Origin: Paenibacillus herberti
GTDB taxonomy: Bacteria; Bacillota; Bacilli; Paenibacillales; Paenibacillaceae
Length of the DNA stretch: 46,936 nt
NCBI RefSeq assembly: GCF_002233675.1
Contig: NZ_NMUQ01000003.1
Span: forward strand, 676,121-723,056
Direction of reading: 5' to 3'
In this document: piece after piece, positions 1 to 46,936 of the stretch
Numbering within the stretch: position 1 is the stretch's first letter
Layout of the letters: each line of letters begins with the position of its first letter
Program-made: the position numbers and the translations under genes
Notes under the pieces: model-generated
What the model was told of the DNA's origin: nothing
Seen by the model: the letters and a program-made list of their open reading frames with translations, nothing else
Databases searched by the model: none

Positions 1-73
1 CAATACCTCTTCAAATGTCGAAGTTGAAATACTGCGAATTAGCGAGAAAACAGGAGAAAACATTACTTTATAG
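1..73 (+). CDS. C-terminal end of an unidentified protein (cut by window edge)
   Basis: An open frame runs in from the left edge (codons from base 2) to a TAG at 71-73. It encodes about 23 residues ending EKTGENITL. The next gene starts only 14 bases later with its own ribosome binding site, which fits an operon. The visible part is too short to identify. Given the small membrane and pilus-like proteins that follow, it may belong to the same secretion or pilus cluster, but that is only an inference from position. Confidence 0.5.
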   Translation, partial: NTSSNVEVEILRISEKTGENITL

Positions 74-87
74 TGGGAGGTGAAAGC

Positions 88-237
88 ATGCGCAACATAT
101 TGGTGACAGTTATGATGATCGTCGTAATGCTGGTACTTTTTAATACGATCGTTGCTGACAACGCAACCGGCACTCGGTCCCGAATTCAAGGTCAAGGCAA
201 CACGGCGAATACTCAAATCGGTAACTTAGTCCCTTAA
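88..237 (+). CDS. Small single-TM protein, 49 aa (microprotein 1)
   Basis: An ATG at 88 follows the ribosome binding site GGGAGG at 75-80. The protein has one hydrophobic helix at about residues 4-23 (rich in Val, Met, Leu) and a polar Gly/Asn/Gln-rich tail. The tail carries the pattern GT-R-x-x-I-Q-G-x-G and recurs in the next small gene (266-412), so the two look like a tandem duplication. No known family is recognised with confidence. The size, single N-terminal helix and position among TadE/TadG-like proteins would suit a small pilin or an accessory of a Tad-like system, as an inference. Confidence 0.6.
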   Translation: MRNILVTVMMIVVMLVLFNTIVADNATGTRSRIQGQGNTANTQIGNLVP

Positions 238-265
238 ACGGGCCAAAGGAAGGAGTAGTGATCAA

Positions 266-412
266 GTGAAGGAGATACTGGCTTCGCTGCTGCTGCTCAT
301 AGCTGTTGTAGTCCTTTATTTATCGGTTGCCGAAGGGCCGGAAGGTACAAAGGCTGGGCTTCAAGGATATGGAAGCGCCCTGTCCAACAATATACGGGGA
401 ACGGATCCTTGA
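266..412 (+). CDS. Small single-TM protein, 48 aa (microprotein 2, paralogue of the previous gene)
   Basis: GTG start at 266 with the ribosome binding site AAGGAAGGAG at 246-255. An earlier GTG at 258 hits a stop after three codons. The hydrophobic helix spans about residues 4-21 and is followed by a soluble tail with GT-K-x-x-L-Q-G-x-G, aligned with the tail of the protein encoded at 88-237. The stop codon overlaps the TTG start of the next gene by four bases (TTGA at 409-412), so translation of the two is probably coupled. Function unknown; a pilin-like or membrane accessory role is an inference. Confidence 0.6.
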   Translation: MKEILASLLLLIAVVVLYLSVAEGPEGTKAGLQGYGSALSNNIRGTDP

Positions 413-834
413 AACAGATTCTCGTGTTCGTGTTGTTTGCATCTATGTTCTGCTGGATGATGTTCTCCCCGGTATATAAACATGTTCTCATCATGCGCGA
501 AGCTATGCTGCAGAAGGAAGTGGATTATCTGCTTGAGGTCGGGGCAAGCGCCAGTCGAGGATACATCGACGAGGTAATGCTCCAGCAGTCTCGGGAGCGG
601 CTTGCGAGCATTGGCATGAGGCGAGACTCTATCCAATTCACGGTCAGCTCTACGAGCGGGCTTCCAGCAGGCAATTCCAGCGCGCCGCTGCTCCGTGGAA
701 CCGGCCTCAGACTGACGGCAAGTTACCCGTATGAAGGACTGTTTCAGATCGATCGTTTGATTGGCATTCCGGTTCCGGATGCGGCTCAGCTCATTACGGT
801 TGGCGGTCTCAAGATGAGCGAATATGTTCCTTAA
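409..834 (+). CDS. Membrane-anchored pilus-assembly-like protein, 141 aa
   Basis: TTG start at 409 overlapping the previous stop. The N-terminus is a hydrophobic helix (residues about 4-22), followed by a region like the N-terminal helix of TadE/pilin-type proteins (REAMLQKEVDYLLEVGA) and then a beta-rich domain with a conserved-looking SYPYEG segment. It lies inside the run of small membrane proteins at the left edge, 3' of two TM microproteins and 5' of another secreted helix-plus-domain protein. A role in a Tad- or type II secretion-like apparatus is inferred from shape and neighbours, not from a firm family match. Confidence 0.6.
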   Translation: MKQILVFVLFASMFCWMMFSPVYKHVLIMREAMLQKEVDYLLEVGASASRGYIDEVMLQQSRERLASIGMRRDSIQFTVSSTSGLPAGNSSAPLLRGTGLRLTASYPYEGLFQIDRLIGIPVPDAAQLITVGGLKMSEYVP

Positions 835-934
835 AGATATGGGCGTAAGGTAATACAACAGCGATCGGAAGAAGAATGGTTCGTGCTTAGCCGTAATATT
901 TCTAAGTTGAACTTATGTGAAAGGGGGCCGCACA

Positions 935-1423
935 ATGTACAAGCTGCTCTGGGGCCTGCTTATGTGCGGTCTTTGGCTGTACGCTCAAGCAGCGCAGACG
1001 GATGAGGAACGCGCGGTACGCATCCTGTTCGAGGCAAAACACGCCGTCAACCGTGCCGCGCATGCTGCCGCTCAGCAGCTTGACGAACGCGAGCTTGCGG
1101 ATGGGAGGTTCGTGCTCGACGAGCGCAGAGCATTGGAGGAAGCAACAGCTTACTTGCAGGATAATTTGCGGCTGGATGAGCAGGGCAACCCACTCCCTGG
1201 TTCACGACTGAGGCAACAGGTGACGGTTGATGCTTGGCATGTGGTGGGCAGAAACGAAAGCTTCCCCTATACGTACCAAAACAGTGAATTCAATTATGAG
1301 GTGACGCTGGATCGCCCCGGCGTCATTCTTATTATCCATGTCATCCATCCTCGTGCCTTCTCCGTCATGGAGCCGATTGAATGGCATATCAAAGGGGCAG
1401 CACAGCTTGTGCTTCCAAGCTGA
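935..1423 (+). CDS. Secreted or membrane-anchored TadE/TadG-like protein, 162 aa
   Basis: ATG at 935 is preferred to the GTG at 917 because AAGGGGG at 921-927 is a good ribosome binding site for it. Residues about 3-20 form a hydrophobic signal or anchor ending AQAAQ. An amphipathic helix follows (EAKHAVNRAAHAAAQQLD), resembling the junction after the TM helix in TadE/TadG-type minor pilins, and then a beta-rich C-terminal domain. It is last in the left-edge cluster, followed by a terminator at 1480-1504. Family assignment is tentative. Confidence 0.6.
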   Translation: MYKLLWGLLMCGLWLYAQAAQTDEERAVRILFEAKHAVNRAAHAAAQQLDERELADGRFVLDERRALEEATAYLQDNLRLDEQGNPLPGSRLRQQVTVDAWHVVGRNESFPYTYQNSEFNYEVTLDRPGVILIIHVIHPRAFSVMEPIEWHIKGAAQLVLPS

Positions 1424-1479
1424 TAATGCCAAGATTGAATGGGGGCATCATGGCAAGAATATACTTAAGAGAGAGTATG

Positions 1480-1504
1480 ACTTCCTTTAAGAAGGTGGTT
1501 TTTT
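1480..1504 (+). terminator. Probable Rho-independent terminator of the left-edge cluster
   Basis: Arms 1480-1487 and 1492-1499 pair with one mismatch and one G-U pair around a TAAG loop and run into six T's at 1499-1504. It is moderately stable. Its position 57 bases after the last gene of the cluster supports the call. Confidence 0.55.
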
Positions 1505-1633
1505 CATGATTAATCATAAGCTAAACATTATTCAACAAATGGTCGAGGGCTTCTATTAATTTGACCGTTGAGATTCTACTAATTCATCTGAATGGGAAGA
1601 GCCCAACCTAAAGTTTGCTAAGCAGACTATCAT

Positions 1634-1652
1634 CTAGTACAATTTTTACTAG
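1634..1652. repeat. Inverted repeat upstream of the IDEAL-domain gene
   Basis: CTAGTA at 1634-1639 and TACTAG at 1647-1652 are perfect inverted arms around a 7-base AT-rich spacer. They lie just before the ribosome binding site GGGGAGGG at 1661-1668. The repeat could be an operator or a short mRNA hairpin; the sequence alone does not decide. Confidence 0.35.
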
Positions 1653-1677
1653 AGCTGTTAGGGGAGGGCGATTGACG

Positions 1678-2061
1678 ATGTTGAAGCTCGGAGATAAAGT
1701 CATGATTGTGTCCGATCAGTATGAGCAGAATCTTCCTGTCGGGGAGTATGGATATATAATTGCGTATGATCGCAATGCGGATAATGTGTTTGACTATGTT
1801 GTGCGAGTACCGGCTGAGAACCGGAATTTTCTTGTGCCGGGTGATGACGTCGAGCTGGAAGAGATTTTGATGCGGCTTGAGGTTGACCGTATTGAACGCG
1901 AGGCGCTTATTGATTTTGCCTTGGCGACCCACAACGAGGAATTATTTTACTGGATTATGAAAGGAGATACCGCTGAACCGCAGGAGGAAGAGATTGCCTC
2001 CAAGGAGGTTCAGAGCCGGGAGGATTTTATCCGGCAGGTTAATCTCAAGGCGTGGATCTGA
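1678..2061 (+). CDS. IDEAL-domain protein, 127 aa
   Basis: ATG at 1678 follows GGGGAGGG at 1661-1668. The frame is open upstream to 1615, but that extension has no ribosome binding site and is not protein-like. The N-terminal ~60 residues form a small beta-rich domain (LGDKVMIVSDQ, GEYGYIIAYDR). The C-terminal half carries REALIDFALATHNEELF, which matches the IDEAL domain of Firmicute regulatory and adaptor proteins. An acidic tail follows. IDEAL is thought to mediate protein-protein contacts, as in Bacillus competence regulators, but the partner of this protein is unknown. It appears to be a single gene. Confidence 0.75.
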   Translation: MLKLGDKVMIVSDQYEQNLPVGEYGYIIAYDRNADNVFDYVVRVPAENRNFLVPGDDVELEEILMRLEVDRIEREALIDFALATHNEELFYWIMKGDTAEPQEEEIASKEVQSREDFIRQVNLKAWI

Positions 2062-2120
2062 TTTAATCTCAGTCGGATGGAGCATTACAAAGACGTATAA
2101 TCGATGAGAAAGGGTGTGGC

Positions 2121-2831
2121 ATGATGGAAGTTGTTTTTCATGGTCAATCCTGTGTTGGTATTACGCTTGATAATGGCAAGTCTCTACTGATAGATCCGTT
2201 CCTTAGCGGCAATCCGCTTGCCAAGACGAGTGCTGAAGAGGTTTCTGCAGATTATATTCTGCTGACTCACGCCCATCAGGACCACATCCTGGATGCGGCA
2301 GCGATATCGAAGCGTACAGGAGCACCGATCGTAGCTATTCCGGAGCTGGCTGCCTATATGTCCTGGCAGGGAGCCAAAACGATTGAAATGAATATGGGAG
2401 GCACGGTGGATCTTGGCTTTGCCAAGGCGACGATGATTCCGGCCTTCCATAGCTCGGGCATCGTAATTGCCGAAGAACAGCGGATTATTTATGGCGGCAT
2501 GCCGGCTGGTTTCGTGATTGAAGTCGAGGGAGTTAAGTTTCTGCATGCTGGAGACACATGTTTGTTCTCAGACATGGCTTTGATCGGACGCAGGCACAAG
2601 CTGGATGTAGCCTTCATCCCTATTGGCGATCATTATACGATGGGCCCGGAAGATGCTCTGCAAGCTGCTGAATGGTACGGTGCAGGGCTGGTTGTGCCGG
2701 TTCATTATGATACATTCCCGCCGATTCAGCAGGATGCTGGAGCATTTGTGGCCAAGCTCCAGGAGCTTGGCATCCGCGGTCAGGTTGTCGAGCCGGGCAG
2801 CAAGGTAAACCTTTCCTTTTTGGAACGATAG
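2121..2831 (+). CDS. UPF0173 metal-dependent hydrolase (metallo-beta-lactamase fold)
   Basis: 236 residues, matching the usual length of the UPF0173 family (YtkL-like in Bacillus). The metal-binding HxHxDH motif is LTHAHQDHILD at residues 48-58. Further conserved segments are FHGQSC near the start, HAGDTCLF in the middle (third metal site) and VPVHYDTFP near the end, which supplies the last histidine. It is cytoplasmic, with no signal peptide. The physiological substrate of this family is not established. Two ATGs (2121 and 2124) share the ribosome binding site AGAAAGGG at 2106-2113 and either may start the protein. Tandem hairpins downstream end the transcript. Confidence 0.9.
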   Translation: MMEVVFHGQSCVGITLDNGKSLLIDPFLSGNPLAKTSAEEVSADYILLTHAHQDHILDAAAISKRTGAPIVAIPELAAYMSWQGAKTIEMNMGGTVDLGFAKATMIPAFHSSGIVIAEEQRIIYGGMPAGFVIEVEGVKFLHAGDTCLFSDMALIGRRHKLDVAFIPIGDHYTMGPEDALQAAEWYGAGLVVPVHYDTFPPIQQDAGAFVAKLQELGIRGQVVEPGSKVNLSFLER

Positions 2832-2886
2832 GTAATTACGTCTTTATTTCATCTATTTCAGCCTGTTAAGCTGTTATTACAGCATC

Positions 2887-2940
2887 GCCACCAGCAGGTG
2901 GCACGGTCGCCGGACTTCGCTCCGGCGGCTTTTTTATTTT
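2887..2940 (+). terminator. Tandem hairpins ending in a Rho-independent terminator
   Basis: The first hairpin is a perfect 6-bp stem (2887-2892 with 2897-2902, loop AGCA) without a T-run. The second, stem CGCCGGA/TCCGGCG (2908-2914 with 2921-2927), is followed by GGC and a T-run from 2930. The second is the actual terminator. The first may stabilise the 3' end. Confidence 0.85.
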
Positions 2941-2974
2941 TGAACAAATTGGTTTACTTGTTTAGCGCTGTGCA

Positions 2975-3004
2975 TTGAGAATGTTGTTCAAATCAAGGTA
3001 TAAT
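2975..3004 (+). promoter_or_regulatory. Sigma-A promoter of gatCAB
   Basis: TTGAGA at 2975-2980 and a consensus TATAAT at 2999-3004 with an 18-base spacer lie about 70 bases before gatC and after the upstream terminator. Start-site mapping would confirm it. Confidence 0.75.
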
Positions 3005-3075
3005 ACATGGAATGACTCAAGAGTATAGTCAACAAATCAACAGTGAATCGACTTTAGGCAAGGGGGAATAGAGCA

Positions 3076-3363
3076 ATGAGCATCGGCATGAAGGATGTCG
3101 AGCATGTAGCCAATCTAGCGCGTCTTGAACTGAGCGTGGATGAGAAGGAACAGTTCGTCGGCCAGCTGAACGCGATTCTCAAATATGCGGAGAAGCTGGG
3201 CGAGCTGGATACGGATGGCGTAGAGCCTACCAGCCATGTGCTTCCGGTGACGAACGTAATGCGGGAGGATGTCGTCAAGGAATCCTTATCCAATGAGGCT
3301 GCCTTGTTGAACGCCCCGGATGACGAGGATGGACAGTTCAAGGTGCCGGCTGTACTTGAATAG
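3076..3363 (+). CDS. gatC: Glu-tRNA(Gln)/Asp-tRNA(Asn) amidotransferase subunit C
   Basis: 95 residues, the usual GatC length. It opens with the typical VEHVANLARLELS segment, contains LNAILKYAEKLGELDTDGVEPTSH, and ends in the conserved region PDDEDGQFKVPAVLE. GatC is a small structural subunit that wraps around GatA and joins it to GatB. The complex converts Glu-tRNA(Gln) to Gln-tRNA(Gln) in bacteria lacking glutaminyl-tRNA synthetase. ATG at 3076 has AAGGGGGA at 3060-3067. It is first in the gatCAB operon, with gatA 28 bases downstream. Confidence 0.97.
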   Translation: MSIGMKDVEHVANLARLELSVDEKEQFVGQLNAILKYAEKLGELDTDGVEPTSHVLPVTNVMREDVVKESLSNEAALLNAPDDEDGQFKVPAVLE

Positions 3364-3391
3364 CGCACAAGATTGAAAGGAGGAACTGCGG

Positions 3392-4840
3392 TTGGCTTTA
3401 TTTGATATGCGGTTGCAGGATTTACATAACGAGCTCGCTTCCGGCAAGCTGTCGGCGGCTGAGCTGACCGAGGCGTCCTACAAGCGGATTGCCGAGACGG
3501 ATGAGCGTATCGGTGCTTTTCTGACCTTGAACGAGGAAGGGGCGCGAGCGAGAGCGGCTGAGCTTGATCGCTCCGGCGCGGAGAAGGGACTTCTTCACGC
3601 GATGCCTGCGGGAATCAAGGACAATATTGTTACTAAGGGCTTGCGCACGACTTGCGCCAGCCAGTTTCTAACTAATTACAATCCGATTTACGACGCGACT
3701 GCGGCCGGCAAGCTGAATGCCGCTGGCGCCGTAACGATCGGCAAGCTGAACATGGATGAATTCGCGATGGGCGGCTCCAACGAGAACTCCAGTTTCAGAC
3801 CGGTTCGTAATCCATGGAACACGGATTATGTACCTGGTGGCTCAAGCGGTGGATCAGCCGCCGCTGTTGCGGCAGGACAGGTCTATTTTGCTCTAGGATC
3901 CGACACCGGCGGTTCGATCCGCCAGCCCGCATCCTATTGCGGCGTCGTTGGATTGAAACCGACTTACGGCCTCGTGTCCCGCTTCGGTCTCGTGGCGTTC
4001 GCATCCTCGCTTGATGCGATTGGCCCGCTCACCAAAAATGTCGAGGATTCCGCCTATGTGCTACAGGCAATTGCCGGCCATGACGGGATGGATTCCACCT
4101 CTGCAGAGGTAGCCATTCCGGATTATGTCAGCTCGCTGACTGGTGATGTCGCTGGTATGCACATTGGTGTTCCGAAGGAATACATGGGCCAAGGCATTGA
4201 TCCTAAGGTTAAGGAATCTGTATTGGCTGCGCTAAAGGTGTTCGAGAGCCTCGGCGCGACTTGGGAGGAAGTATCCCTGCCGCATACAGAATACGCGGTG
4301 GCGGCGTACTACCTGCTGGCCTCTTCGGAAGCCTCCTCCAACCTGGCTCGCTTTGATGGTGTACGGTATGGCGTGCGAGCAGACAATCCGGACAATTTGC
4401 TGGACCTGTATCGCAAATCTCGCAGTCAGGGTTTTGGCCAGGAGGTCAAGCGTCGCATTATGCTGGGGACCTATGCTTTGAGTTCCGGCTACTATGATGC
4501 TTATTATCTTAAAGCCCAGAAGGTTCGCACGCTGATCAAGCGCGACTTCGACCAGGCATTCGAGAAATTTGATCTGCTGCTCGGACCAACGGCTCCGACG
4601 CCTGCCTTCCGTATTGGAGAGCAGATCGGCGATCCGCTAACGATGTATCTGAACGATATCGTGACGATTCCGGTCAGTCTTGCCGGCGTTCCGGCGATCA
4701 GCGTCCCTTGCGGCTTCGTGGACGGCCTACCGGTCGGTCTGCAACTGATCGGCAAAGCTTTTGATGAAGCAACAGTGCTGCGCGCGGCGCATGCCTATGA
4801 ACAGAACACGGATCACCATAAGGCGCGCCCGCAGCTGTAG
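3392..4840 (+). CDS. gatA: Glu-tRNA(Gln) amidotransferase subunit A (amidase)
   Basis: 482 residues with a TTG start at 3392, set by AAAGGAGG at 3377-3384. This subunit hydrolyses glutamine and passes the ammonia to GatB. The amidase-signature Ser-cisSer-Lys triad is visible: Lys76 in AGIKDNI, cis-Ser151 in [11 protein letters not shown], and nucleophile Ser175 in [11 protein letters not shown]. The spacings match known GatA. The C-terminal [20 protein letters not shown] block is also typical. It is cytoplasmic and lies between gatC and gatB in the operon. Confidence 0.98.
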
Positions 4841-4876
4841 AGCGCCCGTATCACGCAAGCAGGAGGAGCTTAAGCC

Positions 4877-6319
4877 ATGACGCAATTCAATACCTACGAG
4901 ACGGTCATCGGGCTTGAAGTGCACGTAGAGCTTCACACGGCCAGCAAAATCTTCTGCGGCTGCTCGACGTCCTTCGGCGCCCCGCCGAATACTCATACTT
5001 GCCCCATCTGTCTGGGACACCCCGGCGTTCTGCCGGTGCTCAATCGACAGGCGGTCGACTATGCCATGAAAGCAGCGATGGCACTAAACTGTACAGTCGC
5101 TGACGTGAGCAAGTTCGACCGTAAAAACTATTTTTATCCGGATTCACCAAAGGCGTACCAAATCTCGCAATTCGATCAGCCGATCGGCGAGAATGGCTGG
5201 ATCGACATTGAGGTGAACGGTGAGACGAAGCGGATCGGCATTACCCGCCTCCATCTGGAGGAAGATGCCGGCAAACTGACACATGTCGAGGGCGGCTTTG
5301 CCTCTCTCGTTGATTTCAATCGTGTTGGCACACCTCTCATCGAGATCGTATCCGAACCGGATTTGCGCTCCCCGGAGGAGACTAAGGCCTATCTGGAGAA
5401 GCTGCGCGCTATTATGCAGTATTGCGATGTATCCGATGTGAAGATGGAGGAAGGCAGCCTGCGCTGTGACGCCAACGTCAGCTTGCGTCCGTGGGGCCAG
5501 GAAAAACTGGGCACTCGTGCAGAGCTCAAGAACATGAACTCCTTCCGGGGTGTACAGCGTGGACTCGAGTACGAGCAACTTCGTCAGGCCGACATCCTCG
5601 ACGCTAACGGTACAGTTGTGCAGGAAACTCGTCGCTGGGATGACGCACAAGGCAAAACCTTTGCTATGCGCGGCAAGGAAGAATCGCATGACTATCGCTA
5701 TTTCCCTGATCCAGACCTGGTTCGGCTGTTTATTGACAGCGAGTGGAAAGAGCGCGTTCGTGCTTCTATTCCGGAGCTTCCGGATGCACGTCAAGCTCGC
5801 TATTCGGCGGAATATGGTTTGCCGGCTTATGATGCTGCGGTAATCACTTCCTCCAAAAAGCTTGCGGATTTCTTTGAGGAGAGCCTGGTTTACACCAAGG
5901 ATGCTAAGGCGGTTGCCAACTGGATCATGGGTGATTTACTCGCTTATCTGAATCAAAACAACAAGGAAATCGACGCTGTTAGCATTACCGGCCAAGGGCT
6001 TGGCGAGATGATCGGTCTGCTGGAAAAAGGCACGATCAGTGGCAAGATCGCCAAAACCGTCTTTAAGGAGATGCTGGAGAGCGGCAAGCTACCACAGCAG
6101 ATCGTTGAGGAGCAGGGTCTGGTGCAAATCAGCGACGAAGGCGCCATCAAGGGCATCGTCGAGAAAGTTGTTGCCGCCAACCCACAATCGGTTGAGGATT
6201 ACAGGGCGGGCAAGGAGAAGGCAATTGGTTTCCTCGTCGGCCAAGTGATGAAGGAGTCCCGTGGCAAAGCCAATCCGGGTCTCGCCAACAAACTGTTAGT
6301 CGATTATTTGAACGCTTGA
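4877..6319 (+). CDS. gatB: Glu-tRNA(Gln) amidotransferase subunit B
   Basis: 480 residues; ATG at 4877 with AGGAGGAG at 4860-4867. GatB phosphorylates the glutamyl group on the mischarged tRNA with ATP and transfers ammonia to it. The N-terminal kinase-like domain shows [13 protein letters not shown], a zinc site formed by Cys27, Cys29, Cys42 and Cys45 (FCGCS and CPICLGHPG), and the segments [10 protein letters not shown] and [12 protein letters not shown]. The C-terminal YqeY-like tail domain ends [16 protein letters not shown]. It is the last gene of the operon, followed closely by a strong terminator. Confidence 0.98.
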
Positions 6320-6340
6320 TCGGCCGATTAGTAATCAGCT

Positions 6341-6374
6341 GCCGCCCTCTCGGCCAGGGAGGGCGGCTTTTTAC
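6341..6374 (+). terminator. Rho-independent terminator of gatCAB
   Basis: A perfect 9-bp GC-rich stem (6341-6349 with 6359-6367), 9-base loop and a T-run at 6368-6372, starting 21 bases after the gatB stop. Confidence 0.93.
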
Positions 6375-6503
6375 TTATAAATTATTCATTTATCAATATT
6401 AACTGCAATTTATCCGTAGAAATTGAGCTGCTTGCATACATTGGGATACTGGGCATACAGAGGTGCAGCCACATTATACATCGTGAGGGGACGGAATCAT
6501 TCC

Positions 6504-7229
6504 ATGAACAACGCGTTGAGCACTATTGCCCATGACAGTCCGTGGTACATCAATGAATGGGAATTGTTATTGAGACTGTTTTTGGCTGTACTGTTAGGTG
6601 GTTTAGTCGGATTTGAAAGGGAGCAATCCAATCATGCCGCCGGCCTTCGGACAAATATCCTTGTGTGCCTAGGCTCTTGCCTGCTGATGCTGCTGTCAAT
6701 TTACGGATTCGCTCAGTTTGTCAACGAAACGAATGTGCGTTTGGACCCTGCTCGTCTTGCTGCTCAAGTCATTACTGGTATCGGTTTCTTAGGAGCAGGT
6801 ACTATTCTATTTACGGGCAAGTCGATTACCGGCCTCACCACTGCGGCCTCTTTATGGGTTGTATCAGCGATTGGTCTATCGGTCGGCGCAGGCTTTCTTC
6901 TTCCGGCAATAGCGGTTACAGTGCTAGTGCTGCTAGTATTGGTCGTGCTCAATAAGCTGGAGAAAAAGTTCAGCAACGGCAAAAAAGAGCATTTCATCAA
7001 AGTGCTGGCCGATGAGAAAGAGACGTTGCTTCTAGCCGTAAGTGCGCTGCTTACGGAGCAGGGAATTATAATGCGCAAGCTGTCGCTGCAGGAATATGGT
7101 GATCGAGAGCTGGAGCGCTCCAGAGTAATGCTGCTCTTGTACGTCAGTTTTCCCAAACAGGATAAGCTGATACCATTGCTCGAAAAAATCAAATCATTGG
7201 AGGGCGTACATGCTGTGAGTGTTGAATGA
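6504..7229 (+). CDS. MgtC/SapB family membrane protein
   Basis: 241 residues from the ATG at 6504, which has GAGGGGACGG upstream at 6485-6494. The frame is open to a TTG at 6423, but that extension lacks a ribosome binding site. The N-terminal half has about four or five TM helices with the family signatures LGGLVGFEREQSNHAAGLRT and ITGIGFLGAGTI. The C-terminal ~80 residues form an ACT-like soluble domain. MgtC-type proteins help cells cope with low magnesium or intramacrophage conditions, and in some species they modulate the F1Fo ATPase. The role here is not known. The stop overlaps the ATG of the next gene (ATGA), so the two are coupled. Confidence 0.88.
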   Translation: MNNALSTIAHDSPWYINEWELLLRLFLAVLLGGLVGFEREQSNHAAGLRTNILVCLGSCLLMLLSIYGFAQFVNETNVRLDPARLAAQVITGIGFLGAGTILFTGKSITGLTTAASLWVVSAIGLSVGAGFLLPAIAVTVLVLLVLVVLNKLEKKFSNGKKEHFIKVLADEKETLLLAVSALLTEQGIIMRKLSLQEYGDRELERSRVMLLLYVSFPKQDKLIPLLEKIKSLEGVHAVSVE

Positions 7230-9214
7230 GCGAGAAAACACAACTGAAAAGCCGCAAGCTGTCAGCTCTGTTTGCCGCTCTGTTACCGGGTGGTGGACAT
7301 CTTTATCTGGGCTGGTATGGCCGCGGATTGATGTTACTGCTGCTGGTGCTGCTGGATTTGGCTGCGCTCGTCCGCTTCTCGGATTCCACGAGCGGTAGTC
7401 GAGCGCTGCTTCTCCTGTACTTGGGCTACGCGCTGCCTGCGATGTACTTTTTCAGCGTGTTTGATGCTTTAGAAATCTCTACCCGCAACAAACATACCGG
7501 TTCCAATCGAGATTCGGCTGGACAGTTCACGCCAATGCATAGCATGCTGCTCGTTGCAGGTGGCATCCTGCTGTTCTTTTTAATCCGTCCAACTGCTGCC
7601 GTACAGCCTCGTCTTGACTGGATCGGCGACATGGCTTCCGGAGTTGTATTACTTGTTTTTGCGGTATGGTTCGGAATTAAGAGGAAGGCTGGCCTATTTC
7701 GACTTGGTCGCTTCAGCGCAGCCGTTATCCTGGCGGTCTGCGGAACGCTTTTGCTATGGGATCAGGTCAAAGAGCGCAATGATATCGGACTCATGTTGGA
7801 TTGGTGGCCGCTCTTGTTTGTGTTGGCGGGGCTTGAGATGCTGCTTTTTCAGCTATTGGAGAAAAAGAATCCCGGTCGACGCCTGCTTGCGGGCATTGGA
7901 TCTCTTCTAACCGCATTTATTTTTGTGAGCTCTGCCTATCTGGTTACACAGTATGGTGGACTTCCGTTTCGCTGGCTAGATCAGTACGCCGGTCGAACGA
8001 ACCTTGAGAATCTTTCTGAAGAAAAAGGCTTTCGGTTTGCTCAGGAGCCGCTTGAGCTCTCCCTAGAAGAGCCGATTACGAGCGTTGTCATCGACAATCC
8101 TAATGGTGATGTGACGGTGCAAGCCTCGTCCGATCCCGAATTCAAGAGCGTTATCGTGGAGGCTAAGTTATGGGTCGATACGGAGTTGCAATCGGAAGCG
8201 GACACCGTAAAGGAAAAATCCAAGCTTAAGCTCAGTTCCGACGGTAAGCTTGAACTTACGGCTCAAGGTATGCCTTATGGAGCCAATGGTTCGCGTTTAC
8301 CGAGGTACAATCTGGTTGTCACTTTGCCAGCCGATTTGGCGGCTTCGCTTCGAGCGCCGCTCCCGTCTTCCTTGGGGACAGCACCTCTATCACTCTATCC
8401 TGGAATGCCGCCAGCTGCTATGTCTCAAATTGATGCGGTCCCTGAATCAACGCCCCCTCCGCAAGAAATCCAGCAGTCTGCATTATCAGCCGCTAACGCT
8501 GCTAATTCGGACAGCCTGACCACAAATTCTACTACAAGTCCGCAGCCAAGCTCTTCCTTGTCTCCCGAACCATCGGGGACTCCAGGACCAGAGGCGGTTA
8601 AGCTGCTGCTTAATGCCGGTAACGGTAGAGTTATTCTGTCAGGGCTGACTGCGGAGGGTGGTATGACCCTAAAAAATAGGAATGGCTCCATTGAGTTGCG
8701 TGATCTGAAGGGGAATGTGGAAGCCGACACGAGCAGCGGTAATATTTCTGCTGAGCGTCTTGTAGGAGATGTACAGCTGTCTGCTCGAGACGGAGGCATC
8801 AATGTTTCACGGATTGAAGGCGGAATCAGCGCGTATACTAGTAATGGAAACCTGGATATAGCCGACATTGTCGGTGAAGCGATTCTGGAAACAAAGAATG
8901 GCTATATTCATGTGGAACAGGTTGCAAAAAGTCTTCAGGCAGACACGCTTAATGGTGAAATTCGTATTCGCAGCTCTAAGGTCGGAGGCAACTGGAATAT
9001 AGACAGTTCCATCGGTGAAGTGGATCTTTCTATTCCGACGACAGCTTCATTTGAAGTTGACGGCGCTGTCACCTTCGGTACTATTACCACAGAGCTTCCG
9101 CTTAAGGTGACCAAAAAAACCATTGAAGGTATTATCGGCCTCGGTACTCATCAAATCCGTGTTGATGCCAACAGCGATATCTCGATTTTTGCTTTTCCTT
9201 CGCTGCCAGGTTAA
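7226..9214 (+). CDS. Multi-TM protein with C-terminal DUF4097-type beta-repeat domain, 662 aa
   Basis: ATG at 7226 overlaps the stop of the MgtC-like gene. Residues about 10-50 and 60-80 are hydrophobic, with a TM2-like PGGGHLYLGWYGRG turn. Helices at about 105-240 resemble the LiaI/LiaF-type TM block. From residue 280 the protein is extracellular-type beta structure, with repeated segments such as VVIDNPNGDVTVQ, NAGNGRVILSGL, ADTSSGNISAERL and YTSNGNLDIADI, typical of the DUF4097/LiaG-like putative adhesin repeat. A Ser/Pro/Thr-rich linker of about 80 residues (roughly 375-455) interrupts this domain. Such proteins are linked to cell-envelope stress systems; the precise role here is unknown. 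Confidence 0.75.
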   Translation: MSEKTQLKSRKLSALFAALLPGGGHLYLGWYGRGLMLLLLVLLDLAALVRFSDSTSGSRALLLLYLGYALPAMYFFSVFDALEISTRNKHTGSNRDSAGQFTPMHSMLLVAGGILLFFLIRPTAAVQPRLDWIGDMASGVVLLVFAVWFGIKRKAGLFRLGRFSAAVILAVCGTLLLWDQVKERNDIGLMLDWWPLLFVLAGLEMLLFQLLEKKNPGRRLLAGIGSLLTAFIFVSSAYLVTQYGGLPFRWLDQYAGRTNLENLSEEKGFRFAQEPLELSLEEPITSVVIDNPNGDVTVQASSDPEFKSVIVEAKLWVDTELQSEADTVKEKSKLKLSSDGKLELTAQGMPYGANGSRLPRYNLVVTLPADLAASLRAPLPSSLGTAPLSLYPGMPPAAMSQIDAVPESTPPPQEIQQSALSAANAANSDSLTTNSTTSPQPSSSLSPEPSGTPGPEAVKLLLNAGNGRVILSGLTAEGGMTLKNRNGSIELRDLKGNVEADTSSGNISAERLVGDVQLSARDGGINVSRIEGGISAYTSNGNLDIADIVGEAILETKNGYIHVEQVAKSLQADTLNGEIRIRSSKVGGNWNIDSSIGEVDLSIPTTASFEVDGAVTFGTITTELPLKVTKKTIEGIIGLGTHQIRVDANSDISIFAFPSLPG

Positions 9215-9240
9215 TTCCATCCATTGGTTCGCCTTTTTCG

Positions 9241-9270
9241 TTGACAAAACGTAAAGGTCGTGAGTACAAT
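9241..9270 (+). promoter_or_regulatory. Sigma-A promoter of perR
   Basis: A consensus TTGACA at 9241-9246 and TACAAT at 9265-9270, 18-base spacer, about 50 bases before perR. The -10 box is touched by a Per-box-like sequence, as expected for autoregulation. Confidence 0.8.
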
Positions 9271-9300
9271 AGAACTATTATAAGGTAATCAATACTATAA
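9269..9300. promoter_or_regulatory. Two tandem Per-box-like operators
   Basis: Against the Bacillus Per-box consensus TTATAATNATTATAA, 9269-9283 matches 11 of 14 defined positions (right half perfect) and 9286-9300 matches 10 of 14. They cover the -10 box, start site and early leader of perR. Binding is an inference from these matches and the known autoregulation of PerR. Confidence 0.5.
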
Positions 9301-9318
9301 GGAAGGCGTGATTCGGGA

Positions 9319-9756
9319 ATGGGAGCCAGCGTAGAACAGGCTTTAGAGCAGCTGAAATCAAGCGGCGTCCGCATGACCCCGCAGCGTCACGCGATTCTTG
9401 GATTTCTGATGAACTCAATGACTCATCCAACGGCGGATGAGATCTATAAAGCGTTATCACCCGATTTCCCAAGTATGAGCGTCGCAACGATCTACAATAA
9501 TCTTCGACTCTTCGTAGAAGCCGGGTTAGTGCGTGAGCTGACTTACGGGGATGATTCCAGTCGGTTTGACGCGAATCTATCGGATCACTATCATGCTATT
9601 TGCAAGACATGCGGGGAGATTGTGGACTTTGATTATCCGCCTCTTATGGAAGTTGAGCGGGCTGCTTCCAAGGTAACGGGATTCCGGGTTGAAGGTCATC
9701 GAATGGAAATTTACGGAGTATGTACAAAGTGCGGAGTCAGCTCGCATCACAATTAA
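9319..9756 (+). CDS. perR: Peroxide-sensing Fur-family repressor PerR
   Basis: 145 residues with ATG at 9319. The winged helix includes [11 protein letters not shown] and [15 protein letters not shown]. All PerR sensor and metal residues of the Bacillus protein are found one position earlier: His36, Asp84, His90, His92 and Asp103 for the regulatory Fe/Mn site, and Cys95, Cys98, Cys135 and Cys138 for structural zinc. This separates it from Fur and Zur. PerR represses peroxide-defence genes until iron-catalysed oxidation of its His ligands. A sigma-A promoter with two Per-box-like sites lies upstream and a terminator directly downstream. A ygzB and a ygxA homologue nearby match the Bacillus gene order. 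Confidence 0.95.
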
Positions 9757-9789
9757 ACCTGAGGAAGCGAAGCTTCCCCAGGTTTTTTT
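9756..9789 (+). terminator. Rho-independent terminator of perR
   Basis: Arms AACCTG-A-GGAAGC and GCTTCC-CC-AGGTT (from 9756) enclose a GAA loop and run into seven T's at 9783-9789. The stem begins at the last base of the stop codon. Confidence 0.9.
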
Positions 9790-9882
9790 GCATTTTTTTG
9801 CCGATAGATTAATAGAATGCAAGAAGGAAACTTTATCAAGTGCTGACTCGTCTTAACAGTGACAATAAAAGGAGCGTGACTC

Positions 9883-11610
9883 ATGAACAGGGGCAACTCC
9901 TACGGTGGCCGGCGCCGTAGAAGCGGATTGGGACGACTGCTGGGATTTTGCGTCATCATTGGAATTATTGCCGGTGCATGGGCGGCTTACACGAAGCTTA
10001 TGCCAAGTAAAGAATACGCAAAGCCTGAGTATGGGACAGAAAATCCCATTTTTTATAAGGGTAAATATTTGAATTCTGGTGCAGTGCTTGCTGAGAAGGA
10101 GATGCTGCTGCCTTTAGAAGCCGTTACCAAGGTGCTCGGAAGTAAACTCCCGGTCTGGTATGAGGAGCAGACGCAATCGATTATCCTCACCAGCAATACC
10201 AAAGTATTGCGCATGAAGGAGGACGAGCTGCAGGCCAAACTTGGCAACAAGCCGGTCCAACTGACAGCCGCACCAAAAGAGCTTAACGGCCGAATCTACA
10301 TCCCGCTTGCGTCGCTTTCTTCGCTTTTTGGAATCCAGGCATCGGTAGCAGAAGTTTCCGGCAATGTGACTCTTATCAAGGCAGGGGACAAGCTAAAGAA
10401 GGCGGAGCCGGCGGAGAGGGAAGTTTATATACGTTCCGAGCCGTCCATTCGTAGACCCTATGTCGAGCTTGCTGGGACGAGCGGCAAGTTCACGGTATGG
10501 GAAGAGCTTGATGGCTGGTACAGGGTACAGGGACCGTCAGGCAACAGTGGTTACGTGCGCAAGGATGAATTGCGACTGACGGGCGATGAAACGATCGAGC
10601 CTATGAAGGAAGAGAAGCCTAAGCTTCCCTGGAAAGCAGGCCGGAAAGTCAATATGACTTGGGATGCAGTGTACAGCAAGCGGCTTGATCCATCCCAATA
10701 TTCCGCCATGGAAGGCGTAAATGTCGTAAGTCCAACATGGTTCGAGCTTAGTGATGGCAGCGGACAGATTCACAGCAAAGCGGATGCCAATTACGCCGCT
10801 TGGGCTCGCGGAAAAGGCATTCAGATCTGGGCATTGTTCAGCAATGGATTCGATCCTGATCGTACAACTGAGGCGCTCGCGAATGTCGAGACGCGCTTCT
10901 CTATGATCCAGCAGTTGCTCGATTATGCGAAGTTGTACAAGCTGCAAGGAATCAACATCGATTTTGAAAATGTCCGGACAGCCGACAAGGAAAATCTAGT
11001 ACAGTTTGTTCGCGAGCTGTCGCCTCTGCTTCACGATGCGGGGCTTATTGTATCCATCGATGTGACGCCCAAATCCAACAGTGAGCTTTGGTCGCTCTTT
11101 TTGGATCGTGAAGCTCTCATACAGAGCGTAGATTACATGATGTTGATGGCTTATGACGAGCATTGGGCATCGAGTCCTAAAGCCGGTTCCGTGGCATCCT
11201 TGCCTTGGGTGGAGAAATCTATCGTTCGACTGCTAGAGGAAGATAATGTTTCTGCCTCCAAACTCGTCCTGAGTATGCCTTTGTATACTAGAATATGGAG
11301 TGAAAAGGCTACAGAGGACCAGAGTATCAAGGTTAGTTCTAAGTCAGTTGGCATGAACCGGGTTCGGGAGATTATCACCAACCGTAAGCTGAAGCCGGTC
11401 TATGATGAGGCGACCAAACAGAACTATGTGGAATATGTGGAGGCTGAGGGCATCACGAACCGGATCTGGATCGAAGATGCTGTCTCCATCAAGTCGCGGG
11501 TTGATCTTGTTCATAGATACGACTTGGCTGGCGTAGCAACTTGGGCGCGCTCTTTCCAGACGGATAGCATATGGCCCGTAATCCATAAACAGTTGAATTC
11601 TGCTACTTAG
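9883..11610 (+). CDS. Stalk-domain/SH3/GH18 exported protein, 575 aa
   Basis: ATG at 9883 with AAAGGAGCG at 9868-9876. A short basic N-terminus precedes one TM helix at about residues 19-36, so it is membrane-anchored with the rest outside. Residues about 55-167 look like a copper-amine-oxidase-type stalk domain, about 178-232 like a bacterial SH3 domain (VYIRSEPS, DGWYRVQGPSGNSGYV), and about 252-572 a GH18 catalytic domain. The GH18 motif is QGINIDFENV with catalytic Glu362. Related Bacillus proteins act on spore or vegetative peptidoglycan or related N-acetylglucosamine polymers, but the substrate here is not shown. It sits between perR and ygzB and ends at a 23-bp bidirectional terminator. 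Confidence 0.88.
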   Translation: MNRGNSYGGRRRRSGLGRLLGFCVIIGIIAGAWAAYTKLMPSKEYAKPEYGTENPIFYKGKYLNSGAVLAEKEMLLPLEAVTKVLGSKLPVWYEEQTQSIILTSNTKVLRMKEDELQAKLGNKPVQLTAAPKELNGRIYIPLASLSSLFGIQASVAEVSGNVTLIKAGDKLKKAEPAEREVYIRSEPSIRRPYVELAGTSGKFTVWEELDGWYRVQGPSGNSGYVRKDELRLTGDETIEPMKEEKPKLPWKAGRKVNMTWDAVYSKRLDPSQYSAMEGVNVVSPTWFELSDGSGQIHSKADANYAAWARGKGIQIWALFSNGFDPDRTTEALANVETRFSMIQQLLDYAKLYKLQGINIDFENVRTADKENLVQFVRELSPLLHDAGLIVSIDVTPKSNSELWSLFLDREALIQSVDYMMLMAYDEHWASSPKAGSVASLPWVEKSIVRLLEEDNVSASKLVLSMPLYTRIWSEKATEDQSIKVSSKSVGMNRVREIITNRKLKPVYDEATKQNYVEYVEAEGITNRIWIEDAVSIKSRVDLVHRYDLAGVATWARSFQTDSIWPVIHKQLNSAT

Positions 11611-11623
11611 AATTTTCGCACAA

Positions 11624-11673
11624 AAAAGCCGCTCCTCCAGCTTCAGTTACCTGAAGCTGGAGGAGCGGCTTTT
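11624..11673. terminator. Bidirectional terminator, 23-bp perfect stem
   Basis: GC-rich arms 11628-11646 and 11651-11669 pair perfectly, extended by four A-T pairs on the outside, around a TTAC loop. The T-run serves the GH18 gene on the + strand and the A-run at 11622-11627 serves ygzB on the minus strand. Confidence 0.93.
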
Positions 11674-11722
11674 GGTATTCAATGGGAAAGAAAATCGGCG
11701 AAGCATTGTTTCTGACAACATC

Positions 11723-12118
11723 TCAGACTTGAGAAGAAGGCGCTTCCGGTTTGGCAGGCGAGGCAGTGATGGGATCGGATTCTCCAACACCTTCGGTGGC
11801 CTGGTCGACATCAAGTGTTAAAATCGTCCGGCAATACATGCAGCGATCAGTACGTCCAAGAATTTTAGTCTGGCGTCCGCATTCCGGACAGATCAACATA
11901 ACGGCGCTGGTTGAGAGCATACCGGCCCAGAAGTAAATGCCGACGCTGATCAGCAGAGCAATCATACCGATAACCATAAATATACCAGCAAATATTTTAC
12001 CGGTTTGGCCCCAGAAAACGATTCCTGCTGTGCCTAAAATCATAACGCCCATTCCTACCAGGATCAGAACTAGGCCCCACAAACGAAATTCGTTGATTTT
12101 ACTAGACTTTAGTAGCAT
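11723..12118 (-). CDS. ygzB: YgzB-like membrane protein with zinc ribbon (UPF0295/DUF2614)
   Basis: 131 residues from the ATG whose complement is at 12116-12118. This start aligns the conserved SSKINEFR with Bacillus YgzB, which begins just before SSKIN. Two TM helices (about residues 10-32 and 41-63) are followed by LSTSAVMLICPECGRQTKILGR and CMYCRTILTLD, a CxxC/CxxC zinc ribbon. The C-terminal tail is variable. The function is unknown. Its position between perR and ygxA matches Bacillus, although here it is on the opposite strand and separated from perR by the GH18 gene. An upstream extension of 25 codons is open but lacks a good ribosome binding site. Confidence 0.88.
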   Translation of the reverse strand: MLLKSSKINEFRLWGLVLILVGMGVMILGTAGIVFWGQTGKIFAGIFMVIGMIALLISVGIYFWAGMLSTSAVMLICPECGRQTKILGRTDRCMYCRTILTLDVDQATEGVGESDPITASPAKPEAPSSQV

Positions 12119-12193
12119 TTTTTGCAACAATCCCTTCGCGAATATAGGACTCAGTCCCGATTTCTTGTAGCCTAGGAAGGAAACGGCCTGCAT

Positions 12194-12222
12194 TTGTCGA
12201 AATAAAACCTATAGAATAATAT
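12194..12222 (+). promoter_or_regulatory. Possible sigma-A promoter of the ygxA homologue
   Basis: TTGTCG at 12194-12199 and TAATAT at 12217-12222 with a 17-base spacer, in the short divergent region between ygzB and ygxA. Both boxes depart from consensus. Confidence 0.4.
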
Positions 12223-12250
12223 TATAGCGGAAACATCCAGTGGAAGCTAT

Positions 12251-13138
12251 ATGGGGGATAACGTTGTGGAAATTTTGAACAAACAGGTCTCCAGCTTGAT
12301 ACAGCATAAAGAAGGCGTAATCGGCCTTTTGGCCGTAAAGGATCCTTATCCTTTTCAGCGGCAGCTGGACGGTCTGGACATGCTTCTTCTGGTGATCAGC
12401 GATGAAGCCTGCGATCCCTCCATTGAGCATCGGCGTATGGATGGCCAGCATGTCATGATTCAGCGTGTTACCCGTGACCTTCTTTTACATTGGATATCGA
12501 ACAGTCGGCATAAGGATGTCATGGAATGGATTTTACGCGGTGATATCGTTTACGACCCAGAGGAAATGATCCAACGGTTGAAGGCGGATATGCGCATCTA
12601 TTCCGACGAGCTAATGAAGCGTAAGCTGCTGGTAGAGTATAGCCAATTCCTCCATTCCTACTTGCTAGCCAAGCAGAATCTGGAAGATGGGTTCTTGCTG
12701 GATGCCCATAACCATATTGTTCGAACGCTTATTCATTACGCTCATTTGGAGCTGATTGAGGCGGGACAGCATCCAGAACCATTAGTTTGGCGCCAGATGA
12801 GACGATTCCATCCCGGTATTTATAAGCTGTATGAGGAATTGTCTGCGAGTCCGGAGACGTTGGAGCAGCGGATTAAGCTAGTTCTTTTAGCTTGCGAATT
12901 TTCGATTATGAGCAAGATGAAATCTAGCTGCGGACTTATTTTTCAGATCATGGAGTCTTGCGATGAGCCCTGGAGCATTTCCGAGCTTTCTCATCATTGT
13001 ACACTCTCGGATTTACCGATAGACCTTTCTTTGCTTCTGCAAAAGAACGTTCAGCGAGGTTATCTTCGCGAGGTCGCGGTCTTGTCTCGCTCAATCGAGG
13101 CGGAAGCCCTCGAACTTCGTTACAAGCTTCCTCGGTAA
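12251..13138 (+). CDS. ygxA: YgxA-like nucleotidyltransferase-fold protein
   Basis: 295 residues from ATG 12251, or 290 from GTG 12266. The GTG has the better spacing from GGGGG at 12253-12257. The N-terminal ~130 residues resemble a degenerate nucleotidyltransferase domain (VIGLLAVKDPYPFQRQLDGLDMLLLV, then RDLLLHW and GDIVYDP). The C-terminal half is helical and ends in a winged-helix-like segment (EPWSISELSHHCTLSDLP). This is the pattern of Bacillus YgxA, which lies next to perR and ygzB there too. The biochemical activity has not been established. Confidence 0.8.
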   Translation: MGDNVVEILNKQVSSLIQHKEGVIGLLAVKDPYPFQRQLDGLDMLLLVISDEACDPSIEHRRMDGQHVMIQRVTRDLLLHWISNSRHKDVMEWILRGDIVYDPEEMIQRLKADMRIYSDELMKRKLLVEYSQFLHSYLLAKQNLEDGFLLDAHNHIVRTLIHYAHLELIEAGQHPEPLVWRQMRRFHPGIYKLYEELSASPETLEQRIKLVLLACEFSIMSKMKSSCGLIFQIMESCDEPWSISELSHHCTLSDLPIDLSLLLQKNVQRGYLREVAVLSRSIEAEALELRYKLPR

Positions 13139-13174
13139 TCGTCCTTCCTGCCGTTCCACGTTAACTCCAACCGG

Positions 13175-13218
13175 AAAGCATCCGGCTAGCAGGTCTCCCT
13201 GCGGCGGATGCTTTTTTT
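13175..13218 (+). terminator. Rho-independent terminator after ygxA
   Basis: Arms AAAGCATCCG (13175-13184) and CGGATGCTTT (from 13205) enclose an inner GCAGG/CCTGC hairpin, followed by a T-run at 13212-13218. Confidence 0.9.
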
Positions 13219-13623
13219 ACATTTCGCAGATTCATCGATATACTTGTATTTATACATTCCGCCAAACAATTGGAAAACAAAGTAAGTAAATTCGATAAAC
13301 AGAAGAGATTCATTGAGAATTAGATTAATTGACAAGTAAGATATCTCAATTTGAATGAGTTTAAATCGATTATGATCCGGATTGAGTTATTAACTTTTTG
13401 ATAAGATAAGAACAATAGTGAGTAAGTTGAGCGAGCCGTTAGAGTCAAGTCGTATTCAATGGATCGGCATGCTCTTATTTCCTTAACTAGTAAAATAAAA
13501 TCGGACTATTTTATAAAATTCTAGATTAATTTAAGTATAATTATTGATTTTTAAACCTGAAATAAAGTAAAGTGGATGAATGAACGATTCTGCGGTAGAC
13601 AGGTTGAATCGAGGAGGATAAGT
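13219..13623. other. AT-rich leader of the LacI-type regulator
   Basis: No gene is seen in these 405 bases. They hold a perfect 7-bp inverted repeat (ATAAAAT at 13495-13501 and ATTTTAT at 13508-13514), two exact copies of TAGATTAATT (13321 and 13522), and a consensus -10 box TATAAT at 13536-13541 with no good -35 box 16-18 bases upstream. A TTGACA at 13329 has no matching -10. The region probably carries the regulator's promoter and operators, with the inverted repeat the best operator candidate. Confidence 0.4.
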
Positions 13624-14631
13624 ATGGTCACGTTAAAAGATATCGCTAAGAAGACAAATTTATCGGTTACAACCGTATCCCGCGTCGTCAACTTTAACGA
13701 TACAAGCGTTTGCAGCGAAGAAACGCAGAAATTGATTTGGTCGCTTGTTGAAAGTATGAATTATAAAGTTAAGGGCAAAAAAAGTGTTGCGGCGGAGAAG
13801 CCGCAAACTGCCTATAAGCTTGCCTACGTACTTGGGCTTTCATCCTATGCTTCTCAAGGCTCTTACGGTTACCATATCATAAAGGGGATTGAGTCGGAGG
13901 CAGTGAAAAAAGGCATTCCCATCGCATTCAATTGCCTAGATCTGGATCTTTATAAACCATCCGAATTATGCGACAAGCTGGAGGAATTGGGCGTCGATGC
14001 GATTATTTGGGTGGCTGGTACCAACCCCGACTATTTCAATAAGCTTAAAAGTAAGAACATACAGGTGACGATTGCTGGAATCGAGCCCAAGCTCATTCCC
14101 GATTACGTCGACTACGTCGGCATCGATTTTTACGCGGATACGCTGGGCTGGCTGAAAACGAAGCTGGTGAGCCGTTTTGAGAAAACGGCATTTATCGGAT
14201 CTAAGACCAGCTCCAGATTCCAGGCTTTTGTCGATGCGCACAAGTTGCTCGGCAAAGAGCTTCGGCCGGAATTCATCATTGAACATGAGGATTGGGAAAT
14301 TGAATCGGCAAAATCCGCCATGACGGCATTTTTGGAACGCTCGGAGGAGCTGCCGGAGGCGGTGTTTGCAGCAAGTGACCTTATCGCCATCGGCTCGATG
14401 CATGCTTTCCGGGAAAAGGGAATTCAACTGCCGGAGCAGGTCAAAATACTTGGCTTCGACAACAATGAAATGGGAGGTTATTTATCACCGGGTCTGACGA
14501 CAATCAGTGTGCCAACCTTTGAAATCGGCGTTATGGCGGTTCAGGCCGCAATTTCCAAGCTGAGGGAGGAGCGAGAGTTCCCGATCCGCTATATTTTGCC
14601 GACGAATTACGTAGAACGGCAATCGTTATAA
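13624..14631 (+). CDS. LacI-family transcriptional regulator
   Basis: 335 residues. ATG at 13624 is set by GAGGAGG at 13612-13618. The frame is open further upstream without support. The N-terminal LacI-type HTH (MVTLKDIAKKTNLSVTTVSRVVN) is followed by a short hinge and a periplasmic-binding-protein-like effector domain, with AYVLGLSS near the start, AVFAASDLIAIGSMHAFREKG and the C-terminal ILGFDNNEMGGYLSPGLTTI. Such proteins usually repress sugar-uptake genes until a sugar binds. It stands just before the GH110-like/ABC/GH2 cluster and probably controls it, as an inference. It ends in a strong terminator, so it is transcribed apart from the genes it likely regulates. Confidence 0.92.
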   Translation: MVTLKDIAKKTNLSVTTVSRVVNFNDTSVCSEETQKLIWSLVESMNYKVKGKKSVAAEKPQTAYKLAYVLGLSSYASQGSYGYHIIKGIESEAVKKGIPIAFNCLDLDLYKPSELCDKLEELGVDAIIWVAGTNPDYFNKLKSKNIQVTIAGIEPKLIPDYVDYVGIDFYADTLGWLKTKLVSRFEKTAFIGSKTSSRFQAFVDAHKLLGKELRPEFIIEHEDWEIESAKSAMTAFLERSEELPEAVFAASDLIAIGSMHAFREKGIQLPEQVKILGFDNNEMGGYLSPGLTTISVPTFEIGVMAVQAAISKLREEREFPIRYILPTNYVERQSL

Positions 14632-14649
14632 GCCCCATACTGAATAAGG

Positions 14650-14721
14650 GCGCCGCTGAGCTAAGCCGGCGCTTTGGCCATCGGCTCGAGGAACGTTATT
14701 CCTTGAGCCGATGGCCTTTTT
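14650..14721 (+). terminator. Tandem hairpins and Rho-independent terminator after the LacI gene
   Basis: A first stem GCGCCG/CGGCGC (14650-14655 with 14667-14672) is followed by a 16-bp stem with one G-U pair (from 14676; right arm ending 14716) and a T-run at 14717-14721. Together with the promoter at 14774 it accounts for most of the gap before the GH110-like gene. Confidence 0.9.
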
Positions 14722-14773
14722 AGTTTGAGCAAGGATTTGGCCAGTATGATATCTCGTCTAGAAAAATTACTAG

Positions 14774-14802
14774 TTGACGTTTAAATTAAACTAAATTACA
14801 CT
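14774..14802 (+). promoter_or_regulatory. Sigma-A promoter of the GH110-like gene and glycan cluster
   Basis: TTGACG at 14774-14779 and TACACT at 14797-14802 with a 17-base spacer. The surrounding sequence is very AT-rich, and a short palindrome TTTAAATTAAA covers the spacer, a plausible place for a repressor such as the LacI-type regulator encoded upstream. A leader of about 130 bases would follow. Confidence 0.6.
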
Positions 14803-14938
14803 AGAAACAATTCAATTAATTAAATCTAATTTATACGTTAATATCAGCATGGTGATGGGATTATACGAGATAGAAAACCCATGTTATAGCTTCCGAAGAC
14901 ATCGGATGAAGAGAGATTTTGCGATCGGAGAGATGATT

Positions 14939-16723
14939 GTGTCTATTGTCAACATACAGGACTTTGGCGTAAAGCCGGATCAAGAAAGGGATGCAACCGT
15001 CGCTGTATTCAGGGCGATTGAGAGCTGCAGAGAGCTGGAACGGCCTACGCTGCTGTTTCCCAAGGGACGTTATCATTTCTGGCCGAACAAAGCAGTAGAA
15101 AAGCAGTACTTTATTCCGAACCACGATCAGGACAAAAACCGTAGAATCGCTTTTCCGTTGTTCAAAATGAAAGGGCTTACGATTGACGGCCAAGGCTCCG
15201 AATTCATCTTTCATGGCTTGACGTTACCCTTTGTACTGGACGGCTGCCACGACATTACAGTAAAAAATGCCAGTATCGACTGGGAACGACCGATTCTTTC
15301 TCAAGGAGAAGTAATTGAGGTAGGGGATGGGACATTTGATGTTGAAATACCAAAAGAATACCCTTATGAAGTTGTCGACGGCAATCTGATTTTTCTAGGC
15401 GAGGGCTGGACGGAGCCATGCAAAGGCATCATAGAAATGGATTCATCGACGAGAAGCCCCGCTTATGGAACCGGAGATTACTTGAATTACGGCAGCTACC
15501 TGAAGTTCCGGGTGGAAGAACTGGCTCCTGGCAGAATTCGTTACCATGGAGCTGGTGAGCAGATGCCGGGAATTGGTAATGCGCTTATTTTCCAGTGCGG
15601 CTACAGGGATTGTCCGGGGGTATTCATCAACAACAGCACCGAGATTGAGCTAGCTTCCATCAATATGTACCATACAATCGGCATGGGAGTTATCGCGCAG
15701 CGCAGCGAAAACATTACGTTGAACGCGTTTAACGTCATGATTAAGCCGGGCTCGGGACGGCTGTTCTCCACAGCAGCTGATGCAACCCACTTTGTATACT
15801 GCCGGGGGACCATTTTGCTGGAAGGTTGCCTGTTCGAGAACCAGATGGATGATCCACTCAATGTTCACGGCATTTATACTCCGATAGCGGAACGGGTGAA
15901 CGAGAATACGATTATGATCCAACTGGTGCATTCACAGCAAAGAGGTGCTCTGGTAGCAAGTCCTGGTGAAACGGTAAGGTTTTTGAATCGGAAATCGCTG
16001 CTGCCTTTCGAGCTAGGGGTTGTGAAGGAAGTAAAAATGCTTAACCCGGAATATAGCCTGGTCACTTTCACCCAGAAGCTTCCGGAGTCGGTCGGAGCCG
16101 AGGATCTGCTCGAGAACATATCATGGAGGGCCGATCTGACCGTCCGCAAATGCATAGCCAGAGCTAATCGGGCGAGAGGCTTTCTGATTACGACTGCAGG
16201 TAAAGTGCTGGTGGAGCAAAATGTTTTCAGTTCGGCGGGAGCCGGTATCAAAATATCAGGAGACGGCAACTATTGGTACGAATCCAGCGCTGTTCAGGAT
16301 ATCATGATCCGCAACAATACGTTCCAGGATTGCAATTACTGCTATCCGCAATGGGGGCAGGCGGCGATCGACATCGATCCGGAGATCAAGCCTGATCCTC
16401 CGCACGAGGACTGTTATCACGCCAACATTCGCATCGAGGGCAACCGTTTCATCACATTCCATCCGACACTTGTCAACGCAAACTCGGTGGACGGTATCGT
16501 TTTCACGGGCAATACAGTGGAGCGCTCGGAGCGCTATCCGGCTACCGTCTCATCGATGAGCACACTATCGTTCCGCAACTGTAAAAATATTATTATTGAA
16601 AACAACGATTTCTTGGAGGATCAACAGCAAGGGACGATCGGATCGGAGACGATTGATCTGCGCAACAACTATGCGTCGTTAATGTTAGATGAGCTATGGA
16701 AAGAAAAAGGAATAGCTTTCTAA
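14939..16723 (+). CDS. GH110-like right-handed beta-helix glycosidase (alpha-1,3-galactosidase family), cytoplasmic
   Basis: GTG at 14939 is chosen because CGGAGAG at 14926-14932 sits at ideal distance. An in-frame ATG at 14933 lies too close, and ATGs further up lack a site. The 594 residues have no signal peptide. The start VNIQDFGVKPDQERDATVAVFRAIESC and the many repeated N-x-F/I turns (IMIRNNTFQDC, IRIEGNRFI, IIIENNDFL) are those of a parallel beta-helix. Asp281 (AADATHFVYC) and Asp304-Asp305 (NQMDDPLNVHG) give the D-x22-DD pattern I recall for GH110 active sites. GH110 enzymes remove terminal alpha-1,3-galactose by inversion. The exact specificity here is not shown. The gene opens the glycan cluster, 66 bases before the ABC ATPase. 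Confidence 0.75.
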   Translation: MSIVNIQDFGVKPDQERDATVAVFRAIESCRELERPTLLFPKGRYHFWPNKAVEKQYFIPNHDQDKNRRIAFPLFKMKGLTIDGQGSEFIFHGLTLPFVLDGCHDITVKNASIDWERPILSQGEVIEVGDGTFDVEIPKEYPYEVVDGNLIFLGEGWTEPCKGIIEMDSSTRSPAYGTGDYLNYGSYLKFRVEELAPGRIRYHGAGEQMPGIGNALIFQCGYRDCPGVFINNSTEIELASINMYHTIGMGVIAQRSENITLNAFNVMIKPGSGRLFSTAADATHFVYCRGTILLEGCLFENQMDDPLNVHGIYTPIAERVNENTIMIQLVHSQQRGALVASPGETVRFLNRKSLLPFELGVVKEVKMLNPEYSLVTFTQKLPESVGAEDLLENISWRADLTVRKCIARANRARGFLITTAGKVLVEQNVFSSAGAGIKISGDGNYWYESSAVQDIMIRNNTFQDCNYCYPQWGQAAIDIDPEIKPDPPHEDCYHANIRIEGNRFITFHPTLVNANSVDGIVFTGNTVERSERYPATVSSMSTLSFRNCKNIIIENNDFLEDQQQGTIGSETIDLRNNYASLMLDELWKEKGIAF

Positions 16724-16789
16724 ATTAAGGAGCAAAAATGAGAGCGTATTCCCAAGGATGACTTAACAGGAAAGTGAAGGTGAGTCATA

Positions 16790-17911
16790 ATGGCGAGTGT
16801 TTCGTTTCGTAACGTCTACAAATATTACAAATCCGAAAAGGAACCTTCCGTAAAGGACTTCCAGCTCGAGATCGCAGACGGGGAATTCCTGGTCTTGGTC
16901 GGCCCTTCCGGCTGCGGAAAAACGACTACGCTGCGCATGCTTTCGGGGCTGGAGGAAGTTTCAAAAGGCGATATTTATATCGGCAGCCGCTTCATCAACT
17001 ATGTATCGCCGAAAGACAGGGATATCGCTATGGTATTCCAGAATTATGCCTTGTACCCGAACCTTTCCGTCTACGAAAATATGGCGCTTGGCTTGAAGCT
17101 CCGCAAGGTGGCGAAGCATGAAATTGAGCTGAGGGTCAAGCGGGCGGCGCGTATCCTAGAAATTACGAATCATTTGGAGAAAAAGCCAAGCCAGCTATCC
17201 GGCGGACAAAAGCAGCGCGTCGCTCTGGGCAGGGCAATCGTACGGGAACCGGCGGTGTTTCTGATGGATGAACCACTGTCTAATCTGGATGCTAAGCTTA
17301 GAGCCCAGACGCGTGCGGAGCTGATCAAGATGCATGGAACGCTGAAAACAACGACCGTTTACGTTACGCATGATCAGACAGAAGCTTTGACGATGGGAAC
17401 TCGAATTGTCGTTATGAAGGATGGACTCATCCAACAGGTGGATAAGCCTGCGGTCGTCTATTCCAACCCTAACAATATGTTCGTCGCTGGATTTATTGGT
17501 TCACCTGCCATGAACTTCATTAAAGGCGCCATTACAGAAAGTTCGGACGAATTCTTCTTCGAGAACAAGCGGATGCGCATGCGAATTCCGGAGTCCTACT
17601 ATCCTTACATCCGCAAATTAAATCCGAATAATCTGCGTTCCATCGTGCTTGGCCTGCGCCCTGAACATGTCATCAGCGAAAGAGCGGAGGTTAACAACTT
17701 CTCGGAATGGAAAGTAAACGCTCTAATCGAGATTAAAGAGCTGATGGGCGCGGATACGTTCCTGTATTTGAAATTAGGCGAGGAGCAGGTCATTTCCCGA
17801 ATCGTTGAAGCCAGCGAAGAATATATGCCGGAAGAAAAGTTGGAAGTCGCGCTGCAAATGGATAAAGCGCATTTCTTTGACGAGACGACCGGAAATTCGA
17901 TCTGCCGCTAG
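16790..17911 (+). CDS. Sugar ABC transporter ATPase (MsmX/UgpC/MalK type)
   Basis: 373 residues; ATG at 16790 with GAAGGTGAG at 16776-16784. The ABC domain shows Walker [11 protein letters not shown] (38-47), Q-loop Gln84, signature LSGGQKQR (136-143), Walker B VFLMDEP (156-162) and the switch His194 in [14 protein letters not shown]-terminal MalK-type TOBE/OB region follows (GLRPEHV). It energises carbohydrate importers from the cytoplasm. It is the only ATPase gene in a cluster with two permease pairs, so it probably serves both, as MsmX serves several importers in Bacillus. A seven-codon ATG frame with a good ribosome binding site (16738-16761) lies in the gap upstream. Confidence 0.95.
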
Positions 17912-17930
17912 ATGGAACGGAGGCATTCTC

Positions 17931-20858
17931 ATGAAATATCGTAAGCCCCTAATATATTTAGCGATTGTTGCCGTCATTGCAGGGTACTATGGGATTAAAG
18001 CCGTTACCGATAAAAACGCCTTTATGGCAGTTTCAGCGGATAACGTGAAGACGCCCCAGAAGAACGAGCAAGGCATCCCGTACTATCAGTCTCTGCTTCG
18101 CGAAAATGCGGCATCCGGCAAAAAAAGCTACGCTGGACAGCCGATCGAAATACCGGCGACGGCCTATACGCGAGTTACCGGTGATGCAAAAACCGAGAAA
18201 GTAAAGGACGCGGAGTCTGGAGCGGAAATTCTGGATTGGAAAAATGCAAGCGGCGCCGTAGAATGGGAGGTCGACATTCCGGAGGACGGCCTTTACAATC
18301 TTGAGGTCCTATACCAATCGGGAAGTGAAAGCAGCGTATCGATCAATTACGGACTTAAAATAGACGGGAAAGCCCCGTTTTTTGAAACCGGTATCATAGA
18401 ATTTGTGAAGTATTGGCGGGATAAAACCTTTCCTTACAACAAAGATGTGCTCGGAAATGAAATCCGTTCCCAACAAGAGCAGATTCCAGGCTGGAAGTCG
18501 ATGGTCTATTCCGATTTCAGCGTTTCTTCCAAGCCGCTGGAGTTTTTCATGACAAAAGGCAAACATACCGTCCGTTTCGAGGCTCAAAACGAGCCAATGC
18601 TCTGGAAAACAATTCGTTTCATTGCTCCTGCTCAAATTCCAACGTACGCGGAATATTTGAAAAGCACAGAGGCAAAAGATTCAGGTAAATCCTGGTTCAC
18701 TAAAATCGAGGCGGAGCGCTACATACAGAAATCTCATACCTCCGTCCAGACAGGCAGCCGTAATGAGGCCTATGTGTCCCCAGACCCTGCCGGAAGAATG
18801 AAGTACAACGTTATAGACGGAGAGCGCTGGAAAAAGCCCGGCGAGTGGATTGAATGGGAGTTTGAAGTGCCGGAGACCGGCATGTATGAGATTGACGTGA
18901 AGTATTTCCAGCGTTATCAAGGCAACACCAACGTATACCGTACGATTATGATCGACGGCAAAGTTCCATTCAGCGACTTGCTTCACTACACCTTCCCCTA
19001 CAACAAGAGACTGGACATTTACACCCTTCAAGATGCGGAAGGAAAGCCGTACCAGTTCCAACTGGAAAAAGGCAAACACGTCATACGAATGACTGCGGAT
19101 GCATCGGGGGTCAACAGTCCATACCTTTCCCTTAGCGCTACGATTGACGATATTTACGAGCTTGAGAGAGAAGTCCGGAAAGTTACTGGAGATTACGGTG
19201 CCAACAGCGGTGACAGCACCCGCACCTGGGATCTGGAAAACTATATCCCGGATATTCAGCCGCGGCTCCAATCGATCAGAGACAGGCTCGACACAATTAC
19301 TAAATATTTGACTGGATTAAATCAGAACACTTCGACAGCTACGAACACGATTAAAACCGGCATTTCTATTGTTGATGACATGTTAACTGACGTTGATAAA
19401 ATTCCCAATTCGCTGAGATCTTTCCCGGATTTAGAGTCCAAGCTTGGGGCATGGTTCGATTCCTACAACCTGCAAAGCATGACCGTTGATTTTCTGGTCG
19501 TGCGCGAGCCGGGTACAAGGGCTAAGTTTAAAGAGTCCAGCGCAGTGGCCCAGGTTCCGTATATGGCGAACAATTTCCTCCGCACTTTTTATCAAAAATA
19601 CAATACCCGTGAGTTCAGTGAAAAGGAGAGCCTGGAAGTTTGGATCGGCCGCAGCAGGGACTACGCCAATCTGCTTCAGGAGATGATCAACCAGGACTTC
19701 ACAGAGAAGTATGGAATCAAGGTCAACGTCAATTTGATGCCTGATCCGAACGCTCTGCTGCTGAGCAATGCAGGTGGCGACCAGCCGGATGTTGCGCTTG
19801 GAGTCGTGCAGGATACTCCGGTCGAATATGGGATGCGTAAAGCGGCGGTGGACTTAAAGCAGTTCAGTGATTATGAAGAAATTGCAAAGCGTTTTCATCC
19901 AGGCGGAATGCGTTCCTTCCAATATAATCAGGGCGTATACGCACTGCCGGAGACGCAGGTTTTCCATCTGATGTTTTATCGGAAGAGCGTCCTGGAACGG
20001 CTCGGGGAAGAAGTGCCACAAACTTGGGACGATGTGAAAAAGCTGCTTCCATCGCTGCAAGAAGCCGGCATGACTTTCTATTATCCCAATAAAGATTACA
20101 CGCCGTTTTTCTATATGTATGGAACTGAGTTTTATACGAAGGATGGTCTTCGTCCCGGGTTTGATACGGATGCATCCTATGAAGCTTTCAAGCTATGGAC
20201 GGAGCTGTTTACGAAGTATGGTCTTCCGAAAGACGTGCCTTCCTTCTTTAATCACTTCAAGCAAGGAGATATGCCGATCGGGGTAGCCGATTTCACCACT
20301 TACTTGCAGCTGCTCTCCTCGGCGCCAGAAATTCGCGGAGACTGGGCAATTGCGCCGATCCCGGGCGTTGAACGAGACGGCCAGGTCGAAAGATGGGCGC
20401 AAAACGTGCAGATGTCCTCGATGATTATGGAGAAAAGCAATAAAAAAGACGACGCCTGGACGTTCCTCAAATGGTGGACATCAGATGAGGTGCAGCGTCA
20501 ATACGGCAGCAACATCGAATCCTATTTCGGAGTAGAGTTCCGCTGGAATACGGCAAACATGAATGCACTGGCGAGTATGCCTTGGTCGCCGGATCATCTG
20601 ACTCCTATTCTGGAGCAAAATCGCTGGGTTAAAAATATACCCATCGTGCCAGGCGGTTACTTCCTCACCCGCGAGATGGACTTTGCTTGGAACCGGGTTG
20701 TCGTGAAAAAGGTTCCTCCTAAGGACTCGTTGGACACATCGATCAATTCACTCCGCCGGGAAATGGTTAGAAAGCAGCAAAATCTTGGAATCACATCGGA
20801 TGAGAATTTGCATATTGAATCCGACACTCAGCCATACGATTGGGGGGCCTCTCGTTAA
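17931..20858 (+). CDS. Membrane-anchored fusion: two carbohydrate-binding-like domains plus solute-binding domain, 975 aa
   Basis: ATG at 17931 follows ACGGAGG at 17917-17923. One N-terminal TM helix (about residues 6-24) has no lipobox cysteine, so it is an anchor rather than a lipoprotein signal. Two related beta-sandwich domains resembling CBM6/35-type galactose-binding folds span about 95-235 and 285-405. Shared landmarks are EW-E-V/F-x-x-P, IDGK-A/V-PF, TFPYNK and KGKH-T/V. A helical linker (405-560) precedes an ABC solute-binding domain (565-960; WIGRSRDYANLLQEMI, VYALPETQVFHLMFYRKSVLE, DDAWTFLKWWTSDEVQ). Ordinary solute-binding proteins are about 400-450 residues, so this is an unusual fusion. 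Its stop shares one base with the next permease's ATG. Confidence 0.88.
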   Translation: MKYRKPLIYLAIVAVIAGYYGIKAVTDKNAFMAVSADNVKTPQKNEQGIPYYQSLLRENAASGKKSYAGQPIEIPATAYTRVTGDAKTEKVKDAESGAEILDWKNASGAVEWEVDIPEDGLYNLEVLYQSGSESSVSINYGLKIDGKAPFFETGIIEFVKYWRDKTFPYNKDVLGNEIRSQQEQIPGWKSMVYSDFSVSSKPLEFFMTKGKHTVRFEAQNEPMLWKTIRFIAPAQIPTYAEYLKSTEAKDSGKSWFTKIEAERYIQKSHTSVQTGSRNEAYVSPDPAGRMKYNVIDGERWKKPGEWIEWEFEVPETGMYEIDVKYFQRYQGNTNVYRTIMIDGKVPFSDLLHYTFPYNKRLDIYTLQDAEGKPYQFQLEKGKHVIRMTADASGVNSPYLSLSATIDDIYELEREVRKVTGDYGANSGDSTRTWDLENYIPDIQPRLQSIRDRLDTITKYLTGLNQNTSTATNTIKTGISIVDDMLTDVDKIPNSLRSFPDLESKLGAWFDSYNLQSMTVDFLVVREPGTRAKFKESSAVAQVPYMANNFLRTFYQKYNTREFSEKESLEVWIGRSRDYANLLQEMINQDFTEKYGIKVNVNLMPDPNALLLSNAGGDQPDVALGVVQDTPVEYGMRKAAVDLKQFSDYEEIAKRFHPGGMRSFQYNQGVYALPETQVFHLMFYRKSVLERLGEEVPQTWDDVKKLLPSLQEAGMTFYYPNKDYTPFFYMYGTEFYTKDGLRPGFDTDASYEAFKLWTELFTKYGLPKDVPSFFNHFKQGDMPIGVADFTTYLQLLSSAPEIRGDWAIAPIPGVERDGQVERWAQNVQMSSMIMEKSNKKDDAWTFLKWWTSDEVQRQYGSNIESYFGVEFRWNTANMNALASMPWSPDHLTPILEQNRWVKNIPIVPGGYFLTREMDFAWNRVVVKKVPPKDSLDTSINSLRREMVRKQQNLGITSDENLHIESDTQPYDWGASR

Positions 20859-21817
20859 TGAAACCGAATCTAACGACTAATCCCACGCGCATGGCGCCCG
20901 GATTCCCGCTGCAAAAAATGCTGTCGACATTATGGAGGCAGCGTCTATCTTTCATCTTTCTGGCTCCGTTTCTAATCTGTTTCACCCTGTTCATCCTTGT
21001 TCCGGTGTTTATGGCGATGTTTATGAGCTTCACTACGTACGACGGATTTCATACGCCTAAGTTTGTTGGTTTTGATAATTTTATTACGCTGATTACACAA
21101 GATCAGATTTTTATGAAATACGCTCTGCCCAACACAATCAAGTTTGCCTTTTTTGTCGGACCGGTCGGATATGCACTGACGTTTTTCCTAGCCTGGCTTA
21201 TTTACCAGCTGCCCAAGAGCATCCGGGACATTGTCGCACTGGCGATTTATGCACCTTCCATGGTCGGGGGAATCGCGCTCACTGTTGTGTGGCAAGCGGC
21301 GTTCAGCGGAGACTACGTCGGTTATCTCAACAATTTTCTAATGAAGTTCGGCTTCATAAATGCCCCGATTTTGTGGCTGCAGTCGCCGGATTACTTCCTG
21401 AACATCATGATTGTGGTCACCGTATGGATGGGCTTCAACGTCGGGTTTCTGGCCATGCTGGCTGGCTTTGATACGGTCAACCGCGAGCTGTACGAGGCAG
21501 GCCGCATCGATGGTATAGCTAACCGCCTGCAGGAGATTTACTACATCACCGTTCCTTCGATGAAGCCGCAGATGTTGTTCAGCTCGGTCATGGCGATTGT
21601 CGGAACGCTGAAGGCTGGCGCGATTTCATCACAGCTCGCTGGCGGGCCGGTCAGCCCACAGTACTCCGGACATCTCATCCTAAACCACGTTGACGACTAC
21701 GCTTTCCAAAGGTATGAGCTAGGTTACGCATCCATGGTATCCATCGTCCTGCTCGTCATCTCCTATTTTGCCATGAGACTCAGCTACCGCCTGTTTGGTC
21801 CGAAGGAAGGTGAATAG
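20858..21817 (+). CDS. Carbohydrate ABC permease, MalF/UgpA type (pair 1)
   Basis: 319 residues. ATG at 20858 shares one base with the preceding stop (TAATG). Six TM helices are visible, starting LSFIFLAPFLICFTLFILVPVF. The cytoplasmic EAA loop reads YEAGRIDGIANRLQEIYYITVPS and docks the ATPase. It pairs with the permease at 21820-22692, two bases downstream. Substrates would be delivered by the anchored binding protein encoded just upstream. Confidence 0.93.
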   Translation: MKPNLTTNPTRMAPGFPLQKMLSTLWRQRLSFIFLAPFLICFTLFILVPVFMAMFMSFTTYDGFHTPKFVGFDNFITLITQDQIFMKYALPNTIKFAFFVGPVGYALTFFLAWLIYQLPKSIRDIVALAIYAPSMVGGIALTVVWQAAFSGDYVGYLNNFLMKFGFINAPILWLQSPDYFLNIMIVVTVWMGFNVGFLAMLAGFDTVNRELYEAGRIDGIANRLQEIYYITVPSMKPQMLFSSVMAIVGTLKAGAISSQLAGGPVSPQYSGHLILNHVDDYAFQRYELGYASMVSIVLLVISYFAMRLSYRLFGPKEGE

Positions 21818-21819
21818 CT

Positions 21820-22692
21820 GTGGGAGCGATTATTTATCAGTTTAAAAAAATGAGCTGGTCGGAGATCGTGCTGCTGATCTCGCTGATGCTCATGGCGGCG
21901 TTTCTGTTTCTCCCCATTCTCTTTATTTTCAACCATGCGTTCAAGCCGTTCAGCGAATTGTTCAACTACCCGCCGACGTTTATCGTCCGGCAGCCGACGT
22001 TTCAGAATTTCAATGATCTTATTATGAAAACGTCGGCTGGCGCCGTGCCGTTCACCCGCTATGTGTTCAACAGCTTGATTGTCGTTGTATGTACGGTGTT
22101 TGCGGTTATTTTCACGAGTTTGCTGGCCGCATACGTGCTGTCGAAGCACAAGTTTTATTTCAAGTCGCTGGTTATGGGCGTTATTATGCTGTCTCTTATG
22201 TACGCGCCCGAGACGGTAGGCATTCCACGCTACCTTATCATCAGCTGGCTGGATATCAACAATACGTATTTTGGGCATATCCTGCCGTTTGTCGCCTCGC
22301 CGGTAGCCGTGTTTCTCATGAAGCAGTTCATTGACCAGATCCCGAACGATTTGATCGAAGCAGCCAAAATCGACGGTGCGACCGAGCTGCGGATTTTCGT
22401 GAAGCTCGTTCTGCCGCTGGCATTCCCGGCGGTCGCGACCATTGCGATCATTACGATTCAGGCCGTCTGGGGCGATACGCAGGCCTCCACCCTGTTCATG
22501 CAGGACGAGACGATGAAGACGCTGCCGTATTACATTTCGACTTTGGCTTCTGCTGGAACGGGCGGCAACACGATTGCCGGACAGGGAATTGCGGCGGCAG
22601 CTGGACTACTCATGTTTTTACCGAACTTGATTATTTTTCTTCTTTTCCAAAAAAGAATGATGGAAACGATGGTCCATTCCGGCGTGAAATGA
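21820..22692 (+). CDS. Carbohydrate ABC permease, MalG/UgpE type (pair 1)
   Basis: 290 residues with a GTG start at 21820, preceded by GAAGGTG at 21806-21812. It has six TM helices, with the EAA loop DLIEAAKIDGATELRIFVKLVLPLAFP. It forms the second half of importer 1 with the permease at 20858-21817, from which it is separated by two bases. Confidence 0.93.
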   Translation: MGAIIYQFKKMSWSEIVLLISLMLMAAFLFLPILFIFNHAFKPFSELFNYPPTFIVRQPTFQNFNDLIMKTSAGAVPFTRYVFNSLIVVVCTVFAVIFTSLLAAYVLSKHKFYFKSLVMGVIMLSLMYAPETVGIPRYLIISWLDINNTYFGHILPFVASPVAVFLMKQFIDQIPNDLIEAAKIDGATELRIFVKLVLPLAFPAVATIAIITIQAVWGDTQASTLFMQDETMKTLPYYISTLASAGTGGNTIAGQGIAAAAGLLMFLPNLIIFLLFQKRMMETMVHSGVK

Positions 22693-22738
22693 TGGCGGAG
22701 CGCAGCAAAAGCAAGTGGATCGGGAAGGAGGGGCTTGC

Positions 22739-24790
22739 ATGCTCAAAAGCAGGAAAATCATTTGGATCGCACTTATCTTCATCATGCTTTTTCCCGCCTC
22801 CGCCAGCGCCTCGGAGCCATACGATACGTTTTACGTAAATCATGGCACGGGTTCGGAATGGATCTCCTTTATGCAGGATGTCTATATGACTGGAGATATG
22901 ATTACCGGCTCAGACGATACCGCGCTTAATCGGCCGGCGGATCTGTTTGTAGCCGACAATGACGATATTTATGTGGCGGATACGGGAAATAACCGCATCG
23001 TTCATTTGGATGGACAGGGGAAGTGGATTCGCGCCTTCGGCACAGAGGAAGGGCCGGGAAAACTCAGTGAGCCTGAAGGGGTATTCGTCACGCATGACGG
23101 CTTGATCTATGTAGCGGATACGGGGAATCAGCGCGTAGTCATTTATAACAGCGACGGCTCCTTTACAAAGGAGTTCAAGAAACCGAATTCGCAATTTTTG
23201 CCGGAAAGCTACTACTTTGTACCGGTCAAAATTGTTGTGGATGACCGCAACGTGCTGTACGCAGTATCCCGCGGCTCCTATCAGGGCTTAGTGCGGATCG
23301 GCAAAGAGGACGAATTCACAGGCTTCTTTGGCGGAAACAAATCAAAAGCCTCGTTGATGGATCGAATCAAGCGGCTCATTTTTACGAAAGAACAGTTGGA
23401 AAAGGAAACCGCGATTCGTCCGCAAGAGGTCAGCAACGTGACGCTGAGTGATGAAGGGTTTATTCTCACGACGACGACGGGCGTGGGAAGCGACCAAATC
23501 AAACAATTGAACGCTGGCGGCAGCAGCAACCTGAAAGGGTTGAAGCATGATTCGGAGCAGATTGTCGATGTTGCTCTTGACAGCAATCAGTTCATCTATG
23601 TGCTGGATCAGCGGCTGTCGAGCCGCGAAACGCGCGGCATGGGTACGATTACGATTTATAGCCCGAGCGGGACGGAGCTGTTCCGTTTCGGCAAAGTGCT
23701 GCAGGAGCCGGATCAGAGAGGCATTCTCTCCAATCCGGTGAGCATCGATATCAACTCCCGCAACGATCTGATCGTGCTGGACAGCAATCTTAGTATGGTC
23801 CAATTTTATACCCGCGCGAGCTTTGGCAAAACGTTTTTCCAGGCCGCTACCGATTATTTCGACGGGAATTACGAGAAGAGCAAGGCGAATTGGGAAGAAG
23901 TCATTAAGCAGAACGAGCTGATCAGCTTAATTTACAGCGGTCTAGCCGAGGTGGCCAATAAAGAAGGAAATATCGAAGCGGCAATGACTTATTTCAAAAT
24001 TACGTACGATGCGGAGGGCTACTCGGAAGCGTTCTGGACGTACCGAATGCGCTTGATCGAAAAATATTTCTTCTCCGTGCTTGTGTCGCTGATCGCCCTA
24101 TGGCTACTTTACCGGTTTGCCGTCAAGCCTTATGCCGGCGCGCTTAAGCGCCGTTTGCCCAAGGTTGTGCAGATGGTGCTGGACGACTTGGGGACTGCCC
24201 TATATACGATGCTGCATCCTTATGAAGGGTTTTACCGCCTGAAAGGGAGGAACGTCTCCTTCTTGTCGCTCGGCATTATCGCGCTTTTGATTATCCTGGT
24301 GAAAATCGCGACAGTTTACTGGACCGGATTCATCTTCAACCCAATGAATCTGGAGACAGTTGTATGGTGGATCAATCTGCTTCCGTTCCTGGCTCCAATA
24401 GTGACCTGGATCGTCGCCAACTATTTGGTCAGTACGATCAAAGACGGGGAAGGACGTTTCCGCGAAGTGCTGCAAGGATCGGTTTTTGCGATGACGCCTT
24501 TTGTTGTTTTCTCGATCCCGATTATCATTTTGTCCAATATTTTGGTGCTTGAGGAAAAGGTGTTGATTTCCTCCTTATCCACTGTGATGTGGTTATGGAT
24601 CTTTACTCTCTTTATCGTGAAGGCTCAAGTTACCCACAACTTCGAATTCATCGAGAATATCCGGAATTCGATCACGACCGCCGTCACCGTCGGCATTATA
24701 TGGATTTTCATTGCCGTAAGCGCAGGTCTTACCTTCAACCTATGGGACTTTGGCTATCAGCTGTATAAGGAGGTGGCATTCCTTGGATAA
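22739..24790 (+). CDS. Exported NHL-repeat/TPR-like protein with C-terminal Yip1-type membrane domain, 683 aa
   Basis: ATG at 22739 with GGAAGGAGG at 22723-22731. A signal peptide (residues 1-25, ending ASASA) leads into NHL-type beta-propeller repeats (LNRPADLFVADNDDIYVADTG and LSEPEGVFVTHDGLIYVADTG; further blades to about residue 350). A short TPR-like region follows (about 365-430; AATDYFDGNYEKSKANWEEV). After a TM helix at about 435-457 comes a Yip1-like block of about five TM helices (from about 467). NHL propellers bind ligands or proteins, and Yip1 domains are membrane organisers of unclear bacterial role. The gene sits inside the transporter operon and overlaps the next gene, so it likely works with the importers, but how is unknown. 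Confidence 0.82.
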   Translation: MLKSRKIIWIALIFIMLFPASASASEPYDTFYVNHGTGSEWISFMQDVYMTGDMITGSDDTALNRPADLFVADNDDIYVADTGNNRIVHLDGQGKWIRAFGTEEGPGKLSEPEGVFVTHDGLIYVADTGNQRVVIYNSDGSFTKEFKKPNSQFLPESYYFVPVKIVVDDRNVLYAVSRGSYQGLVRIGKEDEFTGFFGGNKSKASLMDRIKRLIFTKEQLEKETAIRPQEVSNVTLSDEGFILTTTTGVGSDQIKQLNAGGSSNLKGLKHDSEQIVDVALDSNQFIYVLDQRLSSRETRGMGTITIYSPSGTELFRFGKVLQEPDQRGILSNPVSIDINSRNDLIVLDSNLSMVQFYTRASFGKTFFQAATDYFDGNYEKSKANWEEVIKQNELISLIYSGLAEVANKEGNIEAAMTYFKITYDAEGYSEAFWTYRMRLIEKYFFSVLVSLIALWLLYRFAVKPYAGALKRRLPKVVQMVLDDLGTALYTMLHPYEGFYRLKGRNVSFLSLGIIALLIILVKIATVYWTGFIFNPMNLETVVWWINLLPFLAPIVTWIVANYLVSTIKDGEGRFREVLQGSVFAMTPFVVFSIPIIILSNILVLEEKVLISSLSTVMWLWIFTLFIVKAQVTHNFEFIENIRNSITTAVTVGIIWIFIAVSAGLTFNLWDFGYQLYKEVAFLG

Positions 24791-26978
24791 ACCGATCTGG
24801 AAGAATCGGAAAGTAACCATTTCGGCCGCGGTTGCAATCATGCTGCTGGCCGTATGGCTCTATTCGATCTTGTCCGCTCCCGCCTTATCGGGAAAGGTAG
24901 ATTTTGAGCCAAGGAAGACCGACTTTATGCCGGTAGCTCAACAATCGCAGGCGAATCTGGGCGAGGCCGATGCAAATGGATGGACAGCGGTCAAAAAGAC
25001 CGGCCGTTATGCATTGCTGCTGAACGAGGCGACGGGCAATGTAGCTGTGCGGGACAATGAAGGCGGCTTTGAATGGACTGCTTTTGCCAAGCCGCAGCAG
25101 CTCGCTAAAGAGAAAGTGTCCGGATTGCTGCGCACGAATCTGGAATCGTCCTTTATTATGGAATATTTTGCGGCTTCCAAAATCCAGCGGCAAATCAAAA
25201 ATGCAAAGGATGAACAACTGGGTATCCAATATATTCGCACGGAATCAGGTTTTGCCGCAGTCTATCAATTCAAGGACATTCAAATTGGATTTCGGATGGA
25301 GTATGAGCTGAACGAGAACGGCTTAAAGGTATATATTCCCGTTGAGAGCATTACCGAAAAGGCCGAGTTCCGGCTCATTTCCATCGAATCGCTGCCATTC
25401 TTCGGAGCGGCGGCGCTGGATGCGCAGCCAGGCTACATGTTCGTCCCCGACGGACCGGGCGGCTTGATTCGTTTCCCGCAGACTAACATTTTGGTCGGCA
25501 AAGGGTACGAGCAGCCGGTCTACGGACCTGAATATACGGGCAATCAATTCCCTGAGACAAACATGGCTCCGCTCGCGCTGCCTGTATTCGGGATGAAGCA
25601 GGGAGCCAACGCGTTTGTCGCCATGATCGACAAGGGAGAATATACGGCCTGGATCAAGGCGATTCCATCCGGCGTCGTTGGCAGTATGAACTCAGTCAGC
25701 GCCAAGTTTATTTACAGGCAGGAGTATGATCGTCGCTTGAGTCTTGGAGGAGCATCGATCCGGGCGTTCCAAGAAGAGATGACGAAGCAGGACAGGGCAG
25801 TGGAGTATCGGTTCCTCGCTGGCGACGAAGCCGATTATGTAGGGATGGCTCAAACCTACCGGAAGTTCATGCTGGATTCAGAGCGAATTACATCTCAACT
25901 GGAACCCGTTGAGCATGTGCCTCTTGATCTGACCCTGATCGCTGGAGATTCCGATTGGAACGGCAATGCCGGATATTCGGTGGCAACAACGTTCCCGCAA
26001 GCGAAGCTCATTCAGGAGGATCTGAAAAAGTCCGGCGTTGAAGCGATGAATATTACGTATGAGACCTGGCTCAAAGACGGCAGCCTTAGCGAGCAAAGGA
26101 CCTTCTCGCTTGAAGGCAAGCTAGGCGGGGAAAAAGCTTTGAAATCGTTTGTCGACTCCGCCCATTCGAACGGCTACAAAGTTCTGTTCCAGGCTCAAGT
26201 GACAGATGCGGATTCGGAGTTTGCCAAGCATTCTCCAAAATCGTACGGCATTCGTTCCATTGAAGGCAATGTGCTGATGGACGGCAGCTGGATCTGGTTC
26301 AATCCAAACGTGGCGTACAACTTGACGAAGAACTTGGGCGAACATTTGAAGAAGTTCGGTGTAGACGGACTTCAATTCCCCGGGATCGGCTCCGCTATCT
26401 ATCGCGACTATAACCCGGAGTATAACTATCAGCGCGAGGATACGGCCTACGTATTCCAGCAAATGCAGCGATATGCCACCCAGGAGCTTGGAACAAACGG
26501 AGTTTATTTCGGAAACGCGTACTCCCTTAAGTACGCCAAGCACATTCAAGGACTTCCGAACGATGTGAACGATCATTATGGCATAGACGAAATGGTTCCT
26601 TTCATGCCGATCGTTCTGCATGGAAATATCAGCTACAACATGGGGAACGGCAATATTCGCAACGACTATGAAACGGAATTTTTAAAAGCAATTGAGTATG
26701 GAGCTATACCTGCCTTTGCGCTTACGAACGAGTCTACGCTCGCGCTGCAGGACACTTACTCCTGGGGCGTGTATAGCAGCCGGTATGAGTTCTGGAGGGA
26801 AAAGCTGTTGAAGGAGTACAGGGACTTCGATCAGTTGGCCTCTACATTCGATCAACCGATTACGGATCACCGGCAGCTGTCCGACAATGTGTTCGTGACG
26901 GAGTACGCCAATGGAGTCAGCGTAACGGTCGATTATAACAGCAAGTCGTTCCGCGTGGAGAAGGGAGGGAGCCGATGA
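24783..26978 (+). CDS. DUF5696-like membrane-anchored protein, 731 aa
   Basis: TTG at 24783 is set by AAGGAGG at 24767-24773 and overlaps the previous gene by eight bases. One N-terminal TM helix at about residues 10-27 puts the rest outside the cell. The first ~330 residues are beta-rich (GYMFVPDGPGGLIRF, NAFVAMIDKGEYTAWI). The second part looks like a TIM barrel, with VEAMNITYETWLKDG, YKVLFQAQVTDADSE, VDGLQFPGIGS and the late IPAFALTNES. I recognise this as the Paenibacillus-type DUF5696 family; an unrecognised glycosidase is possible. It sits between two transporter halves, and its stop overlaps the next ATG. Confidence 0.78.
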   Translation: MDKPIWKNRKVTISAAVAIMLLAVWLYSILSAPALSGKVDFEPRKTDFMPVAQQSQANLGEADANGWTAVKKTGRYALLLNEATGNVAVRDNEGGFEWTAFAKPQQLAKEKVSGLLRTNLESSFIMEYFAASKIQRQIKNAKDEQLGIQYIRTESGFAAVYQFKDIQIGFRMEYELNENGLKVYIPVESITEKAEFRLISIESLPFFGAAALDAQPGYMFVPDGPGGLIRFPQTNILVGKGYEQPVYGPEYTGNQFPETNMAPLALPVFGMKQGANAFVAMIDKGEYTAWIKAIPSGVVGSMNSVSAKFIYRQEYDRRLSLGGASIRAFQEEMTKQDRAVEYRFLAGDEADYVGMAQTYRKFMLDSERITSQLEPVEHVPLDLTLIAGDSDWNGNAGYSVATTFPQAKLIQEDLKKSGVEAMNITYETWLKDGSLSEQRTFSLEGKLGGEKALKSFVDSAHSNGYKVLFQAQVTDADSEFAKHSPKSYGIRSIEGNVLMDGSWIWFNPNVAYNLTKNLGEHLKKFGVDGLQFPGIGSAIYRDYNPEYNYQREDTAYVFQQMQRYATQELGTNGVYFGNAYSLKYAKHIQGLPNDVNDHYGIDEMVPFMPIVLHGNISYNMGNGNIRNDYETEFLKAIEYGAIPAFALTNESTLALQDTYSWGVYSSRYEFWREKLLKEYRDFDQLASTFDQPITDHRQLSDNVFVTEYANGVSVTVDYNSKSFRVEKGGSR

Positions 26979-27919
26979 ATCCGGTCATCCAGAGCAAAAA
27001 CAGTAGACCCGACGTCAACGAGCAGGCGGAACTACGCAGCCGCAAAAGGGCCAGATTCCGATTCAGATGGAATGAGTATGGCATGGGATATTTGTTCATG
27101 CTTCCGTGGATCATCGGTTTCCTCGTATTCATGGCAATTCCGATCTGCTGGTCGCTCTACCTGACCTTCAATAAAGTGCGTTTTACCGGCGAAGGCTTCA
27201 AGTACGAGTGGATCGGACTCCAGAATTTCAAGGATGCGTTGCTGAAGGACAATGAGTACGGTGTGCAGATTATCGCCTTTTTCCAGCAAACGATTCTGAT
27301 TCTGCCGATTATCATCATCTTCTCTCTGCTTGTCGCTATTCTGCTTAATCAGAACTTCCCGGGACGCTTCATTTATCGGGCCATATTTTTCCTCCCCGTT
27401 ATTTTCTCGACTGGCCAGGTTCTAACGGAGCTTTTCCAGCAAGGAGCAGGCGACGTTCCTTTTATATCGCAATATGGAATCGACACCTTCGTGGAAGAGA
27501 ATTTCAGCTCATCGCTTGCGGAACCGATTATCAGCCTGCTCAGCATGATCATCATCATCCTCTGGTCTTCCGGTGTGCAGATTCTGATCTTTATCGCCGG
27601 GTTCCAAACCGTGTCGCGGACGATCTATGAAGCAGTTCGAATCGACGGAGCTTCGCCTTGGGAAAGCTTCTGGAAAATAACGCTTCCCAGCATCGTGCCT
27701 TTCATCGCTCTCAATTTGCTGTATTCAACGGTTGATCTGTTCACTTCTCCAATTAATCCGGTCATGGAGCAAATCCGCAAGCACATGTTCAACGTGTCGA
27801 CCGGATACGGATATGCGAGCGCGCTGGCATGGTTCTACTTCCTGCTGATCATTGTCATCATCGCTCTCATGTTATGGTTCTTGAACAGCTCGAACCGGAA
27901 GAGGAGGTATACGGCATGA
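26975..27919 (+). CDS. Carbohydrate ABC permease, MalF/UgpA type (pair 2)
   Basis: 314 residues. ATG at 26975 overlaps the preceding TGA (ATGA); GGAGGGAG at 26963-26970 is its ribosome binding site. A basic Arg-rich N-terminus precedes six TM helices (GYLFMLPWIIGFLVFMAIPICW first). The EAA loop is YEAVRIDGASPWESFWKITLPSIVP. It overlaps the next permease by four bases. Confidence 0.93.
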   Translation: MNPVIQSKNSRPDVNEQAELRSRKRARFRFRWNEYGMGYLFMLPWIIGFLVFMAIPICWSLYLTFNKVRFTGEGFKYEWIGLQNFKDALLKDNEYGVQIIAFFQQTILILPIIIIFSLLVAILLNQNFPGRFIYRAIFFLPVIFSTGQVLTELFQQGAGDVPFISQYGIDTFVEENFSSSLAEPIISLLSMIIIILWSSGVQILIFIAGFQTVSRTIYEAVRIDGASPWESFWKITLPSIVPFIALNLLYSTVDLFTSPINPVMEQIRKHMFNVSTGYGYASALAWFYFLLIIVIIALMLWFLNSSNRKRRYTA

Positions 27920-28887
27920 AGGCAGAATTGACTCCGAGCAAGAGGTCGGTTCGGTCCTTCCTGGAAGGAAGAAAGGCCCAGAAGATCAAAATGCTCGTGT
28001 TGGGGCAGCACATGAACGACGGCTGGCTGGCCAAATTAATCATCTACTATTTGTTATCGATCATAGCGTTTCTGTACCTCCAGCCGTTTTTCTACATGAT
28101 TTCGACGATGCTCAAAAACCTAACGGATTTGCTGGACCCCACCGTTAAGTGGATTCCGCGATCCATCGATTGGAGCAATCTGGAGCGTGCCTTCAAGGGA
28201 CTGAAATATCCGGAATCGATATTGAATACAACGACGATTGCGCTGTTTGGCTCTTTGATTCAAGTGTTCATATGCGGCATGACGGGCTACGCCTTGGCGA
28301 GGCTGAAGTTTCCGGGAAAAAGCCTCTTTTTCGGACTCGTTTTCCTGACCTTTCTGATCCCGCCGCAAATTATTATCATTCCGCTTTATGTCATCTACAG
28401 CAAGCTGGGTTGGCTTAACACGCCATTTGTATTCCTCATCCCGGCCTTGTTCGGTCAAGGCTTGAAAAGCGCACTGTTCATTATCATCTTCCGACAATTT
28501 TTCAGATCACTGCCAAAGGCACTCGAAGAAGCGGCGTTGATCGACGGAGCTTCGGTGTTTAGGATGTTCTTTCGCATTATTTTGCCGCTGTCGCTTCCCG
28601 CTTGCCTAGTTGTATTTTTGTTCTCCTTCGTTTGGTATTGGAACGAGTTTTACTTAACGTCCTTTTTCCTTATCAACGATTTCACGCCTCTTTCCATCCG
28701 GCTAGGCTCTCTCGAAACGGTCATTTACGGGCCTAATCCAGTTGCCGAAGCGAAGGCACTGAATCCAGTAACAGAAGGCACCAAGATGGCAGGAGCTTTT
28801 TTGATCGTCTTCCCGCCGCTTCTTCTATATATGGTAGCCCAGCGATGGTTTGTTGAAGGGATTGAACGTACCGGGGTGGTCGATTGA
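27916..28887 (+). CDS. Carbohydrate ABC permease, MalG/UgpE type (pair 2)
   Basis: 323 residues. ATG at 27916 overlaps the previous stop and follows GAGGAGG at 27901-27907. A basic N-terminal tail (about 35 residues) precedes six TM helices. The EAA loop is LEEAALIDGASVFRMFFRIILPLSLP. It completes importer 2, whose solute-binding proteins are the two lipoproteins downstream. Confidence 0.93.
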   Translation: MKAELTPSKRSVRSFLEGRKAQKIKMLVLGQHMNDGWLAKLIIYYLLSIIAFLYLQPFFYMISTMLKNLTDLLDPTVKWIPRSIDWSNLERAFKGLKYPESILNTTTIALFGSLIQVFICGMTGYALARLKFPGKSLFFGLVFLTFLIPPQIIIIPLYVIYSKLGWLNTPFVFLIPALFGQGLKSALFIIIFRQFFRSLPKALEEAALIDGASVFRMFFRIILPLSLPACLVVFLFSFVWYWNEFYLTSFFLINDFTPLSIRLGSLETVIYGPNPVAEAKALNPVTEGTKMAGAFLIVFPPLLLYMVAQRWFVEGIERTGVVD

Positions 28888-28909
28888 TATTTAGAAATTA
28901 AATATCAAT
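28883..28909. repeat. Perfect 10-bp inverted repeat between permease and binding-protein genes
   Basis: ATTGATATTT (28883-28892) and AAATATCAAT (28900-28909) flank a 7-base loop. The repeat starts in the permease stop region and ends 33 bases before the lipoprotein ATG. No T-run follows, so it is not a normal terminator. It may be an mRNA processing or stability element, or an operator. Confidence 0.5.
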
Positions 28910-28941
28910 TCACAATAAAAAAACAAAGCGGAGGCATGAAC

Positions 28942-30330
28942 ATGAATAAAAAGAAGCTGAGCACAATGCTCGTAAGCCTGATGATGGGTTCCTCACTTGT
29001 TTTAAGCGCTTGCTCCAACAGCTCGGCGCCGGCTAACAACGCCGGCACGGGCGCCAGCACCCCGCCGAGCACTCCACCAAGCGCATCGGCCGAGCCAAGC
29101 AAGGCGCCGGAACCGGCCGGCGAGCCAATCACGCTGCGGTACGTCCGCGGTTCAGGCGTCAGCGAGAACGAGCAAAAAATGCTGGATCTGTTCACGGAGC
29201 AGAACCCGAATATCAAAGTTCAGATCGAGCAGGCCAAAAGCGGCGGTATAGGCGAATTATTGGAGAAGGCGGCAGCGCTGCAGGCGGCAGGGACAACAGC
29301 GGATCTGATTTGGGTGCAGGACATTGGGACGTTTGCGAAGGATGATCTGCTCGTTGATCTTACGCCTTACATGAAATCCGATCCCGTGCTGAGCACGGCG
29401 AAAATTCCGGACAGTTCTTTGAAGGCGCTTCAATTCAAGGGAGTACAGATGGCACTGCCGCGCGCGGAAAACCCGATCATTATGTATGTGAACAAAGACA
29501 TGCTGGCTAAAAATGGCATCGATATGCCGAAAAATGACTGGACATGGGACGACTACCGCGCCATTGCCAAAAAAGTAACTAAGCCGGATGAGGCTGAGTA
29601 TGGAATTGCTTACGGCCATTTTAACTCGATCATTACCGCTGGCGTGCTGGGAGTGGCAAACGGAACGTCCGAAAACCTGTACTTTATGGATGCGGACTGG
29701 AAGCAAAGTAAGCTGACGACGCCGGAGGCAAGACGCGACATCGAGTGGATCGCGGACCTGCAGCGTGTAGATCATTCCATCGGATCATGGTCAGTGATCG
29801 AGAAATCCGGTACGGACTGGATGAACGGTAACGTGGCTTTTGAAATCCACGGAGCATGGGAAGGCCGCAACAAACGGGAGAAAGCGAAATTCAACTGGGA
29901 TGTGCTGCCGCTGCCAAGGGGCAAAGTGAAGCAAATCGGCTATAACGTCGGCACGGGCATTGGCATTTTGAAATCTTCCGCGAACCCGGATGCTGCAGCA
30001 AAATTCCTGTCATTCATGCACACGATGGAAGCGCAAAAGCTGGGCATGGCCAACGGTGACTTCCCGCTGACGGAAGATGAGGAGCTGAAACAAGCGTTGA
30101 CAGAAACGCCGATCTGGAAAGGTTCGAACATTATGGCTACCATTTCGGTGGAAATGAGAGCGGAGCCGGTCGGTGCCATCGTCGGTGCGGATCAATATGT
30201 GCAATGGTGGAGCGCCGAAGTCCAGGAGGCGTTTAAAGAAGGCAAAGATCTGAATAAGCCGATTTTCGAAAAGGCGCAGCAATATAACGAGCAGGCGCCA
30301 ACGCTTCGCGCTGCACTGGGACTGGAATGA
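28942..30330 (+). CDS. Solute-binding lipoprotein of a sugar ABC transporter (copy 1)
   Basis: 462 residues. ATG at 28942 is chosen over 28936 because GGAGG at 28930-28934 is 7 bases away from it but only one base from the earlier ATG. The lipoprotein signal ends in the lipobox LSAC with Cys24. A Pro/Ser/Ala linker follows, then a type-1 sugar-binding fold (PNIKVQIEQAKSGG, ADLIWVQDIG, ENPIIMYVNKDMLAKNG, AAKFLSFMHTMEAQKLG). It would capture sugars outside the cell for the permeases at 26975-28887. It is closely similar along its whole length to the next gene. Confidence 0.93.
   Translation: MNKKKLSTMLVSLMMGSSLVLSACSNSSAPANNAGTGASTPPSTPPSASAEPSKAPEPAGEPITLRYVRGSGVSENEQKMLDLFTEQNPNIKVQIEQAKSGGIGELLEKAAALQAAGTTADLIWVQDIGTFAKDDLLVDLTPYMKSDPVLSTAKIPDSSLKALQFKGVQMALPRAENPIIMYVNKDMLAKNGIDMPKNDWTWDDYRAIAKKVTKPDEAEYGIAYGHFNSIITAGVLGVANGTSENLYFMDADWKQSKLTTPEARRDIEWIADLQRVDHSIGSWSVIEKSGTDWMNGNVAFEIHGAWEGRNKREKAKFNWDVLPLPRGKVKQIGYNVGTGIGILKSSANPDAAAKFLSFMHTMEAQKLGMANGDFPLTEDEELKQALTETPIWKGSNIMATISVEMRAEPVGAIVGADQYVQWWSAEVQEAFKEGKDLNKPIFEKAQQYNEQAPTLRAALGLE
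29515..29543 (+). repeat. 29-base exact direct repeat, copy 1 (second copy at 30948-30976)
   Basis: An identical 29-base stretch occurs in both lipoprotein genes at the same codons (around residues GIDMPKNDW). It supports a tandem gene duplication and could allow recombination between the copies. Confidence 0.85.
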
Positions 30331-30395
30331 TAGCAGATTCTTCATCTTTCAATACGACAAGAAGCGAAGAAAGCAAATAATGGGGAGGAATAAAC

Positions 30396-31757
30396 ATGTT
30401 GAACAAAAAAATCAGCTTGTTACTCTTAAGTGTGTTAACGCTTAGTGCTTGTTCCCAAAACGGTCCTACTACTGCTACCAATGCGAATTCAACCGAACCC
30501 AGTCCGACGGCAGGAGCAGTAGCGAGTACAACGCCAGCGCCTACGACCGGAGAACCGGTTACATTGACATACGTCCGCGGTGCAGGTGACGTAGGCGAGG
30601 TTGAGCAAAAATATCTCGATCTGTTTGCCCAGATGAACCCGGGATACAAAATTAAAATCGAGCCGGCCAAAGGCGGCGGTTTGGGCGATGTATTGGAGAA
30701 AGCGGCAGCCCTGCAAGCTGCCGGCACTCCCGCCGACATTGCTTGGGTGCAGGACATAATCCCGTTTGGGAAAGACGATCTGCTGCTCGACCTGACCCCA
30801 TATATGCAATCCGATCCGATTCTAAGTGCAGCAAAAATTCCAGCAGGCTCGTTAAAGGGACTGCAGTATAAGGGTAAACAGTTAGGTCTTCCAAGGGCGG
30901 AAAATCCGATGGTCATTTTCGTGAACAAAGATCTTCTGGCCAAAAACGGCATCGATATGCCGAAAAATGACTGGACCTGGTCTGATTACCGTGAAATCGC
31001 CAAAAAAGTAACCAAACCAAGCGAGAGCGAGTACGGAGTCGGCTACGGCCCTTTCAATATAAATACGGTTGCAAGCGCACTGGGAGTATCCAATGGAAGC
31101 GCGGCCAATCTGAATTTTATGGATGCGGAGTTTAAACAAAGCACGCTGACCACACCGGAAGCGCGTAAAGATATTGAATGGCTCGCTGATTTTTCACGGG
31201 TCGACGGTTCAAGAGCAACGTGGGAGAAGACCCAAAAAGAAGGAATTGAGTGGAACAGCGGAAAGGTTGCCTTTGAAGTTCACGGAGTATGGGAAGGCAA
31301 AAACGTAAGAAAAAATGCCCAGTTTAACTGGGATGTCCTTCCACTTCCAAAAGGCAAGGTGAAGCAGGTTGGCATTAACATCGCTACCGGCATCGGTGCG
31401 CTGAAAGCCTCCAAAAATCCGGAAGGCGCGGTTAAGTTCCTGGCGTTCATGCATACGATGGAAGCCCAAAAAGTGATGATGGAAAATGGCGACTTCCCGA
31501 TTACGGAAGACGAGGAGCTGAAGCAGGCTGTGCTGGAAACCCCGATCTGGAAGGGGACGAATATTAGCGCCGTAACGGATGTTGAAATGATGGCGGGTGG
31601 GCCGATTGTTGGATCAGATCAAAATATTGACTGGTGGAACGGCGAGATTCTAGATGCGTTTAGGGAAGGCAAAGATTTAAACAAGGCGATATTTGAACAG
31701 GCGCAGCATTATAACGAAGTCGCGCCAGGACTGCGCAAAGAGCTGGGATTAGAGTAA
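30396..31757 (+). CDS. Solute-binding lipoprotein of a sugar ABC transporter (copy 2)
   Basis: 453 residues; ATG at 30396 with GGGGAGGA at 30380-30387. The signal peptide ends in the lipobox LSAC (Cys19). The remainder aligns with copy 1: TLTYVRGAGD for TLRYVRGSGV, ADIAWVQDI for ADLIWVQDI, KNGIDMPKNDWTWSDYREIAKKVTKP almost unchanged, and FNWDVLPLPKGKVKQ near the end. Differences cluster at the N-terminal linker and around residues 285-300, which may tune ligand preference. It is 65 bases after copy 1 and 23 bases before the GH2 gene. Confidence 0.93.
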   Translation: MLNKKISLLLLSVLTLSACSQNGPTTATNANSTEPSPTAGAVASTTPAPTTGEPVTLTYVRGAGDVGEVEQKYLDLFAQMNPGYKIKIEPAKGGGLGDVLEKAAALQAAGTPADIAWVQDIIPFGKDDLLLDLTPYMQSDPILSAAKIPAGSLKGLQYKGKQLGLPRAENPMVIFVNKDLLAKNGIDMPKNDWTWSDYREIAKKVTKPSESEYGVGYGPFNINTVASALGVSNGSAANLNFMDAEFKQSTLTTPEARKDIEWLADFSRVDGSRATWEKTQKEGIEWNSGKVAFEVHGVWEGKNVRKNAQFNWDVLPLPKGKVKQVGINIATGIGALKASKNPEGAVKFLAFMHTMEAQKVMMENGDFPITEDEELKQAVLETPIWKGTNISAVTDVEMMAGGPIVGSDQNIDWWNGEILDAFREGKDLNKAIFEQAQHYNEVAPGLRKELGLE

Positions 31758-31780
31758 AAATGATGAGGAGTGAATATTGA

Positions 31781-34360
31781 ATGAGAGACGAAACGAAAGT
31801 ACCGCAGTATTCCACAGCTGGGTTTTACGGAATTGAAGGAAGTCCGAGACAGGTGTTCACCTTCAATCCATGTTGGCGCTTTTGTAAAGGCGATGCTATA
31901 GGGGCGCAAAACGAAAGTTTTGACGATAGCGATTGGGAGGCGGCGGCTCTTCCGCATGGTCTCGAAATTCTCGGCGAGAATGCAAGCGGGATGAGAAACT
32001 ATCAGGGCGTCGCTTGGTATCGCAAACGTTTCACTCTTCCGGAATCGATGAAAAACAAACGTGTCGTCGTTTATTTTGAAGCGGTTATGGGCATCGCGGA
32101 CGTTTGGATCAACGGGCAAAGCGTAGCTCAGCATCTTGGCGGATATTTGCCTTTTGCAGCCGATATTACGGAGCTGGTGCGCCAAGACGGGAACAACATT
32201 ATCGCTGTTCGCGCCGACAACTCTAACGATCCTCTATATCCTCCGGGCAAACCACAGGAGTATCTCGATTTCACATACTTGGGCGGCATTTACCGCGATG
32301 TTTATTTAATTGAAACGGAAACTCTCCATGTTACGCATGATCTTTTGAGCGGGACCATTGCGGGCGGCGGCGTATTTGTAGCCGTTCAGGACGCGGAAGA
32401 GGACCGCTCCGAGCTGGTAGTGAGAACGGAAGTAATCAACGAGGGAACGGCTAGCCGCCGCTTCACTTTGCGCACGATTCTGGAAAGCATGGAAGGAAGC
32501 GTGTTGATCGTCCAGGAGGAGTCGGCGGAACTACAGCCGGGCGAATCCAAGCAATTTGAGCAGCAGCTTTCAGTAAAGAATGCTCATCTATGGCATCCGG
32601 ACGATCCATACCTGCACTTCATCCGCACGGAAGTGCTGGAAGATGTGAAGATAGTCGACAGCTTCAGAACTCGCTTTGGTATCCGTCTCTTCGAAATGCG
32701 CGGTGACGATGGCTTCTTTGTAAACAAGGAGTACATCGGTTATAAGCTGAGCGGCGTGAATCGCCATCAGGATTATGCCTATGTTGGCAATGCGCTGCCG
32801 AACTCGGGCCAATGGCGGGATGCCGTCCTGCTGAGGGAAGGCGGATCAAACGTTGTGCGCGCCGCTCACTATCCGCTTGATCCGGCGTTCATGGATGCTT
32901 GCGACGAGCTCGGTCTGCTCGTTACGGTAGCTACTCCAGGCTGGCAGTTTTATAATCACGAGAATCCGATTTTTGAACAAAGAGTAATTGAAGATACTCG
33001 TGCTATGGTTCGGCGCGACCGCAATCGCCCAGCTGTATTGTTATGGGAAACCGCTCTGAACGAAACCGAAGATCAGCCAATCTCCATGCTGAAGGAGCTG
33101 CATCGGGTCGTTCACGAGGAATTCCCGTTCCCAGGCGCGTTTTCTTGTGCTGATGTTGACAGCGCTAAGTTAGCCGGATTCGATTTCTACTATCATGGAA
33201 GTATGGAAGACGAGAAATGCTCCCTCACTCGTGAGTACGGCGATGGAGGAGAAGTAGACAATTTCGGCTCCCAGAATGCCATAACCCGTGTTAAGCGTGA
33301 ATGGGGCGAGCAAGCGATGCTGAATCAGGCTCGTGTTCGCGCCTATGATCTGAAATACATTTACAATACTCCGCCTAAGCGGATTGGCGCAACGCTCTGG
33401 TGCGGCATCGACCATCAGCGAGGTTACCACCCAGATCCGTTTTTAGGAGGGGTGCTCGATGTGTATCGTATGCCACGCTATTCTTATCACTTATTCAAGA
33501 GCCAATACGCTCCAGATTATAAGCTAAGCGGAATCAATACGGGCCCAATGGTTTATATTGCGCATGAGATCTCGCAGGTGTCGGGCAGTGACGTTACCGT
33601 ATTTACTAACTGCGAGGAAGTTCGTCTGACCTGGCTTGGTGAAATTGTCGGCACTCTGAAGCCAGAAGAAGATACGGATGTTCCCCATCCGCCGATCGTG
33701 TTCCCGAATGTATTCGATTTCCACGAGATTTCGAGCATCTGGCGGAACAGAACGGGCCAGATCGAGATGGTTGCAGAAGGTCTGATCGGTGGAGAGGTTG
33801 TCTGCCGTGAGGTGAAAACCTACTCGGAATGGCTGGCAGGCATCAAGCTGGAAGTGGATGACGTTAACGTCGCTTTGACCGCAGACGGTTCCGACTTCGT
33901 ACCGGTTCGTGCTGTGCTCGTCGACCACAAGGGTGTTCCAAAAGTGCTGGCAGACGAATACATCCACTTTGAGGTTGAAGGTCCTGCGGAAATTATTGAA
34001 GGGCAACATGTCGGTGCTAATCCGATGAAAACACAGTTTGGAGTTGCAACTGTATTCATTCGTGCTACAACGGAAGCCGGGGAAATTAGAGTGAGAGCGA
34101 GCTCTCACGGGATTAAATCGGATCAGATCGTGCTTCGTTCCACGGAGTCGGATCTACCAATGATTTTTGATCCATCTTACGCTGTAGTGGAGAATACATC
34201 GAGGCCTTCCTCAACGAAATTGAGCTTTGCTGCAGAGCAGCCAAGCGGTCCTGCCAAGCCAGAAGAAATCAGCAAGCTGGAAGAACAGGTCAAACGTCTG
34301 CAGCTTGAGCTTACAAGCAAGGAACAAGATATTATGGAATTAAAAGGAAGTCGTAAGTAA
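31781..34360 (+). CDS. GH2-family glycoside hydrolase (beta-galactosidase-like), cytoplasmic, 859 aa
   Basis: ATG at 31781 with GAGGAG at 31764-31769. No signal peptide, so it acts in the cytoplasm on imported sugars. Order: sugar-binding jelly roll (about 25-180; GVAWYRKRFTLP, FEAVMGIADVWING), Ig-like domain (185-300), TIM barrel (305-600), Ig-like domain (680-775) and a coiled coil (about 826-859). The likely acid/base is Glu428 in LLWETALNETE and the nucleophile Glu485 in LTREYGDGG. The usual N-E of the acid/base motif is kept, although its surroundings diverge. GH2 covers beta-galactosidases, glucuronidases and mannosidases; galactosidase is my guess from the cluster. The coiled-coil tail is unusual. 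Confidence 0.88.
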   Translation: MRDETKVPQYSTAGFYGIEGSPRQVFTFNPCWRFCKGDAIGAQNESFDDSDWEAAALPHGLEILGENASGMRNYQGVAWYRKRFTLPESMKNKRVVVYFEAVMGIADVWINGQSVAQHLGGYLPFAADITELVRQDGNNIIAVRADNSNDPLYPPGKPQEYLDFTYLGGIYRDVYLIETETLHVTHDLLSGTIAGGGVFVAVQDAEEDRSELVVRTEVINEGTASRRFTLRTILESMEGSVLIVQEESAELQPGESKQFEQQLSVKNAHLWHPDDPYLHFIRTEVLEDVKIVDSFRTRFGIRLFEMRGDDGFFVNKEYIGYKLSGVNRHQDYAYVGNALPNSGQWRDAVLLREGGSNVVRAAHYPLDPAFMDACDELGLLVTVATPGWQFYNHENPIFEQRVIEDTRAMVRRDRNRPAVLLWETALNETEDQPISMLKELHRVVHEEFPFPGAFSCADVDSAKLAGFDFYYHGSMEDEKCSLTREYGDGGEVDNFGSQNAITRVKREWGEQAMLNQARVRAYDLKYIYNTPPKRIGATLWCGIDHQRGYHPDPFLGGVLDVYRMPRYSYHLFKSQYAPDYKLSGINTGPMVYIAHEISQVSGSDVTVFTNCEEVRLTWLGEIVGTLKPEEDTDVPHPPIVFPNVFDFHEISSIWRNRTGQIEMVAEGLIGGEVVCREVKTYSEWLAGIKLEVDDVNVALTADGSDFVPVRAVLVDHKGVPKVLADEYIHFEVEGPAEIIEGQHVGANPMKTQFGVATVFIRATTEAGEIRVRASSHGIKSDQIVLRSTESDLPMIFDPSYAVVENTSRPSSTKLSFAAEQPSGPAKPEEISKLEEQVKRLQLELTSKEQDIMELKGSRK

Positions 34361-34366
34361 TTATTG

Positions 34367-34414
34367 AGCTGAAGTGTAGTTCTACTTTGTAAGTTCTACA
34401 CTTCAGCTTTTTTT
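34367..34414 (+). terminator. Rho-independent terminator after the GH2 gene
   Basis: A perfect 13-bp stem (34367-34379 with 34396-34408) with a 16-base loop and a T-run at 34408-34414. It ends the glycan operon before the large secreted protein gene. Confidence 0.93.
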
Positions 34415-34555
34415 ATCTGAGGAGGTGGTTGAATTCCTAGCCTATTAATGAAGCAATTGTGAGGATGGCTGCAATTTCGGATTATTCGGATTGCTGTCTC
34501 TTCACCACGTTTCAGCCATTTATTACTGTCGATGCAGGAAGGATGTCCAGAATAA

Positions 34556-34569
34556 TGAAAGCGCTTAAA
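34556..34569. promoter_or_regulatory. cre-like (CcpA) or LacI-family operator
   Basis: TGAAAGCGCTTAAA matches the Bacillus cre consensus TGWAANCGNTNWCA at 10 of 11 defined positions. It lies 67 bases upstream of the large secreted protein's ATG, near a weak promoter candidate (TTGAAA at 34582-34587, TTTATT at 34605-34610). It would allow carbon catabolite control, or control by the LacI-type regulator of the cluster. Confidence 0.6.
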
Positions 34570-34636
34570 AATAACCAGGTATTGAAATCCCAAATGAATC
34601 GGATTTTATTTACCTGAAAGCGAGGGATTTTTTTAG

Positions 34637-37600
34637 ATGAGTAAGCGCAACTTCCGTAAAAAAGTGGCTGTTATACTGGCTGTAATGATGTTTCTATTCA
34701 GCGTGCGTTTACCGACTGACTCTATAGCATTTGCCCAGGAAGCTGCTCTATCGTCTTATCAAGCATCTACGGGATTTTCAACCGAGCAAGGGAAAAACCA
34801 ATGGCGCTATCAATACCGGAGCTTCGACTCAACGGAGTTCAAAGATCTTCCCGTAAATGTCGGGAATACCTGGTGGAGAGCGAACCAGAACTGGGATTGG
34901 GGCAAAATATCGAGCAATGAAATAACCCCTGGCTCCCAAGGGGATACTTCTCGGACCTTCATAGCTCCAGATTCAGGCAGCATTAAAGTAACAGCTCCAG
35001 GGCCGATTACGATTAATCCGGGAACTTACGGCGGTGCAAGACTGAAAATTCTGAAAAATGATATACAAATTTGGCCACAAAACGGTGAATGGGAATCACT
35101 AGGAGCTAATCAATCGATCACCTTTCCCGAGCTGACGGCATCGGTTATAAAGGGAGACCGCATTTATTTTGTCGTGAATAGTGGTGCAGACCATGTAAAC
35201 GGACAAGATGATGTTAAATGGGACTCAATTATCTCCTATACAGAGGTAGGAGAATCAGTTTCTCCTGTTTCAGTCACTTTGGATCAGTATGAATTGAAGA
35301 TGAACGTGGATGATACGGTGACCTTAAACGCAACAGTCACACCAGAGAACGCGTCCAACAAAAGTGTAATTTGGACGTCCAGTAATCCGTCGGTGGCTAC
35401 AGTTGTATATGGTTTAGTGACAGCGATTTCAAGCGGAACGGCTACAATTACCGTAACAACAATGGATGGTGGGTTGACTGCCAGCAGCAATGTTGTATCC
35501 GTAGGTTTTCCAGCATATAAGGCATCAGAAGGTTACTCAGGAGAGCAGGGCGCGAACAATTGGCGCTATCAATATCGCTCTTACAATGCTACATCATACT
35601 TAGACCTTCCCGAGTTTAGCGGGAACAGCTGGTGGAAAACATCCGGCAATTGGGATTTTGGTAGAATATCAGGAAGCGAGACGACTCCAGGCTCGCAAGG
35701 GGATACATCCCGTACCTTCATCTCTCCTGCCACCGGTACAATGATGATCAAATCTCATCCGATTACAATTCATCAGAATACATTTGATGGCGCGAGGCTG
35801 AAGATCATGAAAAACGGCACAAAAATTTGGCCCGCGAGCGGAGAGTGGGAGCCAATTGCATCGAAACAAACGATCGACTTCCCGGATATAAGCATCCCTG
35901 TATTAAAAGGAGACCGCATTTATTTCATCTCCAATAGCGGCAAAGACCGTTCCAATGGTTATGATGATTTACTTTGGGATCCAGTCATTAAGTTCACCGA
36001 AGTTGTGGATGGGGTATCTCCTACATCTGTAACGCTGGACCAGGAGACGCTGAACCCAGGAATCGGTGAAACGATTGCGCTTCATGCAACAATCGCGCCT
36101 GCTGACGCGCTGAACAAAGACCTTTACTGGTCGACAAGTAATTCGCAGGTCGCGGCGGTTGACGAGAACGGACGCGTTACGGTGAATGGCCCGGGAACGG
36201 CTGTTATTATCGTTGAGACGGCGGACGGAGCGCTGAGGGATCAAGCTCAAGTTATCGTCGATGGAGACGGCGCGCTCACGAAAGTAGAGCTGCTGTATAT
36301 GGTTTCCCAGACGCTGAAGCTGCCAAGCGCACCTTATGAAGGCATTTTCAGCGATGTGCCTGCGGATAGCACTTCAGCCGATATGCTTCAGGGAGCTTAT
36401 AACAATGAGCTTATCGACAGCCATCTGATCGTTGGCGGCAAGCTGAATCCGAATGCGCCGTTGACGCGTGAAGAAGCGGCATCGATTCTGATCAACGGAT
36501 ATAACCGTGCTATGGAAGAGGATGCGCTCCTTGGAGACATTTCCTCCTTGACCGACTTAGCTTCGATCAGCGAGTGGGCCGTAAATTACGTAAAAGCCGA
36601 CAGCAAGCTGGGTATCGTCAGGACGAACGATCCCTATCCGTCCCAATTCGAGCCGCAGGCTTCCGTGAAAAGAATAGAAGCGCTCGAAATGGTGAAAAGG
36701 CTGGTTGGAGTTATGGATATCCAAGCGATGATTAATGCTGCAATTGCAGCCGGAAAAACAAAGGTGGTTATTCCACCGAACACGTACCGGATTGGTGAGG
36801 AAGCTGGGAATGTGCTCATCACCATTTCGGGTGCAAACAACTTGGAAATTGTGGCCGACGGCGTAACGGTTATCGGCATGAAGTTGACGAAGGCTCTTAA
36901 TATTGAGAAAAGCAACAAAGTGAAAATCAGCGGCATGACAATTAACTATGATCCGCTGCCATTCACGCAAGGTAAAGTAAAAGCTATCGCTTCTGATTTG
37001 TCTTATCTTGATATCGAGCTTGCCGCAGGTTATCCGCGGATGCTGTATTCCCGACTTAGCATTTATGATCCTGAAACCCGCTTCCAAAAGCATGGCATCA
37101 ACCATCTTTGGGGGACGACCGCACAATGGAACGATGATGGTACGGTCCGCATCAAGCTGAACGACGTTGGCCGCAACGTTGATGTCGGCGATCCGGTAAC
37201 ACTCGCTGGCGGACCAGGGCCTGGCGGAATTCCTCACGGAGTCACGGTAGGGGAAAGCAGTGGCATTGTGTTTGAGGACTTCACGATTCATACCGCTCCG
37301 GGATTCGGATACCTGGAAGCGGGCAGCGAGGGCGGCACGATTCTGGACGGCTTTAAGCTTATTCCGGGCCCTCCACCTCCGGGAGCTACGGAGAAGCCTC
37401 TACTCACAGCGGTATGGGACGGAGTCCAATTCAAAACGTCCAAAAAAGGACCCATTGTTGAAAACTCCACCATTTATAGCGCTGGGGACGATTCATTCAG
37501 TATTCAATCCGGAGATTATGGAGTTGTAAAAGTTCAAGGTGATGAAATCGTCATCGTGCTTCGCGACGGTAGTCAGGGCGTTAAAGCCGGCGACCGCCTG

Positions 37601-39301
37601 AGAGATTTTAATATTTCCGGGAATGAGGCAATTGTAGCTTCAGTCGAGAAGATCGCCAAAAGCGATGTCGGCATGGACCCGTCGCTCCTCGACAAAATCA
37701 ATACGGCCGCACAGTGGACCCCTTGGAGATTTACGGAAGAAACCTACTATAAAATCAAGCTTAACGGGCAGTCACCGTTCCAACTGGAGGACTTTATTTT
37801 CAGTCCGGATCGGATGGGCAACGGATTTATTTTCAGAAATAATGATGTTTACAGCCCGGGACGCGGGATGCTGCTGAAAGCTGGTGACGGCTTAATTGAA
37901 GGAAATACTTTCCGTGGCGGAGACAAAGCTATCATCGTTTCTCCGGAAGTCGTTACGGATAGTCATGCTGGAGCAGGGAGTAATCTGATTATCCGCAACA
38001 ACAAAATCATCGGCACGGGGTATCATCATTATATGCCTTGGTCCGATCAATCCGGATCAATCGGATTTGCAGCCGGCAACATAACAAGCGAATTGGCCTT
38101 TGACAACATTTTGATTGAAGGCAACACATTCGATAACGTTAACGGACTTAATCTGAATTTGAGCAGCGTCAGCAATGTTACCGTTAAAAACAACAAGTTC
38201 CTGAAAACTCATTTGACGGAGCCAAACAACAATGGAGCTGACAAAGGTATCGATCCTACGTCCGTTATCCTTGTGAAAAATGCGGAAAATGTAACCTTCT
38301 CGAACAACATCATCGACCGTATGGGTGTTTACTCCACGCTTCCGGTTAATGTACAGAATCCTGCTAGCGGAATTACGGGTGTGGATACGGGAGTTACACT
38401 TGTAAATCCTGCACCGTTGAACACTCTGTCCGAGGTGAAGCTGTCGGTCGATTCTCCGAAGCTTCAGCCGGAAAAAACGGCCACCGCTCGTGTGTCCGGC
38501 AAGCTGAGCAGCGGCGTTCCGACTTCCTTGATCGGTGCGGTCGTAACGTACACCTCCAGTAAACCGGGAGTAGCAACGATAGACGCAGGAGGCAAGATTA
38601 CTGCGTTAACCGTTGGCAGCACTGTTATCAAAGCAACGGTGAAATGGAATGGATTCACGGTTCAAGCGCAGGATGTGACCGTTAAAGTTGCGCTTCCGCT
38701 TTATACCGGAGCACCGGGCAAGCCGGTTCTTTCCAGCAACATCGCCCAGGCGAACGGCTTGAAAGACGGCAATTACACCGTCACTATGAATATGTGGTGG
38801 GGCAATAACGGAGATGTTCTCAAGCTATATGAAAACGGCGTTCTCATCAGCATGCAAGCGCTGGACGATGCATCTCCAAATGCTCAAAAAGCCAAGGTGG
38901 ATGTAAAAGGTAAAACAAATGGCACTTACACGTATACGGCTGAGCTGATCAACTCTCTCGGCATGACGAAGAGTGATCCGCTTGTCGTAACCGTTACGGA
39001 TGCTGCTCCAGGTAAGCCAGTTCTTTCCCATGATAACTGGGATGGCGACGGCAGCTACAAAGTGACCATGAACATGTGGTGGGGCACAAACGGCACGGAG
39101 TACCGTCTCTATGAGAACGGAGTTCTGATCGAGACGAAAGCATTGGCTGCGGCTTCGCCGAATGCGCAGCAAGCGATAAAAGCTATTGCCGGCCGTGCAA
39201 TTGGTGTGTACGAATACCGCATTGAATTGGTCAATGCAGCCGGTGTCACCTCTAGTGAGGTGTTAACCGTGAAGGTAACGAAAGGCAAAAAGGCAAATTA
39301 G
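34637..39301 (+). CDS. Secreted modular protein: duplicated N-terminal modules, Big_2, SLH-like region, GH110-like beta-helix, Ig-like tail; 1554 aa
   Basis: ATG at 34637 with GCGAGGGA at 34620-34627. Signal peptide about 1-34. Two copies of a ~160-residue beta-sandwich module (41-204 and 293-455; shared [36 protein letters not shown]) are each followed by a Big_2 domain (208-289 and 460-542). An SLH-like region (543-692; [24 protein letters not shown]) lies internally, not at an end. The beta-helix (693-1250) carries Asp928 (VWDGVQF) and Asp951-Asp952 ([11 protein letters not shown]), with the same D-x22-DD spacing as the GH110-like enzyme at 14939-16723. A Big_2-like domain and two related Ig-like domains (TVTMNMWWG and KVTMNMWWG) end it. 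Probable surface-attached glycan hydrolase or binder. Confidence 0.88.
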
Positions 39302-39366
39302 TAGTAAGCGGGACTTTAACGGCCTCTAAGGAATATTGATAGGTCGTTAAACGATTCTTTGTAGGT

Positions 39367-39407
39367 GCAAGCCTCTTATTCTCTTTCCAAACATGAGGCT
39401 TGCTTTC
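39367..39407 (+). terminator. Terminator after the large secreted protein
   Basis: A perfect 9-bp stem (39367-39375 with 39395-39403) with a 19-base loop and a short interrupted T-run (TTTCTCC). It is weaker than the other terminators here. Confidence 0.6.
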
Positions 39408-39427
39408 TCCCAAATTTTAGTTATAAT
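39400..39427 (+). promoter_or_regulatory. Promoter candidate between two terminators
   Basis: TTGCTT at 39400-39405 and a consensus TATAAT at 39422-39427 with a 16-base spacer, overlapping the 3' arm of the preceding terminator. Transcription would begin near 39434. Confidence 0.5.
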
Positions 39428-39432
39428 GATCT

Positions 39433-39506
39433 CAATTGAAGTTTTTCCATTCTATTGGAACCGGGAAGCACCCGTTCGCAGTTTATTCTGCGACGGGTGC
39501 TTTTTT
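39433..39506 (+). ncRNA. Candidate ~70-nt RNA or transcription attenuator ahead of the stalk-domain gene
   Basis: From a start near 39434 the transcript would contain a 5-bp hairpin (TTCCA 39445-39449 with TGGAA 39456-39460) and then the strong terminator at 39466-39506. CGGG at 39462-39465 could instead pair with CCCG at 39471-39474, part of the terminator's 5' arm, which hints at a switch. No known riboswitch class is recognised. The downstream gene starts 86 bases later. Confidence 0.35.
39466..39506 (+). terminator. Rho-independent terminator or attenuator hairpin
   Basis: AAGCACCCG-TT-CGCAG (39466-39481) pairs with CTGCG-A-CGGGTGCTT (39488-39502), with a small internal mismatch, followed by six T's at 39501-39506. 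It lies upstream of, not after, the stalk-domain gene. Confidence 0.85.
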
Positions 39507-39591
39507 GTTTTGCAGATCCTTTTTATAACGATATGGAAAAAGTTTGCTTTTTGGTCGATATTAGAAAATAAACTCTAATGGAGGAATTTAG

Positions 39592-40521
39592 ATGAGGAAA
39601 GTAATTAAAGGCATTACGGCTAGCTTAGTCCTATTGCCGGTTCTTGCAAGTAGCTCTCAACAGGTTCATGCCGCTACAGCAGAGAAAATTATTCCAACCA
39701 CTCATCCGATCATCGTAACTTATAACGCTCGCCAAATGGATCTTTTAGGAGCGAAAGCAGATTTAAAAGGTGGAAGTGTATATGTTCCCCTTAGAGGAGT
39801 CGCGCAAGCCATGGGAGCCTCTGTTCAATATTCTGATGGCAAAGTAACACTCTCGAAAGAAGCAAACAGTGTTGAGCTTAAAGCCGGTTCTAAAATCGCT
39901 ACTATAAATGGGAATGATATAAATTTTGCTCAGCCTATGTATAGCCAAAACGGAAGAACAATGGTTCCACTAAGACTTATTGCAGAGGCTTTTGAAGAAA
40001 AAGTCGAGTGGGATGGAGAGCTGGATTATGTATGGATTGGTAATAAGGAGGTTCCTGACATCGAAACGATAATAAAACCTAAAAGCATTGATCCTATTAA
40101 AGTATATTTTAAAGGATATGAAAGGTTACTAACTTCGTATGTGGATGGAAGGATGGTTAATTTGGATGAGATGATGCTTTTTTCAAAAAGAGATTTCCCA
40201 TTGAAGGTGAATGGTATTACTTATTATCGAATTAATATTGTTAAATCAAACAAAAATAACGCTTATTTACGCTCAATTTCTAACGTTCCGAATTCGGGGG
40301 TTTCATATCTTGTTGGTAATGGAGATGTTAGATTAAGATCGGACGTAAAACCATTCCGAGTGAAGGACTCTAGCTATACTATTCAGTACATACCGATAGC
40401 ATCTAGACAGGATTATTCTAAAGGATTTACAGACTGGGGAAAGTTCAGTTATGAAGATATTGATTATATTCAAATTAGAAGAGATTATCATTTCGCCCTC
40501 ATTTTCGATTTATTGAATTAA
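39592..40521 (+). CDS. Secreted stalk-domain protein (copper amine oxidase N-terminal-like), 309 aa
   Basis: ATG at 39592 with GGAGGAA at 39580-39586. Signal peptide about 1-28, ending HAA. Residues about 40-155 are the stalk domain common in Paenibacillus secreted proteins: IVTYNARQMDLLG, SVYVPLRGVAQAMGASVQY and RTMVPLRLIAEAFEEKVEWDG. The C-terminal ~150 residues match nothing I recognise. It ends 12 bases before the 2031-residue protein gene, so the two form a likely operon. Base composition is more AT-rich than in the glycan cluster. Confidence 0.85.
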   Translation: MRKVIKGITASLVLLPVLASSSQQVHAATAEKIIPTTHPIIVTYNARQMDLLGAKADLKGGSVYVPLRGVAQAMGASVQYSDGKVTLSKEANSVELKAGSKIATINGNDINFAQPMYSQNGRTMVPLRLIAEAFEEKVEWDGELDYVWIGNKEVPDIETIIKPKSIDPIKVYFKGYERLLTSYVDGRMVNLDEMMLFSKRDFPLKVNGITYYRINIVKSNKNNAYLRSISNVPNSGVSYLVGNGDVRLRSDVKPFRVKDSSYTIQYIPIASRQDYSKGFTDWGKFSYEDIDYIQIRRDYHFALIFDLLN

Positions 40522-40532
40522 GAGGTGAAAAA

Positions 40533-43500
40533 TTGAAGACTGTTAAAATACAAAAAAAACTGTTTTCTATATCGTTAATAGTGTCGATTATATTTACTTT
40601 CTTGCCCATGAATTTAGTTGGTGTCATTAGTGCAGAACCTGCAATTGGAGGGAATGCACATATAGTTTTGGTTAAGGATAACGCAGACCCTTCTAACAAT
40701 AAACGATATGCTGTTGGCTTTATGTATATTGATATTTGGAGTAACTCAGCAGGTGAGTGGACAACCTATGCTAAACAACAAAAGAACGTAGAGATATCTG
40801 CCAATTATAATTTTTCGTTTCCGGGTAGAACTGTTAAGAACGTTAGTGTAAGACAATTTGATATTCTTAAAGATTCTAGTTATTTTGATAAATCTAGACC
40901 AGGAGATGAGTTTTCCACTTTCAAGGATTGGATAGGAACAACCAGGACAGATCCAATTACTAGTGATAAAAGTGGTATAGGCTCTAGCTCTATCTCATTC
41001 AGGACATCAATTCGGGGGGATTTAGACGCAATTGAACCTTATGACATTATTGTCAATGAAAATGCTTGTGGCAGCTGTGCTCCTAAAGTTCAAGGATTAC
41101 GATACTACTATCCTGTTATGTTTATGATTGAATTAAACGGCCAGTTTCAAACTAGCAGTTACACAAATGATGGTGAAAGTTTGAGTTCTGTTTTCCCCTC
41201 CCAGACTTTAGAAATGATTGGAGGAAGTTCATACTCCGGCAAACCTCCAAAAACGAATAGCGAATACGAATATGTAGGCTATAAAAAATCAACAACAATT
41301 GATCCTCCATCAGGATCAATCATCCCCGGAATTCCACCATCATTTGTGTATGATGGAAACTATGATAAGTATACTTTATTCCTATATTACAAGAGGAGTG
41401 GTGGAGAACCCACAGTTGGCGAAGTAAACATCCGACACATGGTACGCATCGGCCCTAAAGGCACCTATGAAAGTCGATTTGAGGACAGTCAAGCAGCCGG
41501 TCCATTGCCCTACACCAAAGCATATGCATCAGAAGCTTCCTACGGAAAGCTCTTAGGTTCCAGCCTCTCTTATTCAAGTTATGCCAACTCGCCTACAAGT
41601 AATACAACCCAGCAAGTGAACCTCACCATTGCGCAATTAAAAGCGTATATTACGTTCTTTTATGAAGAGCCTCCTAAATCTTTCACTGGCGACTTCGACG
41701 TCATCAAGCCCAAGATTGCTTATCGTGAAACATTCTCCCTCAAGCCCAAAAATATTGCCCTTAATCAGTGTTCATACGTTTCTCATAAATGGCAGATCAA
41801 GCAAGGGATGTTTACATACACAAGTCCAGATCAGAATAATTACACAGAAGAGACATCTTATCCTTTCTCGAAGTGGCCCTCCATCTTGGGAGTTGGAAGT
41901 TATCAGGTGTTTATGATCTTAAAGACAAGCTGTGGTGAAATTACGGTAGGGCCTAAGCCACTTGAGATTAATGGTCCAAGTAGCAATAAACCACCCATAC
42001 TCCATATTGGATTTGTCGACCCGAATGGAGATCCAACGAAACCTCTATCACAAGCATATGAAGGCCAAGTGCTCAACCTGGTACTAATCAATAACCCAAT
42101 GATTCCAACCCCATCCGATCCGGATGGAGACAGCATCGAATTTCGAGGATTTGGATTCTCCTCAGCGGATCAAGAGTTTATTCGAAATATTCCTTCTAAA
42201 TATGGCGGGGAGACCATGATGTGGGAGTATACCAACCTAAAGATGGATAGCCTAGGATACTTCAAAGTAGAGGCATCACTGGCCGATCAATGGGGAGCGG
42301 TTACAACTGCGTTCACTTCAATTACTGTAGTTCCGCCGAATCCGGTAGCAAAGATCATTGGTCCCACACAGGTGAAGCAAAATCGGCCATTGAAGGAGCC
42401 ATTCAGTTCTAAAAACAGCTATAGTCCCATCAAAGGGCGGGCAATTGACCATACTCGTGACGAATGGATAGGGGATATACGGACAGTATATGACAAACCT
42501 GGCGAGATCGACATCAAACTGAATGTGTATGACACGCTCGGTCTTAAATCGCTCGAACCAGCAGTACATCAGCTTACGATTTTGGAAGATATGCCGCCTG
42601 TGCCAAGACTGGAATTTTCCACACCGACGTTACGGAATATGTTAGTTTCTTTCAAAAATACATCCTATTCTCCCGACGGAGATACCATTGTTGAGAATAA
42701 AGTTACCTATCGCTATGACTACAACAATAATGGAACTTTTGACGATGAAGCAATACAAGCAATCACAATGCGCGGTGATCAAACCTTTGATTTCAAAGCA
42801 GCGAATGTTGGGAAGTACCAGTTCATCGTTTATGCAAAAGAAGACTACGGCAAGGATGGGAGTAAAAGTTTCATTTTGGAAGCGATCAACGACTCGCCAA
42901 CCGTTTCCTTTGATATAACATCGGAATCGATCTCTCCTGAGCCTATTGTACCCGTGCCGATGCGGGGCAATATTGTAGCTAATTGGAACAACAGCGATTT
43001 CTACAAAGATAACAAAACTAGCAGCTGGGCTTATAACACATCAAACGGCGCCTTGTCCTTGTTATTCACCTCGTTTAAGCGAAATTCACTATCCTTTGGT
43101 CCGAATCCGGGAAGTACATTCGTCTTTGACAGTGGAAGGATTCCCTCGGTAGACAGTGAATATAGTGGTGCCAAAAGCTTAGGGAACGGATATTTTGCAG
43201 TAGAGTCAGGTGATAATCAGATGGGATACAACATTTACAGATTTGAGAAAGGTTCCTTCACTAATATGGGATTCAGAGCATCATCGAGAATATATGGAGT
43301 TGATTACGGAAGAGGTATTGTTTATACGGCCGACAACTGGGTTTGGGGCGATGGCGATCGAAGGTTCAAGTGGTACTACATGGATAGCTTTATCAATCCG
43401 GCCGGCCAGCCGTTTCGATACTCTGACTTTATTATCGTGGATGGAGCTATAGTATTCCGCAGCTGGACTTCTAATGGGACCATTCTAGCAAACGGAATTG

Positions 43501-46500
43501 CGGGCAAGTTCGCCGATTATTTTTATACTCACCGATACGATGGTTACGATAACTATGATCATCAACGGATTTCCGTCAATTGGGACGGCTCAAGTTCAAT
43601 CCAACACTACGATAGAGCACCAGGGGATGTAAATTCATTTTATGGTGAAGGATCGAAAACCGCGCCGAATAACAAAATGCAGTATATTTTCAATAATAGT
43701 AGGTATTCTGATATTCCTTCTGGAGCCTACTCGGGGGTCTCGTTGTGGGATCCTGATACCGAGCAAGTTTTAAGTGGATTTAATGCCTATAATGATACTG
43801 CAGCCGTTCGGACATTGGATGGTTTATGGGGGTTAACGAGCTCCGATATTTTGAATATGCAAAATAATACAGCTACTAGAAATGTGATGGGATACGATGT
43901 CTCCAACCCTACATCTGTTATTACATGGGATAACATTGCACTAGGCTACAGCCCATCGTTAAAAAAGATCAATTCGGATGGATCACTCAGCTCATCTCCA
44001 GGAGCGTTCGGTTTCAGAGGTGCGCTTGATAACAGCAACCACATGTACTTTATGTCTGGATCTTCACTGAAAAAATCAGATGTAAATACAGGCCAGCTGT
44101 GGGATTTAAGTAATGGGCTTGGTTTATCAGACGATACCTGGATAACTTTAAACGATGATGGGTCGATAACGGCTTACGAAAGAGATCAGGGCAGTTATGG
44201 AGTTTATAGCGGAAGAACACTGATTTTTTATGATCCCACTTCTTCTAATAGAAAGAAAACTAAATCGGTCTCAACACACAATCAACTGTTAGGAACAATT
44301 AAGCTGAAAAACGCTTCGTATAACTTTAAGCTGAAGATGAACATGTCCACGGGAAGTGCAGAAATATTCTCTGGATTCAGTTTTGCCGCTCAGGATCATC
44401 GAAATATGTATCGAGTGGAGATGAACCGAAAGAAGATCCAACTAGTAAAAGTAGCAAGCGGTAATAGAACTGTCATACAGAGTGCAGATTATCCATTTTC
44501 CTTAAACCAATCATATTCCATCAAGGTACAGTATTTGGACAATAAGATTAAAGTGTACGTAGAGGGTACGCCCGTTATCGACAAAATGGACGACACATTT
44601 AACAACGGTGGGACATTTGGTCCATTTGCCGAGATTCCAAAAACCGAATTTTTCAATATGAGCTATTCGGATCTCACGACACTCAGCTCCTCTACGATTC
44701 TAGATGGAGTAGCCATCGTCGATACGGATATCATTTATACCATTAGGAACGATGACACGGAGAAGGATCCATTCATCAATGCCAGAACGTCATGGAGATA
44801 TGATCAGCTTAACCAGAAATTTCTGGATGCCGGTGATGGCAAATCAGGAGCTTCTATTCATAGTGGGAAAAGTTACACGACTCCAATAACTAGATTGGAC
44901 AAAGTCGGATTGTACAGGGTTACTTATAAAACGACAGATGACCCTAATTCAAATTTCCTGCATCCGCGAATGGAGTTTGAGGGGTACAGGAAAGAATCCA
45001 ACACATTTGTGAGAGATGTGATCGTTCATCGAAAGCCGATCTCTGATTATGATCTTTCTATCGCGTCAAACGGAACCGTGCTCTGGACCGATCGAAGTAG
45101 AGACGTGGACCGCTATTTGAATGCAGGGCATTATTCGACGGAGAATACGGGAATTGATTATGTTCGGACAAAAGGAATATTGGAGAAAAAGTTCTATTAT
45201 ATTTCTCCGTCCGGGAAGTTCGTTAGGAGCAAGCTTGTTTCTCCAGACGAGATAGGAGAATACACCATTGGGCTAGCCGTTAAAGACGAGTATGAGGCAT
45301 GGAGTAATTACGTTGAAAAGACCATCTACATTGGCAGCGTACCACAGCCTGACGAGCCGCCACATGCAGGATTCAATCTCAGCGACACCGTTGCTTATCG
45401 AGGAGTTCCCGTCAGCATCGACTCCATAGCGTGGGATAAGGAGGATGGTGGACGTACGAACCTGCCACATGACTACTTTATTCGTAATCTTGGTGGAGGT
45501 ACGGAGATTATGGCTTCCCAGAATAGAGAGAGATGGACAAAGGAGTTCTCTTCTATTGGTACATTCCGAATTCGACAAGTAGTGGAAGACAGGCTGGGTC
45601 AAACAGATACGGTATCTAGAAACGTGCAAATCGTTAATCGAATTCCGACGGCTACGATCTATGTGCCTTCATCAACTGATCAGAACCGTCCGGAGAAGTT
45701 AATGGAGTTAAGGCCTATGTTTAAGTGGTCTTACGGTGATGGAGATGCGGATCCACAGTTGAGATTTCAGGTGAGGATCTATCGCTACGGTGGTAGCTTG
45801 CTTCATGATTCCGGCATTAAGAGCGGGAATGCATTGCTATATACACCTAGCGAGGATTTGCCGGAAAATATCAATCTGTATATCATCGTTCGGGTCTATG
45901 ATGGCTATGATTGGGGAGAGAGCGCTCCGAAGTACTTTTTTATTGAAACGAACCGACCACCAGTGGCAGATTTTGATTGGACACCCAAGCCGGTTTATGA
46001 AGGAGACACTGTCTATCTTATAAATCAATCAAATGATCCGGATGGAGATCTATTAAATGAAGCATGGGTCATTGAAGATCCTTATGGCCAAGTTAGGAGT
46101 TATCAAACGACCCCAGTTGTGTATCAGGCTATTCCGGGACAGTATAAAGTCCGACTTACCGTCAGCGATGGAAAAGCTCAGGCTATGATGGCAAAATCCA
46201 TCACTGTTATTCCGCTCCTTTTAGAGGCGGATGTAGAGCATACTGTCGATTGGAAAAGCATTCACAACAATGCAGGTCATGAAACAACGAATAATCCGAA
46301 GGATTTTTATGCGGGAGAAAAGCTGATTGTTCATGGGTATCCCGTGCCAGCTTCAGTAACTCAAGTCACTGTAACGCTTGATGCCATAGGAAAAGCTGGA
46401 GACAGGCTTGTAACAAATAGCGTTCTTGAGCCACTACGGATAAACCAACATTATACGGGAGAGCTTTATGATGAAAGATGGGGAGATCTGACTTCGGGTC

Positions 46501-46628
46501 TAGATAAGGGCTTGTACACTCTTAATTTTGAAGTACTCTATCAGAACGGTGTCCGGAAAACAGCCGATGTTCAGATTCGGATTATCGGCTTTGCTCAAGG
46601 CGTTGCAGGAGTTCATCGAAAACAGTAA
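40533..46628 (+). CDS. Very large secreted PKD/lectin-like protein, 2031 aa
   Basis: TTG start at 40533 with AGAGGTGAAA at 40521-40530. Signal peptide about 1-34. An N-terminal region (35-570) is not recognised. PKD/Ig-like domains follow at about 570-790 (for example YSPDGDTIVENKVTYRYDYNNNGTF). A region of about 810-1240 contains segments resembling a beta-propeller. A concanavalin/laminin-G-like lectin domain lies at about 1250-1382 (SGFSFAAQDHRNMYRVEMNRKKIQLV). More PKD-like domains run to the end; the clearest is 1807-1894 (NRPPVADFDWTPKPVYEGDTVYLINQS). No sortase motif or SLH domain is seen, so anchoring is unclear. It is probably a surface adhesin or matrix protein. Catalytic residues were not identified. 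Confidence 0.82.
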   Translation: MKTVKIQKKLFSISLIVSIIFTFLPMNLVGVISAEPAIGGNAHIVLVKDNADPSNNKRYAVGFMYIDIWSNSAGEWTTYAKQQKNVEISANYNFSFPGRTVKNVSVRQFDILKDSSYFDKSRPGDEFSTFKDWIGTTRTDPITSDKSGIGSSSISFRTSIRGDLDAIEPYDIIVNENACGSCAPKVQGLRYYYPVMFMIELNGQFQTSSYTNDGESLSSVFPSQTLEMIGGSSYSGKPPKTNSEYEYVGYKKSTTIDPPSGSIIPGIPPSFVYDGNYDKYTLFLYYKRSGGEPTVGEVNIRHMVRIGPKGTYESRFEDSQAAGPLPYTKAYASEASYGKLLGSSLSYSSYANSPTSNTTQQVNLTIAQLKAYITFFYEEPPKSFTGDFDVIKPKIAYRETFSLKPKNIALNQCSYVSHKWQIKQGMFTYTSPDQNNYTEETSYPFSKWPSILGVGSYQVFMILKTSCGEITVGPKPLEINGPSSNKPPILHIGFVDPNGDPTKPLSQAYEGQVLNLVLINNPMIPTPSDPDGDSIEFRGFGFSSADQEFIRNIPSKYGGETMMWEYTNLKMDSLGYFKVEASLADQWGAVTTAFTSITVVPPNPVAKIIGPTQVKQNRPLKEPFSSKNSYSPIKGRAIDHTRDEWIGDIRTVYDKPGEIDIKLNVYDTLGLKSLEPAVHQLTILEDMPPVPRLEFSTPTLRNMLVSFKNTSYSPDGDTIVENKVTYRYDYNNNGTFDDEAIQAITMRGDQTFDFKAANVGKYQFIVYAKEDYGKDGSKSFILEAINDSPTVSFDITSESISPEPIVPVPMRGNIVANWNNSDFYKDNKTSSWAYNTSNGALSLLFTSFKRNSLSFGPNPGSTFVFDSGRIPSVDSEYSGAKSLGNGYFAVESGDNQMGYNIYRFEKGSFTNMGFRASSRIYGVDYGRGIVYTADNWVWGDGDRRFKWYYMDSFINPAGQPFRYSDFIIVDGAIVFRSWTSNGTILANGIAGKFADYFYTHRYDGYDNYDHQRISVNWDGSSSIQHYDRAPGDVNSFYGEGSKTAPNNKMQYIFNNSRYSDIPSGAYSGVSLWDPDTEQVLSGFNAYNDTAAVRTLDGLWGLTSSDILNMQNNTATRNVMGYDVSNPTSVITWDNIALGYSPSLKKINSDGSLSSSPGAFGFRGALDNSNHMYFMSGSSLKKSDVNTGQLWDLSNGLGLSDDTWITLNDDGSITAYERDQGSYGVYSGRTLIFYDPTSSNRKKTKSVSTHNQLLGTIKLKNASYNFKLKMNMSTGSAEIFSGFSFAAQDHRNMYRVEMNRKKIQLVKVASGNRTVIQSADYPFSLNQSYSIKVQYLDNKIKVYVEGTPVIDKMDDTFNNGGTFGPFAEIPKTEFFNMSYSDLTTLSSSTILDGVAIVDTDIIYTIRNDDTEKDPFINARTSWRYDQLNQKFLDAGDGKSGASIHSGKSYTTPITRLDKVGLYRVTYKTTDDPNSNFLHPRMEFEGYRKESNTFVRDVIVHRKPISDYDLSIASNGTVLWTDRSRDVDRYLNAGHYSTENTGIDYVRTKGILEKKFYYISPSGKFVRSKLVSPDEIGEYTIGLAVKDEYEAWSNYVEKTIYIGSVPQPDEPPHAGFNLSDTVAYRGVPVSIDSIAWDKEDGGRTNLPHDYFIRNLGGGTEIMASQNRERWTKEFSSIGTFRIRQVVEDRLGQTDTVSRNVQIVNRIPTATIYVPSSTDQNRPEKLMELRPMFKWSYGDGDADPQLRFQVRIYRYGGSLLHDSGIKSGNALLYTPSEDLPENINLYIIVRVYDGYDWGESAPKYFFIETNRPPVADFDWTPKPVYEGDTVYLINQSNDPDGDLLNEAWVIEDPYGQVRSYQTTPVVYQAIPGQYKVRLTVSDGKAQAMMAKSITVIPLLLEADVEHTVDWKSIHNNAGHETTNNPKDFYAGEKLIVHGYPVPASVTQVTVTLDAIGKAGDRLVTNSVLEPLRINQHYTGELYDERWGDLTSGLDKGLYTLNFEVLYQNGVRKTADVQIRIIGFAQGVAGVHRKQ

Positions 46629-46642
46629 AAATTCAGACATAT

Positions 46643-46696
46643 CAAGGGCTGACGATGTTTTTAAAAAACTTGAAGGAAATTGTCGTACAGCCCTTG
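46643..46696. repeat. Long inverted repeat between the large gene and the rRNA promoter
   Basis: CAAGGGCTG (46643-46651) and CAGCCCTTG (46688-46696) pair perfectly, extended by ACGA/TCGT with a one-base bulge. The right arm overlaps the -35 box of the first rRNA promoter. No T-run follows. TGACGATGT also occurs as a direct repeat in both arms. Confidence 0.5.
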
Positions 46697-46722
46697 ACGA
46701 TGTCTAAAGGCTTGTGTTAAAT
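46694..46722 (+). promoter_or_regulatory. rRNA operon promoter P1
   Basis: TTGACG at 46694-46699 and TTAAAT at 46717-46722, spacer 17 bases, preceded by an AT-rich tract. It is the first of two tandem promoters. Confidence 0.65.
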
Positions 46723-46799
46723 TAAATCTCGCCGCTTCGAGCGGGCTGCAAATAACTGAATGTTGAACAACCTGATTGAAAGGTTCTCAAAAAAAGTAC

Positions 46800-46829
46800 T
46801 TGCAACCGAGTAGGCGAATGTGGTATATT
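46800..46829 (+). promoter_or_regulatory. rRNA operon promoter P2
   Basis: TTGCAA at 46800-46805 and TATATT at 46824-46829, spacer 18 bases, about 35 bases before boxA. Tandem promoters are normal for Bacillales rRNA operons. Confidence 0.7.
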
Positions 46830-46834
46830 ATGAA

Positions 46835-46936
46835 AGTCGCCGCTTGAAAGCGATATGGAAATTTGTTCTTTGAAAACTGAACAACGAGTGAAGCAAGTCA
46901 ACGTTATAAATGAGCAAGTCAAACACCTTGAAGCTT
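46835..46936 (+). other. 16S rRNA leader with boxA-like antitermination sequence
   Basis: TGTTCTTTGAAAACT at 46864-46878 followed by GAACAACG is the usual boxA-containing leader of Bacillales rRNA operons. The repeated GCAAGTCAA (46894 and 46914) and the run to the edge match sequence usually found just before 16S. The 16S gene itself would begin beyond the window. The rest of the 308-base stretch after 46628 holds the inverted repeat and promoters listed separately, and no gene. Confidence 0.8.

Follow-up and report, generated by a model that had tools for sequence, protein, structure and literature searches.

A conserved NHL-TPR-Yip1/DUF5696 gene pair within a putative double glycan importer of Paenibacillus herberti

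Glycan import in Gram-positive bacteria is usually described as the work of a binding protein, two permeases and an ATPase, and in Bacteroidetes outer-membrane glycan "utilisomes" are known. A more elaborate arrangement is found in the xylan degradation locus (XDL) of Caldicellulosiruptor (Anaerocellum) bescii, which has the order xloEFG-X-GH129-axoFGE (PMC8579813, PMC12285236) and in which two of the proteins are listed as "X" and "GH129" (PMC8579813). In the accessible parts of these two papers, X is given without a function and the phylum-wide cassette described below is not covered. The open-licence literature contains no paper on DUF5696, or on a YIP1 family protein together with an extracellular solute-binding protein, while the subscription XDL papers may say more; searches for the NHL repeat in this context return nothing, those for Yip1 with Paenibacillus and ABC transporter return bacteriocin papers only, and Athe_0177, Athe_0178, Csac_2415 and Csac_2416 are not mentioned in the main texts. 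Here we analyse a stretch of 46,936 nucleotides from Paenibacillus herberti (the window; NZ_NMUQ01000003.1), whose gene order is that of xloEFG-X-GH129-axoFGE, as compared with the accessible Table 3 of PMC8579813 and with a Caldicellulosiruptor-type locus (L129). The initial annotation had proposed a membrane module with no described function; for the two central proteins this holds in the open-licence literature, although the operon itself is already in print, with them as "X" and "GH129".

Gene content and the two central proteins

Table 1. Features of the window locus
Feature	Positions	Strand	Basis
LacI-family regulator	13576..14631	+	Pfam LacI 2.6e-9, Peripla_BP_3 1.5e-24
Right-handed beta-helix protein with GLAA-B barrel domains, presumably GH110-like	14849..16723	+	Pfam PF23763 3e-24, PF23764 1.3e-18
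UgpC/MsmK-type ABC ATPase	16790..17911	+	NCBIfam NF008653 449.5 bits, cut-off 432
Fused binding protein (XloE position): N-terminal hydrophobic segment 8-28, CBM-like beta domains, solute-binding domain	17925..20858	+	SBP_bac_1 2.1e-20; start codon chosen in this analysis
Permease 1 (XloF position)	20858..21817	+	BPD_transp_1 1.6e-10; EAGRIDG
Permease 2 (XloG position)	21820..22692	+	BPD_transp_1 8.8e-15; EAAKIDG
NHL propeller, TPR-like hairpins, TM, Yip1 ("X" of the XDL operon), 683 aa	22739..24790	+	Pfam, AlphaFold2 model, profile matches; ATG start, AAGGAGG ahead at 22725-22731
Shine-Dalgarno-like AAGGAGG for DUF5696, within the end of the Yip1 coding region	24767..24773	+	Sequence
8-base overlap TTGGATAA: DUF5696 TTG start and Yip1-gene stop	24783..24790	+	Sequence
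Membrane-anchored DUF5696 protein, GH129 fold, 731 aa	24783..26978	+	Pfam PF18952, model, alignments; TTG start 24783-24785; GH129 catalytic positions without acid at or near them in this copy
Permease 3 (AxoF position)	26975..27919	+	BPD_transp_1 3.8e-9; EAVRIDG
Permease 4 (AxoG position)	27910..28887	+	BPD_transp_1 3.4e-19; EAALIDG; start codon chosen in this analysis
Separate solute-binding protein	28936..30330	+	SBP_bac_1 1.8e-34; lipobox-like LSAC by eye
Second separate solute-binding protein	30396..31757	+	SBP_bac_1 1e-27
GH2 family glycosidase	31781..34360	+	Glyco_hydro_2_N 1.1e-21

As listed in Table 1, the window contains permeases with the coupling motif, binding proteins and an ATPase, as expected of a CUT1 ABC importer. 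Two permeases lie on each side of the central pair and all four carry the EAxxxDG motif, bearing out the earlier placement of the pair between two sets of transporter genes. This arrangement is not attributable to chance, because strong family matches lie on one strand and the order recurs phylum-wide. The CBM-like domains of the fused binding protein match Golvesin_C (26.3 bits) and CBM_35 (22 bits), both below threshold. The closest NCBIfam models to the GH2 gene are beta-galactosidases, under their cut-offs, and the LacI-family gene probably encodes the local regulator.

The first protein of the pair had been described as an exported beta-propeller with a TPR-like stretch fused to a Yip1-type multi-TM domain, and our analysis agrees. 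Its order is a signal segment, an NHL propeller (NHL repeats at E=1.4e-17 in Pfam, with the predicted propeller fold), TPR-like hairpins and Yip1 (PF04893, 8.3e-7, 29.5 bits against a cut-off of 28.6; 77.6 bits in the L129 homologue). Hydrophobic stretches, one at 4-26 and others beginning at residue 439, fit an exported propeller followed by a multi-TM domain. TPR_16 itself is sub-threshold (E 0.05, 14.5 bits, cut-off 32.7), while the AlphaFold2 model predicts helices at 361-421 with a mean pLDDT of 90.3, and the profile matches of this part are consensus TPR proteins. The VIA-align 2 rows for the NHL-Yip1 model cover residues 46-365, so that its Yip1 and TPR parts were barely probed by them. 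A chance fusion or frameshift uniting NHL-TPR with Yip1 was ruled out, as the fused form occurs at 93 loci and the split form at 57, both recurrently.

The 8-base overlap with a TTG-started second gene is as originally reported. The coupled translation deduced from it is plausible for the window pair, but it represents a tendency and no rule: the same overlap recurs at 25/150 junctions, and a Shine-Dalgarno-like core lies within the final 27 nt of Yip1 at 67/150.

DUF5696 and the catalytic positions of GH129

The second protein matches PF18952 over profile positions 4-603 of 612 (E=2.5e-153, 512.3 bits, cut-off 25.6). The single transmembrane segment and apparent TIM barrel proposed for it correspond to one N-terminal hydrophobic segment (residues 10-37) and to a GH129-like barrel in the predicted model, and homology to GH129 is evident from the sequence as well. 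Although DUF5696 is printed as a GH129 enzyme, neither the window copy nor the L129 copy of Caldicellulosiruptor type has an acid at the GH129 catalytic positions (533-538 and 575-577). At the position of Asp435 in the GH129 enzyme NagBb, the window copy has Pro533-Gly534 and so lacks the nucleophile. At the equivalent of Glu478, which we take to be the NagBb acid/base, it has Tyr575-Phe576-Gly577, in a column derived from one low-confidence alignment stretch, which a second alignment left unaligned, and 22/70 homologues carry an acid in 575-577.

The family as a whole is mixed. NagBb Asp435 aligns with column 534 and its ZgGH129 equivalent, Asp486, with column 537, three columns apart, which makes the catalytic column uncertain; because the reference nucleophiles land on these two columns, we widened the acid count from 533-534 (39/70) to 533-538 (55/70). 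Acids occur at both 533-538 and 575-577 in 15/70 members (12/70 when the narrower 533-534 is used) and at neither in 8/70; a paralogue (L024) has Glu at 537. Position 542 is acidic in 93% and position 638 in 99%, and conserved loops of DUF5696 lie at 217-231, 246-250 and 602-614. Four residues, presumably with a metal role, are altered in the NagBb quadruple mutant, as deduced from comparison of two chains, and three of them map to DUF5696 columns without conservation. Since acids are common in 533-538 and the alignment of the catalytic site is uncertain, much of the DUF5696 family may be catalytic. The wider recount led us to weigh the double-importer reading and the supercomplex, both considered below, lower and an enzymatic role higher.

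Recurrence of the cassette

The initial annotation called for a genome survey, and the outcome is the reverse of a rare pairing without links to transporters. Among 154 loci selected on the presence of DUF5696, with neighbours judged from profile-matching genes only and an upstream limit of 400 nt, the next cassette gene upstream is Yip1 or NHL-TPR-Yip1 at 151/151 testable loci, and the next one downstream is a permease, at most 53 nt away, again at 151/151. Full-length DUF5696 is present in 37 of 398 genomes sampled across the phylum; these span 15 families, among them thermophiles that degrade xylan and Clostridia of the gut or rumen. Co-occurrence is obligate: 37/37 of these genomes have NHL-Yip1 as well as the large fused binding protein, the profile of the latter (A6) including rows from 8 of the 37 genomes later found with it. 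The same search in 14 control genomes outside the phylum gave zero matches above cut-off. The possibility that the DUF5696/NHL pairing is peculiar to this genome was rejected, since it recurs across the phylum.

At family, order and phylum level, these searches scored only the two to four top-ranking candidates in each genome. Same-family DUF5696 matches exceeded the cut-off in 250 genomes, from which 14 genus loci and 7 others (L146-L152) were read, and all 47 full-length matches outside the family were retrieved; L137 and L203 denote a single locus. The fused binding protein alone gives strong matches only in G495 and G544, on 3.8- and 4.3-kb contigs, with weak or partial homologues in G400, G446, G484, G517, G547 and G763. 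NHL-Yip1 without DUF5696 occurs only in G632, truncated at the end of an 8.5-kb contig, and in G400, G517 and G691 PF18952 gives weak matches, each of them partial and outside a cassette.

The pair lies between the two permease pairs in most loci. A fused binding protein is absent nearby in 9/129 loci, and a separate one is near at least 45/77 by a home-made profile, a lower bound because, when one neighbour was checked at each of ten loci among the 32 misses, five proved to be binding proteins. For a flank survey 103 proteins were selected and 92 scanned, representing 26 of 80 named loci; the remaining 11, of which ten lie on the opposite strand, were set aside. Those scanned included some products of histidine kinase, response regulator and LacI genes.

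Possible roles and relation to known systems

These extra components, beyond the standard Gram-positive importer, stay beside permeases at every testable locus examined. Because both genes adjoin the same import genes at each related locus that could be tested, the data suggest that a glycan-uptake machine includes them as working parts not recognised so far, and the conserved order and co-occurrence likewise favour the earlier proposal of a membrane module of the uptake system. We tentatively prefer, at somewhat less than even confidence, to regard both as obligate accessory subunits of a conserved "double importer", working as anchored receptor and hub. The cassette would comprise the fused binding protein, permeases 1 and 2, NHL/TPR/Yip1, DUF5696 and permeases 3 and 4, often joined by separate binding proteins and here by a UgpC/MsmK-type ATPase. 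Outside the membrane, two components might hold the glycan: the anchored binding protein, through its CBM-like modules, and DUF5696, a GH129-fold protein that could serve as receptor or presenter in the window copy, where the GH129 catalytic sites have no acids. With the Yip1 membrane domain as their tether, the NHL propeller and the TPR hairpins may form a hub gathering receptor, binding proteins and both permease pairs, an arrangement through which released oligosaccharides would be passed to the importers.

An assembly factor or an enzyme, however, would give an equally conserved neighbourhood, and the loci lacking a nearby fused or separate binding protein also speak against the subunit reading, as does the acid at 533-538 in most DUF5696 members, against the receptor role in particular. 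A working membrane-bound GH129-like glycosidase in many members at least, trimming oligosaccharides at the importer mouth with NHL-Yip1 as its scaffold, deserves serious weight although we consider it unlikely. The GH129 fold and homology, the printed label "GH129" in the C. bescii XDL (accessible part of PMC8579813), the conserved acids at 542 and 638, and the activity of ZgGH129, in which a single member of the NagBb catalytic pair is retained (PMC5698469, in the part available), are all in its favour. Near-invariance would nevertheless be expected of an enzyme family, whereas only 15/70 members have acids at both sites and the window and L129 copies have none there; moreover, the adjoining glycosidases imply many different glycans, for which a single conserved exo-activity would be odd.

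TPR and propeller domains are in general protein binders, and their genes lie between both permease pairs in most loci, so NHL-TPR-Yip1, perhaps with DUF5696, might instead be a folding or assembly factor that inserts or pairs the permeases and is absent from the finished importer. This seems rather improbable, as assembly would not need the large extracellular sugar-enzyme fold of DUF5696, and we know of no such factor required by other CUT1 importers. Still less credible is a sensor of extracellular glycan signalling to regulation instead of aiding transport: receptor-like extracellular domains do stand beside a membrane domain and regulatory genes occur in some flanks, but Pfam matched no cytoplasmic signalling domain in either protein, and permeases are present at 151/151 testable loci whereas regulators adjoin few.

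Returning to the accessory subunits of a double importer, we can extend this reading by analogy to a Gram-positive counterpart of the Bacteroidetes utilisomes, possible but doubtful in our estimate: one stable supercomplex in which two pairs of ABC permeases combine with an anchored binding protein that bears CBMs, the NHL/TPR/Yip1 hub and a GH129-fold receptor with catalysis abandoned in some lineages, which would serve as a common chassis for many glycans across Bacillota.

Among described enzymes, the GH129 alpha-N-acetylgalactosaminidase NagBb (PDB 5WZN series) has the catalytic acids whose equivalents the window DUF5696 lacks, and, unlike NagBb, the latter has an N-terminal membrane segment and a fixed importer context. 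The 3,6-anhydro-D-galactosidase ZgGH129/DagB (PDB 5OPQ, 8RZK) is a homodimeric enzyme with a strictly conserved Asp486 (PMC5698469, accessible part), whereas 30% of DUF5696 proteins have an acid at column 537, with which that residue aligns. With CUT1 (MalEFGK-type) importers using a shared MsmK/UgpC ATPase, the window has in common permeases, solute-binding proteins and ATPase type, and it differs by two permease pairs, NHL-TPR, Yip1, DUF5696 and an enlarged binding protein. The XDL remains the nearest match, its transporter part having, in the accessible sources, the same families in the same order: NHL-TPR-Yip1 (X) and then DUF5696 ("GH129"), preceded by a fused binding protein with two permeases and followed by two further permeases with a binding protein. 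An exact XynR probe/operator is present in three of seven Caldicellulosiruptor-type loci (L128-L130), has four mismatches in L133 and was not seen in L125, L126 (which begins at the gene) or L135; it is reported missing from six genomes (PMC12285236, accessible part). The window cassette adjoins GH110-like and GH2 genes, whereas the XDL adjoins xylanases, and since the A. bescii XDL contains the same cassette, growth on xylan offers a clear phenotype by which to address the cassette's role.

Conservation of the cassette around DUF5696

The NHL-TPR-Yip1/DUF5696 gene pair belongs to a conserved importer cassette, in which it lies between permeases 1-2, preceded by a fused binding protein (CBM-like plus solute-binding domains), and permeases 3-4. 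Our survey included 60 loci read from other genomes, 47 from the phylum sample and 13 from the family and order, and 80 named loci. The 47 are every full-length match outside the family listed for the 398-genome sample; the named loci are the best 80 of 562 relatives in a genome-collection scan, covering Paenibacillus, Cohnella, Butyrivibrio, other Lachnospiraceae, Clostridia, Halanaerobiales, Limnochordales and Haloplasma. Across 154 loci, 153 distinct DUF5696 C-terminal parts are represented. Neighbours were scored only among genes matching a cassette profile, the upstream one on the DUF5696 strand. In all 151 loci whose contig extends far enough upstream, the neighbour there is Yip1 or NHL-TPR-Yip1, at most 400 nt away (at most 100 nt in 144); downstream, the neighbour is a permease within 53 nt in 151 of 151 loci. 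These counts uphold and strengthen the initial proposal that the pair is tied to the uptake system. Fusion of NHL-TPR with Yip1 is seen in 93 of the 151 loci read upstream, and 57 have the two as separate, adjacent genes; at L117, the one left over, a contig end leaves the form unread. Since every locus was picked for the presence of DUF5696, the counts test the partners of DUF5696, not the reverse.

Besides the window's own, 14 DUF5696 loci in the genus score above the cut-off, and every one of them begins with the fused binding protein and two permeases, continues with NHL-TPR and Yip1 (fused or separate) and DUF5696, and ends with two further permeases. The genome of the window has a complete second cassette on another contig. 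There NHL-TPR (499 aa) is encoded separately from Yip1 (208 aa), the two genes overlapping; an ATPase gene precedes the cassette, and genes for two separate binding proteins follow it.

Coordinates of the cassette genes and of other features observed
Feature	Sequence	Coordinates	Remarks
NHL-TPR-Yip1	window	22739-24790	
DUF5696	window	24783-26978	
Second cassette	L024 (own genome G000, contig C1)	4362-19503	complete
Split permease 2	L126 (Caldicellulosiruptor-type)	3662-6518	two pieces ~1.6 kb apart, as if by an insertion
f14 protein	L240	9178-10809	stand-alone
f14 protein	L242	5154-6743	stand-alone
f14 protein	L243	980-2584	stand-alone
f14 protein	L245	10127-11473	stand-alone
DUF4097 protein	window	7226-9214	662 aa; toastrack and weak LiaF-TM matches; follows MgtC-family gene
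Very large downstream protein	window	34637-39301	1554 aa; Big_2, beta-helix, SLH match
Very large downstream protein	window	40533-46628	2031 aa; PKD domains; lower-GC stretch (0.38-0.44)

Placement of the fused binding protein

Of the 129 loci whose contigs leave enough sequence on either side, 120 have the fused binding protein in their flanks; six loci have an alternative order, in which permease 4 is followed by the fused binding protein and its permeases. Nine loci (L101, L104, L105, L110, L116, L122, L124, L220 and L222) run from NHL-Yip1 through DUF5696 to permeases 3 and 4 with the fused binding protein absent nearby, and it occurs elsewhere in the genomes of the first seven.

DUF5696 exceeds the cut-off in 39 of the 398 genomes, as two partial and 37 full-length matches, the latter spread over 15 families and 20 genera (by sample handles). 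All 37 carry NHL-Yip1 at E 1e-30 or better, and one extra genome (G632) has an NHL fragment broken off by a contig end. The fused binding protein is likewise represented by its N-terminal part in 37/37 (in G494 by no more than a piece at the start of a contig), including lineages in which it does not adjoin DUF5696. Two further genomes (G495, G544) have this part on short contigs (3.8 and 4.3 kb) that cannot reveal the other cassette genes, and another six have weak or partial homologues. Separately, the four stand-alone proteins from one other family, f14 (about 450-545 aa), are related to the CBM-like N-terminal half of the fused binding protein, with no match to any cassette gene near them.

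Possible translational coupling and mode of working

In the window, the SD-like sequence of DUF5696 sits within the Yip1 end. Of 150 junctions, 67 have an SD-like core in the final 27 nt of Yip1 and 25 show the 8-base overlap. From these counts, the coupled translation suggested initially is predicted to be common among relatives of the window locus but not universal.

The EAxxxDG motif is kept in all four window permeases, so each pair appears competent to couple with an ATPase. At least 45 of 77 loci have separate binding proteins beside the cassette, and the neighbouring glycosidases vary: GH2 and a GH110-like protein in the window, and GH29, GH66, GH76, GH3, GH10 and arabinofuranosidase at named loci. 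This variation is consistent with one shared chassis that serves different glycans. The extracellular parts that stay constant, i.e. the CBM-like modules, DUF5696, propeller and TPR, would capture the glycan and hand it over at the membrane, and linkage and fusion suggest that these parts may form one complex.

Relation to the xylan degradation locus

L128-L130 contain an exact copy of the 44-nt probe that bears the XynR operator from the xylan degradation locus (XDL) of A. bescii (PMC12285236); in L129 this operator is 150 bp upstream of the fused binding protein frame. Allowing up to two mismatches in a scan of 3.32 Mb, no locus other than the seven Caldicellulosiruptor-type ones gave a match. 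Downstream, L129 encodes a binding protein, a GH43-CBM6 protein and a CBM4/9 protein. In Rodionov et al. 2021 (PMC8579813), the operon is printed as xloEFG-X-GH129-axoFGE-xynF-xynE-..., is termed two CUT1 transporters, and its proximal genes are strongly induced on xylan. Given this printed order and the L129 match, X corresponds by position to NHL-TPR-Yip1, and "GH129" to DUF5696. Transporter genes of the XDL in C. saccharolyticus likewise respond to biomass rich in xylan (PMC5658599), and in the Paenibacillus O199 proteome GH129 and CBM35 proteins were detected on crystalline cellulose only (PMC4867992); these GH129 and CBM35 proteins may be such cassette proteins. Within the excerpts of the literature searched, the cassette is in print as an operon for one genus and not as a system, is nowhere handled as a general unit, and X is given no role. 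The Caldicellulosiruptor-type cassette adjoins GH43, whereas that of the window adjoins GH2 and the GH110-like protein.
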